IMG/VR virus record: IMGVR_UViG_3300028024_000013
Location: 1-52,313 of that record
DNA: 52,313 nt
Strand: one strand, 5' to 3'
DNA from: a virus
Part shown: piece after piece, positions 1 to 52,313 of the stretch
How the letters are laid out: the number at the start of each line of letters is the position of its first letter
Position numbering within the stretch: position 1 is the first letter of the stretch
Made by a program: the position numbers and the translations under genes
The notes under the pieces: generated by a model
Databases searched by the model: none
What the model saw: only the letters and a program-made list of their open reading frames with translations
What the model was told of the DNA's origin: nothing

Positions 1-12
1 GGTCGAATCACC
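1..12. repeat. Left copy of 12-bp terminal direct repeat (putative cos overhang)
   Basis: The sequence GGTCGAATCACC is repeated exactly at the right end of the window. When the ends are joined, the site reads GGGT-CGAATC-ACCC, a short hyphenated dyad like lambda cosN. It lies just upstream of the small terminase gene, where cos sites sit in lambda-like phages. A 12-base 5' overhang filled in at both ends would produce this exact redundancy. An assembly overlap is the alternative, but 12 bases is short for that. Confidence 0.65.
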
Positions 13-246
13 CGCAGTTGGCGTTGGAATGGGGCCCACCAGATTCAACGCTAGCCCCAAGGTGAGCAGCACGCATAGAGCGCTCCCTGAGACAGGGGTC
101 CATCTGATGTCCTCACCACTGCCCTGCCATTGAGTGCATCTTTTCGGTGCAACACTTAGCTCTCATTGCGCACCCGCACATCGGCAATAATCCCGCAGGT
201 TATTGATTGCTCTGGTGCGCTGCATGCTCATTAAGACAGTAGCCGG
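1..246. other. Non-coding cos-flanking region
   Basis: Together with 52257-52313 this forms a roughly 300-bp stretch between the Z-like gene and the small terminase gene across the circular junction. I find only very short open frames with no good ribosome site. A minus-strand frame running through the junction has a hydrophobic stretch, but no convincing start. Terminase-binding sites (cosB/cosQ analogues) would be expected here; I cannot define them by eye. Confidence 0.5.
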
Positions 247-1014
247 CTATCTGAATGCCGTGGCCAGTGCCTGTCTCATGGCCAGTGCGAACTCGAGCTT
301 GAACCGGCTACGTGCAGCCTGGTCAGCCACCTCAAAGAATCGCAATCGTCTGCGATATGACGCCCTGCTCACGAAGAGGAATACGGGCTTGATGCTCGAG
401 CCGAATCCGAACTCTGTCCTGACGTAGATCCCGGGCTTCAGCTTCTGGGTACGTTGCGAGGGTGGCCACGTGGAGAAGTAGAAGGTCGGTCGCTTTGTCC
501 TGCTCCTGCGGCGTCTCAGTCTCGAGCGTGCTGTGGTGTTGGCTGTGGCATCGAACTGGGCCTGCAGGTCAGAGACGATCTTGGTGAGCTGGGATCTCGG
601 AACATTCCCGTATGCGTCCAGTGGGATCAGCGATGTGGGAACAGCGAACGCATTGGGCGGCATCTTGCCCGCTGCGATCAGCCTTCGCTCGAATCCCTTG
701 CGGGCTCGCTGTCCACCGTAGATCTCGGACTTCAGGAACTTGATCGGGACGATACCCCCGCCGGTGGGGTCATCCTTGATCTTCACCAGTGCCCAGAGCT
801 TGTTCTTCCGGGCGGCCTCGACAAAGGTCGAATTGAGGGTATATCGGGTCGGTCTGTCGAAGACCCGGCCGATTTCCTCGATTACCTTCTGCTGGGCGAA
901 CTTTGCGGTTCGGGTCAGAGCCAGAGCGGTGGCAAACGGCACCTGCTCCCGACCCATGCGGGAGAGGTGGTTCTCGATCTCGTTGATATCGCCCTGGACG
1001 GAGTACTCAAGCAT
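247..1014 (-). CDS. Putative minor tail protein, lambda gpZ-like
   Basis: A 255-residue basic protein. The N-terminal part is helical (roughly residues 10-50), with a VFDRPTRYTL motif. A GGQRARKGFE motif follows, then a segment near residue 165 with many arginines. This pattern recurs in phage structural proteins of the gpZ/virion-morphogenesis type; assignment is by resemblance only. In lambda, Z lies between FII and U. Here that slot has no such gene, and this copy lies at the far end of the genome, as the last gene before cos. It is probably a tail or tail-completion component, co-transcribed with the appendage block. Confidence 0.45.
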   Translation of the reverse strand: MLEYSVQGDINEIENHLSRMGREQVPFATALALTRTAKFAQQKVIEEIGRVFDRPTRYTLNSTFVEAARKNKLWALVKIKDDPTGGGIVPIKFLKSEIYGGQRARKGFERRLIAAGKMPPNAFAVPTSLIPLDAYGNVPRSQLTKIVSDLQAQFDATANTTARSRLRRRRSRTKRPTFYFSTWPPSQRTQKLKPGIYVRTEFGFGSSIKPVFLFVSRASYRRRLRFFEVADQAARSRFKLEFALAMRQALATAFR

Positions 1015-1039
1015 ACTGCCCAGCCCAGGGAGGAAAACA

Positions 1040-1258
1040 GTGAACTGCGAACATCAATTCGTGGCCGTGGAAGAGAGCAAGTCCGTCACCTTTGCAGGCA
1101 TATTCGGTGTCGTTCTGTTCCTGTTCGGCGGAGCGGTCTGCTTTGCCAACGTGATCTTCGGGGCGCTGATCATCGTTCTGGCCATTATCATCAGCATGAG
1201 TGGCCGAAAACGAACCGTCATCAAATGCGCGAAGTGCGGCGAAATCAGCGCTGCCTGA
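1040..1258 (+). CDS. Small two-TM zinc-ribbon-like membrane protein (putative moron)
   Basis: A 72-residue protein on the strand opposite to all its neighbours. The GTG start is preceded by a strong Shine-Dalgarno (AGGGAGG, about 6 bases upstream), which favours a real gene over a shadow. A Cys/His pair lies at the N-terminus (NCEH), two hydrophobic segments cover about residues 17-34 and 38-52, and a C-terminal CAKC pair follows. The Cys pairs could form a split zinc ribbon on one side of the membrane. It converges on the gene ending at 1245, with a 14-bp overlap. Single opposite-strand membrane genes in late regions are typical prophage-expressed cargo; superinfection exclusion is possible but unproven. 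Confidence 0.6.
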   Translation: MNCEHQFVAVEESKSVTFAGIFGVVLFLFGGAVCFANVIFGALIIVLAIIISMSGRKRTVIKCAKCGEISAA

Positions 1259-1715
1259 CCTGAACCATCTGCCGGGCCACTCTCGGACGACCATTGACCA
1301 GCACACTGAACACGACCGTGTAGTCCTGCCCGTCCGTTCCGCCCGTGTAATCCGCAAGCAGATTCGTGAATTCACTCACGATCAGCGAACTCACGCTAAG
1401 GCCCGGGTCAGGTACAGCCGTGGGCGCTGAAATCGGATTCAGACCATTGTCGGCTGCAACCATGCACGTCCATGTCACAGAGCCGTCTATCACCGTTGCC
1501 CCGAGTGTTTTCGGCCATACCGGCTCACGACTGCCGCTTGTGCCGCCATTCGATACGAAGGAAAACCCGTTCCCGCGCGTCGGCCTCACGAATTCCGAGG
1601 CATCGTAAACCTCGTTCGGCCTCCAGATGTTCGCGCAGACCTTGTAGAAGCGCAGGATCACGCTGCGCACCTCTGCAGGGTCTTTCACGATGGGCGGGAA
1701 ACGATGCTCGCTCAT
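1245..1715 (-). CDS. Phage appendage protein with a recurrent Trp-rich module
   Basis: A 156-residue protein with no recognised enzyme motif. Residues about 30-85 follow a pattern seen often in phage fibre-type proteins: an IWRPNEVY segment, a glycine/serine stretch, then DGSVTWTCM. That resembles small carbohydrate-binding modules. The C-terminal 50 residues (GQDYTVVFSVLVNGRPRVARQ) also recur in phage structural genes. The start overlaps the stop of the preceding gene by 4 bp (ATGA), so it is translationally coupled. It is likely a virion surface component; the exact role is unknown. Confidence 0.55.
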   Translation of the reverse strand: MSEHRFPPIVKDPAEVRSVILRFYKVCANIWRPNEVYDASEFVRPTRGNGFSFVSNGGTSGSREPVWPKTLGATVIDGSVTWTCMVAADNGLNPISAPTAVPDPGLSVSSLIVSEFTNLLADYTGGTDGQDYTVVFSVLVNGRPRVARQMVQVRQR

Positions 1716-2620
1716 GGGCTCAGTTCAAACACTTCAGTTTCATGCTCGATTTCCATGATGGCCACCGCATCCGCTATCTCGAATGACTCGCGCTGTTTAG
1801 CCAGACCGATCGAGCTCGAGCCAATGAAATTCGAGAGGGAATCATCGAGCGTGGTTTCTATACGCCCCACGGTCGCACCAGGCAGAAGCACGAAGCCCAC
1901 GAAAGTGCTCAGCGCATCTTCGAGCCCGACCTGAATCGTTCCGGTGTAGCTCGGGACCGTATGCGTTCCAGTGAACGCCGCACTTACATCATCGAGCGTG
2001 ACATTTACGGTCCCAAAGATCGTATCGGGCGTGAACGACTGGCCGCTGAAGAGCGCACTCGCATTGCCGAGCACACTTACGATCTGGCCCAGATTGCTCG
2101 CTGGGGCCGTATGCGTGCCCGAGAACGCGGCCGCGCTGTCATCCAGCGTGACACTGATGGTCCCGAGCACTGCACCCGGATCGGTGTACGTGCCCGTCAG
2201 CGCGCAGGATGCATCTTCCAGCGTGACATTGAAGTCACCCGAAACGCCCTGCGCTTCAGAGAACAGCCACGCAATACCGATACTGACCGGAATATCGATC
2301 AGTTCGAGCTGGGCAATCTCGCCAATGAACGAGACGGTCGCGCTTTCGAGAATGACCCCGATTGAACCGGTGGCCGTCCCCGAGCTGGCAAAGAATCCCG
2401 TGAATGCGGCCGCAGAGGCCGGCAACGTGACGTGAATCGATCCCGTGCGATCGATGCTGCCGTCGCCCTTGGGCCAGTGACCCGTGGGCCAGTGCTGGGT
2501 ATTCCAGTGGCCTACCGGCCAGTGATCGTATGTCCCTGTGGTCGGAGTGACATTCGGCCAGTGACGGTCGGGCCAGTGCCCTGTAGGCCAGTGAGCACTG
2601 GGCCAGTGGGTCTGGGCCAC
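1712..2620 (-). CDS. Repeat protein: N-terminal His-Trp-Pro repeats plus about eight beta repeats
   Basis: A 302-residue protein with a GTG start two bases after the upstream stop. Residues 5-50 hold eight His-Trp pairs (HW at 5, 10, 15, 20, 33, 38, 43, 48), seven followed by Pro, in 5-residue steps. The rest is about eight imperfect units of roughly 25 residues with the pattern G-x-I-x-V-T-L-x-D-x-x-A-A-F-x-G-T. The same unit is present three times at the N-terminus of the 837-residue protein at 5801-8314. I know no defined function for either repeat. Context suggests a fibrous or decorative virion protein. The periodic aromatic/His face could bind metal, or pack on a partner. Confidence 0.7.
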   Translation of the reverse strand: MAQTHWPSAHWPTGHWPDRHWPNVTPTTGTYDHWPVGHWNTQHWPTGHWPKGDGSIDRTGSIHVTLPASAAAFTGFFASSGTATGSIGVILESATVSFIGEIAQLELIDIPVSIGIAWLFSEAQGVSGDFNVTLEDASCALTGTYTDPGAVLGTISVTLDDSAAAFSGTHTAPASNLGQIVSVLGNASALFSGQSFTPDTIFGTVNVTLDDVSAAFTGTHTVPSYTGTIQVGLEDALSTFVGFVLLPGATVGRIETTLDDSLSNFIGSSSIGLAKQRESFEIADAVAIMEIEHETEVFELSP

Positions 2621-2621
2621 A

Positions 2622-3833
2622 TTACGGGCTCAGCGTGACAGAGTCACGGTCGTTGCCCGTGTATGTCACGATGGCGCGGGTCGCCACACCATCCGGTGTC
2701 TTGAAGGTTCCACCGACTGTCTCACCGAGCACGGCCGCGAGAATGAGTCGCTGCGCCTGATCCGCAGTCACTGGGGTACTCGCCTGGGATTCGACGACAC
2801 GAGCACCCGAAGCCGCAGCGATTTCTGTCCCGACATCGGAAGCCACCTTGGCGGCCGTGATGGCATCGGCTGCAATCGCAGTAGCCGTCAATACTCCAGA
2901 CTGCATGGCACCGACACTCACATCGAGCCGTCCCGATATCAGACTCGACAGAGCTACGCCATTTACCTGTATGGCGTTGACCTGCAGTACACCGGAGGTT
3001 GCCGGAACAGTCGTGCCGCCAATCTGGTCCGTGTTGGCCGTTACGCGTGCCGTGACTGAAGCTACGGAACCTGAGAGATTGCCCGTGATGTTGCCCACAA
3101 GATCCGAATCGATTTCATTTCCGCTCGTCACCGTGCACTGAATGCCGTGACCCGAAGTTGCTCCACCGATGAAGCTCGCGCCGTTGCCGGTTGCGCCACC
3201 GCTTGATTTCAGACCCTGCGCAGAACCCTGACCGACGAGCTCCAGTGCAATCGCATTGCCTGCGGTTCCCGTCGCCTTGATGGCGCTGCCTGAGGTCGCG
3301 CCACCCACGGCAGAGATACCGATACCCGTCGCACCACCTGTAGCGAGAATTCCTGCGCCTGTTCCATTGCCGGCTGCACTGATCGCGGGCTGGTTAGTCG
3401 AACTGCGGGAGACGAGCAGGCCATCGGAGATAGTGAGCGAGCCTGTGACCGTGAGAGCCGCGAAGGTCGTCGTGCCGGCATTCGTCCCGTTGATATGCAG
3501 GCCACCTGAAGCGCCTGCAGCAGCGGTACCCGAAAAATTCAGCTGCGGATTGAAGGCGACTACTTCACCGATGATCATGTCGGTGGGGTCTGCGCCGGTG
3601 CCTGTCGCATGGAGACACAGAACACCCAGCGTATTCGAATCGGTGGCATTCCCGGCCACCTTGTACCAGCCATTGGATACTTCCGTGACCGCACCAGATG
3701 GCGAGGCAAATGCGCCCGCTGCTTTGCTGATCGTGACCGTCGGAGTAAGACCCGTCTTGCCCGTGACGTGATCCGTACTGTCGGTCATGAAGAACATGAT
3801 CGGATAGGCGGTGGTCGATTGCTGGATCAGCAT
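2622..3833 (-). CDS. Phage fibre-type structural protein, Gly/Ala/Thr-rich
   Basis: A 403-residue protein. The first 95 residues (motifs TTAYPIMFFMTDSTDHVTG and VSNGWYKVAGN) match a domain that recurs in phage appendage proteins. Residues about 110-245 are low-complexity beta-type sequence with repeated GGATSG and GNGTGAG motifs, suggesting a repetitive beta solenoid or fibre shaft. The C-terminal third is alanine-rich, possibly helical, and ends in a short beta segment. No catalytic motif is visible. It lies in the run of late genes between Q and cos and is probably a tail or head fibre subunit. Confidence 0.6.
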   Translation of the reverse strand: MLIQQSTTAYPIMFFMTDSTDHVTGKTGLTPTVTISKAAGAFASPSGAVTEVSNGWYKVAGNATDSNTLGVLCLHATGTGADPTDMIIGEVVAFNPQLNFSGTAAAGASGGLHINGTNAGTTTFAALTVTGSLTISDGLLVSRSSTNQPAISAAGNGTGAGILATGGATGIGISAVGGATSGSAIKATGTAGNAIALELVGQGSAQGLKSSGGATGNGASFIGGATSGHGIQCTVTSGNEIDSDLVGNITGNLSGSVASVTARVTANTDQIGGTTVPATSGVLQVNAIQVNGVALSSLISGRLDVSVGAMQSGVLTATAIAADAITAAKVASDVGTEIAAASGARVVESQASTPVTADQAQRLILAAVLGETVGGTFKTPDGVATRAIVTYTGNDRDSVTLSP

Positions 3834-3842
3834 GCCTGTTCT

Positions 3843-5804
3843 CTAATGAGCATTGGTGCCAAAGATTCTCTGACGCCGTTTACGTGCCTGTGAGGCGCCC
3901 GTTCCCGGTGTCCCAATCGTCCATTGCGGTGACACGCCGTAGGTGTTGAGCGCACTTCCCGCCTTCGTCACACGGAAGTCGTAAATCTGTCCGTTCGAGG
4001 CGTTGCTGCTCGCCTTGAGACACCACTCTATTTCGGTGTAGTCGTCGGTCGTAATGTCGATGGCGGGCGCAGGGTTACTGCTTTCGCACATCTCACCCGC
4101 CACGAAATCCGCCGTTGTCTTGCCACTGGGCGCTGCGAGTTGAGCCGTCGTCGTATCGCTGTCGGCGAACTGCGAGGACAGCGCGAGCTGAATCGGCTTG
4201 TCGATCTGACGCAGCCGGATCATGACCGCAGCACCCGCCGTGTTCGCCGCGTTCGTGCTCGAGGCCGTTGCGGTAAATGTCCCCGCTGCTGAACTCGTGC
4301 CTGATGTCACCGCGTGCTGACACACGATGATGCGACAGTCGTTACCGGTGGAGACCGCAGTATCGGTGTGCTCGGTCAATGCACCATAGGTCATGCCGGT
4401 CTGCGAGAGCGCTTCCGAGGCCCACGTTGCCGTGTCTTCGGATGAGCCAGCCGCTACGAACACCAGATCGCCTGCGGTCACCCCCGGATCGGTGCCGAAC
4501 GTCACACTGAATGCGGTACCCGCACTGTTGTCAGAGCCCGTCGCCGTCGCCGCATCCCAGTTCTTGCCGGTGGTCTTGGTCGAGCGCCAGATCACCGCTC
4601 CACAACTGGTGCCCGAGGTAATCGCGAGCGTCACACTGCCCGATTCGGTCCCGACCGCTTCCCGTCCGAACACCGTGACGCGAATGACGCCCGTGCCCGC
4701 TGCCTCACTGCCCGCACCGCCCGTCACCGTCGCAAGCTGCGTCCAGCCTCCTGCGGGAATCGTAGGCGTTGAGGCATTTGGCCGATTGACCACGGCCATG
4801 AGCAGGTAATCACCTGCCGCTATCGAGGCGGGATATGCAACCGTAGGCGCCGTGGTGCCCGTGTTGGTCGTAGTCCCAATCGTGCCGAACGCGAGCGCAC
4901 CTGCACCGGCGGCTTCGACTTTCGCATAGACCGAATCGCTGGAGAGTTTCGTCTCCAGTTGAAACTGGGTGCTCGCCAGATCGGCCGTCGTATCGATCAG
5001 AAAACGCAGTCGGGTGTTTATTCCCGTCGTTCGCGTGACCGAGGTGTCCTGAGTCGCAAGTGAGGACGCCGCCGTTTCGCTGCCATCATCGGCCCGCCAC
5101 AGAAATCCTTCCTGCGTGGTGGTGGCGCCACCGAATGACCCCGGCGGGGGATCGGATGCCCCGTTGGTGACCGAGCCGCTCGTCGTGAACGTGAACGCAT
5201 TCGGTCCCTGGTCGACCGAGCTCGTATCGTTAAAGTGATGCGAGAAGAGCAGACCCGTCGTGATGACAGGAGCCGTCGCGCTTGCTTCGGCGAGCAGTTC
5301 TGCATTGCTGAATACGCGCGCCCATGCACGGACATGAGCGACTTCACCATTGAGGCTCGTGACCGCCGTCGGATCGGCGAGCTGGCCGATGCGAATGTAG
5401 CGCTGCAGCTGCGAGAGCGCAGTGAAATTCTGCTTCTCGACGAGCGTCGTGTTATCGCCAATGAACCACGTCGTGAGCGGGTTCGCACCCGCCGGACGGG
5501 AGATGGCAATGTAGATCCACGTGTTGATCGGCAGCGGCACGCCCGTGAAGCCGAACCCGCTGCCGTTCGCCGCAGCATCGAACGCGCCCGTGGCGCCTGT
5601 CGTGCCATTGTTGTACGACTCGACGGAGTCAGAACGGCTGTTGCTGAGCTGCGAGAACGAGACGAACGGCTCGAAGCTCGTCCAGTTCACGACCTGCTTG
5701 AACCAGCCCGCGATACACAGCGCATCGGAGGCCGGAGTCAGATCGAACGAAGTCGTCAGGTCAAAGAGAATGTTGGCGCTGGCGCCATTGATACGGACGC
5801 TCAT
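3843..5804 (-). CDS. LamG/concanavalin-like appendage protein
   Basis: A 653-residue protein. The first 210 residues look like a LamG-type jelly roll: CIAGWFKQV, NTWIYIAIS, YIRIGQLAD, GEVAHVRAWARVFSNAEL and LLFSHHFND follow the usual strand order of this fold. Such domains bind sugars or proteins. The remaining 440 residues are Thr/Ser/Ala/Gly-rich beta sequence with several Ig-like stretches (for example GDYLLMAVVN and GDLVFVAAG, which look like an internal duplication about 110 residues apart). The start overlaps the stop of the preceding gene (ATGA). I infer a surface adhesin of the virion. No signal peptide is seen. Confidence 0.6.
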   Translation of the reverse strand: MSVRINGASANILFDLTTSFDLTPASDALCIAGWFKQVVNWTSFEPFVSFSQLSNSRSDSVESYNNGTTGATGAFDAAANGSGFGFTGVPLPINTWIYIAISRPAGANPLTTWFIGDNTTLVEKQNFTALSQLQRYIRIGQLADPTAVTSLNGEVAHVRAWARVFSNAELLAEASATAPVITTGLLFSHHFNDTSSVDQGPNAFTFTTSGSVTNGASDPPPGSFGGATTTQEGFLWRADDGSETAASSLATQDTSVTRTTGINTRLRFLIDTTADLASTQFQLETKLSSDSVYAKVEAAGAGALAFGTIGTTTNTGTTAPTVAYPASIAAGDYLLMAVVNRPNASTPTIPAGGWTQLATVTGGAGSEAAGTGVIRVTVFGREAVGTESGSVTLAITSGTSCGAVIWRSTKTTGKNWDAATATGSDNSAGTAFSVTFGTDPGVTAGDLVFVAAGSSEDTATWASEALSQTGMTYGALTEHTDTAVSTGNDCRIIVCQHAVTSGTSSAAGTFTATASSTNAANTAGAAVMIRLRQIDKPIQLALSSQFADSDTTTAQLAAPSGKTTADFVAGEMCESSNPAPAIDITTDDYTEIEWCLKASSNASNGQIYDFRVTKAGSALNTYGVSPQWTIGTPGTGASQARKRRQRIFGTNAH

Positions 5805-8314
5805 AGGCCGTTACTCGCCAGGAGCACCGCATAACAGCCTTCGGTATGGGCCTGAGCCCACACGAGGATCGAACGGCCATCACCGACGTCTTCGAGGAGG
5901 TTGAACTTGCTGAACGAGCCTGCGGCAGTGGTCGGACTGATCGTCGCGCCACCGAAGGTCACCGAGGTCCAGCTATACGTGCCGGTGAACGGATTGCTCG
6001 GGATCGTCAGCACACGGACGGTGTTGCCGCCGTGGTCGTAGGCGTACACCTTGCCGCTGCGCTGGTGATAGACCGCGCCCGTGCCACTTCCGTATGCACC
6101 TGTCCCCGTCGGAACCTTCTGCGCCCACGTCGCCACCGGGTTATCCGGGTTGAAGATGACGATGTAGCCTTCGAGGTGGCCGATGATGCCGACGCGCTTG
6201 TCCGGCGCGATCACCATCCAGCTCGCATGGCCATTGCCGACCGCGCCGAGCGAGACGTTGTACTGCTGGGCAGTGAACTTGCTCGCATGCATAGACCAGA
6301 GTGACTGGCCGTTCGCATTCGAGCCCACATTCGGACAGCGGAAGAGCTTCCAGCTATTCGGATCGAACGCCGCAGGCCCGCCCTGCGTGTCCATGTTGCC
6401 GCCCTTGACGGGCATCGGATCGCCGTGACGTACCCATGGGGCCGCGGCAGACGAAACAGGGAATGACGTCAGCGAGCGTCTGTCGAACGTCCACGCTTCT
6501 GTCTGGCGTCGGCCGTTCGAGTACGTGCCCTCAGGACCGAATACCCAGAGCTGGCGCGCGGCCCAGAGCGCCGTGTTCCAGCCGTGATAGCTGCGAATCT
6601 TGCCGTCGCTGTAGGCACTGCCGGGGCCGCTGAATTCGACGTCTGCGCCATCGACCGCAATCGTGGGATTGGAGATGCGGAATGCACCCGGCGTATTCGT
6701 GCGCAGGCGAAAGCCGATGACATCGTTGCCGCTCGAGTCGGTATGACCACCCGTGGCCGGCAGGATCAGCTCGCCGTCCCATGGATTGACGACGGCCGGC
6801 GTCCATGCGGTGAACTTCGAGCCGAAGTCGTAGCCGCCCGGAATCGTGGTCGGCATCGCGTCCATCCAGCGATTCGGCGCCGTGCTTCCGAGATGAACGA
6901 CGGTGTTCGTCGCGAGGCTCGTTGCCCATGTCGGAAGCGTCGCGCCTGGTACGTCCTGCGGACACTCGATGAACTCGCGGCTGAAGATGATCGAGGCGAG
7001 ATCGTGATCCCAGCCTGATTCGGGAATGGCGTTTGCCGTCTCACCTGTCGCATTCATGAATGCATTGACGGCGATCGCATTGAACGCCTGCGGCCACGGA
7101 TCGGTCGTGCCGTAGGACCAGACGTAGTCTTTCTTTTCCCAGATCTTCGTGTACTCGCGCTCGTTCCTGCGCGCGACCCACACCTCGACCCACGTGTCGT
7201 TGTTGGGATTCCCGGCCATCACCGGGTTATCGCCACCGCCGCCGTCGTGGCCCGGCTTCACATGGATCAACAGCGTGACGTACTCGTCCGCCGGGAAATT
7301 CCAGCACGCGGTCTGCGTGTTGCTGCCGATGAGACAGGTCGACGAATAGTCCGCGCCCGGCTGGAATTCTCCAGAACCGGAACTGCCCTGCTCGGAGGTC
7401 AGATGCGAGTTCGAGCGATTCCCGAAGTTCGTGTACATCTGGTACACGGCGCTCGGATTCGACTTGACGACGAGCTCCTGATTGAGCGTGCGCGGCTGCT
7501 GCGTACCCAAACCACCCGTGGGTCCGTCACCCGAGGTGAGGATCATGAGCAGCTTGCCGTCGGGCTGGCCGGGCAGGAACCTGCCCGCGCTCATCCTCAC
7601 ACGAGCCTGGATGTAGAAGTCCCAGCCCGGAATGCTGTCCGCGTGAAACCCGCCCGAACCGCCATCACCACGAATCGGATTGGTGACCGTCGACAGATAG
7701 TCGGGGTGGTAGTAGTACCCATCCGCCCATAGGCCCAGCTGAGTCGAGCTCGGCACCCACGTCTTGCGAGCGAGCGTTCCGTTCAGCGCAGGATCGGGCG
7801 TCGCCTTGCCGTTGCCCGGCGAGTTGAGCGGCGAGAAAGGACGTTCCCATCCGCCCTGACAGATGCCACCGGCAGGGACACGACAGCGCACCGCGCCGCC
7901 AGAGATGCCGTCTGGTATCCAGAAGACTTTCGCGGGATCGCTCGAGGGATACTTGAAGGCGTCGAACTCGGAAGACGTCGCGAAGTCATGCGCCCAGACC
8001 ACACCCTTGGCGGTCGAGCGCTTGGTCCAGTCTGCCTGCACAAGAGTGGTATTCGTTCCTCCGCCGGGCTGGGTGAACGTTCCACTGATGCCCGATGTGG
8101 CATTGGCGAGCGTCACGCCAATCGAGCCGGTGCGGTTCGGAGCCGCCGCAAAGATGCCGCGAAACGCCGCAGTCGCACTCTGGAGCGGGCTGTTCAGCGT
8201 TCCCGTTCTGGCCGGAGCCGGCGTGAACGTGCCGCGGATATTCGTCGTTACGCTGGCAAGCGTGTTCGCGACCCGCCCGAGAATCGAGGGCTGGTCAATG
8301 AAGCGAATCGCCAT
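5801..8314 (-). CDS. Large appendage protein: beta repeats, lectin-like centre, propeller-like C-terminus
   Basis: An 837-residue protein. The first 90 residues hold three copies of the 25-residue unit shared with the protein at 1712-2620 (for example IGVTLANATSGISGTFTQP). Residues about 100-430 form a Trp/Gly-rich region (FYIQARVRMSAGRFLPGQ, EYVTLLIHVKPGHDGGGG) resembling lectin or polysaccharide-lyase jelly rolls. Residues about 450-837 have spaced blade-like motifs (VWVFGPEGTYSNGRR, KRVGIIGHLEGYIVIFNP, GKVYAYDHGGNTVRVL), suggesting a beta-propeller or Kelch-like end. The shared repeat suggests docking to the same partner as the 302-residue protein. A receptor-binding or depolymerase role is possible; no catalytic residues can be assigned. 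Confidence 0.6.
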   Translation of the reverse strand: MAIRFIDQPSILGRVANTLASVTTNIRGTFTPAPARTGTLNSPLQSATAAFRGIFAAAPNRTGSIGVTLANATSGISGTFTQPGGGTNTTLVQADWTKRSTAKGVVWAHDFATSSEFDAFKYPSSDPAKVFWIPDGISGGAVRCRVPAGGICQGGWERPFSPLNSPGNGKATPDPALNGTLARKTWVPSSTQLGLWADGYYYHPDYLSTVTNPIRGDGGSGGFHADSIPGWDFYIQARVRMSAGRFLPGQPDGKLLMILTSGDGPTGGLGTQQPRTLNQELVVKSNPSAVYQMYTNFGNRSNSHLTSEQGSSGSGEFQPGADYSSTCLIGSNTQTACWNFPADEYVTLLIHVKPGHDGGGGDNPVMAGNPNNDTWVEVWVARRNEREYTKIWEKKDYVWSYGTTDPWPQAFNAIAVNAFMNATGETANAIPESGWDHDLASIIFSREFIECPQDVPGATLPTWATSLATNTVVHLGSTAPNRWMDAMPTTIPGGYDFGSKFTAWTPAVVNPWDGELILPATGGHTDSSGNDVIGFRLRTNTPGAFRISNPTIAVDGADVEFSGPGSAYSDGKIRSYHGWNTALWAARQLWVFGPEGTYSNGRRQTEAWTFDRRSLTSFPVSSAAAPWVRHGDPMPVKGGNMDTQGGPAAFDPNSWKLFRCPNVGSNANGQSLWSMHASKFTAQQYNVSLGAVGNGHASWMVIAPDKRVGIIGHLEGYIVIFNPDNPVATWAQKVPTGTGAYGSGTGAVYHQRSGKVYAYDHGGNTVRVLTIPSNPFTGTYSWTSVTFGGATISPTTAAGSFSKFNLLEDVGDGRSILVWAQAHTEGCYAVLLASNGL

Positions 8315-8752
8315 TTACGGCCCGATGATGTCCGCGAGCGAGACCGCGTATCGCTTGCCGGTCGCTGCGACGTAGTCGGTCGGTGTTCCCGCCCCGTCTG
8401 TCGCATCCTTGAAATGCAACACACGCGTTCCGTATACGAGAGCTGCGCCCGTCACACTCGCGCTCCATGCGCCGGTCGGGACCCAGCACGGATTGCCGAA
8501 GGGGTCAGTGTTAGCGCCTGCCGCCTGCAGATAGGTCAGTACTCCATTCACCTCAGACCAGCCCGCCTTGTCGAGGACAAGCGGCGTATAGCCGTTCGCG
8601 ATCGAAGGCTGCACGAGATCCGCGGTAACCGTGCTATCGCCGAGACTGTTCCTCGCATTGGTGTACAACACGAGAGTGACGTTCGGACCGTCGATCAGAT
8701 AGCGCTTGGCTATCTCGCTGCGTCCACCGAACGGAGTGCCGCGCAAAGCCAA
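8315..8752 (-). CDS. Hypothetical late protein of the appendage block
   Basis: A 145-residue protein with a probable TTG start, two bases after the preceding stop. A GAGG sequence lies about 9 bases upstream. The frame is open further upstream, but that part reads as a shadow of the neighbour. Visible motifs are YLIDGPNVTLVLYTNARN near the N-terminus and VLHFKDATDGAGTP near the C-terminus. I do not recognise the family. Composition is beta-type without TM segments or a signal peptide. Its position between structural genes suggests a small virion or assembly protein. Confidence 0.55.
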   Translation of the reverse strand: MALRGTPFGGRSEIAKRYLIDGPNVTLVLYTNARNSLGDSTVTADLVQPSIANGYTPLVLDKAGWSEVNGVLTYLQAAGANTDPFGNPCWVPTGAWSASVTGAALVYGTRVLHFKDATDGAGTPTDYVAATGKRYAVSLADIIGP

Positions 8753-8753
8753 T

Positions 8754-9008
8754 TCAGTGCACCTCGATAAGGGACGGCAGGCGGTTCGCAATCTCGCGAC
8801 CGACTTCTTTTCCGTACGCGTCCTGAACTGCAGACTGCAGGCGACGGACCAGCGTCTTCGCGTTCGCCCCATCCTTGCGTGCGCTATCGAGCAGCGTGTC
8901 CCATGTGGGAACGAGACCGCGATCCGCGAGCATCGGCAGGCTGATTTCCAGCGGCACACCGTGCGTGGCATGCCAGCGCCACACCTCAGTGCCGGGAATG
9001 CATTTCAC
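8754..9008 (-). CDS. Small hypothetical late protein
   Basis: An 84-residue protein with a GTG start placed directly after the upstream TGA. The first half (EVWRWHATHGVPLEISLPML) is followed by a predicted amphipathic helical region (about residues 40-80: LLDSARKDGANAKTLVRRL and beyond). No family is recognised. It is unlike its beta-rich neighbours and could be an assembly or chaperone-like factor for one of them; that is inference from position and helix content only. Confidence 0.5.
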   Translation of the reverse strand: MKCIPGTEVWRWHATHGVPLEISLPMLADRGLVPTWDTLLDSARKDGANAKTLVRRLQSAVQDAYGKEVGREIANRLPSLIEVH

Positions 9009-9413
9009 TCAGGGATTCCCGTCCGTGATCGAGGCCGTGCTGATGGCCACAGTCCCGCCCAGCACAATCGAGGTCGAATCGAGCTGGAGATCCCCAGTGC
9101 CGGCGCTCACGGTCGAGACCGTCATGTCCAGCACGTGTGTCGTGCCGTTCGACTGCACGATACGAGCCCACGTTGCCGTGCCGGTTGCCGCCGCAGAATT
9201 CGCAGGCGAAATCGTATTGAGCGTGAGTACGCCACTCGACGCTGCGGGCGCGAACGTCGCATTGCACGTGAGCTGCGCGAGCAGATTGGTTGCGGCGCCA
9301 CCGGTCGCCGGCTGTGTACCGTCATAGATACGCAGCAGGGCCGAGCTGCCGGCCTGTGTCGTGATGGCGTTCAGGCGGTTGTTGCGCAGGGTTACTGCGA
9401 ATCGCATGGTCAT
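9009..9413 (-). CDS. Phage structural protein, beta-type, 134 aa
   Basis: A 134-residue protein starting MTMRFAVTLRNNRLNAITT, with SALLRIYDGTQPATGG, ANSAAATGTATWARIVQSNGT and LQLDSTSIVLGGTV following. This pattern recurs in phage tail or baseplate-region proteins of unassigned function. It is all beta, without Cys pairs, TM segments or signal peptide. It overlaps the upstream stop by 4 bp (ATGA). Probably a trimeric or oligomeric appendage connector; the specific role is unknown. Confidence 0.6.
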   Translation of the reverse strand: MTMRFAVTLRNNRLNAITTQAGSSALLRIYDGTQPATGGAATNLLAQLTCNATFAPAASSGVLTLNTISPANSAAATGTATWARIVQSNGTTHVLDMTVSTVSAGTGDLQLDSTSIVLGGTVAISTASITDGNP

Positions 9414-9595
9414 TTGGCAGCCCTCCGCGCTTCGACTTTCGCGACGAGTTCGTCCGCCGTAGGTGCACGGCCTCCGGTCTCGCGCATGAGTTCCTCGAGG
9501 CCTTCCGCATCGAGGGACTTGCGGGCAGCCTCGATCATGTCGGGCGGCGGCGTGACCGTGCCCCCTAATACGGGTCGATACATTTCAGACTCCAA
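9410..9595 (-). CDS. Small hypothetical protein (61 aa)
   Basis: A 61-residue protein that starts just downstream of the intrinsic terminator at 9594-9620. The first 17 residues are extended (PVLGGTVTPPP) and the rest is predicted helical and charged (MIEAARKSLDAEGLEELMRE). An internal methionine at residue 5 is an alternative start. The terminator tail overlaps its 5' end, so transcripts that read through would have the hairpin close to its ribosome site. No family is recognised. Confidence 0.5.
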   Translation of the reverse strand: MESEMYRPVLGGTVTPPPDMIEAARKSLDAEGLEELMRETGGRAPTADELVAKVEARRAAK

Positions 9596-9620
9596 AAAAA
9601 GAAAACCCGCCGAAGCGGGT
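9594..9620 (-). terminator. Intrinsic terminator inside the late block
   Basis: On the minus strand a 6-bp stem (ACCCGC/GCGGGT) with a TTCG tetraloop is followed by a T-rich tail (TTTTC then seven T). It sits between the genes at 9658-10068 and 9410-9595. A second weaker hairpin (CCTGC/GCAGG, 9632-9647) lies just upstream. Genes downstream on the same strand would need read-through. Confidence 0.85.
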
Positions 9621-9657
9621 CAGTGAACGAACCTGCAGAGAAGCAGGCAGAGGGATC

Positions 9658-10068
9658 TCAGGAATCGGCTAGACGGAAATTTGATGGCGCAGCGAGTTTC
9701 GCAAACGCTAAAGGGCCAGCCACCCGGGCTGTTTCACCCTCGATGCCGGCGCCGTTGACCGCCCTGATCGAAAAATGATACGTGCCGTTCGCATTCGCGA
9801 GTGACGGCGCAGTGAGCAGATCGTAAACATCGACATCTGCCAGCATCACATCGGGTGTGGCCGTGTCATCCGGCGGCGAGTCCTTCTTGATCCGGATGTT
9901 GTACCCTGCCGCGCCCTCAACCTTGTCCCACCTGAGAAAGCGATTTGCCACGAGCCATGCTCCGAATGATGTTTGGACTCGCCAGTCGAAACTGACGAGA
10001 ATCGAGAAATCGAGAAGCTCTACGCGAGCGCCAGGCTCGGCGAGCTCGTACACCACATCAGCGCACAA
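9658..10068 (-). CDS. Fibronectin-III-like domain protein
   Basis: A 136-residue protein. Residues about 45-125 follow an FN3-type pattern: LRWDKVEGAAGYNIRIKKD, a middle loop, then GTYHFSIRAVNGAGIEGETA. FN3 domains are frequent in phage tail surfaces and may bind carbohydrate. The annotated TTG start overlaps the upstream stop by 11 bp; in-frame GTG codons a few residues downstream are alternatives, because no clear ribosome site decides. It is the last gene before an intrinsic terminator. Confidence 0.55.
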   Translation of the reverse strand: MCADVVYELAEPGARVELLDFSILVSFDWRVQTSFGAWLVANRFLRWDKVEGAAGYNIRIKKDSPPDDTATPDVMLADVDVYDLLTAPSLANANGTYHFSIRAVNGAGIEGETARVAGPLAFAKLAAPSNFRLADS

Positions 10069-10723
10069 GACTGCCGCCCACGATGCTCTTCGCGCGGATG
10101 TCCGAGATCAAAGGACCTGCCGTCGCGCCTGTCGAAGACGGCAGTACGGTCCACGATACGAGACAGGTGCCGGTATCGATGCCATCGAAAGCCGAGAGCG
10201 TGAACTGTCCCGATCCGACGATGATTGGCGTGCCGACGATGACCTTCGCCGTCTCGTCGTAGGCCGTGCCGGTCGGGGCCTGTCCGTCCTGTAGCCTGAT
10301 GACGAGCGCATCGCTCTCAGGGTTCGAGAAGAATCCCGAGACGCCCTGACTGACCGCCACACCCACCGTAAACGTCAGCGCCTGATTCGCCCCGTTCGGG
10401 ATGACGTTATTGACGTACTGTTTCTGGTTCGGACCAAATCCGAGAAGCTGTCGGCTCCAGTGCGCGACGAAGAACGACTGACGTGCGCTTGAGCCGAAGG
10501 TCTGGATAGTCGCGATGCCATCGGGACTCAGCGTGACCTGATTGCCTTCCTGATCGATGTTGTCGTAGACGGCGAAGTCGCCCTGAAACACCGAAGGGTT
10601 CGCGTCCGACCAGATCGACTGGCTGTTTTCGCTGTCAATGGTCTCGACCAGTGTCCGGCCGAGTGCACCCGCATAGGTTGCAAGCCGCGGCAGCGGCGAG
10701 ATGCCATCGAAGATGCCGATCAC
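10058..10723 (-). CDS. Hypothetical late structural protein
   Basis: A 221-residue protein with a GTG start overlapping the upstream stop (TAGTG). The N-terminal region includes VETIDSENSQSIWSDANPS and VTLSPDGIATIQTFGSS. The C-terminal half has beta-strand patterns (IIVGSGQFTLSAFDG). No enzymatic motif, TM segment or signal peptide is seen. Coupled spacing with the genes on both sides suggests that it works with them, probably as an appendage subunit. I do not recognise the family. Confidence 0.5.
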   Translation of the reverse strand: MIGIFDGISPLPRLATYAGALGRTLVETIDSENSQSIWSDANPSVFQGDFAVYDNIDQEGNQVTLSPDGIATIQTFGSSARQSFFVAHWSRQLLGFGPNQKQYVNNVIPNGANQALTFTVGVAVSQGVSGFFSNPESDALVIRLQDGQAPTGTAYDETAKVIVGTPIIVGSGQFTLSAFDGIDTGTCLVSWTVLPSSTGATAGPLISDIRAKSIVGGSLVR

Positions 10724-11286
10724 TACATCACCAGTACGCGATCGCCGACGGCAAAGGCGGCATCCGGGGCCTGCGTGAACGTAACGCTGGCGCTACCGGA
10801 TGACAGCGTATGCGTCGCGATCACAGCGTAGTTGCCCGCGATTGAAGCCCCATACCCCGAATAGATCTGTCTGTTGCGCAGACGGTTGGACGGCAACCCG
10901 ATTCCCGCGATGACCATGCCGAGCGAAGTCACCGAGGACACCACCCCCGGATACATCAGGACGTAGGTGCCGCGATTCAGGATCGAGAAGCAGGCGAGAA
11001 TCGCATTTACCGTTTCGCCGTCGATGATGGCGCCGATGAGCGCGATCGAGTAGTCCTCGTGCGCGACGTAGAAGGCATCCGTCGTGTCGAGCGTGCCGTA
11101 CTGAAGGCCGGTTACGGAATCGAAGTTCGGCGTATCGACAATGCCAGTCGTGAACTCGGTTGTGCTGCCGCCCTTGTAGACGCGCAGTGATCCCGCAACC
11201 GAGCGCGCGATCGAGCCACCGGTCTTCGCGTTCGTGCTCCACGGGAATTTCACCGGCTGGCCGGGCAGATGATCGCCGAGATACAT
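10723..11286 (-). CDS. Recurrent phage appendage protein (YLGD family)
   Basis: A 187-residue protein opening MYLGDHLPGQPVKFPWSTN, then SLRVYKGGSTTEFTTGIV, TGLQYGTLDTTDAFYVAHEDY and SIALIGAIIDGETVNAILACFSI. This order of motifs recurs in many phage late regions, usually annotated only as structural or hypothetical. The C-terminal 60 residues form a separate beta-type unit (SASVTFTQAPDAAFAVGDRVL). It is probably a virion surface or tail-fibre base component. Coupled to the next gene by a TAGTG overlap. Confidence 0.6.
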   Translation of the reverse strand: MYLGDHLPGQPVKFPWSTNAKTGGSIARSVAGSLRVYKGGSTTEFTTGIVDTPNFDSVTGLQYGTLDTTDAFYVAHEDYSIALIGAIIDGETVNAILACFSILNRGTYVLMYPGVVSSVTSLGMVIAGIGLPSNRLRNRQIYSGYGASIAGNYAVIATHTLSSGSASVTFTQAPDAAFAVGDRVLVM

Positions 11287-11290
11287 GTCG

Positions 11291-12004
11291 TTACGTGCCT
11301 GCCGGGTTCGATCCGGATACGGTTCCGCCCGGAGCGGGCGCCCAGTGGAAGCTGTGTGTCACGAGACCAATCGGAAGTGACCAGTCCGTCACACCTGAAA
11401 AGAGTCGTACGACCGTGATGGAGAACGGCAGCGCCGCCGTCTCGCCGGTCGTATTGATGCCATACACCGTGAACGGGCCGAAATTGCCCCGCACGGTCGG
11501 CGTACCGTTGATCGTCCCCGTCAGTTCATCAAACGTCAGTCCATTGATGGCGGCATCGATGTCCGGCGCGATACGAAACGAAGTTGCGCCCGTGAAGACG
11601 TTGCAGACCTTCGCCGCGATCGTCTGGTCGACCACATACGATTCCGAGGAGATGACTCCTGCGAGAATCGGCGCGATCGGTGAAAAGACAATCAGCGAGC
11701 CGAGATCGCTTGGCGTCGCGAGACCTGATGTCGCCCCGGTCCCGATGAGTTGGATCGCGACACCAACCTGGCTCGTCGAGCCTGATGGCGTGCCGGACAG
11801 GACCCCCGCCGAGAAAGTGAGCCCGAGTCCAGCGAAGGTCCCAGGCGTCGCCTCCGTGACGTTGACGACTTCCTCGTCGGACTGCCAGCGCGCGTTGAAA
11901 TCGATCGGCGGGATGGCCACGCCCTGCTGAAACGTGATCGTCGCTAAGTCAGGTCCGATGAAGCGAGGCGCGAGACCGGATATGCCCCAAACGACATCGG
12001 CCAT
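11291..12004 (-). CDS. Protein with putative Ig-type (He_PIG-like) domains
   Basis: A 237-residue protein. Two stretches fit the He_PIG/cadherin-like signature: LGLTFSAGVLSGTPSG near residue 60 and INGLTFDELTGTINGTPTV near residue 165. Two or more beta-sandwich domains in tandem are therefore likely. No signal peptide or TM segment is seen. It follows the large exported beta-helix gene at one base spacing and may form a stalk or adaptor with it; that link is inference. Confidence 0.6.
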   Translation of the reverse strand: MADVVWGISGLAPRFIGPDLATITFQQGVAIPPIDFNARWQSDEEVVNVTEATPGTFAGLGLTFSAGVLSGTPSGSTSQVGVAIQLIGTGATSGLATPSDLGSLIVFSPIAPILAGVISSESYVVDQTIAAKVCNVFTGATSFRIAPDIDAAINGLTFDELTGTINGTPTVRGNFGPFTVYGINTTGETAALPFSITVVRLFSGVTDWSLPIGLVTHSFHWAPAPGGTVSGSNPAGT

Positions 12005-12005
12005 T

Positions 12006-15000
12006 TCACTGCACAGCCCCGCGGTTCTTCCACACTACGCCACGCGATCCGTCATCGTTCGTCGTCATGAGCCAGATCGGACTGTTCACCACCCGCGTCA
12101 CGCTCGTCTGCACGGTGATGACTCCGGTCAGGGGGTTGCCACCGTCCGCAATCTGCGTGGGGTTGCACTCGGTGACCTTGGATGTCGCCGCAGGACCGAC
12201 GCAAATCCAGTCGCCGTATTCCCGATGGAGTCCGCCCCACGTATAGGATGCCATGCCGTAGTCGTCCTTCATGACGAAGGGATCGGCGACCGTGAACGAT
12301 GTCCCGCTACCCACCGCGGAGACTTTCGTGATCGGCGCGGCATCACCAAGGCCAACCGTATTCGTCGGCGAGAGCGCCAGGCCGGCCCTGCTCGGGACGG
12401 GGGTAGTCGTGCCGTTCGCGAACTTCAGCGGCGTGAGCGTGTTGTTGCAGACGTTCGCTGGCCACTTCGTGCAGTCGGCCCACGAGACCGTGCCCGAACC
12501 ATTGCCGCCGAGCGAGAATTGAGCCGCGGTGCCAGGCCCGCTTGCGATGTTGTAGTCGTAGACCGAGTCCCGCCAGTCATTGGCGTACGTGCCCTTGCCC
12601 AGCACGGTCATGTTCTTCTTGATCCATGGCACGGTCGTCGAGCCACTGTTGCGACCGTCGAGCATGCCCATGAAGATGTTGTTCCGGAGCAGCACTCCGG
12701 AGCAGTTGCGCGTGTCGGCGTTCGTCGGAAATGACACGTCGAGATCCGTCGGGAAAATCCCGGCGTGGCCGTACATCGTGTTGTTGTAGATCTTCTGCTG
12801 GCCAATCGTGTACGGCAGCACCGAATTTGCAGAGCCGAATGACAGTCCGCAGGTCGTCGACATGGACGCAACCGGGGATGTGATCTGCTTGTTGTAGAAG
12901 TAATTGCCCCGGACGATGACGCCGATGCCCCAGAGCTCCATGGAGTAGTTCCACGTCCTGCGCTCGCCGTCTGCGCCGGCGTCGTACATCTCGTTGTCTT
13001 CGACGGTCACCGGCCCGTAGGCTGCTGGAAAGGCAATCGAGCCGTGGACCTGATCGTGATTGCCGGCGCCTACTTCGAGCGTGTGATTGCCACGGGCCGT
13101 CGGATTGCGGGGCGGCACATCGGCGAAGTCACCCCAGTAGTTCGAGACCACATTCCGCCGCGCCACCTGCCATGGGCCGCGCAACATCAGGGTCTTGTGC
13201 CCCCCGCGCCGGAAGATTGAATCGATGACGACCGAGTGATGCGAGCCGAAGAAGAAGAGATCGCCCGAGTCATCCTTGTTGTAGGTGCCATCGGCGAACA
13301 GCCCCTGGTTGGCGCCGTGGTCGTAGCCCTCGACGTTCTTCACCAGCATGTAGCCGGAATCCTGAAAGATGTCGTTGGCCGTAAATCCATTACCCGTGCC
13401 GCCGCCGTGCCAGGTCTGGTTGATGAAGGCGATGTGCGAGGACTGACGCACCAGCAGCGCATGGCGGTTGGTATAGCAGTTGAAGATCGGCGCCGTGTTG
13501 TTGCGAGCACAGCCGATGTTGAACTGCGAGTGATCCCCGAGCCTCAAGCCGGTGCGATCCTCGAGGCCCCCGTCCACAATCCAGTAATGGCAATTGGTCC
13601 AGTCGCTGATGCCCTTGTCGTTGCCGGCATCGGAACTGAAGATGATGTGATCGCCCTGACGGACACGGACCGTAATCTCGTGGCCTGCCGTGCCACTCAC
13701 GCCGTTGCAGACGAGCTTCGGCCAGATCTCGGTCGCCCCGGGAACCGTCGTGCGCAGCTCGAGAATGTCATCGGGCACCCGCTGCGAAATCGCAGCCGTC
13801 GCGAGCTGCAGGTCGGTGTAGTTGCAGCCGACCCGGCACGCGGTATGCGTCGGGTCCGGAATGGTGTCCGGGGGTTTGTCGCACTCCGGGCAAGAATCCC
13901 GGAAGCCACCGCTGGCCGCAATCTGCACCTGATTCTGACCCGTGCGGGATGCTGCAAGCGATTTCCAGCCCGTCCCGTCATTCCAGCGCCAGGCGAACAA
14001 GGAGACCGCCGTGGGAATATGGAACCGGCCGTTGGTCTCTATCGTGAAATCCTGCACGCCCGAGCCGTTCTTGCAGCCTGCCCCCGGGGTGCGGGTAACC
14101 GTCCGGACATGGACCTGACTGTTGCTCGTGAGGTCATTGGCCGGATTCGAATCGCCGAACCGGTTGACGTGACCTGAAGCGGTCGAGAATGGAATCAGCG
14201 TCCCGAGATCGAAGTAACACTCCCCTGTCGGCGCATCGATAGTAACGGCCTTGCTCGCGACCGTACCGACATTCGTCGTCACCCTGACTGACCGCGATCC
14301 GAAACGGCAGTTGCCCTGAACCGCATCCACCTGGATATCGGTCGCAGACCACGAGTCCACGGTGAACGTCGAGGTCATGGCGCCGTCGACGCACTGGACG
14401 CTGCCCGTGCCCTGACTCGCACCGAACCCCGTCCCGATGACGTGCAGGTTCGTTTCCGTGGAGGTCAGGACGTTGTCGCCCGAGACGCTCGTGATCGCCG
14501 GGGCGCCCCCGCCCGAAGCTTTCAGGAAGATCATTACCGAGTTCTGCGTGGAGACACTCGGATTGCCGGTGATCAGCAGGTCCTGCTGGGCAATCGCGGT
14601 CAGCGTCGTCTGGATCGAATACGCGACCGCCATCGCGTTCGAACCGAAGGCGGCGTCTGCCGTCTCGGTGAAGTTCGGCGCAACCGCAACGCTCGTCCAC
14701 GTGTTGTTCGAGCGGCCAACGTAAATTGCCGCTTCATTCGCCGCGGTCGGTGTCAGCGCCGGGATGCGAAAGGCAGTCTGTGAACTCGCGTTCGCCGTGT
14801 TCGAGACATCCACGACCGAGGCGATGTTGGTCGTATCGACACCGCGGAAGACCAGACACTGCGCCTGCAGCGTCGTCGTAGTGCCGGGGTTGACGGTAGG
14901 ATTGGCGTCAGATCCCGCCGCAATGTGACCGTAGAGCTTCGTGCTGATGCCATTGGCGGCGAGCTCTGTGAATCCTGAAGGCGTCGGAACGGTGCCCGAC

Positions 15001-15170
15001 CCGTCGAACTCGATAGCGACGATCCGCAGGTCGTTGGCTATCGCGGCCGGGCAGACGACAGTCTTCGTCGTCCCCGTATTCGATTGCATGACGGCGCCAG
15101 AACCCACAAAGGTAATGGCCGCCAGCGCCCATCCGGGCGATAGCAGGATGAGCGCAAGCAGATAGCGCAA
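12006..15170 (-). CDS. Large right-handed beta-helix protein with Sec signal peptide
   Basis: A 1,054-residue protein from the TTG at 15170. That start is preferred because GAGG lies 6 bases upstream and it yields a clean signal peptide (MRYLLALILLSPGWALA, cleavage after ALA). A longer TTG start at 15203 would lie inside the terminator hairpin. After about 220 beta-type residues comes an IPT/TIG-like domain (about 235-330). A Cys-rich linker follows, then, from about residue 460 (GCNYTDLQLATAAI), a parallel beta-helix region of the pectate-lyase/NosD type. There are about 20 cysteines, which suits an oxidising compartment. It is the first gene after Q and its terminator. Sec export is unusual for a virion protein; it may be a secreted or surface protein carried by the phage, or a spike with an unusual assembly route. 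Confidence 0.7.
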   Translation of the reverse strand: MRYLLALILLSPGWALAAITFVGSGAVMQSNTGTTKTVVCPAAIANDLRIVAIEFDGSGTVPTPSGFTELAANGISTKLYGHIAAGSDANPTVNPGTTTTLQAQCLVFRGVDTTNIASVVDVSNTANASSQTAFRIPALTPTAANEAAIYVGRSNNTWTSVAVAPNFTETADAAFGSNAMAVAYSIQTTLTAIAQQDLLITGNPSVSTQNSVMIFLKASGGGAPAITSVSGDNVLTSTETNLHVIGTGFGASQGTGSVQCVDGAMTSTFTVDSWSATDIQVDAVQGNCRFGSRSVRVTTNVGTVASKAVTIDAPTGECYFDLGTLIPFSTASGHVNRFGDSNPANDLTSNSQVHVRTVTRTPGAGCKNGSGVQDFTIETNGRFHIPTAVSLFAWRWNDGTGWKSLAASRTGQNQVQIAASGGFRDSCPECDKPPDTIPDPTHTACRVGCNYTDLQLATAAISQRVPDDILELRTTVPGATEIWPKLVCNGVSGTAGHEITVRVRQGDHIIFSSDAGNDKGISDWTNCHYWIVDGGLEDRTGLRLGDHSQFNIGCARNNTAPIFNCYTNRHALLVRQSSHIAFINQTWHGGGTGNGFTANDIFQDSGYMLVKNVEGYDHGANQGLFADGTYNKDDSGDLFFFGSHHSVVIDSIFRRGGHKTLMLRGPWQVARRNVVSNYWGDFADVPPRNPTARGNHTLEVGAGNHDQVHGSIAFPAAYGPVTVEDNEMYDAGADGERRTWNYSMELWGIGVIVRGNYFYNKQITSPVASMSTTCGLSFGSANSVLPYTIGQQKIYNNTMYGHAGIFPTDLDVSFPTNADTRNCSGVLLRNNIFMGMLDGRNSGSTTVPWIKKNMTVLGKGTYANDWRDSVYDYNIASGPGTAAQFSLGGNGSGTVSWADCTKWPANVCNNTLTPLKFANGTTTPVPSRAGLALSPTNTVGLGDAAPITKVSAVGSGTSFTVADPFVMKDDYGMASYTWGGLHREYGDWICVGPAATSKVTECNPTQIADGGNPLTGVITVQTSVTRVVNSPIWLMTTNDDGSRGVVWKNRGAVQ

Positions 15171-15187
15171 AGTTAGCCTCGTATATG

Positions 15188-15214
15188 AAAACGCCCCGCG
15201 CAAAGGCGAGGCGT
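15188..15214 (-). terminator. Intrinsic terminator between Q-like gene and late block
   Basis: On the minus strand a 9-bp stem (ACGCCTCGC with GCGGGGCGT, one G-U pair) is followed by TTTTC. It lies 19 bases after the stop of the Q-like gene and just before the first late gene. This matches the position of lambda tR', which Q overcomes. The T-tract is short, so strength is uncertain. Confidence 0.7.
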
Positions 15215-15232
15215 CAGAGCGACTGAAGGCGC

Positions 15233-15793
15233 TCAGCCGGTAACGGTCAGCTTCGTTCGATTGAGGGCCGTAAGGTTAAGATCGGCCGGGGAGAATTTCG
15301 GCAGCGTAGCCGTAATGGACTGCTTTGTAGCGGATTCTCTGCGCAGTGGCAAGCTCGCATCACATGCAGTCGGATCGAGCCTGGCAAATACCCAGAACTC
15401 GGCGCGGCCAACAGCCTCCCAGAACACGCGCTCCTTCATGCCGATGATCTTCGCCCGGTCTGACCACGACAGGTTGAACTCGGGGTCCCAGACGTACTTG
15501 ACGTGTATCGCGTCGTAGGTGCTCTCAGGCATGCCAACGAGCGCACGCTGCACTTCGAGTCCGTCACCGAAATAGACTTCGGCCCACCGTTGAGCTGACG
15601 CGCCTGACTGCCCGGCTGCCACACGTTCGTCGAGGATGCGGCCCATGAAGCTCTCAGAGTAGCCGTCGATGTGCCGGCGAATCGCACCCTGACTATTCAC
15701 GTACGTGTCACGACCTTGCCAGATGCGACGCTTCTGCCGGCCCCAGCGATTGCAGGCAAGGCGGACCCACTCCGGAATATCGCTACGGCTCAT
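15233..15793 (-). CDS. Putative Q-type late antiterminator
   Basis: A 186-residue protein. The N-terminal segment EWVRLACNRWGRQKRR resembles the Trp-rich opening of many phage Q/antitermination proteins. Residues about 80-145 (RALVGMPESTYDAIHVKYVW, then a helix-turn-helix pattern ending RAEFWVFARL) resemble the sigma-70 region-4-like domain of those proteins. The last 40 residues are Thr/Leu-rich and unlike the family. It sits last in the leftward early operon and directly ahead of a terminator and the late genes, as lambda Q does. It would let RNA polymerase read the late operon through its internal terminators. Confidence 0.65.
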   Translation of the reverse strand: MSRSDIPEWVRLACNRWGRQKRRIWQGRDTYVNSQGAIRRHIDGYSESFMGRILDERVAAGQSGASAQRWAEVYFGDGLEVQRALVGMPESTYDAIHVKYVWDPEFNLSWSDRAKIIGMKERVFWEAVGRAEFWVFARLDPTACDASLPLRRESATKQSITATLPKFSPADLNLTALNRTKLTVTG

Positions 15794-16056
15794 TCGACCC
15801 TCATCAATTGTGCGAACTCTTCGTCGGTAATGTGCGCGCGGAGACGTTCATCAGATTGTGTTTCACGGGGAACATGCGGTGAGACCGCATCATCAGTGGA
15901 ATATCTGTCGACAACGCGCTGTGAGCAGTGGAAGTCTTCGGCCAGTTTCGCATTCGTCGGTAGCTTGCGGAGGCGAGCGACGATGCGACGGCGGATGTCG
16001 GCGACGCGCTGGATGTAGGTGATCTGGTCCTTCGTCAGTACCGGCTTGCGGCTCAC
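15790..16056 (-). CDS. Small HTH-like protein
   Basis: An 88-residue basic protein. Residues about 10-52 (DQITYIQRVADIRRRIVARL, then LAEDFHCSQRVVDRYS) fit a helix-turn-helix in which AEDFHCSQRVVDRY would be the recognition part. It overlaps rusA upstream and the Q-like gene downstream by 4 bp each (ATGA). A regulatory or Q-accessory role is inferred from position. Confidence 0.55.
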   Translation of the reverse strand: MSRKPVLTKDQITYIQRVADIRRRIVARLRKLPTNAKLAEDFHCSQRVVDRYSTDDAVSPHVPRETQSDERLRAHITDEEFAQLMRVE

Positions 16057-16409
16057 TTAACTACCTCGATCCGGACGACCGTCTTTCGCTCCTTGCCGAC
16101 CATCTGGAATATCACCGGCTCGCCAATCACGGCGGGCGTGTCGTTGAGCAGGATTCCGTGCTGAACGAGCGAGTCCGTCAGGTATTTCGTGCCACCCCGG
16201 CAGTTGTCGGTGTCGAGCACACGTGAGCCGTAGCGCTCGATGGTAATTTTCGCTTTCTGAAGCTGGGGCCGGGCGAAGTAGTTCGCATTGCTGAGCCCTG
16301 CGCGGACGAGCCAGCTCCACTTCGAGCGGAGCTTGTGGTTCTTGGACCAGTGGCCGCGCAGAAGCTTGTTGAGCGAGGGAGTCGGCTCGTCGATCTCGAA
16401 GGTGATCAT
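16053..16409 (-). CDS. rusA: RusA-family Holliday junction resolvase
   Basis: A 118-residue protein starting at the ATG at 16409, which overlaps the previous stop (ATGA). The LDTDN motif has acidic residues at 66 and 68, Lys75 lies seven residues beyond Asp68, and LLND provides Asp90. These match the catalytic acidic and Lys residues of E. coli RusA (D70, D72, K76, D91). RusA cuts four-way junctions symmetrically and, in phages, resolves recombination intermediates and branched DNA before packaging. It lies in the early-left operon two genes ahead of Q, as in many lambdoid phages. Confidence 0.85.
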   Translation of the reverse strand: MITFEIDEPTPSLNKLLRGHWSKNHKLRSKWSWLVRAGLSNANYFARPQLQKAKITIERYGSRVLDTDNCRGGTKYLTDSLVQHGILLNDTPAVIGEPVIFQMVGKERKTVVRIEVVK

Positions 16410-16609
16410 TTGGACTCTCCCCCACGCAGAGCGATGCAAAGCCACGCGGTCCAGTACCAGCGGTGTTCATGGTGTCGAAGGCAGGACCAGCGCGGCTTTA
16501 TGCGCAGCTTCCCCTCAGGGATAATCCGCTCACGGTCAATCGCCTGCTGGCGGGTGATGACGCCCTTCATGAGCACTGACTTGAACTGCTCTTCGGTCCA
16601 GCGCGTCAC
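16406..16609 (-). CDS. Small hypothetical early protein (67 aa)
   Basis: A 67-residue basic protein with a helical N-terminus (TRWTEEQFKSVLMKGVIT) and a Trp/His-rich C-terminal half (RHHEHRWYWTAW). Both ends overlap neighbours by 4 bp. One Cys pair 14 residues apart and several His could hold a metal, but no standard motif is present. No family is recognised. Confidence 0.55.
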   Translation of the reverse strand: MTRWTEEQFKSVLMKGVITRQQAIDRERIIPEGKLRIKPRWSCLRHHEHRWYWTAWLCIALRGGESK

Positions 16610-16806
16610 TTTGCCCTCGCATCTGCTTCAGCTTTCAGGGCCTCGTCGATCTCTCTATCGAGCGCCTCGCCATCCCATGGCACCGCGCCGATCTTCGCCG
16701 TGTCGTCGATTGAAAGAACCTTGCTCATGCCGCTGCTCACCAGCGAGAACCATCTGCGACGCAGCCAACGATAGCGAGCGGCATCCCGTGCGTCCTCTGA
16801 AGTCAC
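16606..16806 (-). CDS. Small phage protein, DAARYRWLR type
   Basis: A 66-residue protein with the DAARYRWLRRRW segment near the N-terminus, seen in many short early phage proteins of unknown role. The C-terminal tail is charged and helical (ALDREIDEALKAEADARAK). The same tail ends the 18-codon open frame at 17117-17173, suggesting a past local duplication. Overlaps both neighbours by 4 bp. Confidence 0.6.
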   Translation of the reverse strand: MTSEDARDAARYRWLRRRWFSLVSSGMSKVLSIDDTAKIGAVPWDGEALDREIDEALKAEADARAK

Positions 16807-17120
16807 TTCGCCCTCGCATCGAATTGTCCGGCCAGGATGCGCCGCGCTTCGTTGCTGAATTCGCTGGAAGAGCCCGAGATGCTCATCAGCAATCCCTGCA
16901 TGGCGTGGTACTTCTCGAACTGCACGCGCGCGCTGTGCCGGTCCTCGGGGGTCTCATGCTGCCGGATCGTGATCACGCCGTCGTCACGGCTGACAACCTG
17001 AAACCAGCGATTCGAAGGTAGCCCTGTAGCGAGGTCGCGGAACAGGGCACCCGAATAGCGGAAGCCCTCGATTGTCATGACATCCGTCCACGGGTCGTAC
17101 GCGAAATCGAGCTTGCTCAT
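16803..17120 (-). CDS. Hypothetical early protein (105 aa)
   Basis: A 105-residue protein. The first 55 residues are beta-type (LDFAYDPWTDVMTIEGFRYS and a later VVSRDDGVITIRQ); the rest is helical and ends in DARAK, like its neighbours. No catalytic or metal motif is seen. ATGA overlaps on both sides place it in the translationally coupled early-left chain. Confidence 0.55.
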   Translation of the reverse strand: MSKLDFAYDPWTDVMTIEGFRYSGALFRDLATGLPSNRWFQVVSRDDGVITIRQHETPEDRHSARVQFEKYHAMQGLLMSISGSSSEFSNEARRILAGQFDARAK

Positions 17121-17173
17121 TTGGCCCTCGCATCTGCTTCAGCCGCCGCCCTCGCCGCATCCCCTGTAGTCAC
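17117..17173 (-). CDS. 18-codon coupled mini-ORF, apparent deletion relic of a DAAR protein
   Basis: A GTG-started 18-residue frame overlaps the stop of the upstream gene (GTGA) and the start of the next (ATGA), so it fits exactly between them. Its peptide joins a DAAR segment directly to the AEADARAK tail, the two ends of the 66-residue protein at 16606-16806. It looks like an internally deleted paralogue kept as a coupling relay. It may have no protein function. Confidence 0.4.
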   Translation of the reverse strand: MTTGDAARAAAEADARAK

Positions 17174-17424
17174 GCCGCCGCCTTGCCGGCCTTGCCGAGC
17201 AGCTCGCGCATGTCATTCTCGACACAGAGCTTCGCGCGCTCGAGCGCGTTGTTGCCGTCGAAGCACCCAAGCTGGACAGAGTCGACTGTGTCTTCTGCAA
17301 TCCGCCAGGCTTCGAAAAAGTCCTTACCACCGACCTTGGCCTTCGAAACGGTGTGGCTCACGAAGCCAATCGCGTACTTCTCGAGTTCACCTTCCTTGGT
17401 CTTCAGCCCCAGCCAGCGACTCAC
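17170..17424 (-). CDS. Hypothetical early protein (84 aa)
   Basis: An 84-residue mixed helical protein (VSHTVSKAKVGGKDFFEAWR, then NNALERAKLCVENDMRELL). No recognised motif, TM segment or signal. It overlaps the O-like gene upstream and the mini-ORF downstream by 4 bp. Its location beside replication and recombination genes is the only functional hint. Confidence 0.55.
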   Translation of the reverse strand: MSRWLGLKTKEGELEKYAIGFVSHTVSKAKVGGKDFFEAWRIAEDTVDSVQLGCFDGNNALERAKLCVENDMRELLGKAGKAAA

Positions 17425-17876
17425 GGCCGCACCTTAAGCGGAACGACGCTTGCTGACCGCGGATATGCAGCACGTTCGCGCTCTGCTTGGCGCATTGCTG
17501 TCTCGTAGACATCCGGACTCTCGACTGCTGTCGGAGAGCGAAATCCGCATGCTTCTGCACGAACCCGAAGCGCCGCCCATCGAACCTCTTCGGCCGCCTG
17601 CCGCGGCGTCTTCACCGGTTCCATGTCGGCCCACTCGTCCCAGAACTGATTCGGACCAAAGAACGTGCGAGCCTGCTTGACGAGCTCGGTCCCCGTCTTC
17701 CCGTTCTTGTCGCAATAGGCTTTGTACGCTCGCGTGCCAGCCAGGATGCGTTCCCATGTCGCGCCTGCGGTCAACGCTCTCGGTATCAGTGTCCGAACAT
17801 GCACCCAACCGTTGTCCCCATCTCGTCTCGGATACTCTTTCTTCAGCTGCTCTACGTAGTCAGGAGGGAGATTCAT
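17421..17876 (-). CDS. Putative replication-associated protein (O-like C-terminal motif)
   Basis: A 151-residue protein starting at the ATG at 17876, preceded by AAGAGG with 8-base spacing. Residues about 45-85 (ILAGTRAYKAYCDKNGKTG, then VKQARTFFGPNQFWDEW) match a segment common at the C-terminus of phage O-like replication proteins and related early proteins. The DNA-binding N-terminal half of a full O protein is absent. No helicase or helicase loader is seen elsewhere, so replication probably depends on host enzymes. The function remains tentative. Confidence 0.5.
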   Translation of the reverse strand: MNLPPDYVEQLKKEYPRRDGDNGWVHVRTLIPRALTAGATWERILAGTRAYKAYCDKNGKTGTELVKQARTFFGPNQFWDEWADMEPVKTPRQAAEEVRWAALRVRAEACGFRSPTAVESPDVYETAMRQAERERAAYPRSASVVPLKVRP

Positions 17877-18007
17877 GAGAACCACCTCTTATCTCTTCGA
17901 CCCATTGCCGCCTGAGTGGCCCAAAGAACCCCCTACCCCCAAAGTGATATATACTTCGGAGCGGCGGTTCCTTGGCTCTTGCACACCTTCGGACCCGTTA
18001 CGGGATA

Positions 18008-18037
18008 CCCCGGCCTTACTTTGAGTTCGCGCCGGGG
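18008..18037. other. Perfect hairpin in the 191-bp gap 17877-18067
   Basis: CCCCGGC and GCCGGGG form a perfect 7-bp stem around a 16-base loop. A smaller palindrome (CCCGTTACGGG) adjoins at 17994-18004. No T-tract follows on either strand, so it is not an obvious terminator. The gap also has an AT-rich patch (TATATA near 17950) that could hold a promoter for the O-like gene. No gene is supported here. Confidence 0.45.
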
Positions 18038-18067
18038 TCACCCGACAACCCCCACGAACCGACAGAT

Positions 18068-18655
18068 TTAAGCGGCGTGTCGAGGCCGCTCGTCCCATGT
18101 GACGACCATCGCGTCGCGCAATGCGGCCAGTAATCGTTCTTCAGGGACACATACAGAAATCGTTTGATAACCGCGGTTCTCAGCTTTCGAGATGTAGAAC
18201 CCCTCGGTCTCTCGCTGGCCTAACTGGACCCATTCGCGATGGTGCTTCCGCCAAGCACGCCGAAGCGTCGTGAATGGCAGCAATAGGCAACGCTGCGTTG
18301 GCACGATCGCATACGCGATGAAATCGCAAGACAGATCTAGCGCGACCCACCCGGCCTTCTCGCCTTTTCCTTTTGGGTACGATCCGCGCCAGACAGACCA
18401 GAACTCAAGCAGCACATCGCCGTAGTCCTTGTGTCTAACCTTCTCGTCAACGGTAAGTGTCTTTCCGCTAGCAAGCGTTAGCACGCGGTCGATACCGCCA
18501 CGCTGCGCCCAGCCGTCTTGGCGGACGCTTGGCATGCTTATCAAATCGGGAAAGGCAGTTCGATATACATGCGGCCACCAAGGCGCATCTTCCTGCGCGC
18601 GTGATTTAGCTAGCGATTCTTGGAAATCATGCGGCAAGCTGATTTCCCCAGCCAT
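18068..18655 (-). CDS. Putative PD-(D/E)XK nuclease-fold protein
   Basis: A 195-residue protein from the ATG at 18655, the start that gives the least overlap (29 bp) with the methyltransferase gene. The segment GGIDRVLTLASGKTLTVDEK has the spacing of a restriction-type site: Asp in GID, then E-K in VDEK. Strands and helices around it (DVLLEFWSVW, WVALDLSCDFIAYAIV) fit that fold. It is encoded immediately after an adenine methyltransferase. An R-M-like pair or an anti-host nuclease is conceivable, but the family is usually annotated as hypothetical. Confidence 0.5.
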   Translation of the reverse strand: MAGEISLPHDFQESLAKSRAQEDAPWWPHVYRTAFPDLISMPSVRQDGWAQRGGIDRVLTLASGKTLTVDEKVRHKDYGDVLLEFWSVWRGSYPKGKGEKAGWVALDLSCDFIAYAIVPTQRCLLLPFTTLRRAWRKHHREWVQLGQRETEGFYISKAENRGYQTISVCVPEERLLAALRDAMVVTWDERPRHAA

Positions 18656-19793
18656 TCCAGCCTTCGCGTGGCGCGCGGGCGAATAACTCCACACGCGGCA
18701 GTGTCGGATACATGGATTCGATGAATTCGTAGAACGCCACTGGCTTCGCGCTGTGCGCTTCTCGTGGCGATTCGTATACCGAGCGCGGCCTATCTCCAGG
18801 CGCTGGCGCCGGCATGCTTCCGCGCGTCGCGATCAGTAGCAGCTCGTGCTGCTGCCGGAAGTAGTAACCCATACCGAGTTGCGGCTTCACCCACACGGCG
18901 CTGGAGCGATAGATAAAGCCCCATGAAGTCAGCACGCGCATGGCCTCGGCAAGCTTCGGGCTCGTTGCCCACATGAACAGGATGGCGTCGTCTGTAGCGA
19001 GCGCTGATACGTTAAGCGCGCAGATCGAATCGAGGTCCATAGTCGGGTACTGGTTCTCGATCGCGCGACTCTCGGACTCTGCGAACTCATAGCGCCACGG
19101 AGGATCGGCGTAGAGCACTGGATAGCGTCCGGTAGGCAACTCGGGGGTCGGCTGCGCCATGGCGGCGACAGTCGCGAGCCGTTCACCGCGCCTGATTTCT
19201 TGGCGGCCTGCTCGTATCTGCTTGGCAGCTTCGAGAATTTCCTTTTCGCCGCGCGCGACAATCTCACGCTGCTGTGACTTCGGCAGTTCGGCAACATCCG
19301 CCGCAGCTGAGACACTCACGAATCCTGACTCGACGGCACTCACGAGTTCCGGTGCCCCCGACGAGCGCACCTTCGCAGCGTGCGTGACGGTCCGCTCGGA
19401 AACGCTCAACAGTTCCGCCGCCTCAGCCTGAGAAGTCCGCAAATTTGCGGACTTATCTTCTGGCCGGTGAGCCGGCATATTCGCGAGATTCGCAGCCACC
19501 ATTGCCCGCTGCGATTCGGTAAGATGCCGACGGTGGAGATTGAGCGAGATCACGAATGCGCGCGGATCATCCCCCTCATACTCGCGCATCGGCCTATGAC
19601 TGACGCCAGTCGCTTCGCATGCTCGCCATCGATTCCGCCCGTCTAGAATCTCACCCTGATACGTCCATATCGGTTCGCGCAGTCCGTTTGCTTTCACGTC
19701 CGCGACGAACTCGTCGAACTCACGGCCCTGCATGAGCGGAAACAACTCAGATAGCGGATGGAACTTCAAGAATGCCTCACCAATGTCCGCCAA
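18627..19793 (-). CDS. ParB-like domain fused to MT-A70 adenine methyltransferase
   Basis: A 388-residue protein. Residues 1-200 are ParB/Srx-like: GEILDGRNRWRAC (about 48-59), LNLHRRHLTESQRAMVAANL and an HTH-like stretch (AEAAELLSVSERTVTHA, about 123-139). Residues about 222-388 are an MT-A70 domain with the DPPW catalytic motif at 230-233, FMWATSPKLAEAM, and a C-terminal WNGWGN. It should make N6-methyladenine in DNA. The ParB part probably provides DNA binding. Such fusions occur in phages as solitary methyltransferases protecting phage DNA from restriction or altering regulation. The 3' end overlaps the next gene. Confidence 0.85.
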   Translation of the reverse strand: MADIGEAFLKFHPLSELFPLMQGREFDEFVADVKANGLREPIWTYQGEILDGRNRWRACEATGVSHRPMREYEGDDPRAFVISLNLHRRHLTESQRAMVAANLANMPAHRPEDKSANLRTSQAEAAELLSVSERTVTHAAKVRSSGAPELVSAVESGFVSVSAAADVAELPKSQQREIVARGEKEILEAAKQIRAGRQEIRRGERLATVAAMAQPTPELPTGRYPVLYADPPWRYEFAESESRAIENQYPTMDLDSICALNVSALATDDAILFMWATSPKLAEAMRVLTSWGFIYRSSAVWVKPQLGMGYYFRQQHELLLIATRGSMPAPAPGDRPRSVYESPREAHSAKPVAFYEFIESMYPTLPRVELFARAPREGWNGWGNQLAA

Positions 19794-19975
19794 TAGATAT
19801 CGTCTACGCCCGCAACGATGGCCGGCTTAGGAGGCAGTTCGAGCGGTGCCTCGAAATGACACTGCATGCACGTAAACTTGTGGTGCCGGTCTGAGTAGCA
19901 GACTTCGATGGGTTCGCCGCCAATGCGCGTGCTGCGCTTGCAGATTTCGCAGGGCCGATTGAAACCGGCCATCAC
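19766..19975 (-). CDS. Small zinc-ribbon protein
   Basis: A 69-residue protein with CEIC near the N-terminus and CMQC about 27 residues later, a four-Cys zinc-ribbon arrangement. His residues (DRHHKF) lie between them. An ATG ATG start gives two possible initiation codons one residue apart. It overlaps both neighbours by 4-28 bp. Likely a DNA- or protein-binding accessory of the early-left operon. Confidence 0.6.
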   Translation of the reverse strand: MMAGFNRPCEICKRSTRIGGEPIEVCYSDRHHKFTCMQCHFEAPLELPPKPAIVAGVDDIYWRTLVRHS

Positions 19976-20121
19976 TTGATTTCCGAAGGGAACAGCCCGC
20001 CCACCACCGGGGAGGCGATGTGTGGGATCTGATGTGGGTCAGATACGGTCGGGCTAATTCGATCGATGAGCCGCTGAGATATTTCAGCCGGTACGCGCAG
20101 ATATATCTTTTCGGCCTTCAT
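19972..20121 (-). CDS. Small possible early protein (49 aa)
   Basis: A 49-residue frame from the ATG at 20121: MKAEKIYLRVPAEISQRLID resembles the opening of small ribbon-helix-helix proteins. It overlaps the next gene by 4 bp, which supports translation. No good Shine-Dalgarno precedes it; an in-frame TTG three codons upstream and a much longer frame to 20295 are alternatives. The 188 bp upstream (20122-20309) contain no other gene I can support. Confidence 0.45.
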   Translation of the reverse strand: MKAEKIYLRVPAEISQRLIDRISPTVSDPHQIPHIASPVVGGLFPSEIK

Positions 20122-20309
20122 TTGCTGCAACGGGACATCCCGTACGGTCTGCCGGCTGTTCCTAAAAGAGAACAACCGCGGCAAGAAAGTGGGAGTAATC
20201 TCCGGATCGCGGGGCTCAGAACAAAGACCAAAGGCCCAAATCAGAGGATTACGTCCAAATGAGCACACGGATCGTTCGCCCTCGCAGATACTCAAGACAG
20301 AACAAGAAC

Positions 20310-20504
20310 TCAGGCTGCGTAGTTCGACAGCAGCTTGTCCGCAGAGAGCCCTGTTACCTTGGTGATGCGCTTCAGAGTTTCCACAGACGGCAGGTGCCGC
20401 CCGTTCTCGATATCGCAGTACGTCGGCTGGCTGATGGAAAGACGTCGGGCAAGTTCTGCCTGCGTCAGCTTCGCGCGAGCGCGGTAGGACTTCAGGGCGA
20501 TCAT
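20310..20504 (-). CDS. Cro/CI-type HTH regulator (64 aa)
   Basis: A 64-residue HTH_3 protein: LTQAELARRLSISQPTYCDI is a standard helix-turn-helix, and the protein is little more than this domain. It is transcribed leftward, divergently from the HTH gene at 20583-20918, with operator repeats in between. It heads the early-left operon. By size and position it is the Cro-like partner, though which of the two maintains lysogeny cannot be told from sequence. Confidence 0.75.
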   Translation of the reverse strand: MIALKSYRARAKLTQAELARRLSISQPTYCDIENGRHLPSVETLKRITKVTGLSADKLLSNYAA

Positions 20505-20528
20505 ATGGCTGTCGACTCTATCGGAATC

Positions 20529-20549
20529 ACCTATTCAAATGCAATAGGT
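20529..20549. promoter_or_regulatory. Operator-like inverted repeat between divergent regulators
   Basis: ACCTATT, seven bases, AATAGGT: a perfect 7-bp inverted repeat in the 78-bp gap between the divergent HTH genes. Related half-sites (GCCTAT/ATAGGC) recur at the early rightward promoter near 20985. A weak leftward promoter (TTGCAT, then GATAGA) overlaps this repeat. Confidence 0.7.
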
Positions 20550-20582
20550 CACTTCGATTCGGCCTTCCAGCATGCTTTAGGC

Positions 20583-20918
20583 ATGCCCAAACCACTGCGT
20601 TCCGTCTACGAGAGAGCCATGGAGGCGCTCGCGGAACGGCACCCCGGCCAGAAACCCACACAGGGACGGCTGGCGGCCATTGCCGGCGTGAAGCAGCCCT
20701 CGGTCAACGACTGGAAGGACGGCTATCCCGCCATGGATACGGCGGTCCGCCTGGCTACCGGTCTGGGGGTTTGTGTGGAGTGGCTGCTGACCGAACGCGG
20801 TCCGAAACACCCTCCCGCGGCCGACAATTCCGTGCTCGCCCTGCTCCTGAGTCAGCTCGATAACCGTCAAAAAGCCCGTCTCGCGCGCCTCGCGGAAGTC
20901 CTTAAAGACACTGAATAA
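20583..20918 (+). CDS. HTH repressor-like protein (111 aa)
   Basis: A 111-residue protein from the ATG at 20583. Residues about 26-50 (GRLAAIAGVKQPSVNDWKDG) form an HTH_3 domain, and CVEWLLTERG follows as in many CI/prophage repressors. The C-terminal part is a short helical tail, not a LexA/S24-type peptidase, so RecA-driven self-cleavage is not expected. The start lies in paired palindromes (AGCATGCT and GGCATGCC). It is a candidate lysogeny repressor, facing operators on both sides of its gene. Confidence 0.7.
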   Translation: MPKPLRSVYERAMEALAERHPGQKPTQGRLAAIAGVKQPSVNDWKDGYPAMDTAVRLATGLGVCVEWLLTERGPKHPPAADNSVLALLLSQLDNRQKARLARLAEVLKDTE

Positions 20919-20968
20919 TCCATACCCGACGTGGACGGCTTGTCACTTCGAGAAAAATAATCGGTTTT

Positions 20969-21002
20969 GCCTATTGCTTTACTGATAGGCGCGGCCTATA
21001 GT
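20969..21002 (+). promoter_or_regulatory. Early rightward promoter with overlapping operators
   Basis: A -35-like TTGCTT (20974-20979) and -10 TATAGT (20997-21002) are separated by 17 bases. Three half-sites overlap it: GCCTAT at 20969, ATAGGC at 20985 and GCCTAT at 20994, giving two overlapping inverted repeats. The similarity to the repeat at 20529-20549 indicates one repressor acts at both. It would drive the 21-33 kb operon. Confidence 0.65.
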
Positions 21003-21039
21003 TCTCTCACGCTCCACTACCGGAGCGGGGAGAGCCGGG

Positions 21040-21189
21040 ATGTCACAGCGAGTAGAACGAGCGTTGCTACTGGCGGTTCTGCTGGGTGCGGCGGCGCTAT
21101 GGATGGCGTTATGGACCCTGTGCGGCCATGAACGCTCGCAGCCGCCCTCGACCTCGTACCTGCCGGCTCAGACGGAGGGCGCGCGATGA
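21040..21189 (+). CDS. Small single-TM protein, first gene of early-right operon
   Basis: A 49-residue protein with GGGGAG 9 bases before its ATG. A hydrophobic helix covers about residues 8-28 (ALLLAVLLGAAALWMALWTL), followed by a short polar tail. The stop overlaps the next start (ATGA). It is the first product from the early promoter; the role is unknown. Confidence 0.6.
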   Translation: MSQRVERALLLAVLLGAAALWMALWTLCGHERSQPPSTSYLPAQTEGAR

Positions 21190-21800
21190 GCACGCTTTCC
21201 GGACAGAGCAATACCGCCTCGCTGAATGTTCTCGTGGCCTGCGAGTTCAGCGGTACGGTTCGCGAAGCCTTCCGCGCGCTCGGCCACAACGCGTGGTCCT
21301 GTGACCTGCTCCCGAGCGAGATTCCCGGCCCGCACTTCCACTGCGATGTGCGAACCGTGCTCGCCACCAGTTCGTGGGACCTGCTAGTGGCTCACCCGCC
21401 CTGCACTCATCTCGCCGTGAGTGGTGCGCGCTGGTTCAAGGGCAAGGAGCGCGAGCAGGCTGAGGCGCTCGAGTTCGTACGCGAGCTGATGAACGCGCCC
21501 ATCGAGCGCATCGCCATCGAGAACCCGGTGAGCGTCATCAGCTCACGCATTCGCAAGCCTGATCAGATCGTTCAGCCCTTCCACTTTGGCGACCCGTACC
21601 GCAAGACGACGTGCCTGTGGCTGAAGAACCTGCCGCAGCTCGATCGTACCAGCGGCATGATGACCGGCGACCAGAAGTGCTGGAAGGAACCGCCCTCGCC
21701 TGATCGCTGGAAGATTCGCTCGCGCACGTATCCCGGCTTCGCTGCAGCAATGGCGTTGCAGTGGGGTGGTGATGCTCGCCAGGCGCAGGAGGCTGCATGA
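21186..21800 (+). CDS. C5-cytosine methyltransferase-like protein
   Basis: A 204-residue protein. LNVLVACEFSGTVREAF (about 13-29) is a SAM-binding motif I. AHPPCTHL (Pro-Pro-Cys at 71-73) carries the catalytic cysteine loop, and ENP at 112-114 is motif VI. It is much shorter than bacterial Dcm enzymes and lacks a normal target-recognition domain, like many phage-encoded homologues. It could methylate or otherwise mark phage DNA. It overlaps both neighbours by 4 bp. Confidence 0.7.
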   Translation: MSTLSGQSNTASLNVLVACEFSGTVREAFRALGHNAWSCDLLPSEIPGPHFHCDVRTVLATSSWDLLVAHPPCTHLAVSGARWFKGKEREQAEALEFVRELMNAPIERIAIENPVSVISSRIRKPDQIVQPFHFGDPYRKTTCLWLKNLPQLDRTSGMMTGDQKCWKEPPSPDRWKIRSRTYPGFAAAMALQWGGDARQAQEAA

Positions 21801-22178
21801 ACAGCTCACACACCGTGAGTGCGTCGCCGTGGCGTCACGCAATCAATCGTGATGAAACCCGCTACCTGATCATCGATGCGGCCAAACGCTCGATAGCCGG
21901 AGGTCGACTGGCATTCGAGCAACCCAAAATACTTTCCGCTCAGGCCAGAAGCGGAGGCCAACGCGCGTCTGATAGCGGCGGCTCCCGAGTTGCTCGAAGC
22001 GCTGCAGGTCTACGTAGCCTACGACGAATACGTCAACGGTCCCGAAGGCGATCCAGAGACGAATCGGCTCCAGAAAGCGAAGGCCGCAATCGCCAGCGCG
22101 CTGGGTCACAAGTCGGATGAACAGCGCTGCACCTTCCCGGACTGCTCGCACAAAGACGTCACGGAGTGTGGCAAGTGA
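21797..22178 (+). pseudogene. Early protein gene broken by a +1 frameshift
   Basis: The start frame (from 21797) gives a normal N-terminus ending near RYLIIDAAKRSIA, then turns Arg/Ser-rich. The downstream frame, from just after a TAG at 21894, gives a typical phage sequence (SNPKYFPLRPEAEANARLIA and on to residue 62 of the frame ending 22178). Removing one G in the run near 21897-21902 joins them into a 126-residue protein with a short Cys/His tail. The EAEANARLIAAAPELL motif is common in early phage proteins of unknown function. A sequencing error, a recent mutation or recoding at the GGAGGT there are the possible causes. Confidence 0.7.
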
Positions 22179-22351
22179 AGATCGTCACCGCGCACTTCCT
22201 GCCGCCGATCCCGCTGCATATCGCGCGCAACTACCAGTGGACGGCCACGCTGGACAACTACGAGCCCGGCCACCCTATCGGCTTTGGCTGCTCGGAACAG
22301 GAAGCCATCGACGACCTGAAGGAACTGCTCTTGGAGACGGCTGATGAATAA
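22175..22351 (+). CDS. Small early protein (58 aa)
   Basis: A 58-residue protein with a GTG start overlapping the previous stop (GTGA). Pattern: KIVTAHFLPPIPLHIARNYQ, then an acidic helical tail (EQEAIDDLKELLLE). It resembles short early phage proteins of unknown role. The preserved coupling to the frameshifted gene suggests the indel upstream is recent. Confidence 0.6.
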   Translation: MKIVTAHFLPPIPLHIARNYQWTATLDNYEPGHPIGFGCSEQEAIDDLKELLLETADE

Positions 22352-22700
22352 GCCCACTGAGTTCGCGTATCGCGCCGTTCTTCGGGACCTCGCGCACAAC
22401 GAGCCGCGCCACGGTTACGAGAGCTACGCCGACTTCGACCTCACGACCGAGCAGACCGCAACCGTCGTCAGGCACTTCCCTGAGATCGTAGGCGAGGCGC
22501 TCGCCGACCTCCCCATGCAGTTCGCCCTGGTACTCGAATCGCCAACTGCAGAGGCGTGCACGCTGTTCTGCTCGCTGCTGAACGAGCAATGCAGGCACGA
22601 GGCGAAGAAATACATCCTGAGCGACCTGCAGACCGAATGCGAAGAGAAGCGCAGGGACGCCCAGCTCGAAGACTTCCATAACAGACGGGGTGTTTTATGA
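22344..22700 (+). CDS. Hypothetical early protein (118 aa)
   Basis: A 118-residue, largely helical acidic protein (TEQTATVVRHFPEIVGEALA; EEKRRDAQLEDFHNRR). Two Cys lie near residue 75. No known domain, TM segment or signal. It overlaps both neighbours by 4-8 bp within the coupled early-right chain. Confidence 0.55.
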   Translation: MNKPTEFAYRAVLRDLAHNEPRHGYESYADFDLTTEQTATVVRHFPEIVGEALADLPMQFALVLESPTAEACTLFCSLLNEQCRHEAKKYILSDLQTECEEKRRDAQLEDFHNRRGVL

Positions 22701-22882
22701 CCGCCAGAGTATTCCCGATTTCCAAGCTTCTTGGCATGCGTCAGGACAACTACGCGCAGTCCGAGATCAACCGCATCGACAACAAGATCGCGGCGAACGA
22801 GCGAACAATCGGCGAGCTCGCTCACGCGAACTGGCTGCTGCGGCTCGAACGCACGCAGTACGAGGAAGACCTCCGTGGCTGA
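22697..22882 (+). CDS. Small helical early protein (61 aa)
   Basis: A 61-residue protein, mostly one long charged helix (EINRIDNKIAANERTIGELA and on), probably a coiled coil. No recognised family. ATGA and GTG overlaps on both sides support expression. Confidence 0.55.
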   Translation: MTARVFPISKLLGMRQDNYAQSEINRIDNKIAANERTIGELAHANWLLRLERTQYEEDLRG

Positions 22883-23132
22883 GATGCGTTCTGACGATCC
22901 GGTGAATGGCTACCAGATCGAGGACGGCATCCCGCCGCCTAGCGCGCGAGGCAAAGCCAACGGCATTACTAACGTGATCCGTAAATTGCAGATTGGGCAA
23001 AGTGTGCTCTTTTCGCAATACAAGCACTCGAATCAGGTCAGCACACTCCGTCGCACAGTCGAGAAGGAAACCGGCTGTAAGACCATCGCCAGAAAGGTCG
23101 ATGGCGGCGTGCGAATCTGGAGGCTTTCATGA
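22875..23132 (+). CDS. Small early protein (85 aa), possibly nucleic-acid binding
   Basis: An 85-residue protein with a GTG start overlapping the previous gene; an ATG at 22884 is an alternative. A disordered front (IEDGIPPPSARGKANG) leads into a basic region (IRKLQIGQSVLFSQYKHSNQ, then TLRRTVEKETGCKTIARKV). This layout is frequent in small phage proteins whose C-terminal region may bind DNA. No specific function is assigned. Confidence 0.55.
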   Translation: MAEMRSDDPVNGYQIEDGIPPPSARGKANGITNVIRKLQIGQSVLFSQYKHSNQVSTLRRTVEKETGCKTIARKVDGGVRIWRLS

Positions 23133-23350
23133 CCAATGACCAGCGCCTCGCGCAGTTGAAAGGGCTTTTGACCCCGGTCGAGTGGGAATACCTAAAGGAC
23201 TGGCACAAGAACGCGCAGCTGTGGTGCGACCAGACCGATGATTTCATTGGCGCACGGATGCACCGCGATCGATTCAGAGAGATGGACGGATACGACAAGA
23301 AGGTTCGTGACGCGCTGTCCGCACTAGATCGCCTCGGAGAGAAGTCATGA
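23129..23350 (+). CDS. Small early protein (73 aa)
   Basis: A 73-residue helical protein with Trp-rich centre (VEWEYLKDWHKNAQLWCDQT) and charged C-terminus. No domain is recognised. Coupled by ATGA overlaps to both neighbours. Confidence 0.55.
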   Translation: MTNDQRLAQLKGLLTPVEWEYLKDWHKNAQLWCDQTDDFIGARMHRDRFREMDGYDKKVRDALSALDRLGEKS

Positions 23351-23718
23351 GCATGCAGGCAAACCAGAACGTCGGCCACGGGCACGTATTCCCGCGCCCT
23401 GACGGTGTGAAGGCGCGCTGCGGTGGCCCGGTCATTTGCGCCGAGTGCGCTCGTGACGCTGCACGCAAGGCGGTACAAGACAGCGGCGAGCTTCTGGCTG
23501 CTGTCGAGCTGCCGCCGGGCAACAAAGATGAGCCGCCCATCACATTCGAGGCGCTGAGCTATGCGCTCTTCAGTCTCGACGACAACGCCGTACTCACGAC
23601 CGCGCACGGCAATCTCGCGATCTTCAGCACGAAGGGCATGGCGGAACTCTGGGCGAAGTCATCGAAGCGACGCATTCGCGTGGTTCCCGTGCAGGTAACT
23701 CCGAGGACCGAGCAATGA
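23347..23718 (+). CDS. Early protein with possible zinc site (123 aa)
   Basis: A 123-residue protein. ARCGGPVICAECARDAARKA gives three Cys in the pattern C-x7-C-x2-C, with His residues before it, a plausible zinc site. The C-terminal half is mixed alpha/beta (FEALSYALFSLDDNAVLTTA). No family is recognised. Coupled to neighbours by 4-bp overlaps. Confidence 0.5.
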   Translation: MSMQANQNVGHGHVFPRPDGVKARCGGPVICAECARDAARKAVQDSGELLAAVELPPGNKDEPPITFEALSYALFSLDDNAVLTTAHGNLAIFSTKGMAELWAKSSKRRIRVVPVQVTPRTEQ

Positions 23719-24179
23719 GCGATGTTCCGTTCACCTCAAAGAATGACCTCACTCTGGTGAGTGGCCTCACGAAGCTGGGGAATGGCGAAGGCAAGTCGTG
23801 GGTGACGCTGACCGAGGCCGAGGCGGCAGCAGTGTGCGCTGAACTGTCCAAGCTTCACTCCGAACACCTCGAAGATATCGAGCGCATGGACCGGGCGGCG
23901 ACCGCGATGGAAGCCTACCAAGCTGAGATCAAGCGATTAAGTGCTGTCGAGACGAGAGCAACTCCAGAGCGGCTGAACATCACCGTGAGCGGACAGCCTG
24001 ATTTCAGCGGCATCGAGCATCCGGAATGCTGGACCGGTCTGAGCGTCAATGGACACGAGCACGCCATTCTGGTCGTCACACGCATGGAAGACGGCACGGA
24101 GGTCAAGCATGCGCCGGCAGTGATCGCGCTGCTCACAGGATTTCCGGAGAAAACATCCGGTTCCGGAGCGCCGACATGA
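23715..24179 (+). CDS. Hypothetical early protein (154 aa)
   Basis: A 154-residue protein. The first 80 residues include a helix (LTEAEAAAVCAELSKLHSEH), probably a coiled coil. The rest is beta-type (LNITVSGQPDFSG; AILVVTRMEDGTEV). No catalytic motif, TM segment or signal is visible. Overlaps both neighbours by 4 bp. Confidence 0.5.
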   Translation: MSDVPFTSKNDLTLVSGLTKLGNGEGKSWVTLTEAEAAAVCAELSKLHSEHLEDIERMDRAATAMEAYQAEIKRLSAVETRATPERLNITVSGQPDFSGIEHPECWTGLSVNGHEHAILVVTRMEDGTEVKHAPAVIALLTGFPEKTSGSGAPT

Positions 24180-24358
24180 CTCACCTGTCATGGCAAGCCG
24201 GCGCCCTGCTGTTCTGCGGCCTCTTCCTGCTATGGGTCGTGACATTCCTGATCCTCAACGAACTCGACAAGCGCAAGCCTTTGCCGAAGACGCCGAAGGA
24301 CGAGCGTATGTGGTCGATCAATTACATGACGGACTTCAAAAGGTGGACTGAGCGATGA
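24176..24358 (+). CDS. Small single-TM early protein (60 aa)
   Basis: A 60-residue protein with one TM helix (about residues 8-27, AGALLFCGLFLLWVVTFLIL) and a basic cytoplasmic tail. It lies immediately before bet, with ATGA overlaps at both ends. The role is unknown. Confidence 0.6.
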   Translation: MTHLSWQAGALLFCGLFLLWVVTFLILNELDKRKPLPKTPKDERMWSINYMTDFKRWTER

Positions 24359-25251
24359 ACGCGGTTGTCGAACACAAAGACCTGCCCGCCCCCGTCGCCC
24401 GTCGAGGCATCGACGAGGCAGCCTGGCGGACGGCAATGAACAGCCTGTTCCCCGGGGCGAAGGCCGAATCGGTGCTGATGGTCTTCGACTACTGCAAGGC
24501 GCGGAAGCTCGATCCGCTCAAGAAGCCGTGCCACATCGTGCCGATGAGCGTGAAGATCGGCGGCGAGTACGTGACGCGTGACGTAGTGATGCCGGGCATC
24601 TACGAGTACCGCACGACGGCGATGCGCACCGGGCAGTACATGGGCCACTCGAAGCCCGAGTACGGCCCCGAGATCGAGTTCCTTGGCGTGAAGGCGCCTG
24701 AGTGGTGCGCGCTGACCGTGTACCGCTGGAACGCCGCATCCGCGAGCCGTACTGAGTTCCCTGTGATGGTCTACTTCTCGGAGTGCGTCGCAACGAAGAA
24801 GGACTACAAGACCAAGGAAGTCACGATCAACGAGCGCTGGACCAAGGCGCCGCGCCAGATGCTGACGAAGTGCACCGAGGCGGCTGGCCTTCGAGAAGCC
24901 TTCCCAGACGAACTGGGCGGCGAGCACACGGCCGAAGAGATGGACGGCCAGTTTTCGCAAACCGAGGAAGTGAGCATAACGCCAAAGGGCGACGTCAATC
25001 CTCGAGGTGACCTGTCCGGCGTCGACTGGGAGCTGCGCGACAAGGCGGTGTCCGAGATCGTGGACATCCTGAACTGCGACAAGGAAGAGCACGAGATTGC
25101 AGCGATGCTGCGCGAGTTCGAAGCGACCCGGTTGATGCCTTTCCACGAGCTCTACATCACGGTGCTCGACAAGCTGGCGGGTGACGGAATCATCTCAAAG
25201 GCGAAGTTCAAGGAGTACCTGAAGATTCACCAGAGGCCCGAGGGTCGCTGA
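24355..25251 (+). CDS. bet: Bet/RecT-type single-strand annealing recombinase
   Basis: A 298-residue protein. The core (about residues 20-205) shows family motifs: ARKLDPLKKPCHIVPMSVKI, RDVVMPGIYEYRTTAMRTGQ, WCALTVYR, RWTKAPRQMLTKCTEAAGLR and AFPDELGGEHTAEEM. This is the Red-beta (Bet) branch of annealing recombinases, which pair complementary strands during recombination-linked replication. No lambda Exo or YqaJ exonuclease gene is visible anywhere in the genome, so a host nuclease or an unrecognised gene must supply resection. RusA at 16.1 kb could resolve the products. Confidence 0.85.
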   Translation: MNAVVEHKDLPAPVARRGIDEAAWRTAMNSLFPGAKAESVLMVFDYCKARKLDPLKKPCHIVPMSVKIGGEYVTRDVVMPGIYEYRTTAMRTGQYMGHSKPEYGPEIEFLGVKAPEWCALTVYRWNAASASRTEFPVMVYFSECVATKKDYKTKEVTINERWTKAPRQMLTKCTEAAGLREAFPDELGGEHTAEEMDGQFSQTEEVSITPKGDVNPRGDLSGVDWELRDKAVSEIVDILNCDKEEHEIAAMLREFEATRLMPFHELYITVLDKLAGDGIISKAKFKEYLKIHQRPEGR

Positions 25252-25252
25252 C

Positions 25253-25669
25253 ATGAAACTCTGGCTCGCCAAGGTGCGGCGCGACGACAAGATCGGGCTC
25301 ATCCCCACTGACGACTTGTCGCGCGCCGTCCTTGGCAGGATGGGCGATGGTGAGTGCTGCCAGGTCGAGATCGTCCGGCCGCGGTCGGTCCAGTGGCACC
25401 GGATGTACTTCGGGATCTGCCGCGAGATCGGCAAGAACCAAGACCCCGAGGTAGACGAAAGCACCATAGACCATCGCCTGCGCGTGCTGGCCGGTCACTA
25501 CGACACGATCTGGGTCGATGGCTTCGAAGTGCGCATCCCCAAGCGCATCGCCTTCCACAAGCTCTCTGGCGACCAATGGGCTGAGTTGTGGCCGTCGCTC
25601 GAGCTGGCGATCAACGAGCACTACGGGGAGGGCTACGTTGAGCAAGCTCACAAAACAGGCACGTGGTGA
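25253..25669 (+). CDS. DUF1367-like early protein
   Basis: A 138-residue protein one base after bet. PRSVQWHRMYFGICREIGKN and the following segments resemble the DUF1367/NinB-like proteins found near recombination genes; the family call is by motif impression. The gene continues 32 bp into the next gene. A DNA-metabolism role with Bet is inferred from position. Confidence 0.5.
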   Translation: MKLWLAKVRRDDKIGLIPTDDLSRAVLGRMGDGECCQVEIVRPRSVQWHRMYFGICREIGKNQDPEVDESTIDHRLRVLAGHYDTIWVDGFEVRIPKRIAFHKLSGDQWAELWPSLELAINEHYGEGYVEQAHKTGTW

Positions 25670-25964
25670 GGATTGTCAGGTGCGCCAGCCGCTCATCTGC
25701 AACCACGACCGCGAGACCACCGTGTGCGCTCACGTGCGCATGATTGGTTACAGCGGCATGGGCATGAAGGCGAACGATTGGTTCACGGCCTTTGCGTGCT
25801 CGGCGTGCCACGACTGGATCGATGGCCGATCTCCGTCAATAGATAGCTACGAGACGCGGAGACTTGCGCACCTTGAAGCAGTGCTGCGCACCCAGGCAAT
25901 TCGCCTGCAACGACAGCATCTTCTGTCCGAAGCACTTGTTGTACAGAACACGGAGAACACATGA
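25638..25964 (+). CDS. DUF1364-type (HNH-like) nuclease domain protein
   Basis: A 108-residue protein with a TTG start at 25638, preceded by GGGGAGGG. ICNHDRETTVCAHVRMIGYS (about 19-38), GMGMKAND and FACSACHDWIDGR match the DUF1364 family, a small metal-binding HNH-like nuclease group common in lambdoid early regions. The Cys/His pairs are all present. It may process recombination intermediates with Bet. Confidence 0.7.
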   Translation: MSKLTKQARGEDCQVRQPLICNHDRETTVCAHVRMIGYSGMGMKANDWFTAFACSACHDWIDGRSPSIDSYETRRLAHLEAVLRTQAIRLQRQHLLSEALVVQNTENT

Positions 25965-26275
25965 CTTTTCCAGCTATCCCAAAGACGTGCAGTCCGCAGC
26001 AGGCGAAGTTCCTGCGTGACCGGCTGAGCAACACGCGAGCGCCATACGTGCGCGGCACGTGGCGCAACCGAGACAAGGAGCCGAAGGAGATTCGCTCGGC
26101 TCGCAAGCTCATAGAGCGCTGGGAGATAGCCGAACGCAAGAAGGATAACGCCAACGTGCGCCGATTTACGGAGGCCGAAGAGACCGCTCGCAAGGCGATT
26201 CTGTTCAAGCCGCCTGAGATCGCCCTCGCGGCTGTCGAGGCTTACGAAAAGCTCTGCCGGGACGCGAAGGCTTAG
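25961..26275 (+). CDS. Basic hypothetical early protein (104 aa)
   Basis: A 104-residue, highly basic, helical protein (PQQAKFLRDRLSNTRAPYVR; KLIERWEIAERKKDNANVRR). No known domain. The basic charge suggests nucleic-acid contact. It overlaps the nuclease gene by 4 bp and ends 48 bp before csrA. Confidence 0.5.
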   Translation: MTFPAIPKTCSPQQAKFLRDRLSNTRAPYVRGTWRNRDKEPKEIRSARKLIERWEIAERKKDNANVRRFTEAEETARKAILFKPPEIALAAVEAYEKLCRDAKA

Positions 26276-26323
26276 ACCTGCCGTCATGACCTCCGGAAAG
26301 CCTATAAACCAAGGAGAAGGAAG

Positions 26324-26527
26324 ATGCTCATACTCACAAGACGGACTGGCGAGACGATCATGATCGGCGACGAAGTGACGCTGACGGTGTTGGGTGTCAA
26401 AGGCAACCAGGTGCGGCTTGGGATCAACGCGCCGAAGAGCGTGCCGGTACACCGTGAAGAGATCTACGAACGCATCAAGCGCGAGTTGCGGGGCGACGTG
26501 ACTGACAACGTGACAGGAACACGATAG
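26324..26527 (+). CDS. csrA: CsrA/RsmA-family RNA-binding regulator
   Basis: A 67-residue protein with a strong ribosome site (AAGGAGAAGGAAG before the ATG). [20 protein letters not shown] is the CsrA N-terminal signature, and [12 protein letters not shown] carries the RNA-contact Arg44; Leu4 is also conserved. CsrA dimers bind GGA motifs in mRNA leaders and change translation or stability. Full length and intact key residues argue for activity. In a phage it could retune host carbon storage, motility, biofilm or virulence programmes, or regulate phage messages. Confidence 0.92.
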
Positions 26528-26531
26528 CGCC

Positions 26532-27086
26532 ATGAAACTGGCTGGGTTCCGCTGCGGCCATCCGTACACACCAGAGAACATGGTCACTGTTCGTGGGCGC
26601 TTCCATTATTGCCGTCTCTGCAACCGACAGCGCGCCAACCGCCGCTATCGAAGCTTGAACCCGGGCGCGAAACAGAGATCCTATCTCACGCTCGATGACA
26701 AGCTATTGGCGCTGGTGAAGAAAACCCCAAGTCACTGGCTGTGGCAAGGCCCAATGCGCGATGGATCGCAGGCGGTGTGCACGCACGACAATGAATTCTA
26801 TTCCGTCGTACAAGTTTTTTGGGAGCGCGAGAACGGTCCAGTGCCTGACCGTAACTGTCTGTATCGAATCTGCACGATGTCGCGTTGTGTGCGGCCTCAA
26901 TGCCACTCGCCAGCAATTCGCGGCGCGCACCTGGTTGGCAGCGCGCGCGGGGTGCGCGGCAAGCCCATAGACCATATTTCAGAAGGCAGAGGCCGTCCGA
27001 TTTACGGGATGAGCCCAGAGGCCGCAGCCCTGCTCGGGTTGATCGACGACGAGCAATATCTCAGTCGCTATAAGGGGATTTCATGA
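26532..27086 (+). CDS. HNH-like zinc protein, catalytic His apparently lost
   Basis: A 184-residue protein. The N-terminus (GFRCGHPYTPENMVTVRGRF, then HYCRLCNRQRANRRY) is the zinc motif common in phage HNH proteins. The C-terminal half follows the HNH pattern WLWQG, FWERENGPVP, then C-x4-CVRP-x-CH. In canonical versions a His precedes the first Cys of that block; here the matching sequence reads LYRIC. That suggests a binding protein or inactive nuclease. The region is only four bases from csrA. Confidence 0.6.
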   Translation: MKLAGFRCGHPYTPENMVTVRGRFHYCRLCNRQRANRRYRSLNPGAKQRSYLTLDDKLLALVKKTPSHWLWQGPMRDGSQAVCTHDNEFYSVVQVFWERENGPVPDRNCLYRICTMSRCVRPQCHSPAIRGAHLVGSARGVRGKPIDHISEGRGRPIYGMSPEAAALLGLIDDEQYLSRYKGIS

Positions 27087-27337
27087 GTCCGCTGAGCACC
27101 GAAACGGTGACGTTCGATTTGAGCGAAGGCAACGAATGGGGTCGAGCGGTGTATGCCGCTCACGGAGGCCCGGAGCCCGGCAAGCCGCTAGAGGTGAACG
27201 GATGCCTAACGCCACTCCCAGAGGTGGGCAACACGCTGCTCGTCAAAGGCGGTGAACTATGGAAATTCACACGCGTGAAGTACTGGCACAACCCGCGTGA
27301 CGCATTCGAGGGGACTTTGGAGCGTATCAATGGCTGA
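27083..27337 (+). CDS. Hypothetical early protein (84 aa)
   Basis: An 84-residue beta-type protein (TFDLSEGNEWGRAVYAAHGG; GNTLLVKGGELWKFTRVKYW). No recognised motif. Coupled by overlaps of 4 and 8 bp to its neighbours. Confidence 0.55.
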   Translation: MSPLSTETVTFDLSEGNEWGRAVYAAHGGPEPGKPLEVNGCLTPLPEVGNTLLVKGGELWKFTRVKYWHNPRDAFEGTLERING

Positions 27338-27524
27338 GCCACTGTCCACTGATCCCGTGATGGTCGAGCACGTGCCAGTACCGCGCAAAGCGCTCGACGA
27401 TCTGCAGGCGGCTCTTCGGTTCCTCGAATGGGCTGAGACGCAAGGCGTAGGTGGCGGCGCGACTCCTACTCGACTCGCCTCACAATGGCTGCAATCAATC
27501 GGCAAGGAGATTTTCCGTGGCTGA
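27330..27524 (+). CDS. Small early protein (64 aa)
   Basis: A 64-residue protein from the ATG at 27330. The middle is a helix (RKALDDLQAALRFLEWAE). Start chosen because it overlaps the upstream gene by only 8 bp. No family is recognised. Confidence 0.5.
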   Translation: MAEPLSTDPVMVEHVPVPRKALDDLQAALRFLEWAETQGVGGGATPTRLASQWLQSIGKEIFRG

Positions 27525-27783
27525 TCGGTCTGCAGAGAATGACCTCGTTCGAGAACTGCGCGAAGCGTACCCAGCGCTGTACTACAACGAGACCAACCTG
27601 GAACGGCGCGCCGCCGCTGAGATCGAGCGCCTGCGCACCTCTATCGATCGCGTACACAGTGCGCGTCTTGCATGGGCCATGTCGTGTCAATGCACCTGCG
27701 CGTCGTGCGATGCGTTCTATGAGTTCGTCAGGGACACGCTGCCTGACTGCTCACCGGCCGATGTGTCACCGCCTCAGGAATGA
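27517..27783 (+). CDS. Early protein with Cys cluster (88 aa)
   Basis: An 88-residue protein with a GTG start at 27517, overlapping the previous stop by 8 bp. A helical first half (RAAAEIERLRTSIDRVHSA) is followed by CQCTCASC, a tight Cys cluster that could bind metal. No family is recognised. Confidence 0.5.
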   Translation: MADRSAENDLVRELREAYPALYYNETNLERRAAAEIERLRTSIDRVHSARLAWAMSCQCTCASCDAFYEFVRDTLPDCSPADVSPPQE

Positions 27784-27785
27784 AT

Positions 27786-27956
27786 ATGCGAGCAAACCAA
27801 ACACAGGAGATTTGCAGCCATGCACACGCAGTCTGCCGACGACTTGATCGGCACTGCCCTGAAATGGGCACCAAAATAAACTATGAATTGCAATTCGATG
27901 TGATGGAAGCCGGCGGTTGGCTCGCAGCCGCCGGACTTCCTGTCACAAGGGGATGA
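27786..27956 (+). CDS. Small early protein (56 aa)
   Basis: A 56-residue frame from the ATG at 27786. The second half (INYELQFDVMEAGGWLAAAG) looks like coding sequence. A 19-codon frame starting at 27818 with a better-placed AGGAG overlaps it, so the true start is uncertain. No function assigned. Confidence 0.4.
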   Translation: MRANQTQEICSHAHAVCRRLDRHCPEMGTKINYELQFDVMEAGGWLAAAGLPVTRG

Positions 27957-27960
27957 CCTC

Positions 27961-28188
27961 ATGGCTATCGTGACCATCAAGACAAAACCGTTCCGCTATT
28001 CGAACTTTGTACATCTGCCGATTCCGGACCTGCCGGGACAAGCCGGATCGGAGTTCGCGGTGGATGTCGGCCACGCATTCCCGACAGATGAAGACGCCGC
28101 CAGGTACTGGGAAGAGGCGAAGGCCGGATGGATCAAGCACGTCGCAGAGCGACGAGCTGCACTTACGCACAGTGGCGAGCTGAAGTGA
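27961..28188 (+). CDS. Small early protein (75 aa)
   Basis: A 75-residue protein with GGGG near the start. A beta-type front (IVTIKTKPFRYSNFVHLPIP) is followed by a helix rich in Glu, Ala and Lys (DAARYWEEAKAGWIKHVAER). No recognised family. Confidence 0.5.
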   Translation: MAIVTIKTKPFRYSNFVHLPIPDLPGQAGSEFAVDVGHAFPTDEDAARYWEEAKAGWIKHVAERRAALTHSGELK

Positions 28189-28195
28189 GCGAGAC

Positions 28196-28369
28196 ATGAA
28201 ACGCAATCGGGTCTACGTCATTGAGACGAAGGTACAGATCGGCTGGGTTCCGTGGGGCTCTCCCATGGGCAACCGTAACTACCGCTGGGCGCAGGAGAGC
28301 AAGCGGGCGTGTGAGGCGACGTACCCGAAAGAGAAGTTCCGCGTCGTCCGATACGAGAGCACAAGGTAG
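28196..28369 (+). CDS. Small basic early protein (57 aa)
   Basis: A 57-residue protein: MKRNRVYVIETKVQIGWVPW, then NYRWAQESKRACEATYP. Basic, mixed fold, no metal or TM motif. It lies 14 bp before the excisionase gene and may share its message. Confidence 0.5.
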   Translation: MKRNRVYVIETKVQIGWVPWGSPMGNRNYRWAQESKRACEATYPKEKFRVVRYESTR

Positions 28370-28383
28370 ATGGGACGGTGAAC

Positions 28384-28593
28384 ATGTTGACCGAGACTGA
28401 AGCTCTGGACCTGATCCGCAAGGCGCTGCGCATTCACGACGCTGAGCGGCCGGTCCCCACGCATGTCACTCCGGAACAGGCGGCCGAGATGCTCGACGTC
28501 AGCCCGCGCACGATCCGTCGCATGAAGCTGCCACGGAACGACGTAGGCAAGATTCCCTACCGTGCGATCGTCGAAGCGCTGGCGGCCAAGTGA
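28384..28593 (+). CDS. xis: Putative excisionase (MerR-like HTH)
   Basis: A 69-residue protein from the ATG at 28384. VTPEQAAEMLDVSPRTIRRM is an excisionase-type winged HTH that matches DNA-bending Xis proteins. It converges on the integrase gene, with their 3' ends overlapping by 37 bp on opposite strands, so rightward transcription of xis opposes int. An alternative is a simple DNA-binding regulator of the same family. Confidence 0.7.
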   Translation: MLTETEALDLIRKALRIHDAERPVPTHVTPEQAAEMLDVSPRTIRRMKLPRNDVGKIPYRAIVEALAAK

Positions 28594-29597
28594 TTGGACC
28601 ACCACTGCATCATCAGGCGCCGCTCATCCAGGTACTCGGCGCGATGGTAGGCGCTGCGGACCTCGTCCGTCTCCTTGTGCGCAAGCTGCCTCTCGATGGC
28701 ATCCTTGCGCCACCTGCCCTCTTCGTTGAGCACGGTCGAGGCCACCGAACGAAAGCCATGCCCTGTCATCCGGCCTCGATAGCCAAGCCGGTAAAGCGCG
28801 AACAGCAGCGTGTTATTGCTGATGCATGTAGTAGTGACGGTGCGCGATGGCAGGACGAACGGGCATTCGTCGGTCATCGGCCGCAGTCCGTCCAGAATTG
28901 CTCGCGTGTGCGTCGAGATCGGCACCACGTGCGGCACGCCCAGCTTCATGCGTTCGCCGGGGATGACCCACACGTCATCGCGAAACTCTTCCCAGCGGGC
29001 GCCAATGAGTTCAGATGTGCGGACGAACGTGTGCGCCATCAGGAGAAGCCCGGAGCGCGTAACCGGCTCCGGGTAACTCTGGATCGCTCGCATCAGATCC
29101 GGCAGTTCTTCGGGCCGTACGGCCGCCATGTGCTTGTGCTCGGCGCGCGGGAGCACGCGCGAGAGGCCGGCAGCAGGATGGGATTCGATGTCGCCGTGGT
29201 CGATGGCGTGATCGAAGATCGCGCGTATGCGCTGACCAACTCGGTGCGCGGTTTCGACCTTGCCCGCTTCAGCCAGGCTCGTGACGACCTTGATCAGATC
29301 CTTGCGCTTGATTTCGGTGAGCTTCCGGTGGCCGAGTTCTGGCAGCACGTGGTCGCGGATGCTCTGCTCCATCGTGCGCTGATTGACCGCGTTCTCAACC
29401 TGCGGGAGCTTCCATTTCAGCCAGCGCTCAGCGGCCGCTTCGAAGGTGAGATCGGAGACGCCGGACTCGAGCTCGCGCTCCCTGCGCATCGCCCAGTTTT
29501 CGGCCTCGCGCTTCGTCCGGCAGAGTTTCGAATCGCGCTGCCCTTTGACGTAGACGTGCGCGCGGTAACCATCCTTGTGTCGGACGATCGATCCCAC
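28557..29597 (-). CDS. int: Tyrosine-recombinase integrase
   Basis: A 346-residue protein. Residues 50-150 look like the SAM-like core-binding domain (TFEAAAERWLKWKLPQVENA). The catalytic domain has Arg193 (VRTSEL), His280 and Arg283 (HGFR), His307 (LAHKE) and Tyr322 (RAEYLDERR), the complete set. It resembles P4-type integrases without their long N-terminal arm. It catalyses site-specific integration of the phage genome. It is transcribed against the early operon and has repeated 10-mers just upstream that may be arm sites. Confidence 0.93.
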   Translation of the reverse strand: MGSIVRHKDGYRAHVYVKGQRDSKLCRTKREAENWAMRRERELESGVSDLTFEAAAERWLKWKLPQVENAVNQRTMEQSIRDHVLPELGHRKLTEIKRKDLIKVVTSLAEAGKVETAHRVGQRIRAIFDHAIDHGDIESHPAAGLSRVLPRAEHKHMAAVRPEELPDLMRAIQSYPEPVTRSGLLLMAHTFVRTSELIGARWEEFRDDVWVIPGERMKLGVPHVVPISTHTRAILDGLRPMTDECPFVLPSRTVTTTCISNNTLLFALYRLGYRGRMTGHGFRSVASTVLNEEGRWRKDAIERQLAHKETDEVRSAYHRAEYLDERRLMMQWWSNHLAASASTIAR

Positions 29598-29599
29598 CT

Positions 29600-29815
29600 G
29601 TGCGTAATCCCCCGGAAGTGCGTAGTTCGAGTGCGTAATCGTTGTCCGATGGTGGCATTGTGGTCTGGACAGAAACGGCCACGCAATACTGTGAATTTAG
29701 CCAAATGGCTTGATCTGGCCGCACATGCGAGGACAATAGCGGACAGCCTTGGCGGAAGGGGCGACCGCAACAATGAGCGGTTGTCCACGTGGTTCCAAGG
29801 ACGGAGTGCGTAATC
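29600..29815. repeat. Direct 10-mer repeats upstream of int (candidate attP arm sites)
   Basis: GTGCGTAATC occurs at 29600-29609, 29631-29640 and 29806-29815, with a variant (GTGCGTAGTT) at 29619-29628. All are in the same orientation. They flank a more AT-rich stretch (about 29685-29715) that could hold the crossover core. Placement beside the int start is where phage attachment regions commonly lie. No other gene fits 29598-29816. Confidence 0.5.
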
Positions 29816-29816
29816 C

Positions 29817-30035
29817 ATGCGTAGCGGGCTCAACGAAAAGCGTGTCGAGATGATTCGCACCTCCGGCCTTCCCGATTCACACTGGGCGCGCATCTGGCGC
29901 GTCCACACCCGTACGATCAACGAAGCCAGGCGGGGACTCACGTGGGCCGATCATCCGACGAAGCCGGATACGAAGCCGCGTGTGAAGGGCGGCGACTGGC
30001 GTGACTCACCTCCACCACAGGAAGCAAAGCCATGA
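29817..30035 (+). CDS. Small HTH-like protein (72 aa)
   Basis: A 72-residue protein. EMIRTSGLPDSHWARIWRVH and the following RTINEARRG fit a small helix-turn-helix domain; the tail is Pro/Lys-rich. It starts right after the last of the repeated 10-mers upstream of int. A regulatory role at the int region is possible. ATGA overlap with the next gene. Confidence 0.5.
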   Translation: MRSGLNEKRVEMIRTSGLPDSHWARIWRVHTRTINEARRGLTWADHPTKPDTKPRVKGGDWRDSPPPQEAKP

Positions 30036-30136
30036 TGCGTCTATGGGTATTCCTGACATTCGTGTGGCGCGAGTCTCCCGGTGGAGGCCGTGTCAGCGTG
30101 CGGACCGCGTGGGATCTTGCGGGGATCTGGGCATGA
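30032..30136 (+). CDS. Very small hydrophobic-front protein (34 aa)
   Basis: A 34-residue frame: MMRLWVFLTFVWRES, a Gly-rich turn, then VSVRTAWDLAGIWA. Short proteins of this pattern recur in phage early regions. ATGA overlaps on both sides. Too short for a functional call. Confidence 0.5.
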   Translation: MMRLWVFLTFVWRESPGGGRVSVRTAWDLAGIWA

Positions 30137-30348
30137 TCATGTGCGTACGAGCAGTATCGACTGAGTGCGATTGCGCCCAGAAGACCTGCACTCCTGAGAA
30201 CAACGCGGGACGTTACTGCTGGCGTTCAGGCTTTGCGATACCTGGGGGATACTTCGATGAACGAAACGCTGCGCCGAATTCTGTGGGACTACATCGAACT
30301 GCTGAACAGCCTGCCGCCCCAGACGGACACTGCGATGAAGGTTGCTGA
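30133..30348 (+). CDS. Possible Cys-rich small protein (71 aa)
   Basis: A 71-residue frame starting in the previous stop (ATGA), with seven Cys (ECDC, TC, YC and others). Its 3' half overlaps the next frame (30257-30388), which has a better ribosome site, so either the overlap is real or this frame ends early in nature. Low certainty. Confidence 0.35.
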   Translation: MIMCVRAVSTECDCAQKTCTPENNAGRYCWRSGFAIPGGYFDERNAAPNSVGLHRTAEQPAAPDGHCDEGC

Positions 30349-30388
30349 GGCGTGTGCGTGCTACGAGCGGCTATCGGATAACTCATGA
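30257..30388 (+). CDS. Small helical early protein (43 aa)
   Basis: A 43-residue protein with GGGGGA upstream of the ATG: MNETLRRILWDYIELLNSLP and a second helix (MKVAEACACYERL). The stop overlaps the next start. No family is recognised. Confidence 0.5.
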   Translation: MNETLRRILWDYIELLNSLPPQTDTAMKVAEACACYERLSDNS

Positions 30389-30552
30389 GCGCTTACGCAA
30401 AGAAGGTCCATTGCAAGACGGTGCTCACTGCCAGCGGTGCCTTCTGTGGCATTCGAGGCAAGGAGCTTCAGTTCACGCGGCCGGGCCATCGAGAGGAAAT
30501 AACGTGCAAGCTGTGTCTGATGTATTTCCCGTCGCGGAGTAAGCGCTCATGA
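30385..30552 (+). CDS. Small zinc-binding-like protein (55 aa)
   Basis: A 55-residue protein. Cys10 and Cys21, then a CKLC pair at 41-44 give a four-Cys arrangement that could bind zinc. ATGA overlaps at both ends. Similar short Cys proteins are common in phage early regions. Confidence 0.55.
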   Translation: MSAYAKKVHCKTVLTASGAFCGIRGKELQFTRPGHREEITCKLCLMYFPSRSKRS

Positions 30553-30965
30553 CAAACGAGCGGAGTATCGAATCGGTGATCCTGCACGCCAAGGGTCTGG
30601 TCACCGAGGCCGAAGAGGATGACGGCTGGGTCATGATCGCGGCAGGACTGCTGTCCATGCTGCTCGGGGAGTTCGAGCGACTGCGCGCCGCTCACGAACC
30701 GGCCGCAGGATGGAATGCCGTGTCCTCTGGACCGGTACATCCTGACGTCGCTGCGGCATGGCCGGGCGCTGATCAGCCGTTTGTCCCTGCGTGGGAATCG
30801 GAGCCCGCTGTCGAACCGGAAGCGCGTCCTACCGACGACGCTAACTTGGAGTTCGGCTATCCATGCGCCAAATGCGGCGAGCGCTTCCGCGAGGCCGACT
30901 TCCGTCGACGGCACGAAAGCTTTTGCAGAGTCGAAGTGAACCGGGAAGGAAAGCATGCTCCGTAA
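30549..30965 (+). CDS. Early protein with C-terminal zinc finger (138 aa)
   Basis: A 138-residue protein. Residues 1-55 are helical (VMIAAGLLSMLLGEFERLRA), the middle is Pro/Ala/Glu-rich linker, and the end holds CAKCGERFREADFRRRHESF followed by Cys, a C2HC-type finger. DNA or RNA binding is plausible. It overlaps the next gene by 11 bp. Confidence 0.6.
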   Translation: MTNERSIESVILHAKGLVTEAEEDDGWVMIAAGLLSMLLGEFERLRAAHEPAAGWNAVSSGPVHPDVAAAWPGADQPFVPAWESEPAVEPEARPTDDANLEFGYPCAKCGERFREADFRRRHESFCRVEVNREGKHAP

Positions 30966-31107
30966 ATCGATAAAAATGTTCAGGCGTCAGTGTGTCGACG
31001 GGGTCGGTACCGGCAAACACTACGAGCGAGTACACCGTGAAACGTGGTGGCTATTCTGGATCATCCCGCTGTACTCACGCGACACGATTGTCGCTCACAA
31101 CATGTGA
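30955..31107 (+). CDS. Small protein with hydrophobic C-terminal half (50 aa)
   Basis: A 50-residue protein: a basic front (LRKSIKMFRRQ), then HYERVHRETWWLFWIIPLYS, which may be membrane-associated. A 15-codon frame (31123-31167) follows and overlaps the next start; it is too short to call. Confidence 0.45.
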   Translation: MLRKSIKMFRRQCVDGVGTGKHYERVHRETWWLFWIIPLYSRDTIVAHNM

Positions 31108-31163
31108 GAACCACAGCGGAGCATGAATGAACACTCACGAAGGCCGGAGGCGATTGCTGAAAG

Positions 31164-31316
31164 ATGAACGTCATGTCTGATATCTATGCATGGTGGGCCC
31201 GCAACTATTGGATCGATGCAGTGATCATGCTCATCGCCACGATCGCCGTGTTAGGGCCCGAGATAAAGCGGGAGATACGGGAAAGGCGCACTCAGCGGGG
31301 GTCAGGTGGCGATTAG
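31164..31316 (+). CDS. Small single-TM early protein (50 aa)
   Basis: A 50-residue protein with one TM helix (about 17-33, IDAVIMLIATIAVLG) and a basic tail. It overlaps the next gene by 11 bp. The role is unknown. Confidence 0.5.
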   Translation: MNVMSDIYAWWARNYWIDAVIMLIATIAVLGPEIKREIRERRTQRGSGGD

Positions 31317-31557
31317 GCTTCGTACCGTTGGAGACGTGCGTGTAGCGCTTTGCGCGGTCGAGAGCGACGAAATGCCGGGGGACGTGTATCTAGACGATGG
31401 CGACCACTATGCCCTCGCTGCGAAGTTCTGCCGCGATTGGAGTGGGCAAGTTTGCGATTGGCGCTATCCACCGGAGTGGAGCGCGATGGATACACAGAAG
31501 GTACGCGACGCGGAAACAGAACTTGAGTCCGCTCTGCGTCGAACAGGTGAGCTATGA
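31306..31557 (+). CDS. Hypothetical early protein (83 aa)
   Basis: An 83-residue protein with a GTG start inside the previous gene's end. A beta-type front (IRLRTVGDVRVALCAVES) is followed by an acidic helical tail. Overlaps the next gene by 4 bp. No family is recognised. Confidence 0.5.
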   Translation: MAIRLRTVGDVRVALCAVESDEMPGDVYLDDGDHYALAAKFCRDWSGQVCDWRYPPEWSAMDTQKVRDAETELESALRRTGEL

Positions 31558-31757
31558 ACTCCACGGACATGAAATTGCCATGGCCTGTCACGCCGAAAAA
31601 GCGATTGAGCGGAGTGGATATGCTCCGCGAGCGAGCCAAAGAATTGAGGGAAAAAGCGGACTGCTTAGATGCGTTGGCTGCGGAGTTTCAGTATACGCAG
31701 CTACATCCAGAAATTGACCGGCATCTGAAAACGCTCGCACAGATGCTCACCCGATAG
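31554..31757 (+). CDS. Small coiled-coil protein (67 aa)
   Basis: A 67-residue protein, mainly one charged helix (RERAKELREKADCLDALAAE). No domain recognised. The next gene begins 14 bp downstream. Confidence 0.5.
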   Translation: MNSTDMKLPWPVTPKKRLSGVDMLRERAKELREKADCLDALAAEFQYTQLHPEIDRHLKTLAQMLTR

Positions 31758-31771
31758 CTGAGGATGTGAAT

Positions 31772-31948
31772 ATGACCGACGAGTTCACAGGCAAAGGCAA
31801 GATCACGATTCCACTTGGGGAACCGATTCAGGTGACCGGCCGATTCAGCCCGAGAACGAAAGAAATCATCTTCGACAAGCCTGTCGAGATTCCTTCTGGT
31901 GGCACGTTTGAGCTTGGTGAGATGACAGTAATCCGAGGGCCGGAGTAG
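31772..31948 (+). CDS. Small beta-type protein (58 aa)
   Basis: A 58-residue protein from the ATG at 31772 (an in-frame GTG two codons upstream is possible). All beta: KGKITIPLGEPIQVTGRFSP, VEIPSGGTFELGEMTVI. No family is recognised. It ends the coupled early chain; 132 bp without a gene follow (31949-32080), with no convincing promoter or terminator. Confidence 0.5.
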   Translation: MTDEFTGKGKITIPLGEPIQVTGRFSPRTKEIIFDKPVEIPSGGTFELGEMTVIRGPE

Positions 31949-32080
31949 AACAGGGCCGTTCGTTCGTACGCCATCCAGGCTGTGATCTGCCCCCCAGATT
32001 ACAGTGCGCCAGCGGACGGGCGGTCCTTCTGAAGTAGGATGAGTCGAGAGAACAAGAATACAACAAGGGAGAAGTCGACG

Positions 32081-33049
32081 ATGACTCAGGCAACGTGGAA
32101 GCTCTACCCGGTCCGTGAGTTCGGAAAGTTCGCGAAGGACTGGGATTATCTCAACGGACACAAACTCCCCTGGCTGACCTCGGCCTCCGTTCAGGTGCTG
32201 CTGAAGCACTTCGGCGGACGGCAGAAGCTCGCGGTGTATGCGAGCGACCGTGGGGTTGGCGCGATGGCGATCCTTGAACGCACGGGGCTGAGCTCATGGC
32301 AGACGTGGCAGCCCTCGCAGTGTCCAACATCCCTGTGGGTGCAGCCCTTTGATGCGAACTTCGAGGGGCTCGTGGATGGACTACGCGAGAAGCTCGGCAC
32401 GTACGTACTCGGCGTGACGCAGGTGGACCCGGACATGTATGCCCGGCCGGGCGGGTCGATGGACTACATCCAGACGGCACGGATTACGGTGGGGGATTCG
32501 TTCGAAGAGTACTGGGCGGGACGGGGGAAGAATCTCAGGCAGGATCTGCCGAACCAGTTGCGCAAGCTCGAGCGCGAAGGGATACCGGGGCGACTCGTGA
32601 TCAGTCGCGATCCGGACAGCGTGGACCTGTACGGCGAGATTGAATCGAAGGGATGGAAAGGCGCAACGGCGGTGTCACCCGACAATGCGCAGGGAAAGTT
32701 CTACCGTGAATGGCTGCCAGCGATCGGGGGCTTCACGGCCCTCTACTACTTCGGCAACCGGCTGGCCGCCTGTGACCTCTGTGTGGAGCAGGACTGCCAG
32801 TTGACGATCCTGAAGACGACGCACAACGAGGCGCTCAAGGGCTACTCGGCGGCGCATCTGCTGCGGTATGAGCTTTTCAGGCAGAGATGGCCGGAGTTAC
32901 ACCGGATCGAGTTCTTCGGGCGGGTGAGCTGGCATACGAAGTGGACGGATGAAGTGCGTACGATGTATCACTTCAATTCGTATCGGTGGGAGTGGGTGCG
33001 GGCGGTGTTTGATATGCTCAAACCTCAGCGCGCGGAGACAAGTACGTGA
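32081..33049 (+). CDS. GNAT_6 (CelD-like) acetyltransferase, putative moron
   Basis: A 322-residue protein from the ATG at 32081, preceded by AGGGAGAAG. Residues about 140-300 match the GNAT_6/CelD-BcsL pattern: SFEEYWAGRGKNLRQDLPNQ, ESKGWKGATAV, FYREWLPAIGGFTALYYFGN, LTILKTTHNEALKGYSAAHL and LHRIEFFGR. These enzymes acetylate surface or exopolysaccharide sugars in bacteria. It is set apart from the coupled early chain by a 132-bp gap, as expected of cargo. It could alter the lysogen's surface and block further phage adsorption. The function is inferred from family. Confidence 0.75.
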   Translation: MTQATWKLYPVREFGKFAKDWDYLNGHKLPWLTSASVQVLLKHFGGRQKLAVYASDRGVGAMAILERTGLSSWQTWQPSQCPTSLWVQPFDANFEGLVDGLREKLGTYVLGVTQVDPDMYARPGGSMDYIQTARITVGDSFEEYWAGRGKNLRQDLPNQLRKLEREGIPGRLVISRDPDSVDLYGEIESKGWKGATAVSPDNAQGKFYREWLPAIGGFTALYYFGNRLAACDLCVEQDCQLTILKTTHNEALKGYSAAHLLRYELFRQRWPELHRIEFFGRVSWHTKWTDEVRTMYHFNSYRWEWVRAVFDMLKPQRAETST

Positions 33050-33441
33050 CGAATCCGGACTCTGTGCACGAACAGATGCTGAAGGCGTTTCGCATTTTTT
33101 GTCCGGTATGGCCGCAGACCGAGTGGCATATCGAGGTGAGATATAACACCGATCTCGATGCCGTGCAGTACACCGCGCATGCCCATGGGCCGTGGGATAG
33201 AAAGGCGAAGGTATACGGGAAGGAAGCGAAGTTCGGAACGCTTGGAGAGGCTGTTGAGTGGCTAGGGAAGGAACTGAAGGTCCATCATCGGTTTGTGCCG
33301 CGTTCGCTGCCCGGCTCTGATTCGACATGCCACGAGTGCGGCCTGCCGGCAGGAAACCCTATCCACGTAAACCGATCAGCGCTGACTCACCGAAATGAAG
33401 AACCCCCAGCCCAGCACGACGAAAAACAGACCCGCGCATGA
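33046..33441 (+). CDS. Hypothetical protein with C-terminal zinc motif (131 aa)
   Basis: A 131-residue protein with a GTG start overlapping the acetyltransferase stop by 4 bp. A mixed alpha/beta body (WHIEVRYNTDLDAVQYTAHA; TLGEAVEWLGKELKVHHRF) is followed by CHECGLPAGNPIH, a possible Cys/His metal site. Co-translated with the acetyltransferase; the function is unknown. Confidence 0.5.
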   Translation: MTNPDSVHEQMLKAFRIFCPVWPQTEWHIEVRYNTDLDAVQYTAHAHGPWDRKAKVYGKEAKFGTLGEAVEWLGKELKVHHRFVPRSLPGSDSTCHECGLPAGNPIHVNRSALTHRNEEPPAQHDEKQTRA

Positions 33442-33623
33442 TGGCAACACACAACGCAAAGCCTGACCGTAATGCCGGACTGGTCAAGGACCGGGATGCG
33501 GGGTTGACCTATGTGGCGATAGCCGAGAAGTACGGCATCACGGTCGAGCGTGCGCGATACATCTGGAAGAAGTCGAAGATGCAGGAACGACAGAAGGCAA
33601 GGAGCAGGTCAGGATCTACTTGA
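33438..33623 (+). CDS. Small HTH protein (61 aa)
   Basis: A 61-residue basic protein. AGLTYVAIAEKYGITVERAR fits a sigma-70 region-4 or Trp-repressor-type helix-turn-helix. It is the last rightward gene and converges with the lysis cassette, overlapping the 47-residue membrane protein gene by 8 bp. Confidence 0.6.
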   Translation: MMATHNAKPDRNAGLVKDRDAGLTYVAIAEKYGITVERARYIWKKSKMQERQKARSRSGST

Positions 33624-33759
33624 CCGGCAGCACTGAGAGCGCGACGACAACCCAGAGCAATGCCGTCCCTACCCAGAGCGGACACTTGCCAATGGCGTGC
33701 GCAATGATGGCGACCAGCGAGCCGACCAGAAACAGAACCGTGATGGTGAGTAGTGCCAT
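33616..33759 (-). CDS. Small two-TM protein after the spanin genes (47 aa)
   Basis: A 47-residue protein with AGGAG 6 bases before its ATG. Two hydrophobic helices (about 4-21 and 27-44) are separated by a short loop (IGKCPLWVG). It is the last gene of the late operon. A holin, antiholin or lysis-timing role is plausible from size, topology and position. Confidence 0.6.
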   Translation of the reverse strand: MALLTITVLFLVGSLVAIIAHAIGKCPLWVGTALLWVVVALSVLPVK

Positions 33760-33768
33760 GACCTGCTC

Positions 33769-34254
33769 CTAAAGCTGCGGTTGAAGCTGGGAAATCAACG
33801 CGTCGAGGGAATTGGCGTTCCCGATACATTCGTCGTGGGCTGCGACAAGTAGCTCTCTAACTTCTGCATCGCTTCCCGCTTGGCTGGTTTCAGGAGTTCT
33901 GGACTCACGACTGGCTTCGGGCACTCCAGCACTATCGGGGCAGGCTTGGGGACGGTGGAGCAGGCGGTCAGCGAGCTTGCGCACCCGATCACGATCAGCC
34001 ACGACAGAAGCAGTCTGGTCCTGTAGGTCACGGAGCACCTGCGCATTTGATTCAGAGATGTCACGGAGCTGCTTATAGCGCTGCTCCACGGCCTTTCGGG
34101 CGACGGCCTCACCAACGGCCTTCGCCTTCCAGTCCTCGGCTACCAGGCTGTCGTACTTCGATTGCCAGTGGCCTGAGCCGACTTTCCAGCCGCCACCGAA
34201 GATCGCGAGCACAAGCAGCAGGCCGGCACCGAGCTTGAGATAGAGAGAGGTCAT
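33769..34254 (-). CDS. Rz: Inner-membrane spanin (Rz-like)
   Basis: A 161-residue protein. One N-terminal TM helix (about 5-21, YLKLGAGLLLVLAIFGGG) is followed by a long coiled-coil periplasmic domain, the Rz topology. The gene fully contains the outer-membrane partner in another frame. Spanins fuse inner and outer membranes at the end of lysis in Gram-negative hosts. The start overlaps the holin stop (ATGA). Confidence 0.85.
   Translation of the reverse strand: MTSLYLKLGAGLLLVLAIFGGGWKVGSGHWQSKYDSLVAEDWKAKAVGEAVARKAVEQRYKQLRDISESNAQVLRDLQDQTASVVADRDRVRKLADRLLHRPQACPDSAGVPEASRESRTPETSQAGSDAEVRELLVAAHDECIGNANSLDALISQLQPQL
33795..34046 (-). CDS. Rz1: Outer-membrane spanin lipoprotein (Rz1-like), nested in Rz
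   Basis: An 83-residue protein wholly inside Rz in another frame. Signal LLLSWLIVIGCASSLTAC ends in a lipobox (LTAC), giving a lipidated Cys. The mature part is short and Pro-rich (STVPKPAPIVLECPKPVV), as in Rz1 proteins. Start at the ATG at 34046; a longer frame upstream is less likely. It pairs with Rz to form the spanin bridge. Confidence 0.85.
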   Translation of the reverse strand: MRRCSVTYRTRLLLSWLIVIGCASSLTACSTVPKPAPIVLECPKPVVSPELLKPAKREAMQKLESYLSQPTTNVSGTPIPSTR

Positions 34255-34568
34255 GGCGTTGGTGTCGTTGTATTGGTGGTCACGGTCGTTGCCTGCGTAG
34301 TTGAACTTGCGGTCTGCGACCAGTCACGGCCGGCGTCGCTGTAGATCTTGTAGACCCACGTTCCAAGGCCTGTCACCGCCGTAATGACCACGCTCGTCAT
34401 GCCGGAGGCTTCGAGTCCTCGGGCGGCGGCCGGCAGCGCGAAGTACCAGTGCAGGATTTCACCGACCACGTGCGCGAGCCACCAGCAGTACATGAACAGG
34501 ATGAGTCGGGGGACGACGCGCCAGTTATCGAATATTTCAGCAGCATCCAGCCAGCGTTGCTTGTTCAC
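34251..34568 (-). CDS. Putative holin
   Basis: A 105-residue protein. Two hydrophobic segments (about 20-43, VPRLILFMYCWWLAHVVGEI, and about 55-73, MTSVVITAVTGLGTWVYKIY) suggest a two-TM holin, with a Thr-rich tail. It lies between the endolysin and spanin genes, with 4-bp overlaps on both sides. Other small TM proteins upstream in the cassette could be antiholins. Confidence 0.65.
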   Translation of the reverse strand: MNKQRWLDAAEIFDNWRVVPRLILFMYCWWLAHVVGEILHWYFALPAAARGLEASGMTSVVITAVTGLGTWVYKIYSDAGRDWSQTASSTTQATTVTTNTTTPTP

Positions 34569-34960
34569 GCGAGCGCGATGCCCTCCGCGATCAGTTCGTC
34601 GCTGTAGGGCTGCGAGCCGTTCTCATGATGAATGATGGCCTTGACGAGTTCCGGGAGGATCGTGGTCAGCTGCACCGGGGTATCGGCACCGATGCCGCAG
34701 GATGCGCAGACTGCATCGACATACGCCTGCGAGTTGTTCTCGTTCGGTGGCGCCCAGCGATCGATCGCTTCACCGATGGTATCGATGCCCTGCCGCTCGT
34801 AGCTCGCCATGATGCGCGCGATGGCACGGATGCCGTACTTTGGATCGTCAAACTGAATGAATGATGGATCGAGTTGTGTTGCGGTCTGGCCGAGCCACGT
34901 TGTCCCCGGAACACGGCGGATGTTGCCCGGATTGTTATTGCGGATTCCGCGTGTGCTCAC
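34565..34960 (-). CDS. Putative endolysin / muralytic enzyme (RGIRNNNPGNIR family)
   Basis: A 131-residue protein. The motifs RGIRNNNPGNIRR, FIQFDDPKYGIRAIARIMAS, IDRWAPPNENNSQAYV and AIIHHENGSQPYSDELI belong to a phage family often labelled only structural protein, with a lysozyme-like appearance. Position between TM proteins and holin/spanins argues for the endolysin role. No SAR or signal sequence is seen, so export needs the holin. No other lysozyme or amidase gene is seen in the genome. Confidence 0.65.
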   Translation of the reverse strand: MSTRGIRNNNPGNIRRVPGTTWLGQTATQLDPSFIQFDDPKYGIRAIARIMASYERQGIDTIGEAIDRWAPPNENNSQAYVDAVCASCGIGADTPVQLTTILPELVKAIIHHENGSQPYSDELIAEGIALA

Positions 34961-35169
34961 CGTAATTCCTCTGGCCTTTCTTCCCGCGCACGTTCGAGTC
35001 CGATGGCCTGCCCGACCTTGTTCGCGAGTTCTTCGTTACGCTTGGCGAGGCTGTTGGTGTTCTTGTGAATCACCTTAAGCATGAAGCCGTTCCAGAGACT
35101 GGAGATCGCGGTGAGGATTACTCCGCAGGCGGTCAGGATCTGGGCAAGCTCTGCACCGCTTATTGTCAT
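34957..35169 (-). CDS. Small single-TM lysis-region protein (70 aa)
   Basis: A 70-residue protein from the ATG at 35169, which overlaps the previous stop (ATGA). One TM helix (about 8-30, LAQILTACGVILTAISSLWN) is followed by a charged coiled-coil tail. It may be an antiholin, or an accessory of the holin. The role is inferred from position. Confidence 0.6.
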   Translation of the reverse strand: MTISGAELAQILTACGVILTAISSLWNGFMLKVIHKNTNSLAKRNEELANKVGQAIGLERAREERPEELR

Positions 35170-35360
35170 CGCCTGCGCGCCTTCAGAGTCCGCACGTCCT
35201 GCTCCAGATACTCCTGCGTGGCGACCGCCTTGCCGTACTCTTCCATGTGCCGCGCCCAACGATCCGCGCAGCGTCGCTCGTGAAGAAACAGCCACCCCGC
35301 GAGACTGATGATGACCAGATCATGGCCTGCGATGATGGCAAAGATGGCTGCTTCGCTCAT
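35166..35360 (-). CDS. Small single-TM lysis-region protein (64 aa)
   Basis: A 64-residue protein with one TM helix (about 5-26, IFAIIAGHDLVIISLAGWLF) and a basic cytoplasmic tail ending KARRR. Overlaps the next gene by 4 bp. Holin-like topology class III is possible; no proof. Confidence 0.55.
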   Translation of the reverse strand: MSEAAIFAIIAGHDLVIISLAGWLFLHERRCADRWARHMEEYGKAVATQEYLEQDVRTLKARRR

Positions 35361-35383
35361 CCGCTAAGTGTATCTCAATCGGC

Positions 35384-35605
35384 TCAGGTTTCGTTCTCTG
35401 CGAGCAGGATCGCGCGGTCGATCATCGCCATCATGAAGATCCGTTCCAGCAGCGTGTAACTGATCGGATGCGCGCGCAAACGAAGTTCGTCGAGCTTCTC
35501 CAGTTCCGCTACGGTGTAGTGATCCCGCACGCCCGCATATTCAGGAAGCGTGGGATCGAAAATCTCCAGCAGCGAATCGCTCATGATGATGACTTTATGG
35601 CTCAC
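35384..35605 (-). CDS. Small soluble lysis-region protein (73 aa)
   Basis: A 73-residue, mostly helical acidic protein (VAELEKLDELRLRAHPISYT). An internal Met at residue 8 is an alternative start. No TM helix or known family. It sits between TM proteins of the lysis cassette. Confidence 0.5.
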   Translation of the reverse strand: MSHKVIIMSDSLLEIFDPTLPEYAGVRDHYTVAELEKLDELRLRAHPISYTLLERIFMMAMIDRAILLAENET

Positions 35606-35617
35606 GTCGAACTCCTG

Positions 35618-36022
35618 TTAGTGACAATCCACGTTCTTATGACCTGATACCCGGAGCGCCGCGCAGATGGATTTCACATCGTCCTCCGCCACGCGCGCTT
35701 TCACTTTCGCTTCATTAGCCTGAGCTACCGCATCTGCAACGCCGGCCCTGATCTTCGCATCAACGACCTGATCCTGAAGTCGCTGGGTATCTGCATCAGA
35801 CCGGCCGCGTTCCAGAACCATCCCGAGCGCGAGAGTTGCGACCATCAGGGCAATCACGCCGAAGTAAACGCCGAGACGATCATTGAGAGTGGCATTGCCG
35901 CCCTGCGCGATGGTGCCCTTGTTGTCGCTGATGGCGCCCGGTGAGTTCTCACGGCGGACTAGGTTGGGCACGGTATCGCTGTTGATCTCGGTCGGCTTCG
36001 AGTCGATTGATTCGTTGTTCAT
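35618..36022 (-). CDS. Single-TM coiled-coil protein (134 aa)
   Basis: A 134-residue protein. About 45 polar residues precede a TM helix (about 52-69, GVYFGVIALMVATLALGMVL), then a long charged coiled coil rich in Val/Ala/Lys. The start overlaps the previous gene by 74 bp. Similar topology to the next-upstream protein suggests a related or interacting pair. Function unknown. Confidence 0.55.
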   Translation of the reverse strand: MNNESIDSKPTEINSDTVPNLVRRENSPGAISDNKGTIAQGGNATLNDRLGVYFGVIALMVATLALGMVLERGRSDADTQRLQDQVVDAKIRAGVADAVAQANEAKVKARVAEDDVKSICAALRVSGHKNVDCH

Positions 36023-36437
36023 GTGCGTTCATCCCCGTGGTGACTGTGGCCTTCAGGGCCGTGAATTCACCGTAGAGGGTAACGCTCGCGGCGACGACGA
36101 TCACGGCCAGCCCGCTCACGATGCCCAGAATCCAGTTGAGCAGGCGCTTCTCGCCGTTCCCCGGAGGACGGGAATCGCCATTGCTGTAAGCGATGCTCGG
36201 CCGATACCGGCGCGAGATGATCCGCTCCACGCGGTCCGCAATGTCATGGTCAGACTCTTCATAATCCTTGGGACCGTGATGGCTGACCATCCCGCGCAAT
36301 TTCGGGATTAGATCCTCGATGTCTTGTACGGCCCGTGCCAGCCGTCCATCGGCCCGGAACCAGTCTTTGACCCAGTCGATAAAGGATTGCTTCAGTTCCT
36401 GCTGCGACTCTTCAGCATCACCCGTAGTCGTCGTCAT
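35949..36437 (-). CDS. Single-TM coiled-coil protein, first gene of lysis cassette (162 aa)
   Basis: A 162-residue protein. Residues 1-95 are charged and cytoplasmic by prediction. A TM helix (about 101-122, LNWILGIVSGLAVIVVAASV) is followed by a short coiled coil. It begins the lysis cassette after the plus-strand lipoprotein gene. No family is recognised; a membrane-timing role is speculation. Confidence 0.55.
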   Translation of the reverse strand: MTTTTGDAEESQQELKQSFIDWVKDWFRADGRLARAVQDIEDLIPKLRGMVSHHGPKDYEESDHDIADRVERIISRRYRPSIAYSNGDSRPPGNGEKRLLNWILGIVSGLAVIVVAASVTLYGEFTALKATVTTGMNAHEQRINRLEADRDQQRYRAQPSPP

Positions 36438-36481
36438 CCCCTGTCCCTTATGTTATCTGCGGACTTCCGAGACCCCGTTAC

Positions 36482-36510
36482 TTGACCGCGCTACTGCTGC
36501 GGCGTAGAAA
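36482..36510 (+). promoter_or_regulatory. Candidate sigma-70 promoter for the lipoprotein gene
   Basis: TTGACC (36482-36487), 17 bases, TAGAAA (36505-36510). It points rightward, against the late genes, and lies about 70 bp before the lipoprotein start. An own promoter is expected for prophage-expressed cargo. Confidence 0.5.
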
Positions 36511-36578
36511 CGACGAAGCCGAGAGGTGCTGGTACACGCTCCCGGCTTCTAACCACAACCGCAATTGGAGTGCGAATC

Positions 36579-36794
36579 ATGGCTGTAAAAACCTTACCAC
36601 TGTCGATCCTGCTCGTCATGCTCACAGGCTGTGCGACCTGCGAGCGCCATCCCGTTGCGTGCTGGGCTGGCGGCATCATCCTCGTCGGCTCTATCGCCGC
36701 CTCGACCAATCATCGCGTGCAAGGGCCGAGTCTCCCGATCGGCGATCCGAACAAGCCCGCCTGTACGAAGCAGCCGGACAAAAGCTGCCGATGA
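36579..36794 (+). CDS. Small lipoprotein, putative moron
   Basis: A 71-residue protein from the ATG at 36579, with GGAG 8 bases upstream. The signal LPLSILLVMLTGC ends in a lipobox, and the mature part keeps three more Cys and a hydrophobic stretch (ACWAGGIILVGSIAASTN). It is encoded on the strand opposite to the flanking tail-tip and lysis genes, and behind its own promoter. Lipoproteins at this location in other phages (for example Llp of T5, or Bor of lambda) act in superinfection exclusion or host fitness; the match here is by position and type only. Confidence 0.65.
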   Translation: MAVKTLPLSILLVMLTGCATCERHPVACWAGGIILVGSIAASTNHRVQGPSLPIGDPNKPACTKQPDKSCR

Positions 36795-36800
36795 TCACCC

Positions 36801-38771
36801 CTAGCGGAAAATGAACTCCGCCTGAATGTCGATATCCGAGTAGGTCGCACTGTTGGGTCCGCCCGGAGAATCGACACCCCATTGCAGGGATATATCCGGC
36901 GACTCTCCGGCAACGTAGTCGAACTGCCACTGGATCGTCGGGTTGTTCTGGTTGCCGGAAGTTCCGGAGAGTATGGGCTTCTTGTCCGATGCGACCGTCG
37001 TCGTTCCGTTGTAATAGGTCAGGTAACTTCGCTGCGTGCCGGCGACATTCTGGGCATAGCCCTGAAACGTCGCGGTCACGATTAGCGTCGCGTTCTTCTT
37101 CTGCGCACCCGGATTGAACGTCCTGACAGTCTGACCCTGAATGCCGCCCGTACCACTGACGCTCACGGGACCGGCCGTGTAGTCGTGATCGACGAACGTC
37201 GCACCCGGCCAGTTAATGGCCGAGTCCGGCCCGTCACTCTGGAACACATCCGTATTGGACGTGCCGCTCGTGTAGTCGGCCGTCAGCAGATCCGTCCAGA
37301 CACCAGGATCGTCGCGCTGGCAGTTCAGGGTGATCCGGCCCGCATCCTGATCCAATTCCAGCGCCTTCTCCTTGCACTTGAAGATGCGGTTGGTCCAGCC
37401 GTAGCGGGTATGGCTGAACTGGATGTTCTCGTTCGGCGCGACCTTCATGAGGTTCAAGGCACCGACGAGCCGGACCGAACGCATCATGCGCCCTTTGCGC
37501 AGGTGAATCTCTGCGAGCCGCTGAGCCTGGTTCCGGTCGGTCACGCCATCCAGTTGCAGTTCGAACGGAATCCGCTCTCCACCGTCCTGCGTCTCGTAGG
37601 CGGAGTCCGTACGGTAGATGCCGGTCGTCTGGATGTACTGGCTGGCGGCATCGATGAAGATCGGCGCGACGGCGTTGTAGCGCGCGTCGTGGCCGATGGT
37701 GTCCTGCACTTCGAGCTCGCCGTACAGGTCCTGATCCGTCAGCGTGTGACCCGGCGTATCGTAGGCCCCGGCATAGATGCGCCACTTGCCATGCACAGGA
37801 ATTAATGACCCTGCCATGGAGGTAATGATCGCCTGAAATATATCGCGCCTCGGTTCCGCGCAACTGGCTTCAAGGTCACAGCGATAGCGGTTCTGGTCTC
37901 CGTCAGGAGTGGTATTGGCGCCAGTCAGGACTTCGTCACAGATGTTCGCCGCCGCCATCGTGTAGGCATCATCAACGCGCGAATCGAGGTCGTTCGGGCC
38001 GTAGCGCTTCAGGAGACTCGATGTGTCGTTATGGACCGAGCCGCCGGTCAGATACCACCGCACCATGAGGGCGGGATTGCGCGAGAACGACCACGTCGAG
38101 GGGTCGGTATACCGCTGCGATCCCGAGCCGCCATTCGTCGTATCTAGACGCGGGTCGTAGAGCTTCAGCCCGTCAACGAGTGCAGAGACACTCTGCGGCG
38201 GTCCGTCGGGAAACGTCGTGTCGTCGCGCTCGAACCGGATCACCGCATAGGTGATGCCGAGGAGCTTGTGGTTCGAGTCCCACGCCCCGAAAGCCCCCGA
38301 CATGTTCGTATCGACGGTCTGGCTGGACGTCCCGAGATGCTTCCAGATGTTGAGCTTCGAGTTCCAAGGACTTGCCGTGACGGTCCCGCCCCCGCCACTC
38401 GGAATGTCCGCACTCGCGATTCGGCGTTCGTCGATCCAGAAGTCAGAGAAAGCGTTCGACTGGTGTCCCGCGTAGGCGATGACGTACCAGAGATACTTGT
38501 TGTCCGTACCGCTCGTGCCGTAGAACACGAGCACGCCGCCCGCGCGACGGGTCCCGAAGATGAGCCGGCGGGGCTCGACCGTTCCACGGAGCGTGACATT
38601 GATCGGCGGCGGTGCCTGGCGCTTCGCGCCGCTGAAAGCGCTGATGGCAACATTGGCAAGGGTCGAGACTCCCGCAGCGAGAAATAGATTTCCCACCAAA
38701 GCCCATGGCGCAAAGTAGGCCACGACGAGTTCGGCGACACCGAGGATGACCTTCTTGAACTTCTTGCCCAC
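36801..38771 (-). CDS. J: Tail tip / central fibre protein (J-like)
   Basis: A 656-residue protein with a GTG start directly after the upstream stop. The N-terminus has hydrophobic helices (about 15-50), as in many J-like proteins. Residues about 90-450 match the phage tail-tip (Phage-tail_3/J) pattern, including SDFWIDERRIASADI, ALMVRWYLTGG and AQRLAEIHLRKGRMMRSVRL. The C-terminal 150 residues are beta-rich and may hold the receptor-binding tip. Shorter than lambda J (1132 residues), so receptor specificity may partly lie in the 0-15 kb appendage block. Confidence 0.8.
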   Translation of the reverse strand: MGKKFKKVILGVAELVVAYFAPWALVGNLFLAAGVSTLANVAISAFSGAKRQAPPPINVTLRGTVEPRRLIFGTRRAGGVLVFYGTSGTDNKYLWYVIAYAGHQSNAFSDFWIDERRIASADIPSGGGGTVTASPWNSKLNIWKHLGTSSQTVDTNMSGAFGAWDSNHKLLGITYAVIRFERDDTTFPDGPPQSVSALVDGLKLYDPRLDTTNGGSGSQRYTDPSTWSFSRNPALMVRWYLTGGSVHNDTSSLLKRYGPNDLDSRVDDAYTMAAANICDEVLTGANTTPDGDQNRYRCDLEASCAEPRRDIFQAIITSMAGSLIPVHGKWRIYAGAYDTPGHTLTDQDLYGELEVQDTIGHDARYNAVAPIFIDAASQYIQTTGIYRTDSAYETQDGGERIPFELQLDGVTDRNQAQRLAEIHLRKGRMMRSVRLVGALNLMKVAPNENIQFSHTRYGWTNRIFKCKEKALELDQDAGRITLNCQRDDPGVWTDLLTADYTSGTSNTDVFQSDGPDSAINWPGATFVDHDYTAGPVSVSGTGGIQGQTVRTFNPGAQKKNATLIVTATFQGYAQNVAGTQRSYLTYYNGTTTVASDKKPILSGTSGNQNNPTIQWQFDYVAGESPDISLQWGVDSPGGPNSATYSDIDIQAEFIFR

Positions 38772-39167
38772 TTACACCGTCCACGCGGCTGAACCTTCGA
38801 GTGTCCGAACCGTCTCCATGCCGCCGGGCGATACCGTCACGGTCTCGACGCCCAGACAGATCCCGGCCGAAGGTCCGTCCCCAAGGTCTGACAGCACGAT
38901 GTCACCGCGCATCGCCCGCGAGACGTGCTTCACCTCGCCGAACATCGTCGTCAGCATCGCGACAGCACCGCCCTGTGCTTCGAGAATGGCAATGCCTTCC
39001 TCAAGTGTCGTGTACGTGGGGAGCTGCGCGCGGTAGTCCGTCCCCGTCATGGCGAAGACACCACCGCCTGTGAGTTGCCAGCAGTCCCAGACGCCGTATT
39101 CGCGAGGACGGGTACGGTTCTCATCGAGGTAGGCGTTGAGCCGGCCCCACCAGTCATGCAGTCTCAT
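38772..39167 (-). CDS. NlpC/P60-like tail protein (K-type)
   Basis: A 131-residue protein from the ATG at 39167, which overlaps the previous stop (ATGA). REYGVWDCWQLTGGGVFAMT carries the Cys of a DUF6950/NlpC-like cysteine peptidase; histidine in GEVKHVSRAMRGDIVL could be the partner. Tail-tip peptidoglycan hydrolases of this type help DNA entry. It sits just before J, as lambda K/I do. Confidence 0.65.
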   Translation of the reverse strand: MRLHDWWGRLNAYLDENRTRPREYGVWDCWQLTGGGVFAMTGTDYRAQLPTYTTLEEGIAILEAQGGAVAMLTTMFGEVKHVSRAMRGDIVLSDLGDGPSAGICLGVETVTVSPGGMETVRTLEGSAAWTV

Positions 39168-39808
39168 TGACCGTAGTCGCCCTTGAAGCGCGGCTTGTAG
39201 GGTTCCGGATTCTTGCCCTGAACGGCCGCATCCACGAGCTTGCCGCCCCAGATCACTTTCTTGAGCGGGAGCTTGTTCACCTGATCGAGCCCGGTATCGC
39301 CCGCACTCGGAAAGAATTCCTGCTGATGCTCGTGCGTGTAGCGCCATTCGTCGGCTCGGTCGAGCAGGGCGAGCTTGTGTTCGGCACTCACTTCAATGAT
39401 GGGCGCTTCGCTGTCCACCCGTCTGAAGGAATCGACACGTCCTTCCCAGTTGATCTCGGGGTTCGCGATCAGTTGCAGCGTCTCAGGATTCAGGAAGCCG
39501 AGGTATTCGATGACACTCCGCCCGAACGACCCGTCGATATCGCTTTCATCGATGATGGCCGGATCGACATCGACGCTCGATAGCGTGTACTTCTTTCGCT
39601 GCGGGCCGAGCTCGACCGTCTCGGACTCGCTTTCGATCTTCACGAGGTTCCCCAGACCGAGGTAGGTCTGGCCGAGCAGCGTGATCTCACCGGCCCCGGT
39701 CCAGAAGCGGTAGTGACCGGACGGGAAATCGAAGTCGACCGCGAGGAACGGGAAATACTTGGCCTTCGACGCTTCCGCTGCGTTGCTGCTGTCCGCAAAC
39801 CAGGTCAT
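39164..39808 (-). CDS. Minor tail protein (L-like / DUF2163-like)
   Basis: A 214-residue protein. FPFLAVDFDFPSGHYRFWTG and LKIESESETVELGPQRKKYT-type segments, then FLNPETLQLIANPEINWEGR, fit a baseplate/tail-tip beta protein such as the lambda L or DUF2163 group. It lies between tail-tip genes, with ATGA overlaps on both sides. Precise homology cannot be settled by eye. Confidence 0.6.
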   Translation of the reverse strand: MTWFADSSNAAEASKAKYFPFLAVDFDFPSGHYRFWTGAGEITLLGQTYLGLGNLVKIESESETVELGPQRKKYTLSSVDVDPAIIDESDIDGSFGRSVIEYLGFLNPETLQLIANPEINWEGRVDSFRRVDSEAPIIEVSAEHKLALLDRADEWRYTHEHQQEFFPSAGDTGLDQVNKLPLKKVIWGGKLVDAAVQGKNPEPYKPRFKGDYGQ

Positions 39809-40023
39809 GGCACAGGCTCGACGTGCTCAAGGATGTTGCCGTCCTGAAGCAGCACGTAACCGCATTTCGTCGGGTCGAGGTTCCGGTACGTGCTAAGCGC
39901 AAACGTGCGAGCAAGAAAACGATACCGAGATTGCTGGCGCGCGATGATCTCTTCTTCGCAGACCTTCCCATGCCATTTGGTGAGAGGTCCGCAGAAATAG
40001 ACCACCGCGTCATAGTCGCTCAT
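39805..40023 (-). CDS. Small tail-region protein (72 aa)
   Basis: A 72-residue protein with two Cys (YFCGPLTKWHGKVCEEEI) and a Tyr/Arg-rich middle. No family is recognised. ATGA overlaps show it belongs to the tail module and may be an assembly factor. Confidence 0.55.
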   Translation of the reverse strand: MSDYDAVVYFCGPLTKWHGKVCEEEIIARQQSRYRFLARTFALSTYRNLDPTKCGYVLLQDGNILEHVEPVP

Positions 40024-41621
40024 GCTTCCTCGAACTCTGCGGAAGCCGTCGTCCAGACACCGGGGTCGTTGTCGAATCCCACAGCGTCACCCGAGAACAG
40101 GAACCGTCCCATGGGCTGATGGATGATCACGGGAGCCCCGTCGACCGGCGCGGTACGCAGCGGCGGCTCGAACTGAAGATATCCCATCCCTGCCGCATCG
40201 CTACTCAATCGTGCGGTGACAATCTTCAGCTCACTCCCGCGACCGGTGATGATCTCGACCTGATCGTCGATTTCCAGAAGGCCGTTCGTGCTCGCCGGAA
40301 GTCCCCGGAGATAGAGCGCGCTCCCGGTCTGCATCGATGAAACCGAGGCCGGTCCCTGGTTGTTCGCGGCAGTCGATGTCAGCCGGCGAGGACCTGAGGA
40401 GGCCGCAATGGTTGCGCGCCACGCGATAACCGCGCTCGTACCGTTCCCCGAATAGCTCGAGGTCGTGTCGGCGGTCGCCAGATAGATGCGGCAGGCGATG
40501 CTGGTCGAGGAACTGGTCTTACGTGCCGTGATGCTGCACTGATAGAACCCATTGCCGAGGTCTGTCACCGCGGTACGCAGATTCGCCCAGTTGGCGCCGG
40601 TCGTAGGTGTCCCCACCGCCCCCGTTGATACGTTGAAGTAGCAGTTCGCGCCGTTCGTGCCCTCGTGCATTTCCAGCACGGCCCAGTTACGGCCACTTGG
40701 CTTCAATGCCACTGTGAAACAGTAGTCCGCGGCGCCGCTTGCCACCGCAACACTCTGCACGACCAGATGAGTATTGCTCGCTGTCGAATCTTCGCGGATC
40801 GTATCGGCCGTGGCCGTACCATCCGGTGCCGTCTGTGAGTTCGGGACATCACAGCGCGTCTTCGTCCATGACGCGTTATCGAATTCATCCGAACGCAGCA
40901 GCAGATTGACCGCGTTGTCGACCAGTGCGCAGCGGGCCATCGAGGCGTACGCCACCTGAATGTAGTCGCCAGCAATAAAGGTGCTGCTGACCCGGTCGTT
41001 GAGCGACGGTCGGGCGGCGGTCGTCGCCGGGACTGTCACGGCCGTCATCATTCCGAAGGTGGAATTGACCGCCCCCACAACCGCATCGACGGTCTCATCG
41101 ACCGTGAACCCACTCGCGAATGCTCCACGGCCCTGCAGGACGAAGTAACGCATCACGTAGGGCGCGTACTGGACGACGGTGACGTTCGCCGATGGACGAA
41201 CGGCATACTGGTTCGAACTCACAGCAGTACGCGTCGCCCGAAGCAACCGGTCCGATGCCGTGAGCGCGTATTCCCCCGACGCCGCCCAGCCTGTCGTACC
41301 GTTCTCGAAAGTATTGTTGGCGAGCAGTTCCCCGGTCGGAAACGAGCCGCGACGCTGACGCGACTTGTCCTGCGCGAAGACAGGATTCTGCCGGCCGCGA
41401 AGGCTTGCAAGCCAGGCACGAAGCTGTGCTCTCTCTGCAAGTCCCGTCGTCGTGCGGCCACCGTGCTTCGTCATCTCAAGCGTCAAGGCGAGCCGGTCAC
41501 CGCCTCGTGCGGCGACAATCGTCTGCCCGCCGAACATGCCGCGAGAGATGCCCGACGAGTCGAGATAGCGAACGCTGGTCCGGGCATGCCGCAGGTTGAG
41601 CGGCATCATCACGTCGCTCAC
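40020..41621 (-). CDS. Minor/distal tail protein with inserted carbohydrate-binding-like domain
   Basis: A 533-residue protein. The first 95 residues and the last 85 (LEIDDQVEIITGRGSELKIV and PVIIHQPMGRFLFSGDA) look like the two halves of a distal tail/minor tail protein. Between them (about 95-440) are beta domains, including VNLLLRSDEFDNASWTKTRC, a phage carbohydrate-binding-like signature, and TARKTSSSTSIACRIYLATA. The insertion could add a sugar-binding surface to the tail end. It lies directly after the tape measure gene, where lambda has M. Confidence 0.65.
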   Translation of the reverse strand: MSDVMMPLNLRHARTSVRYLDSSGISRGMFGGQTIVAARGGDRLALTLEMTKHGGRTTTGLAERAQLRAWLASLRGRQNPVFAQDKSRQRRGSFPTGELLANNTFENGTTGWAASGEYALTASDRLLRATRTAVSSNQYAVRPSANVTVVQYAPYVMRYFVLQGRGAFASGFTVDETVDAVVGAVNSTFGMMTAVTVPATTAARPSLNDRVSSTFIAGDYIQVAYASMARCALVDNAVNLLLRSDEFDNASWTKTRCDVPNSQTAPDGTATADTIREDSTASNTHLVVQSVAVASGAADYCFTVALKPSGRNWAVLEMHEGTNGANCYFNVSTGAVGTPTTGANWANLRTAVTDLGNGFYQCSITARKTSSSTSIACRIYLATADTTSSYSGNGTSAVIAWRATIAASSGPRRLTSTAANNQGPASVSSMQTGSALYLRGLPASTNGLLEIDDQVEIITGRGSELKIVTARLSSDAAGMGYLQFEPPLRTAPVDGAPVIIHQPMGRFLFSGDAVGFDNDPGVWTTASAEFEEA

Positions 41622-43129
41622 CCTCGCCTCCGCTGACGGGAAAGCGTGTCGAGAATGTCAGCCTTCAGCGCTTCGTTATTCGCACGCTGGATCGCAGGCA
41701 ACTGCTGGATTAGGTCCTGCGTGGCGCCACGGTTGTCCATGTACTGATTGATGGTGATGCTGGGCGCACCACCGCCGTATCCCATGGCGAATGCGCCGGC
41801 ACCACCACCCCACACGGGCTCAGGTCCGTGTTCACCCGCGACGTACCACTTGCCACTCTGAAGTGGCCCACCCTCGGCCTTGTAGCCGCCGAAGCTGCCA
41901 CCGAGCACGCTCGCGATGGTCCCGATGATCCCGCCCGTCTTCGAGCCGTAATCGCTCAGCGACTTCATGATCGCGAGCGCAGCCTGAGCGGCCACGGCGT
42001 GACGGATCACGTCGATGATCCCGAGGGCGAGACCCTTCAGACCGCCACGGAACGGATCGAAGAAGAACTGCTCCCACGCGCTGTACATTCCGCGTGCGGC
42101 TTCCTTCATGATCTCCTGCATCGCCTTGATGTCATCGTCGACCGACTTGATGAAGGTCTTCTTCGCCTCGATGGCATTCAGGTCGATTTCCTCAAGATCC
42201 TTGATAGCGACTTGCTGGTCGAGGTACCGCTCCGTCTCGGTCAGAATGGCTTTCGTATTCTGTTCGTGGCCGACAATGCTGACCTTGAATGCGGCAATCT
42301 CCTGATTGAGATTGCGCATGTAGGCTTCGTGCCGGTCATCTTCCTGACGTTGCTGACGATCTGCCGCCGCAGACATCAACGCGTCGTAACTCGTGACCGG
42401 AGTCGCGCCATGACCCGGTGAGAACGCACTCGTCGTCGAGGCGCGCAACTGTTGCGCGACAAGCTCATCGCGTTTCTTTTGCAGATCGGCTTCGTTGCCG
42501 AAGCTGTCGTAGGTGCCCGGTGCCGTACGGAGGTCGTCACTGTAGACCGTTAGCCCACCCGGTCGTGACCGTACGCGATCGATCTGCGCATCGACTTCCT
42601 CGATCTGCTTCCCGATCGCGTCGATAACTTCCTGACGCGTCTTGGCGCTCTTGCGCGCCTCATCGCCAGTCTGCCCCTGCTTCTTCAGCTCACGGATGCC
42701 TGCAACGGTCTCCGCGACGACTTTCGCGGCCTTGGTAAAGCCTGAAATCAGCGCCGAGGTAATGGCATCCGCCGCAGATTTGACGCTCGGGTCCTTGAGA
42801 ATGTCGCGCAGCTCGTTCAGGTTCCTCGTGGCTTCCGGCAGGCCGGACTTTGCCGCCATCAGATCGCCGGCCGCAGTCTTTACTTCCTGAAGCGCCTTCG
42901 CGAAGCCCGATGCTCCCCCACTCGCACTCGCGGTGGCGTCCACGACCTTGCGAAACGCCTGCGTCAGCTGAACGCCGACGAATATTCCGAGCACGCTGTT
43001 GAGCGTCTTGACCGTGTTGCGTACGTCTCGGTCCATGTCCCTGAAGCCGCGCAGCACAGATCTGATCGCCGAGGCCGTCTTGTCGTCGGCGGCAATGACG
43101 TACCGGGCAGTAGCGGAAGGGGTTCCCAT
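41618..43129 (-). CDS. H: Tape measure protein
   Basis: A 503-residue helical protein. The N-terminal 60 residues (ARYVIAADDKTASAIRSVLR) resemble many tape-measure openings; coiled coils fill the centre; hydrophobic segments occur near 45-58 and 355-385; the end is Gly-rich. The start overlaps the stop of the GT frame (TGATG). Length sets tail length; at about 0.15 nm per residue a tail of roughly 75 nm would be expected, about half of lambda. Confidence 0.85.
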   Translation of the reverse strand: MGTPSATARYVIAADDKTASAIRSVLRGFRDMDRDVRNTVKTLNSVLGIFVGVQLTQAFRKVVDATASASGGASGFAKALQEVKTAAGDLMAAKSGLPEATRNLNELRDILKDPSVKSAADAITSALISGFTKAAKVVAETVAGIRELKKQGQTGDEARKSAKTRQEVIDAIGKQIEEVDAQIDRVRSRPGGLTVYSDDLRTAPGTYDSFGNEADLQKKRDELVAQQLRASTTSAFSPGHGATPVTSYDALMSAAADRQQRQEDDRHEAYMRNLNQEIAAFKVSIVGHEQNTKAILTETERYLDQQVAIKDLEEIDLNAIEAKKTFIKSVDDDIKAMQEIMKEAARGMYSAWEQFFFDPFRGGLKGLALGIIDVIRHAVAAQAALAIMKSLSDYGSKTGGIIGTIASVLGGSFGGYKAEGGPLQSGKWYVAGEHGPEPVWGGGAGAFAMGYGGGAPSITINQYMDNRGATQDLIQQLPAIQRANNEALKADILDTLSRQRRRG

Positions 43130-43290
43130 CAGGACTCTTCGGTCGAACGACGCTGTTGATCAGCCATATGTTTCAGATAGACACACGCGTAGGTGAATTC
43201 GTCCTCACTCCAGTTGAGGACATCTCCCGGTCGGACGCCCCATTCATGCGACACGTGCAACAGCATGAAGGTCGAGGCGTCCGTGGTCAG
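43129..43290 (-). CDS. T-domain extension of tail assembly chaperone (made by -1 frameshift)
   Basis: The -1 frame after the slippery site is open for 53 residues and ends exactly at the tape measure start (TGATG). It reads HEWGVRPGDVLNWSEDEFTY and ends in a charged tail, and has no start codon suited to independent use. Slippage would give a 179-residue G-T fusion. In lambda the gpGT fusion recruits the tube protein to the tape measure. Confidence 0.85.
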   Translation of the reverse strand: MTTDASTFMLLHVSHEWGVRPGDVLNWSEDEFTYACVYLKHMADQQRRSTEES

Positions 43291-43296
43291 TTTTTT
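43232..43296 (-). promoter_or_regulatory. Programmed -1 frameshift signal (A AAA AAC plus stem)
   Basis: The heptamer A AAA AAC (43290-43296) is in the zero frame and is followed by the G stop codon. After a 6-base spacer comes an 8-bp perfect stem (CGGACGCC at 43276-43283 pairing with GGCGTCCG at 43232-43239) around a 36-base loop. A CATGC/GCATG inner stem may stack in the loop. Site, phase, spacing and stem are those of canonical bacterial -1 frameshifting. Confidence 0.9.
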
Positions 43297-43667
43297 GCGG
43301 CGTCCTCCGGAAGCGTGTACTGATCGCGCATCTCCGCAGAGATTCGCGAAATCACATCCGGGTCACACCCGAGCAGCGCTTCGAACTGGGATTCGTTGAA
43401 AAGCAGGTCCCCGCGCACATCGCGGGACCGCACGATGACTTCCATTGCTTCCCGGCCGTGCCGGTCCATGATCAGCCGTGTTTCTTCGCCATTGATCCTT
43501 GCGCCAGCCTGGGCTGCGATGTTGATCGAGCGACGCTCCCCGGCACTGAGATGCGGCCAGTAGAAGATCGACAAGTCCCACTCTGGGACTTTGATCTCGA
43601 CGAGCTGTTCGGGTGAGCGGAAGTTCGCGAAGTGCTGGCGGGCCTTGAGCAGCGCCGAATCGCTCAT
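43287..43667 (-). CDS. G: Tail assembly chaperone (G-like)
   Basis: A 126-residue protein from the ATG at 43667, which overlaps the tail tube stop (ATGA). A GTG three codons upstream is possible but badly spaced. Sequence is mixed helical (PEQLVEIKVPEWDLSIFYWP; RSINIAAQAGARINGEET), with TLPEDAAKN at the end over the slippery site. Place and frameshift mark it as the lambda G equivalent, needed to assemble the tail around the tape measure. Confidence 0.8.
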   Translation of the reverse strand: MSDSALLKARQHFANFRSPEQLVEIKVPEWDLSIFYWPHLSAGERRSINIAAQAGARINGEETRLIMDRHGREAMEVIVRSRDVRGDLLFNESQFEALLGCDPDVISRISAEMRDQYTLPEDAAKN

Positions 43668-44305
43668 GCGAACCACGCCTCTTCATTCGTGATACGGAGC
43701 GACACCTGCGAGTTGACGGCAGAGCCCACCGCGGTATTGACCGGGAAGCTCGTCACGAATGCCACGAAGACCGCGACCTTCCCGTTCCGATCCGTTGCTG
43801 AGAACGTCTCGGAGACCGTCAGGCCCTTGAGTGCCCGAAGCCGCGCCTGTCCTGCGCCCGAGGCATCGACGTCGATCGTGAGCGATCCCTGCCCGCTATC
43901 GGGGATATCGATCACATACTCTCTTCGACGCGAGTCCTGATTCGTCACATCGATTTCAGGCGTCGTGCCTTCAAAGAGTGACGACCCTTTCAGGTTCTCG
44001 ATGCGCGTCATGGTCTTCGACGTTGCCGTGCCGCCTGAGGTGTAGGCGGTGTAGGTCGTGCCATCCACGCCCTTCAGCTCGAAGGTGTTGGTGGCCTGAT
44101 TGGCGATCACGAACGAGCGACCGTTTAGTTCGATCATGCCGCCGAGACTGTCGAGCGCGACTACTGTTCCGTTCGCGAGCCCGTGTGCGGTCGAGGTGAT
44201 CACGACCGGATTCGCGGCCGTCGCTCCGGTGATGGTTTTGGGCGATCCGTTGGCGGTCGCCACGCGGATCACGTAGTCCTTCGAGGAAATTGCCGTTGAA
44301 GGCAT
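43664..44305 (-). CDS. V: Major tail (tube) protein with inserted FCCH-like domain
   Basis: A 213-residue protein from the ATG at 44305, with GGAG 8 bases upstream; the in-frame GTG three codons earlier leaves no room for the ribosome site. Residues about 20-95 (ANPVVITSTAHGLANGTVVA, then FVIANQATNTFELKGVDGTT) match the E1-FCCH-type beta module seen in phage structural proteins. The rest is tail-tube-like. It would form the tail tube that surrounds the tape measure; the insert probably faces outward. A terminator lies just upstream. Confidence 0.75.
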   Translation of the reverse strand: MPSTAISSKDYVIRVATANGSPKTITGATAANPVVITSTAHGLANGTVVALDSLGGMIELNGRSFVIANQATNTFELKGVDGTTYTAYTSGGTATSKTMTRIENLKGSSLFEGTTPEIDVTNQDSRRREYVIDIPDSGQGSLTIDVDASGAGQARLRALKGLTVSETFSATDRNGKVAVFVAFVTSFPVNTAVGSAVNSQVSLRITNEEAWFA

Positions 44306-44323
44306 GGGGGTCACTCCAGAACG

Positions 44324-44346
44324 AAAAAGCCCGCACTAAGGCGGGC
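44324..44346 (-). terminator. Intrinsic terminator upstream of tail tube gene
   Basis: On the minus strand GCCCGC-CTTAGT-GCGGGC is followed by TTTTT. A perfect 6-bp GC stem with a 6-base loop. It lies between the tail terminator-like gene and the tail tube gene, in the middle of the late operon. Confidence 0.88.
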
Positions 44347-44368
44347 CGGTGTGAAAGAAATGAATCGA

Positions 44369-44809
44369 TTACTGCGGGTCGCCGTTGTCCATCTGATAGC
44401 GCGCATTCCAGCGGCAGGTCAGCGCGCCCAGCGTGCGTTCGCCCTGAACAACGATGGGCGCATCCGCTCCGCCGTAGCGGATTTCCCAGAGAAACAGGAG
44501 GCCAAGCGACATGTCCGCCATCAGCGAGATATGCACCTGAGAGCGCATCTGCAGAAGCGTCGTGAGCACCTCCTGCTCGGTGTCGCCCGCGCAGTAGGCC
44601 GTGAACACCATCTCGAGCGAACTGCCGAGAGACTCGAACGTCTCCGATTCGTCCGGCGCATCCGGGCCGTAGTTGATCGTGAGCGCCGGCAGTTCCTGCT
44701 CTTCTTCAGCCAGCGAGCGAATGCGGTTCACTTCGGTCAATGCAACCAGATTCGGATTCGCGATACAGACTGCCGCCGCTGCATCCAGAATCTGCTGAAC
44801 CCTGTGCAT
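44369..44809 (-). CDS. Putative tail terminator/completion protein (U-like)
   Basis: A 146-residue mixed alpha/beta protein (VQQILDAAAAVCIANPNLVA; LEMVFTAYCAGDTEQEVLTT; GERTLGALTCRWNARYQMDN). Pattern and size fit the lambda U / tail-terminator fold, and it precedes the tube gene as U does V. The start overlaps the FII-like stop by one base. Confidence 0.6.
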   Translation of the reverse strand: MHRVQQILDAAAAVCIANPNLVALTEVNRIRSLAEEEQELPALTINYGPDAPDESETFESLGSSLEMVFTAYCAGDTEQEVLTTLLQMRSQVHISLMADMSLGLLFLWEIRYGGADAPIVVQGERTLGALTCRWNARYQMDNGDPQ

Positions 44810-45099
44810 CAGGCCCTCAGCACAACCGTCGTCCAGCCTGGCGCAGGCAGATCGCGCTCGATGCGCAGCACGCGGAAGTTTCCGCCCTGCACAATGAGGT
44901 CGGTGCCCTTGACCAGATCGGTGACATCGCTCGAACGACAGGCGAGCGCAGGCGAACGCGATTCAATATCGAGCTCGCCCATGCTCACCCCATCGTATTG
45001 ACGGTCGAAGATCGCCCAGAACGTGGGCAGGTCGGAAAGAACGGCGACGCCGCCGAGCGCCTTGATGGCTTCAAGACGATCGGCGTCGATCTCCATCAC
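44809..45099 (-). CDS. Head-tail joining protein (FII-like)
   Basis: A 96-residue protein. FWAIFDRQYDGVSMGELDIE, then SPALACRSSDVTDLVKGTDL and FRVLRIERDLPAPGWTTVVL follow the lambda gpFII order: strand with FD, a conserved S-P-x-L, then a V-x-x-GD-type loop. gpFII binds the connector and is the platform for tail attachment. Two in-frame Met codons open the gene. Confidence 0.7.
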   Translation of the reverse strand: MMEIDADRLEAIKALGGVAVLSDLPTFWAIFDRQYDGVSMGELDIESRSPALACRSSDVTDLVKGTDLIVQGGNFRVLRIERDLPAPGWTTVVLRA

Positions 45100-45476
45100 A
45101 CGACGTGCTTCTTGCCGGCCGCGACGACGCTGATCAGCGACGGTCCGGTGGCAATCGTTCCGACGTAGCCGAGGAATCCACCGACGACCTTCTTCGGGTC
45201 GACAGCGATCGTCGAGGAACTGTTCGCTGTGTTGGTACCGAAGGTGTACCCGGTGATGTCCGCCGCGCCGGTACCGTTCGCGTCACTTGCTGATTGCAGT
45301 TTCCCGGCGATGGTGCCGGTGACTGCGCCCAGCTGCTGAATGACGAGAATCTCGCCGTCGTATACGCGGACGTCGAGCCATTTGGCAGAGCCGCTCGTCG
45401 CGGCCGCCGTGTTGGCCGCAGACACCGCATCGATCAGTGAGGTGGCGGTTGCTGCAGAAGCTTGACTCAGAAGCAT
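45096..45476 (-). CDS. Putative capsid-associated or decoration protein
   Basis: A 126-residue protein. A helical Ala-rich front (ATATSLIDAVSAANTAAATS) is followed by beta strands (WLDVRVYDGEILVIQQLGAV) and a C-terminal VDPKKVVGGFLGYVGTIATG. It lies two genes after the capsid gene; by position it could decorate or complete the head. No sure homology; the name is inference. Confidence 0.5.
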   Translation of the reverse strand: MLLSQASAATATSLIDAVSAANTAAATSGSAKWLDVRVYDGEILVIQQLGAVTGTIAGKLQSASDANGTGAADITGYTFGTNTANSSSTIAVDPKKVVGGFLGYVGTIATGPSLISVVAAGKKHVV

Positions 45477-45477
45477 G

Positions 45478-45681
45478 CTATTTCTCCTTCTTGCCGGTCT
45501 TTGTTTCCGGCACAGACTTGAACTCGGGGGTCTCGATCTTCACCGGCTCGTCTTTCACTTCTTCGACGGCCTTGATGGAGATGAGGAATTGACCTGTCGC
45601 GGCATCCAGGTCTGCGGTCTCGGGCGGCACCAGATTCCGCCCAGGACCAATGCAAACACCGCGTAGTGCGCGGCACTTCAC
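45478..45681 (-). CDS. Small capsid-region protein (67 aa)
   Basis: A 67-residue protein with a GTG start immediately after the capsid stop (TAAGTG). CRALRGVCIGPGRNLVPPE opens it and a Lys-rich tail (VPETKTGKKEK) closes it. Small proteins like this next to capsid genes often line or decorate the head; function unknown. Confidence 0.5.
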   Translation of the reverse strand: MKCRALRGVCIGPGRNLVPPETADLDAATGQFLISIKAVEEVKDEPVKIETPEFKSVPETKTGKKEK

Positions 45682-47589
45682 TTACGAGAGGTCCGTGCCG
45701 ACCACGAACGCCTGCGGGTAGCGCAGCATGATGTCGACCATCCACATCGCGCGGATGCCGACCTGCGCCGTGTTGAAGCGCGTGCCGCCGTTGTCGGTGG
45801 AGAGTTCCAGAACGCCCCACTCGCCGATCACCAGTTCGTCCCATGAACCGAAGATGATGTTGGCCGAGGCCAGCTGTTCCGAAGACATCGCACGGAAACC
45901 GACCAGCCGACCATCTAGAAGGTCGCCTTCCCACAGCGGACTATCGGTGCTCGTGAAGCGCTGGCGCTGCATGGCGATCGCTGCGCCCGCGATATTCGTC
46001 ACCCAGCCCGGATTGCCGCGAATCGCATTGACCGCACCAGCCGCCACCGGGAATGCCAGAGCTTTGGTGTAGGAGAAGGTGCTGGCGCTCTGGCCCGTCG
46101 TGACACCGGTCGTGTTCTTGATGCCGAGCGGCTGAGCACCGCCAGTGCCGTTGATGGACGCATTGTCCACACCATCGATTGCGACGTCAGCCGCGAGATC
46201 CGCCATCACGAACGCTTCGGCCGAAGGAGACGACTGCGCGAGCAACTGCTCAGACACGTCCGTGATCGCGATACAGGTCTTCGGCGTCATGCTGAGCTGA
46301 CCGAGCGTCTGGTCGGCCGCGGTCACACTCGTGCCTTCACCGGCCTGCCATGTCACCGTGACCTTGCCAGTCTGACGCGGGAAGATGACATTGCCCTGCA
46401 GGCCCGAAATGACACGAGCGCCCATGTTCATAGCCACGGAACGGTTCCGCAGAATGTCGATGAAGCCCATGTTCTGGACGTTGACGAGATACCCGCCCTT
46501 CGAGCCGGGCGTCGTCGCCATGGCGCGAGAAGCCGCCTCTCCGAGAGGACGCTGAAGCACTTCTGAGGGGATCAGGATGCTGGAGGTCAGCTCGCGACCG
46601 AGTCTCTTGCCGACTGCGTTCGAGCACTCGATCTCGTACGCCGCCTCCTCGATCAGCTTCGGACGCTGGCCGCCGAAGCGCAGCGCGCGAACGGCACGGA
46701 ACAGACTGAACCGATCCGCTTCACGAGCGGAGAGACCCAGCGCTGCCGCCTGCATCGGATTCTGACGGCCGCGTGCTTCCATGACATCCAGAATCTGGCT
46801 CGCTACGCCGGCTTCGACGACTCGCCCGTTGGCGTCGCGAACGTCGACGAGTTGCGTACCTTCAGCGATCCAGCGCGCTTCGACGCGAGCATCGATCTTG
46901 TTGGCCTTGCACAGATTCTGAATCGCCTGCCGGCGCTCGTTTTCTGCCTGAGTTGCACTGATCTTGGGGTCGGCGCTTGCGCCCGCCGCGGCATTTGCTT
47001 CGGCCATTGAAGGCTCCTTGGATGTGGCGGTTAACGCCGGGATAGAAACTTCGCGAGATGTCTCCGCAGGGGCAGGAGACGAAGAAGCCGCCTCAAGGGC
47101 GGCTTCAGTGGGGTGAGTTGTTTCGCCGGTTGGTCCGGCATCTGGCGGCAAGACGACAGCCCGTCCCACGCCAACCGTCGTATCTGCCGGGACCGGAACG
47201 ATGCTGTTCTCGATCGGCTCCCAGTCCGTGGAGCGATAGGTATCCATCTCGTCATCGGTGGATTCGAGTCGCATTGCGTGCACTCGATACCCTACGGATG
47301 TATTCGAACGAATACCGTCATCGACGTCGGCGAGGATGTCGCTCGCCAGTTGCGTGCGACTGAACCGCCCATTTCCGCGACCGACACGATCGGCGCCGAT
47401 GATCGCGGAATCCATCACACCGATCTGCTGACGCATGTCGTGATTCAGAAGAAGCGGCGCGCGTCCGCTATTCATGAAATCCATGCGCACGGACTTCGGA
47501 GAATGATCGAGAATCTCACGGCCGAACCAACGCTCGACAGGAGCCTCGGATGAGAACGACATCGCTCGCGAGCGGCCCTTCTCACTCAT
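45682..47589 (-). CDS. Prohead protease fused to major capsid protein
   Basis: A 635-residue protein from the ATG at 47589 (8-bp overlap with the upstream stop; a start at 47634 is also possible). Residues about 1-110 are an HK97-type S78 protease with His50 (LLLNHD) and Ser98 (SVGY). A Pro/Ala/Glu-rich linker (about 130-195) may act as scaffold (delta) domain. From about residue 300 the HK97-fold capsid follows (GGYLVNVQNMGFIDILRNRS; WDELVIGEWGVLELSTDNGG). An internal ribosome site at codon 195 could give a separate 441-residue product. The protease would mature the prohead. Confidence 0.85.
   Translation of the reverse strand: MSEKGRSRAMSFSSEAPVERWFGREILDHSPKSVRMDFMNSGRAPLLLNHDMRQQIGVMDSAIIGADRVGRGNGRFSRTQLASDILADVDDGIRSNTSVGYRVHAMRLESTDDEMDTYRSTDWEPIENSIVPVPADTTVGVGRAVVLPPDAGPTGETTHPTEAALEAASSSPAPAETSREVSIPALTATSKEPSMAEANAAAGASADPKISATQAENERRQAIQNLCKANKIDARVEARWIAEGTQLVDVRDANGRVVEAGVASQILDVMEARGRQNPMQAAALGLSAREADRFSLFRAVRALRFGGQRPKLIEEAAYEIECSNAVGKRLGRELTSSILIPSEVLQRPLGEAASRAMATTPGSKGGYLVNVQNMGFIDILRNRSVAMNMGARVISGLQGNVIFPRQTGKVTVTWQAGEGTSVTAADQTLGQLSMTPKTCIAITDVSEQLLAQSSPSAEAFVMADLAADVAIDGVDNASINGTGGAQPLGIKNTTGVTTGQSASTFSYTKALAFPVAAGAVNAIRGNPGWVTNIAGAAIAMQRQRFTSTDSPLWEGDLLDGRLVGFRAMSSEQLASANIIFGSWDELVIGEWGVLELSTDNGGTRFNTAQVGIRAMWMVDIMLRYPQAFVVGTDLS
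47005..47019 (-). promoter_or_regulatory. Internal Shine-Dalgarno and ATG inside the protease-capsid fusion
   Basis: AAGGAG (47014-47019) lies 6 bases before an in-frame ATG (47005-47007), after the protease domain. Starting here would give a 441-residue product with scaffold remnant and capsid domain but no protease. This would supply excess capsid over protease, as in other phages with nested head genes. Confidence 0.7.
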
Positions 47590-47782
47590 GATCGTTCTCG
47601 ACTGTTCCGCCTGCGGCATAGAGCACGCAATCACGTTTCATGAACTCAGGCGCGTGCCGTGTTCGGAAAGCATTGGCCTGCTCTTCCGTAACGTTGTCGA
47701 GCGCGAGTTCACGGCCGTTCGGAAATGTGAGCACGGCACGCCTTTTCTCGGCGTCGTAACTCATCTGGATCGTGTCGCTCAT
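47582..47782 (-). CDS. Small protein between portal and protease (66 aa)
   Basis: A 66-residue protein with beta-hairpin front (IQMSYDAEKRRAVLTFPNGR) and helical tail. It overlaps the portal stop by 4 bp and the protease gene by 8 bp. Possibly a head assembly accessory. A terminator in the portal 3' end lies just upstream. Confidence 0.55.
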   Translation of the reverse strand: MSDTIQMSYDAEKRRAVLTFPNGRELALDNVTEEQANAFRTRHAPEFMKRDCVLYAAGGTVENDHE

Positions 47783-49389
47783 TTGGCTACCTTCAGAGAC
47801 GAAAAACCCCGCGCGGGCGGGGTTGGTTCAGAAGAGGATTGATTCGGTTGTGGCGGTGGTGCCTGTGCCGCGGGGTCTGGTTGCGCTGCCCCTGTGCCCG
47901 CGGTCTGCTCCGGATTCGTATCGAGCACGAGACCTGCCTCGTCGAGCATTTCGAGTTCGCGCTCGCGCTGCTCGATCAGGTCCTCGATGTCCGAGCCCTG
48001 ATTGACGAGCACGTCCTGCAGGGTCTTGAAGCCTGCCCGGACGGCATCCTTGTCTGCCTGCACTTCCTTCGTCGGGTCGACGTAGACCCAGCCGCGGGTA
48101 CGGAACTGCGCGGCTTCGTAGCGCTTCGGCTCGAGTGCGTAGGCCATGAGCGGAATCGTCGTCATGACCTGCGCATACATGGCCTGTCGAAGCCATTCCC
48201 TGTGGATCACCTCGCGGAACTCGCGGATGAACCACTGCTGGATGTCCTTCCACGAGTCGCGATCATCGTTCAGGGACAACTTCAGCGGCGAGTAGTCGGC
48301 CTGGCTGTAGTCGCCCGACAGGGATGCATAGTTGACGCCGATACCCACTGCGACCTCGCGCTTCTTCTCGCGCATGAAGTCCGCGTACTGGGGATTCGGA
48401 GAATTCATCGGCCCAGCCGAAAGCTTCTCGCCGGGATTCAGGCGCTTGTAGGTCCCAGGTTCGACCTGCATCTCATATGAGCCATCGCTCTGCTGTTCGG
48501 AGAATGACGAGGCGTCTTCCGGCGTCTCAATGGCTCCGTTCACACACGCCTGACTGCGCGCACGAGTGATCTCCGCCTCCGCGTAGCCGCCCATGTCATT
48601 CACGGTCTCAGCCACCGCATGGAGCCACGGCTCACCACGGGTCTGCGGCCAACGATCGATACGGGCGAGATGAATGATCTGCTCCGCCAGAACGCGCTCG
48701 ACCTGATCGCGCTGCACGGTCCCGATCCAGCGATCCTCGTTCGGATGCGCACGGCGGATGTAGTAGGCGACCGGGCGGAAGAAACGGTCCACCTCTACGC
48801 CCATGCGGATCTGGTTGCCGTCCGCCACCTGAAGCGTCGCGAAGTCGACGTTGTCGGCAATCCGCTCCGCCTCGATCACTTCGAGCGCGTACGGGATGTC
48901 CGAATCGGGCATCTTCGTGAAGTGCCGGCGGATAAAGACTTCACCCGCATCGAACACCTGCCCGATCAGGAAGCGCTCCATGTCGGGCAGACTGAGCCGG
49001 CCTCCGGTGTGGCAGTACTTGGCACAGCTCCACTCGCAGAACTTCTCTTCGATCTCGTCATTGACGCGCTTGTTGAACTCGTCACGCGTCGTCTTCACCT
49101 GCGCCTGCAGACGGATTCCGCAGCCGATGATGTTGTTGATCGTGATCTTGCGGCCGCGCTTGGCGTAGGGCGAATCGCGACCTAGAGCACGGGACCGCGA
49201 ACGAAGCTCCCGAAGGCTCGTGTCGAGCTCGGCATCGGCCGACGTATTCGAAACTGTCCAGCCGCTCGTCAGACGGGACTTCTTGGCGCTCGCATACATG
49301 CGCTGTCCGCTGCCGATTGTTGACGGCACGCGCACGATCTCGGGCCTGATGCGCAAAAGTCTGCTCATCAGCGCCTGAAATCGATTCAT
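47779..49389 (-). CDS. B: Portal protein (lambda B family)
   Basis: A 536-residue protein. SRALGRDSPYAKRGRKITIN, then NIIGCGIRLQAQ is the lambda-family portal signature; EWSCAKYCHTGGRLSLPDME, YALEVIEAERIADNVDF and VNYASLSGDYSQADYSPLKL follow in the expected order. The portal is the 12-fold DNA gate at the capsid vertex. The C-terminal tail is Pro/Gln-rich and its codons contain an intrinsic terminator. The start overlaps the gpW-like stop (ATGA). Confidence 0.92.
   Translation of the reverse strand: MNRFQALMSRLLRIRPEIVRVPSTIGSGQRMYASAKKSRLTSGWTVSNTSADAELDTSLRELRSRSRALGRDSPYAKRGRKITINNIIGCGIRLQAQVKTTRDEFNKRVNDEIEEKFCEWSCAKYCHTGGRLSLPDMERFLIGQVFDAGEVFIRRHFTKMPDSDIPYALEVIEAERIADNVDFATLQVADGNQIRMGVEVDRFFRPVAYYIRRAHPNEDRWIGTVQRDQVERVLAEQIIHLARIDRWPQTRGEPWLHAVAETVNDMGGYAEAEITRARSQACVNGAIETPEDASSFSEQQSDGSYEMQVEPGTYKRLNPGEKLSAGPMNSPNPQYADFMREKKREVAVGIGVNYASLSGDYSQADYSPLKLSLNDDRDSWKDIQQWFIREFREVIHREWLRQAMYAQVMTTIPLMAYALEPKRYEAAQFRTRGWVYVDPTKEVQADKDAVRAGFKTLQDVLVNQGSDIEDLIEQRERELEMLDEAGLVLDTNPEQTAGTGAAQPDPAAQAPPPQPNQSSSEPTPPARGFSSLKVAK
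47802..47824 (-). terminator. Intrinsic terminator within the portal 3' coding end
   Basis: AACCCCGC-CCGC-GCGGGGTT plus further T residues on the minus strand: an 8-bp perfect stem with a tetraloop, running into five T. It lies entirely inside the last 15 codons of the portal gene, ahead of the protease-capsid gene. Confidence 0.85.
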
Positions 49390-49925
49390 ACGAATCTCAC
49401 CTTGATATCGCGACCCTTGGCCGCTTTTGTACCCAGTTCTTCACTCTTGACTTCGGTCCGCAGCTCCGCGCGCCACTCACGAAGCTCGGAGAGCGACCAG
49501 CGTGCGATCGAACGGCCACCGATGGACATGCTCGCCTGCGCCGTCGAGGCGTTGCCTTCGAGGAAGGCCTCGATCGCATCGAGCGTCCGGCGCGCCCACG
49601 TACGGGTATCGGTCGTGCCCGACGCCGCCGGGTCAACTTCGACTTCGACGTAGACGGATTCAGCGATGAAGACCTGCGTGCCATCGGTCACGCGGACGCG
49701 AACGAGGTAGCGACCGGGCTGATAGGTCGCGGTCGTCGTCGCATCGACCGTAAAGCGATGAGACGTGCCGTTCACAGCCGCGGGCACGTTGAACGTCCTG
49801 CCGGTCTTCTCGAAGTACGCCGTGGCAGTCCACGTGGAAGGCGGGAAGTCCGCGAACTCCCGGTCCCATACCCATGTGTTGCCGGCGATCAGAGCGGTCG
49901 GCAGGGTTGCGGGAACGTCGGGCAC
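49386..49925 (-). CDS. Head-tail connector-type protein with gpW-like C-terminus
   Basis: A 179-residue protein with a GTG start overlapping the terminase stop (TAGTG). Residues 1-105 form an Ig-like beta domain (STWTATAYFEKTGRTFNVPA; YLVRVRVTDGTQVFIAESVY). The last 70 (RTLDAIEAFLEGNASTAQAS, then RSIARWSLSELREWRAELRT) match the gpW head-tail joiner pattern. It sits between terminase and portal as lambda W does. A fusion of a beta domain to gpW is unlike lambda W (68 residues). Confidence 0.65.
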   Translation of the reverse strand: MPDVPATLPTALIAGNTWVWDREFADFPPSTWTATAYFEKTGRTFNVPAAVNGTSHRFTVDATTTATYQPGRYLVRVRVTDGTQVFIAESVYVEVEVDPAASGTTDTRTWARRTLDAIEAFLEGNASTAQASMSIGGRSIARWSLSELREWRAELRTEVKSEELGTKAAKGRDIKVRFV

Positions 49926-51784
49926 TAGCGTCTCCAGGCTTTCACCCAGCCCCCACGCTGGGGAATCTGGGGTCTCTGTACAACAGGAGCCGGTGGCGGT
50001 GGCGGAGGTTCCTCCGGCTCGCTCACCACGGGCTCGACACGTTTGGGGGCAATCTTCGCGCGATGCGCGAGAAGTTCAGCGCCACCCCGCCCCAGCATCG
50101 CCGCATAGGCGTACACCGTGCCGTCGAGCGCTTCCTGTCGCACCCCTAGCTTCTTTGGCTTCCACACGCGAACGTGGCGCCCCATGCTCATCTTCGTCAC
50201 TACGACTTCGCTCGTGAGCTGATCGAAGAACTCTTCATCCACTCCGGCGTCGAAGTGGAAGTAGCCCGGGCCCGGTTGCGTCACTTTCTTCAGCCGGCCG
50301 TAGATCACGGCCTTGATGGTGTCGACACCGATCATCCACACCGCCGCCCCGGTCTTGCCCTTGCCAGCCTTCTTTGGCCAGCCCGGCCGTCCGGGACCCG
50401 CGATGCCCTTTCCAGCCCACACGCGAAAGCGCTTGCGCGCCATGCAGTAGCGATACACCTGCTCGGTGAAGTGACCACCGGAGTCGACGCACACCGCTTC
50501 GATCCCGAGCTCGCGACCGTCATCGGTCCGGAACCGGCGTCTGAGGAAATCGTCGTGCTCTTTCCAGAGCGCGCCCGACCCCGGGTCGCCTCGCAGCACC
50601 TTGTGCTCGATGCGCCAGGCTTCTTCGTCAACGCCCCAGCCGTAGAGGAAGATCTCGAGCCGGTCGTCCTGTACGTCCGTACCCACCGTCAGGAGCTGAA
50701 CTCCAGCAGGGATAGACACGGCCGTATAGGACTCGCGGCGCTCCATGAGCCCGATGGGCTCGAGCTTCTCGCCCGAGTCTTCCCAGGTCTCACCGAGCGC
50801 TTCGTTGATCCACTGCTGAAGCGTTTCCGGGAAGGCCTTTTTGTCCAGAAAGTCCCGCGCCATCTGGCCCCAGCTTGACCAGGGCGAATACAGTTCCGAG
50901 ATGTGGAACCCGGCAATGCCGTTGAACGGCTTGCTCGCCCGCCACTCTCCGCGCGCAAGCATGTCAGCCTTGGCGTTCTCTTCGATCGACGCGGCGCAAT
51001 GGACGCACTGGTAGACCGCCTGCTCCGGGGCGAGCCCGAATTCGCTCCACTTCACCTGCGCCCAGACAAGACGCTGGAACTCATTGCAGTGTGGACAGGG
51101 CACGAAGTAGTAGCGCTGGTCCGACGTCTCGAATCCCTTCTCCACTCGGCTGGAGCCCTTCACAGTCGGAGTGGAGCCCGCCAGTATCTTCCGGTTCCAG
51201 AAAGTCTTGGTGCGTACACGCCCCAGAGAGAGCGGATCGCCTGCCTGCTTCGCCGATATCGGGTACTTGTCCACCTCATCGAAAAGCGCGATCCGAATCG
51301 GTTTGGACGCAAGCGACGCCGGGGAATTCGAGATAGCTACCGCAAGCAGCCCGCCTGGAAACGTCTTGTGCCGGAGCGTGTTCGCTGTGGCGCGCGTTCT
51401 CTCGTCAGAGAACTTCCCCCTGAGGCATGGGGTGTCCCGGATCATCGGAGCCAGCCGGTCGCGTGACCAGTCGACCGCGACCTCTTCGGTCGGCTGCACC
51501 ATCAGGATCGGAGAGGGGTCCTGATCAACGTAGTAGCCGATGACGTTGTTCAGTATCTCGGTCCAGCCGACCTGCGCGGATTTCTGGACCCATATCTCAC
51601 GCACGACCGCATCGGACACGGTGTCCATGATTTCGCGCTGGTAGGGTGCCCGGTCAGTTCTCCACTCTCCGGGCTCTGCGCTGCTTTCGCTCGACAGGCG
51701 CCGCTTCGCGTCCGCCCACTGGCTCACGGTCAGTTTCGGGGGCGGTCTCAGGATCGTCGCTGACGCTCTGATCCGCTCTCGCAT
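49925..51784 (-). CDS. A: Terminase large subunit (GpA type)
   Basis: A 619-residue protein from the ATG at 51784; an earlier in-frame start at 51886 would lengthen the overlap. WVQKSAQVGWTEILNN (about 65-80) is the Walker A region as in lambda gpA, LFDEVDK (about 167) the Walker B, CPHC and CVHC pairs form a zinc site, and GTDVQDDRLEIFLYGW opens the nuclease domain. It cuts at cos and drives DNA packaging. It overlaps the small subunit gene by 131 bp. Confidence 0.93.
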   Translation of the reverse strand: MRERIRASATILRPPPKLTVSQWADAKRRLSSESSAEPGEWRTDRAPYQREIMDTVSDAVVREIWVQKSAQVGWTEILNNVIGYYVDQDPSPILMVQPTEEVAVDWSRDRLAPMIRDTPCLRGKFSDERTRATANTLRHKTFPGGLLAVAISNSPASLASKPIRIALFDEVDKYPISAKQAGDPLSLGRVRTKTFWNRKILAGSTPTVKGSSRVEKGFETSDQRYYFVPCPHCNEFQRLVWAQVKWSEFGLAPEQAVYQCVHCAASIEENAKADMLARGEWRASKPFNGIAGFHISELYSPWSSWGQMARDFLDKKAFPETLQQWINEALGETWEDSGEKLEPIGLMERRESYTAVSIPAGVQLLTVGTDVQDDRLEIFLYGWGVDEEAWRIEHKVLRGDPGSGALWKEHDDFLRRRFRTDDGRELGIEAVCVDSGGHFTEQVYRYCMARKRFRVWAGKGIAGPGRPGWPKKAGKGKTGAAVWMIGVDTIKAVIYGRLKKVTQPGPGYFHFDAGVDEEFFDQLTSEVVVTKMSMGRHVRVWKPKKLGVRQEALDGTVYAYAAMLGRGGAELLAHRAKIAPKRVEPVVSEPEEPPPPPPAPVVQRPQIPQRGGWVKAWRR

Positions 51785-52256
51785 GCGCCGGAGTTGCGTG
51801 CTCCGACTGATAAGTAGAGAGGGATCGGAGGACCTCGTGGATCGCCTGCTCGAGACGGTCCTTCCGCTGATTGATGTCTCCATCAAGACGTGGCGCTACC
51901 TTCGTCGGCAGCCCAAGAAGCGCCGTACGTAACTCAACTAGAAACTTCTCAAGTTCTTTTTGCCAGACGCTTAATTCGCCAAGATCGCCGCGCCGCTCAG
52001 CATTCTCCAGAGCCAGCTTGTCGGCCTGCTCGGCAGAATGACGGGTACGCGCCCGATCCAGTTCCAGGCGTTCGTAGTTCTCGCTGAAGTACCATTCGAC
52101 TGCCGCTCGAAGAGAAATCTGCGTCTTGTTGCTTCCACGACCGCGTTTGCCGCGCTTCTCGACCGGAAGTCCGGCATGCGTCCACTTTCTGACAGCTTCG
52201 GGAGTGACCCGGAACAGCGTGGCGATCTCATCGAGATCGATGATGTCACTCGACAT
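51654..52256 (-). CDS. Terminase small subunit (Nu1-like)
   Basis: A 200-residue protein. LDEIATLFRVTPEAVRKWTH is the winged HTH of Nu1-type subunits, KRGKRGRG may contact DNA, and residues 60-120 are the helical oligomerisation region. The C-terminal 45 residues are Glu/Arg/Pro-rich and would bind the large subunit. It recognises DNA near cos. Its start is 45 bases from the putative cos repeat, an unusually short distance; lambda has a longer cosB interval. Confidence 0.85.
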   Translation of the reverse strand: MSSDIIDLDEIATLFRVTPEAVRKWTHAGLPVEKRGKRGRGSNKTQISLRAAVEWYFSENYERLELDRARTRHSAEQADKLALENAERRGDLGELSVWQKELEKFLVELRTALLGLPTKVAPRLDGDINQRKDRLEQAIHEVLRSLSTYQSEHATPAHARADQSVSDDPETAPETDREPVGGREAAPVERKQRRARRVEN

Positions 52257-52301
52257 TACAAAACCAACTCATGAGAACACCGCAAGTGGACATCGATCGA
52301 G

Positions 52302-52313
52302 GGTCGAATCACC
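52302..52313. repeat. Right copy of 12-bp terminal direct repeat (putative cos overhang)
   Basis: Identical to bases 1-12. Joining the ends yields AGGGTCGAATCACCCGC, with GGGT/ACCC symmetric ends. See the left copy for reasoning; unique genome length would be 52,301. Confidence 0.65.

Follow-up and report, generated by a model that had tools for sequence, protein, structure and literature searches.

What is the function of the roughly 15-kb gene block that lies between the Q-like gene and cos in this phage, in the place where lambda-type lysis genes are expected? The window, i.e. the whole stretch of DNA analysed, comprises one virus record (52,313 bp) and, by its gene content, represents an uncultured lambda-like siphophage; no DNA similarity to named phages was found. 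We consider it likely that the block encodes an exchangeable, late-expressed receptor-binding side-fibre module of the virion.

Genome frame and composition of the block

Genes for TerS (51654-52256), TerL (49925-51886), portal (47779-49389) and a fused protease-capsid protein (45682-47634) were identified, together with those for a major tail protein, distal tail protein, integrase and annealing protein. The J-like tail hub (36801-38771, minus strand; phrog_5616 and phrog_31) is short, at 656 aa, and its sequence retains the hub plus a C-terminal beta domain. The genes behind it encode lysis or small membrane proteins, among them an endolysin (34565-34960) and a spanin (33769-34254), in agreement with the initial annotation, which had placed the lysis genes there. 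No other fibre-like gene was found behind J, and no sheath gene in the window phage. Exact copies of the 12-bp sequence GGTCGAATCACC occupy both ends of the window (1-12 and 52302-52313). Among 242 loci (designated by L numbers below), it recurs only once more, as the starting 12 bases of L237; in this independent contig, a TerL fragment, g73 and portal are 99%, 90% and 95% identical to those of the window. The linear record of phage F10 is likewise cut inside the Z-TerS gap. On these grounds the window ends probably represent cos, sited between Z and TerS, with a 12-bp overhang.

The block consists of 14 minus-strand ORFs (thirteen had initially been counted over 15.2-1.2 kb) running from 15170 (or 15203) down to 1245, mostly with gaps of -4 to +9 bp, and makes up 28.6% of the genome, close to the one third estimated earlier. 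It is preceded by g17 (15233-15793, minus strand), which is Q-like by position and shares 35% identity with a gene that precedes the late genes of L216, and followed by the Z-like g01 (247-1014, minus strand), located before TerS and matching phrog_1924 ‘minor tail protein’ (E=1e-71), with weak similarities to Minor_tail_Z and Neck1. The placement between Q and cos thus stands as first described, and the block occupies the slot in which a holin, endolysin and spanin were looked for. A Z-like gene is found in the same place in F10, LESphi2 and phi2LM21; the Q-to-Z slot contains holin, endolysin and Rz genes in the first two and is almost empty in the third. Among more than 100 Z-bearing loci surveyed by a composition rule, only L028, L087 and L095/L139 (the last two being one phage) showed a large cluster of beta-type genes ahead of Z; since so few loci carry such a cluster, such use of this slot is uncommon. 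No relevant report of siphophage fibre genes placed ahead of the terminase was found in a literature search. Several Z-bearing loci have, upstream of Z, relatives of another gene of the window (18627-19733), the product of which has an N-terminus like that of ParB and, as judged by eye, a DPPW methyltransferase domain of the MT-A70 type.

Block proteins are rich in S, T, G, N and A, and their charged-residue fraction is typically 0.07-0.14 vs the genome mean of 0.24. Composition therefore bears out the initial description of the products as beta-rich for most of them; g09 (84 aa), g11 (57 aa) and g12 (97 aa), as well as the adaptor-like g03, are not low in charge. The domains proposed earlier fared less well. 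He_PIG-like similarity was seen in g13 (E=0.005) and g15 (8e-5), in both cases under the Pfam cut-off, and FN3-like similarity in g12 was weak (J-like FN3, E=6e-4), while LamG, propeller and beta-helix assignments found no support in Pfam, NCBIfam and PDB sequence searches. PDB sequence searches with g06, g07, g16 and the repeat proteins gave no meaningful match, and the block yielded no verifiable trimeric-fibre or depolymerase domain.

The first block gene, g16 (12006-15170), encodes a beta-type protein of 1054 aa that apparently starts with a Sec signal peptide; its tblastn search against named phages yielded one partial match, in a Maribacter phage. It is followed by three further beta-type genes, g15 (11291-12004), g14 (10723-11286) and g13 (10058-10723). 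IMG/VR relatives of g14 and g16 were not found, nor were relatives of g13-g16 in the Q-to-Z slot. Downstream are the weakly FN3-like g12 (9658-9951), 49% identical to a protein of L002, g11 (9410-9583; 51% in L002), g10, the small g09 (8754-9008), not beta-type by composition, and the small g08 (8315-8752), conserved beside the g10-type gene in L002 (47%) and L028 (40%). The product of g07 (5801-8314), with a conserved repeat N-terminus and a variable remainder, is a probable variable receptor- or polysaccharide-binding protein; tblastn with g07 against named phages found nothing, and its AlphaFold model, built from two sequences, was discarded (pLDDT 28). The beta-type g06 (3843-5804), LamG-like by eye only, has no database match, and in the likewise beta-type g05 (2622-3833) the first 85 aa are 74% identical to the protein at the same position in L002.

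The repeat protein g04 (1712-2620), with homologues in L002, L028 and L016, consists of an HWPxx string, eight 25-residue units and an ExR-type C-terminal tail. Its 25-residue repeat is common to the g07 N-terminus (z=10), which confirms one of the two shared repeat families of the initial annotation; the similarity between the g16 N-terminus and the g06 C-terminus is marginal (z=3.9).

Garland-family and adaptor-like proteins

Two proteins of the block could be linked to characterised phage structures. The first, g10 (9009-9413), shows whole-length profile similarity to phrog_3758 (E=6e-27), and a 25-sequence g10 profile matched PDB 9rkv_A (E=7e-17). The 9RKV entry models the tail fibre of phage 7-7-1, whose garland protein gp014 forms dimers surrounding the fibre tips. 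The AlphaFold model of g10 (pLDDT 84.8) has the same chain as its best Foldseek match (E=5e-7, TM 0.76), followed by weak matches, mostly to phage tails and baseplates. Based on the sequence profile and the predicted fold, g10 is assigned to the garland family. PHROG files this family under ‘head’, and we considered a role of g10 as a capsid decoration protein, which is weakened by the garland structure match.

The genomic neighbourhoods of g10 homologues are as follows. In phage Milano, the gp127 gene adjoins that of the tailspike and closely precedes TerL; the Milano study describes gp127 as garland-forming and as having the fold of T4 gp8 and A511 gp105. Milano gp127 appears to be the homologue of 7-7-1 gp014, in agreement with the record numbering (YP_007006559 = gp014). 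In Vibrio phage CKB-S1, the homologue is annotated as ‘structural protein’ and adjoins a putative baseplate assembly gene, in VP16T it has the same baseplate-side place, and in Seuss a ‘virion structural protein’ follows J.

The second protein is g03 (1245-1661), fibre-tail adaptor-like, in which an N-terminal REPxWP domain (phrog_20658) precedes a C-terminal domain similar to gp77 of phage GP4. Direct comparison with PF23148 (GP4 gp77) gave E=0.028 and 15.4 bits, under the Pfam cut-off of 27. An HMM of gp77-like IMG/VR proteins had g03 as its sole match among the 75 genes of the window (E=2.5e-6), hhalign of the g03 family against the gp77-like family gave E=2e-5 with a probability of 77%, and the g03 homologue in L215 clears the Pfam Gp77 cut-off (27.5 bits). 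The gp77-like profile in turn matched PDB 8jou (E=7e-14), a structure of phage GP4 (PMC13243795). Judged by these sequence intermediates, the g03 C-terminal domain belongs to the GP4 gp77 fibre-tail adaptor family. The REPxWP domain, by its match to phrog_20658 ‘head decoration’, is the only part of the block with similarity to capsid-decoration proteins.

Genes situated just upstream of gp77-like adaptors can end in tandem strand-like tails of ~10 residues with a recurring R or ExR, as seen in g04 and in L016, L028, L009, L026, L087, L209, L216, L222 and L242. A C-terminal motif of this kind was present in 6 of 21 adaptor neighbours and in none of 5215 other proteins, figures that speak to specificity only, the pattern having been derived partly from the same proteins. 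These tails possibly donate strands to the adaptor. At the opposite end of g04, the N-terminus (2460-2620) is the string of HWPxx pentapeptides, and the homologues in L002 and L212 carry YW-rich strings. The HWPxx string could be the thread bound by garland dimers.

Recurrence and exchange of the cassette

The gene order of the block, which the initial annotation had proposed to seek elsewhere, was found in L028 (g10-g08-g07-...-g04-g03-Z-TerS-TerL) and mostly in L002 (g12-g11-g10-g08-(1117-aa protein)-...-g05-g04-TerS-TerL, the terminases being named by eye). Other loci have related cassettes in other places. In L016, L017 and L022, the garland gene, a repeat protein and a gp77-like adaptor directly follow J; in L061/L064 and L047 (named by eye), the garland gene, beta-type proteins and a repeat protein are inserted between the portal and capsid genes, with garland-to-repeat inserts at 478-5564 in L061 and 5777-10687 in L047; and L216 (genes named by eye) has its block between TerL and portal. 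The cassette thus occurs between Q and terminase, TerL and portal, or portal and capsid genes, or behind J. The blocks of L212 and L216 also contain GP4 fibre I, gp80 (E=4e-18 and 5e-13). Among named phages, Rhodococcus phage Madraxi has a gp77-like gene plus minor tail genes in front of the terminase, Gardann has a gp77-like gene among minor tail genes, and in Burkholderia phage DC1 a gp80-like gene is followed in turn by those for a repeat protein and a gp77-like protein and by four genes for tail fibres.

A tandem-repeat protein, mostly with a period of 20-26 aa, was encoded within seven genes of the garland gene in 32 of 48 distinct IMG/VR loci vs 4 of 120 control windows (Fisher p=3e-18). 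All 48 loci had three or more genes downstream of the garland gene; they were distinguished only by a non-identical garland protein, so that some are related and the p-value is optimistic.

Receptor-binding proteins usually combine a conserved anchor with a variable distal part. At the g07 position, L028 has a 26%-identical protein and L002 a different one, with the repeat N-terminus kept. The L002 protein (10904-14257, 1117 aa) shows, by eye, a repeat N-terminus and FN3, glycosidase-like and beta-helix-like parts. The head genes of L087 are mostly 65-85% identical to those of the window (portal 82%, capsid (MCP) 67%, g68 85%; Z 66%, g03 51%, and TerL only 29%), and none of the L087 genes that separate g03 from the Q-like gene resembles any in the window.

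The garland and adaptor families, the conserved cassette and the wholesale replacement of its variable genes argue for the fibre half of the original proposal, a receptor-binding or capsid-decoration system; capsid decoration received no positive support, but the ‘head’ filing of the garland PHROG and the portal-capsid position of some cassettes leave it some plausibility. The same proposal saw the block as a possible second adsorption apparatus besides J, which we find less likely: J is short and lysis or small membrane genes lie behind it, so the block is probably the main side-fibre set.

Attachment, export and known fibre systems

If so, the block, as the first genes behind Q, would be expressed late and its products incorporated into the virion. 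The large variable proteins (g07 and probably g05, g06 and g13-g16) would carry binding or polysaccharide-degrading domains. Dimers of g10 would tie these proteins together, as the garland does in the Agrobacterium phages Milano and 7-7-1, and g04, with its 25-residue repeats, would link them to the virion. The g03 adaptor would dock the assembly on the tail, with J reduced to a hub. We infer the presence of block proteins in virions, as well as which of them would contact the receptor.

As for the attachment site, the tail tip seems more likely than the neck because of the garland structures, whereas gene positions are compatible with a neck or head site. The fibre set could be anchored at the neck, collar or capsid, as whiskers or head fibres making the first contact, with J, which keeps its hub and C-terminal beta domain, responsible for final binding. 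This is consistent with the cluster ending at a Z-like gene with weak Neck1 similarity beside the head genes, with the portal-capsid garland cassettes of L061/L064 and L047 and the TerL-portal block of L216, with the filing of the g03 N-terminal domain as head decoration, and with the docking of GP4-type fibres on the collar around the tail (as cited). We nevertheless regard it as the less probable option, as the garland located by cryo-EM is at the baseplate, the garland gene accompanies baseplate or J genes in VP16T, CKB-S1, Seuss and L016, and the gp77-like gene of Gardann is among minor tail genes.

Side-fibre membership of the first block genes deserves separate attention. A terminator-like hairpin (15192-15208, minus strand) occupies the gap between the Q-like gene and the block, a tR'-like place; similar hairpins were found in L002 and L087, and L028 shows none at this place. 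These hairpins fit a tR'-like terminator relieved by Q. No promoter-like site was found on the block strand. It is plausible that the block and the head genes across cos form one transcription unit, as initially annotated. A second, strong terminator-like hairpin (9604-9621, minus strand) parts g12 from g11; L002 has a hairpin at 9959-9979, just before its garland gene. Furthermore, g16 starts with MRYLLALILLSPGWALA-A. This apparent Sec signal peptide is at odds with a virion component whose assembly is cytoplasmic. Signal-peptide starts were predicted for 23 of 456 beta-type proteins vs 34 of 2517 other proteins in these loci (odds ratio 3.9, p=4e-6, by a simple, uncalibrated rule). Beta-type proteins with apparent signal peptides, encoded in or beside the cassettes, were observed in L087 (4117-4665), L211 (579-2798), L215 (2567-3475), L047 (6713-9606) and, by eye, L028 (9412-9816).

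Accounting for these features, g16-g12, upstream of the 9.6-kb hairpin, may encode exported adhesin-like proteins acting on the host surface or in the medium (in exclusion, aggregation or as decoys), leaving only g11-g03 as the fibre cassette. Among the 3.9-fold enriched signal-peptide proteins are those encoded first in the blocks of L087 and (by eye) L028, two genes adjoining the garland gene of L047 carry apparent signal peptides, and the L002 cassette starts at g12, with nothing like g13-g16. Against this, the signal-peptide rule is uncalibrated, the 9.6-kb terminator could be read through under Q, and g13-g15 have no apparent signal peptide, which makes such a division tentative and, in our view, rather unlikely. 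More speculative and more doubtful still is a widespread portable cassette of garland, exchangeable adhesins, a string protein with 20-26-residue repeats and a gp77-type adaptor, hopping between late-operon positions in siphophages as a neck- or head-anchored side-fibre network, with Sec-exported members added or acting outside the cell. Lysogenic-conversion (moron) adhesins of the bacterium, suggested by the beta-rich proteins and the g16 signal peptide, were rejected as highly improbable, because the garland and adaptor families consist of virion proteins of phages, the block between Q and cos is oriented as late genes are and showed no promoter-like site on the strand it uses, and several virus contigs use the same slot.

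The reading as an exchangeable side-fibre module assigns a likely role to an extensive class of anonymous beta-rich genes beside phage head genes, and indicates that siphophages reuse fibre parts of contractile phages (garland) and podophages (gp77/gp80) as a movable cassette. The garland-repeat-adaptor signature could serve to locate receptor-binding modules distant from J, outside usual host-range searches. If the signal peptides are true, part of such cassettes would be exported. Where the fibres attach, and why some members have signal peptides, are the questions raised.

With regard to known systems, the garland proteins of 7-7-1 (gp014) and Milano (gp125/gp127) are of the same family as g10 by profile and fold, and in Milano the garland and tailspike genes are just upstream of TerL, like the window cassette. 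Both phages have a contractile tail and wedge baseplate, whereas the window belongs to a siphophage that has a J hub. The link to the T4 gp8 and A511 gp105 (BW3TFN) fold comes from a published fold comparison and a weak A511 Foldseek match, not from sequence. The podophage GP4 shares gp77 with the g03 C-terminal domain, and its gp80 fibre I with the relatives L212 and L216; GP4 and DC1 are short-tailed, and the window has no gp80 but a garland protein instead. Siphophage LSH1 (PMC13243795) has a virion-detected module, gp34-36, away from J and with a GP4-fibre-like member; the likeness is by description only, and this module, unlike the window block, lies behind the lysis genes. The Pseudomonas phages F10 and LESphi2 share the Z-TerS-TerL-portal order and protease-capsid arrangement with the window, but have lysis genes where the window has the fibre block. 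Overall, the parts resemble known phage fibre connectors, and what is new is their combination and their position beside the packaging genes, not behind the tail-tip gene.

What the first reader, a model, noticed from the sequence alone, without database searches (positions are those of the whole stretch)
12006..15170. Late phage beta-helix protein with a Sec signal peptide and about 20 cysteines
A clean signal peptide (ALA cleavage) with a good ribosome site at the TTG start is unusual for a virion fibre, which must stay in the cytoplasm to assemble. High Cys content suits export. It may be a secreted depolymerase or surface adhesin delivered late in infection, or displayed by lysogens if transcribed from its own promoter.
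Basis: partly seen in the sequence, partly recalled or inferred. Interest (0 to 1): 0.75.

Follow-up and report, generated by a model that had tools for sequence, protein, structure and literature searches.

The report
Exported phage late protein, tail-like domains
A temperate bacterial virus places, at the head of a late gene cluster, a large protein that resembles a virus attachment protein but carries an export signal, so it is probably sent out of the infected cell's cytoplasm rather than built directly into the virus particle; a related virus carries a different exported protein in the same place.

Summary
On the minus strand, TTG 15170 to 12006 encodes 1054 aa. A GAGG ribosome site precedes the start, and the 17-residue leader (MRYLLALILLSPGWALA^AIT) scores highest of 1,333 possible starts in the window, by a heuristic calibrated on E. 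coli. The mature part has exactly 20 Cys: about 2.5 times the rate of other genes on this strand, grouped in ten short-range pairs. "Beta-helix" was not confirmed: no family match, no usable AlphaFold model, no detectable repeats. New: the only relative found (Maribacter phage Panino CDS0098, residues 18-314, about 28% identity) has no leader, and its first residues after Met are the same AIT that follows the predicted cut. So an export signal appears to sit in front of a phage attachment-type domain. The gene follows a terminator directly and is one base from a string of virion-like genes. In a related contig (portal 81% identical) the same slot, also behind terminators, holds an unrelated signal-peptide protein. 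Best reading: a Sec-exported, probably disulfide-bonded late protein acting outside the cytoplasm; target and any enzyme activity unknown. A fibre that is exported and then joins virions is not excluded. No relative was found in bacterial genomes, plasmids or IMG/VR.

The parts
12006..15170 (-). Target gene, 1054 aa, TTG start at 15170
   Evidence: Open frame and ribosome site; codon use like the other phage genes
15120..15170 (-). Predicted Sec/SPI signal peptide MRYLLALILLSPGWALA
   Evidence: Heuristic score 4.06, calibrated on E. coli proteins
14226..15119 (-). N-terminal phage attachment-type region (residues 18-315), its second part IPT/TIG-like
   Evidence: About 28-29% identity to Panino CDS0098 residues 2-312, E = 3e-8; TIG E = 0.073, below the curated cut-off
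13824..14225 (-). Cys-rich linker region with CPEC and CRVGC (residues 316-449)
   Evidence: Sequence; no family match
12531..13823 (-). Region that looks beta-helix-like to the eye (residues 450-880), not confirmed
   Evidence: No support
12006..12530 (-). C-terminal region with four Cys
   Evidence: Sequence
15185..15214 (-). Intrinsic terminator directly upstream of the ribosome site
   Evidence: 10-bp stem with TTTT tail
15233..15793 (-). Gene in the place where a late antiterminator would be expected (downstream of a RusA-like gene); identity not shown
   Evidence: Position only; no match
11291..12004 (-). Next gene, Ig-like (He_PIG), 1 base after the target's stop
   Evidence: Pfam PF05345 E = 7.7e-5, just below cut-off
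9604..9621 (-). Terminator closing the first five-gene stretch
247..1715 (-). Head decoration-like gene (1245-1715) and minor tail protein (247-1014) further downstream
   Evidence: phrog_20658 E = 4e-9; phrog_1924 E = 1e-71

Best explanation
The gene encodes a precursor that the host Sec pathway exports and signal peptidase I trims after ALA, leaving a mature protein that starts AITFVG (inferred). In the oxidising periplasm up to ten disulfides form (inferred). The phage attachment-type N-terminal region plus a large C-terminal part act outside the cytoplasm, on the envelope or, after lysis, in the surroundings, most likely by binding a surface glycan or another envelope part (inferred; target unknown). 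Its place behind a terminator and ahead of virion-like genes suggests production in the late phase, when an antiterminator lets transcription through (inferred).
For: Leader score top of the window and within the range of E. coli signal peptides, with no cytoplasmic control above 2.67. The Panino relative has a stop two codons before its ATG, so no room for a leader, and aligns from its second residue with the residue after the predicted cut. Cys excess and pairing; at two of the Cys (40 and 105) Panino has no Cys. Same slot, behind two terminators, in a related contig: GTG 6204, MKRSPWLVLIALAILAPVLARGADVTITC, 4 Cys. A third contig has a relative of that small protein, with a signal peptide, between terminase and a portal-like gene.
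Against: No experiment. SignalP could not be run; the score is a home-made rule. Only one relative of the target was found, and it covers the first third. The neighbours look like virion genes without leaders, as does Panino's protein, so a virion role is natural. No structure model. Cys 427/430/445/449 could bind metal in the cytoplasm instead.
Confidence: 0.5

Rival explanations
1. A tail fibre or virion attachment protein that is exported for oxidative folding and joins the particle after lysis through its N-terminal domain.
For: N-terminal region shared with a leaderless protein in a virion-like gene string of Panino near its endolysin; the target is one base from virion-like genes that lead to decoration and minor tail genes.
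Against: Known tail fibres assemble in the cytoplasm; phage hypervariable (DGR) target proteins were reported to lack signal peptides (PMC6199706). Nothing here shows binding to virions.
Confidence: 0.2
2. A surface protein of lysogens (lysogenic conversion), expressed from its own promoter.
For: The phage encodes an integrase and a repressor; export signal.
Against: No sigma-70-like promoter found on the minus strand near the gene; terminator about 11 bases before the ribosome site; tight coupling to the next gene.
Confidence: 0.15
3. An ordinary cytoplasmic virion fibre: the leader is not used, or translation starts inside it (GTG codon 22 or ATG codon 28).
For: Leaderless Panino relative; TTG is a weaker start codon.
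Against: The TTG has a good ribosome site, the internal codons do not, and starting there would remove the first residues that align with Panino. The leader is the strongest in the window.
Confidence: 0.12

Closest known systems
Maribacter phage Panino CDS0098 (WZE63617.1)
   Same: First 300 residues align from end to end, about 28% identity; lies among large hypothetical genes beside the endolysin
   Different: No signal peptide; 4 Cys; different C-terminal half, paralogous to its neighbour CDS0099
Exported proteins near the late antiterminator in lambdoid phages (DLP12 nmpC; Shiga toxin genes co-transcribed with late genes, PMC8065619)
   Same: Exported product encoded close to the Q gene and late genes
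   Different: nmpC is on the opposite strand; unrelated sequences; the Q role of window 15233-15793 is not shown
Lambda Lom and similar exported phage proteins beside tail genes (PMC12309495)
   Same: Signal peptide on a product of a tail-region gene
   Different: Lom is an outer-membrane barrel; the target is far larger and unrelated
Signal-peptide protein in IMGVR_UViG_3300049791_000122 (L015 6204-6752)
   Same: Same slot behind terminators in a related phage, signal peptide, even number of Cys
   Different: 182 aa, no detectable sequence similarity to the target

Membership tests
Sec/SPI-exported proteins | Charged start, hydrophobic core, A-X-A before the cut | tested here: met
Sec/SPI-exported proteins | Actual cleavage and export | not testable with these tools
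   Needs an experiment
Right-handed beta-helix proteins / tailspike depolymerases | Beta-helix fold or family match | tested here: inconclusive
   No family match; AlphaFold2 failed; no repeats above chance
Right-handed beta-helix proteins / tailspike depolymerases | Depolymerase activity | not testable with these tools
   Needs an assay
Panino CDS0098-type phage attachment proteins | Homologous N-terminal region | tested here: met
   E = 3e-8
Panino CDS0098-type phage attachment proteins | No export signal | tested here: not met
   Leader present in the target
IPT/TIG domain | Score above Pfam's cut-off | tested here: not met
   13.5 bits against 20.9
Independent moron gene | Own promoter and terminator, foreign composition | tested here: not met
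   No promoter-like site on this strand; next gene starts 1 base on; codon use like the phage

The most novel reading that the evidence does not exclude
A tailed phage sends an attachment protein out through Sec, lets it form disulfides in the periplasm, and adds it to particles only when the cell bursts; related phages keep different exported proteins in that same late slot.
Probability: 0.12. Interest if true: 0.8.

Novelty: new variant of a known kind. Interest (0 to 1): 0.45.

Why it matters
Phage attachment domains and export signals are normally kept apart. A leader placed exactly in front of such a domain, and a recurring slot for exported proteins in a late operon, would show that some temperate phages shape the outside of the cell, or its debris, late in infection. 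A reporter fusion would test it simply.

Tried and rejected
AlphaFold2 failed twice for want of relatives. An apparent likeness of the N-terminal domain to window 3843-5804 and L015 8607-9368 (GWT motif) was not significant and is dropped. The late-antiterminator identity of 15233-15793 was not supported by sequence. Neighbouring late proteins, and the signal-peptide proteins of the related contigs, gave no match in the phage collection. Foreign origin was rejected on codon use.

Full report
What is there. The window is a 52-kb IMG/VR virus record of a temperate siphophage-like virus: gpA-type terminase, lambda-type portal, protease-capsid fusion, major tail protein, J-like tail protein, spanin and endolysin-like genes on the minus strand; integrase, repressor, NinB, RecT and CsrA-like genes in the 20-33 kb block. 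The target gene runs from TTG 15170 to 12006 on the minus strand.

The leader. MRYLLALILLSPGWALA^AIT has one positive charge, a hydrophobic core and an ALA cut. A simple rule (hydrophobic window, no charges up to the cut, A-X-A preference) was calibrated on E. coli K-12 genes whose location I know from general knowledge: 23 exported 2.38-4.11, 56 cytoplasmic at most 2.67; target 4.06. Among 1,333 start codons of the window with at least 60 codons to a stop, the target scores highest; other loci at 3.5 or more are the Rz-like spanin, a small lipoprotein-like frame at 36579-36794 (+) and one at 1040-1258 (+). The ribosome site GAGG stands at a normal distance before TTG 15170 and not before the upstream TTG 15203.

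The homologue. tblastn of 50,697 phage records gave one relative, Panino CDS0098, residues 18-314 against 2-312, about 28% identity, E = 5e-8 to 3e-8. In Panino a stop codon lies two codons before the ATG, so no leader is possible, and the protein begins M-AIT. The predicted mature target begins AIT. The predicted cut therefore falls exactly at the N-terminus of the leaderless relative, which was not used in choosing the cut.

Cysteines. 20 in 1037 mature residues, against 86 in 10,851 residues of 42 other minus-strand genes (p = 7e-4). Paired in order, the ten pairs span 267 residues in sum; random placement does as well in 1.6% of trials. This fits local disulfides, and is moderate evidence.

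Setting. A 10-bp stem with a T tail ends about 11 bases before the ribosome site. The next gene starts 1 base after the stop. Genes 11291, 10723, 10058 and 9658 follow, then a terminator at 9604-9621, then more virion-like genes ending in a decoration-like gene and a minor tail protein. In contig IMGVR_UViG_3300049791_000122 (portal 81%, capsid 67% identical) the counterparts of these last two genes run straight into TerS and TerL, and at the head of the string, directly behind two strong terminators, stands a 182-aa protein with a signal peptide (score 4.03) and 4 Cys. Its only other relative found also has a signal peptide (score 4.74) and sits between terminase and a portal-like gene (named by eye) in another contig. 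Sequence differs from the target's, slot and export signal agree. Two cases are few.

What is not shown. The beta-helix, the fold of any part, the binding target, enzyme activity, the host, and whether the protein is in virions. The gene upstream occupies the place of a late antiterminator after a RusA-like gene, as in DLP12, but sequence comparison gave no support.

Literature. Exported phage proteins are known: Sec endolysins (PMC6116005), Lom beside tail genes (PMC12309495), exclusion lipoproteins (PMC11893012). Phage hypervariable DGR proteins were reported to lack signal peptides, unlike bacterial surface ones (PMC6199706). I found no paper on a tail-type protein with a Sec leader, in a limited search.

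Verdict. Export probable (about 0.8), disulfides likely (about 0.6), function outside the cytoplasm likely (about 0.5), depolymerase unproved.

Noticed in passing
window 36579-36794 (+): Small frame with a lipobox (MAVKTLPLSILLVMLTGC) on the strand opposite the late genes, next to the J-like tail gene; possibly a surface or exclusion lipoprotein.
   Followed up: partly
L015 6204-6752 (+): Signal-peptide protein behind two terminators at the head of the late string in a related contig; a relative at L017 2400-2795 lies next to terminase.
   Followed up: yes
L015 6704-7348 (+): A frame overlapping the end of that gene looks like an HNH-type homing endonuclease inserted after the signal-peptide gene, judged by eye.
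   Followed up: no
L015 13458-15446 (+): Terminase large subunit only 30% identical to the window's although the portal is 81% identical: sign of module exchange.
   Followed up: no
window 20259-33623: A CsrA-like regulator (PF02599, E = 8.5e-27) in the early region of the phage; exact gene not resolved.
   Followed up: no

Follow-up and report, generated by a model that had tools for sequence, protein, structure and literature searches.

The window, that is, the whole 52,313-nucleotide stretch of viral DNA analyzed here, contains on its minus strand two overlapping reading frames, G and T, that sit between the genes for the major tail protein and a presumed tape measure protein, with T in the -1 frame relative to G (Table 1). 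The region 5' of G contains the genes for the major tail protein, a tail terminator, and head closure, and on the 3' side of T lie the presumed tape measure gene as well as genes for a distal tail protein and other tail functions.

Table 1. Positions of the features of the G and T locus in the window
Feature	Position	Strand	Properties and basis
Major tail (tube) protein, 216 aa	43664..44314	minus	phrog_584 (E 1.5e-20), Phage_TTP_11
G, predicted tail assembly chaperone, zero-frame product	43287..43667	minus	126 aa, ATG to TGA; phrog_344 (E 5.1e-6)
GGAGGA, Shine-Dalgarno-like, candidate upstream stimulator	43303..43308	minus	sequence; same-register GAGG in CRP-type relatives
Slippery heptamer A AAA AAC	43290..43296	minus	in phase; kept in relatives
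Zero-frame stop TGA	43287..43289	minus	directly behind the heptamer
Candidate stimulatory hairpin	43232..43283	minus	outer 11-bp stem, inner 7-bp stem, 13-nt loop; folding, recoding, and slide tests
T, -1 frame extension	43129..43290	minus	53 codons and TGA, recomputed from sequence; three-helix model; profile match to CRP-type T
In-frame ATG within T	43264..43266	minus	lacks a ribosome site; not conserved
Presumed tape measure protein, 503 aa	41618..43129	minus	position; counterpart position in CRP-811 annotated as tape measure

The overlapping G and T frames

The ATG of G overlaps the stop codon of the major tail protein gene. By profile search, the G product was assigned to the tail assembly chaperone family phrog_344; a Pfam search with G gave no match, and an AlphaFold model of G was unusable (pLDDT 52). 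The 3' end of G reads GCA AAA AAC TGA, which places an in-phase heptamer of the XXXYYYZ form near the G terminus, with an immediate stop, just as an earlier note on this DNA had described. From the CTG at 43290, the T frame is open for 53 codons until a TGA (43131-43129) that shares one base with the ATG of the next gene (TGATG). The predicted G-T fusion is 179 aa in length, and recomputation thus reproduced the values given previously for the fusion, the extent of the -1 frame, and its end at the tape measure start. The 503-aa product of the next gene matched no named family in PHROG and Pfam profile searches, and we presume from its position, by analogy, that it is the tape measure protein.

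Exact AAAAAAC occurs at two sites on the minus strand of the 52-kb window and at none on the plus strand. When ORFs of 80 or more codons were scanned for a slippery heptamer within 25 nt of their end that is accompanied by a long -1 extension, the heptamer in G was the sole one recovered on the minus strand. The portal gene (window 47779-49440, minus strand) has an in-phase GGGTTTT 28 nt ahead of its end, accompanied by a 65-codon -1 extension; this combination is probably due to chance.

Several other features of the window were recorded. The major tail protein contains an E1_FCCH domain (PF16190), which is also present in Pelagibacter phage tail tubular B-like proteins and in Xanthomonas and Vibrio phage tail proteins. 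The major capsid protein is apparently fused to a protease (window 45682-47634, 650 aa), as it matched families of head maturation proteases as well as of major head proteins. A 388-aa MT-A70 methyltransferase has a ParB-like N-terminal part (window 18627-19793), and large minus-strand ORFs of 302, 403, 653, 837, and 1065 aa (window 1712-8314 and 12006-15203) matched neither PHROG families (E values up to 1e-5) nor any Pfam family at a score exceeding that family's cut-off.

Conservation of the overlap and relationships of T

The open T frame proves nothing alone, because -1 frames that are open for 52 or more codons occur at 73 of the 166 ORF ends in this GC-rich window; its length was consequently rejected as evidence by itself. 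The abundance of such frames speaks for a chance overlap without function, and the A-run might also reflect a fixed or sequencing frameshift. However, the same arrangement is found at the same base in independent contigs and in cultured phages of several lineages, which leaves either form of this explanation extremely improbable.

Two close sequences, L002 and L003, encode G proteins with 88% and 58% identity to that of the window, respectively. The G frame ends with AAAAAAC TGA in L002 and with AAAAAAT TGA in L003, each followed by a T frame that ends at the start of the next gene. The T frame lacks stop codons in 3 of 3 close sequences, and other frames contain stops across the set. Conservation of T among these sequences (47-52%) is below that of G, with DAS, EWG, P, and WSE-E kept, and the T frame has a dN/dS of 0.16-0.44. 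A search of phage records with the G-T fusion and a scan of genome contigs with G found nothing, and a contig scan with the major tail protein gave only one weak match. Relatives identified by their head genes, such as ep3 and PPpW-3, were uninformative on T, as they have baseplate and tail genes of the myophage type.

More distant relatives were found around the cultured siphophage CRP-811, which has the same gene order as the window. Its annotated chaperone ends GAA AAA AAC TAA, and the gap before its tape measure gene holds an unannotated -1 frame of 52 codons when counted from the heptamer. This unannotated T frame, between the chaperone and tape measure genes (L029:8940-9080), is also present in the same gap of L110 and L111. 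CRP-822 and CRP-406, kin of CRP-811, have long non-contractile tails (PMC12629253), and the word "frameshift" is absent from the paper describing the CRP phages (PMC12629253). A scan with the CRP-811 G yielded 80 environmental loci, which together with CRP-811, CRP-821, and CRP-406 make up the 83 CRP-type sequences used below; CRP-type G is so divergent that tblastn from the window did not detect it. AAAAAAC lies directly before TAA or TGA in 83 of 83 CRP-type sequences, the position of the zero-frame stop is identical in these sequences, L002, and L003, and T spans 51-57 codons in the 81 of 83 sequences in which its frame is complete. The earlier note had named relatives that lack both the heptamer and the open -1 frame as evidence against frameshifting; both features are present in all three close and all 83 distant sequences.

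The same note had stated that T has no start codon of its own, and this holds only in part. An in-frame ATG does exist, as codon 9 of the window T and codon 7 of the L002 T, and TTG and GTG codons near 43266 as well as a second ATG further on are also in frame. One could therefore propose that T is a separate small protein whose translation begins at the ATG at 43266 or by re-initiation once ribosomes have terminated G, and that the A-run is incidental. Against this proposal, none of these starts is preceded by a visible Shine-Dalgarno sequence, an ATG is absent from the L003 T and from 63 of the 81 complete CRP-type T frames, and residues conserved just past the heptamer (DAS in one set, DPFR in the other) lie upstream of any such T start. 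We regard separate translation of T as very unlikely.

The T product was confidently modeled as three helices by structure prediction (pLDDT 89.7). The model matched nothing in the PDB, and in fold comparisons it was similar, with weak E-values, to portions of phage proteins annotated as tail chaperones. The window T alone matched no Pfam or PHROG family, and an in-register alignment of 47 residues links its profile to that of the CRP-type T (hhalign E 3.6e-5). In a related tail protein locus (L008:4443-4775 and L009:3365-3697), AAAAAAA is followed by a 106-codon -1 frame that matches Pfam family PF06223, Minor tail protein T; the L008 product did not align directly with the window T. Because the window T aligns with the CRP-type T, and the CRP-type, L008, and lambda T proteins all match phrog_337, an indirect but coherent chain of profile matches would place the window T in the lambda T family.

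RNA elements that flank the heptamer

Downstream of the heptamer, positions 43283-43273 are predicted to pair with 43242-43232 in an outer stem of 11 bp, including G-U pairs, and a 3-nt bulge separates this from an inner stem of 7 bp (43269-43263 with 43249-43243). The basal 8 bp of the outer stem are all Watson-Crick pairs (arms CGGACGCC/GGCGTCCG), so the perfect 8-bp stem noted previously, together with its 6-base spacer, is present and forms the base of a larger hairpin. The spacer, counted from the last heptamer base and thus including the stop codon, falls inside the range of 5-9 nt downstream of the heptamer that has been described for stimulators of -1 frameshifting (PMC5009743). The window hairpin has a folding energy of -27.9 kcal/mol, and 0 of 200 shuffled sequences were equally stable. 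It is kept in L002 and L003, with z scores of -3.8, -5.2, and -4.9 for the window, L002, and L003 set.

Among the three close sequences, 32 of 33 cells of the 11-bp stem are paired (97%), compared with at most 46% when one arm was slid, and one pair is altered on both sides; covariation relative to shuffles (165/500) was not significant alone in this set of three. When T was recoded synonymously, the observed stem pairing was rarely matched in single sequences (P 0.016-0.027) and was matched in 0 of 5000 trials for all three jointly. In addition, 12, 0, and 0 of 1000 recodings of the three sequences were equally stable in fold energy. Because synonymous recodings of T rarely or never match it, stem pairing exceeds what T protein coding imposes.

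The CRP-type sequences contain a 12-bp stem that starts 6 nt past the heptamer and has its partner arm ∼80 nt away. In this stem, 96.3% of cells are paired; shuffles gave 94.5 ± 0.3%, and sliding lowered the figure to 43% or less. There were 9 double changes versus 3.1 in shuffles. Relatedness can inflate these comparisons with shuffles. Among 51 distinct sequences, pairing was 95.9% as observed versus 86.6% after synonymous recoding.

These stems also bear on whether the fusion could arise from slippage of RNA polymerase, rather than of the ribosome, on the A-run, which comprises 6 A residues in the window and 7 in L003 and most CRP-type sequences. Polymerase slippage is rare on A-runs this short. 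A conserved downstream RNA stem at a constant 6-nt spacing points instead to the ribosome, and slippage during transcription is in our judgment a hardly credible source of the fusion.

Upstream of the heptamer, the window contains a GAGG, inside GGAGGA, that ends 7 nt before it, and a near-invariant GAGG is present in the same register in the CRP-type sequences, also 7 nt upstream. At this site, 63 of 64 distinct CRP-type sequences encode glutamate with GAG, whereas GAG accounts for 41% of the glutamate codons in the rest of G, where invariant glutamates use mixed codons. For the window alone, GGAGGA was not significant relative to synonymous recoding. Because the window element is within synonymous expectation, its possible role as a dnaX-like upstream stimulator is a lead and not a result.

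A probable G/GT-type frameshift and its known counterparts

Based on the phrog_344 assignment of G, its position among tail genes, and the retention of heptamer, spacer, stem, and T in relatives, the G-T tail chaperone reading of the earlier note is supported, and it is very probable that a programmed -1 ribosomal frameshift yields G and G-T tail assembly chaperones from one start, as in lambda. We infer that most ribosomes would stop at the TGA behind A_AAA_AAC, giving G, and that a minority would be held by the hairpin, perhaps also by pairing of GGAGGA with 16S rRNA. The tRNA-Lys and tRNA-Asn of a held ribosome could then slip back one base and re-pair on AAA AAA, and translation in the -1 frame would produce the 179-aa G-T. 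The lambda system suggests by analogy that G may bind along the tape measure protein, that the T domain may recruit the major tail protein, and that neither G nor G-T would be expected to remain in the virion.

Frameshifting of the G/GT type is known from lambda and has been conserved widely among long-tailed phages (PMC5009743, PMC10885494). The mechanism is thus a known one; what is new here is this particular example, the lack of an annotated T in the CRP-type records that were examined, and the repeated three-part layout. The locus is a further clear and testable instance of the G/GT frameshift, and it draws attention to a ∼50-residue T domain that the published CRP-type marine phage genomes in this analysis leave unannotated. 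The invariant heptamer of the 83 sequences, its stop, the fixed 6-nt spacer, and the differing stems form a natural series for studying what determines the G:G-T ratio.

The window resembles lambda in the gene order of major tail protein, G, T in the -1 frame, and tape measure, in having a slippery heptamer near the G end, and in the indirect profile link between the two T proteins by way of phrog_337 and the CRP-type T. The heptamer is G_GGA_AAG in lambda and A_AAA_AAC in the window, T comprises about 145 codons in lambda and 53 in the window, and the window differs further in having a stop directly behind the heptamer and a stable hairpin 6 nt downstream. A_AAA_AAC has also been reported for the G-T frameshift of HCTV-2 (PMC5009743), a haloarchaeal siphovirus with an archaeal host that is likened to the window by this description.

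The E. coli dnaX cassette, like the window, combines an A_AAA_AAN heptamer with an 11-bp stem downstream and a Shine-Dalgarno-like element upstream (PMC5009743). It differs in gene and purpose, in using A_AAA_AAG, and in the distance of the Shine-Dalgarno element, which is 10 nt upstream in dnaX and 7 nt upstream in the window (PMC5009743). About half of ribosomes shift at dnaX. In E. coli, A_AAA_AAC shifts less than A_AAA_AAG (PMC5009743), which counts against the frameshift reading of the window.

The CRP-822-type roseophages (CRP-811, CRP-821, and CRP-406) share with the window the head-tail gene order, a phrog_344 chaperone, A_AAA_AAC and its stop, a short T, a stem 6 nt downstream, and GAGG upstream, but the arms of their stem are ∼80 nt apart, whereas the window has a local hairpin. 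We lean, with some reserve, toward the view that a dnaX-like cassette of three parts (GAGG upstream, A_AAA_AAC with a stop directly behind it, and a stem that starts at precisely 6 nt downstream) has persisted as a tail-chaperone switch in the window phage and throughout the CRP-822-type siphophages, a family-level group, with its stem rebuilt and its short T left unannotated.
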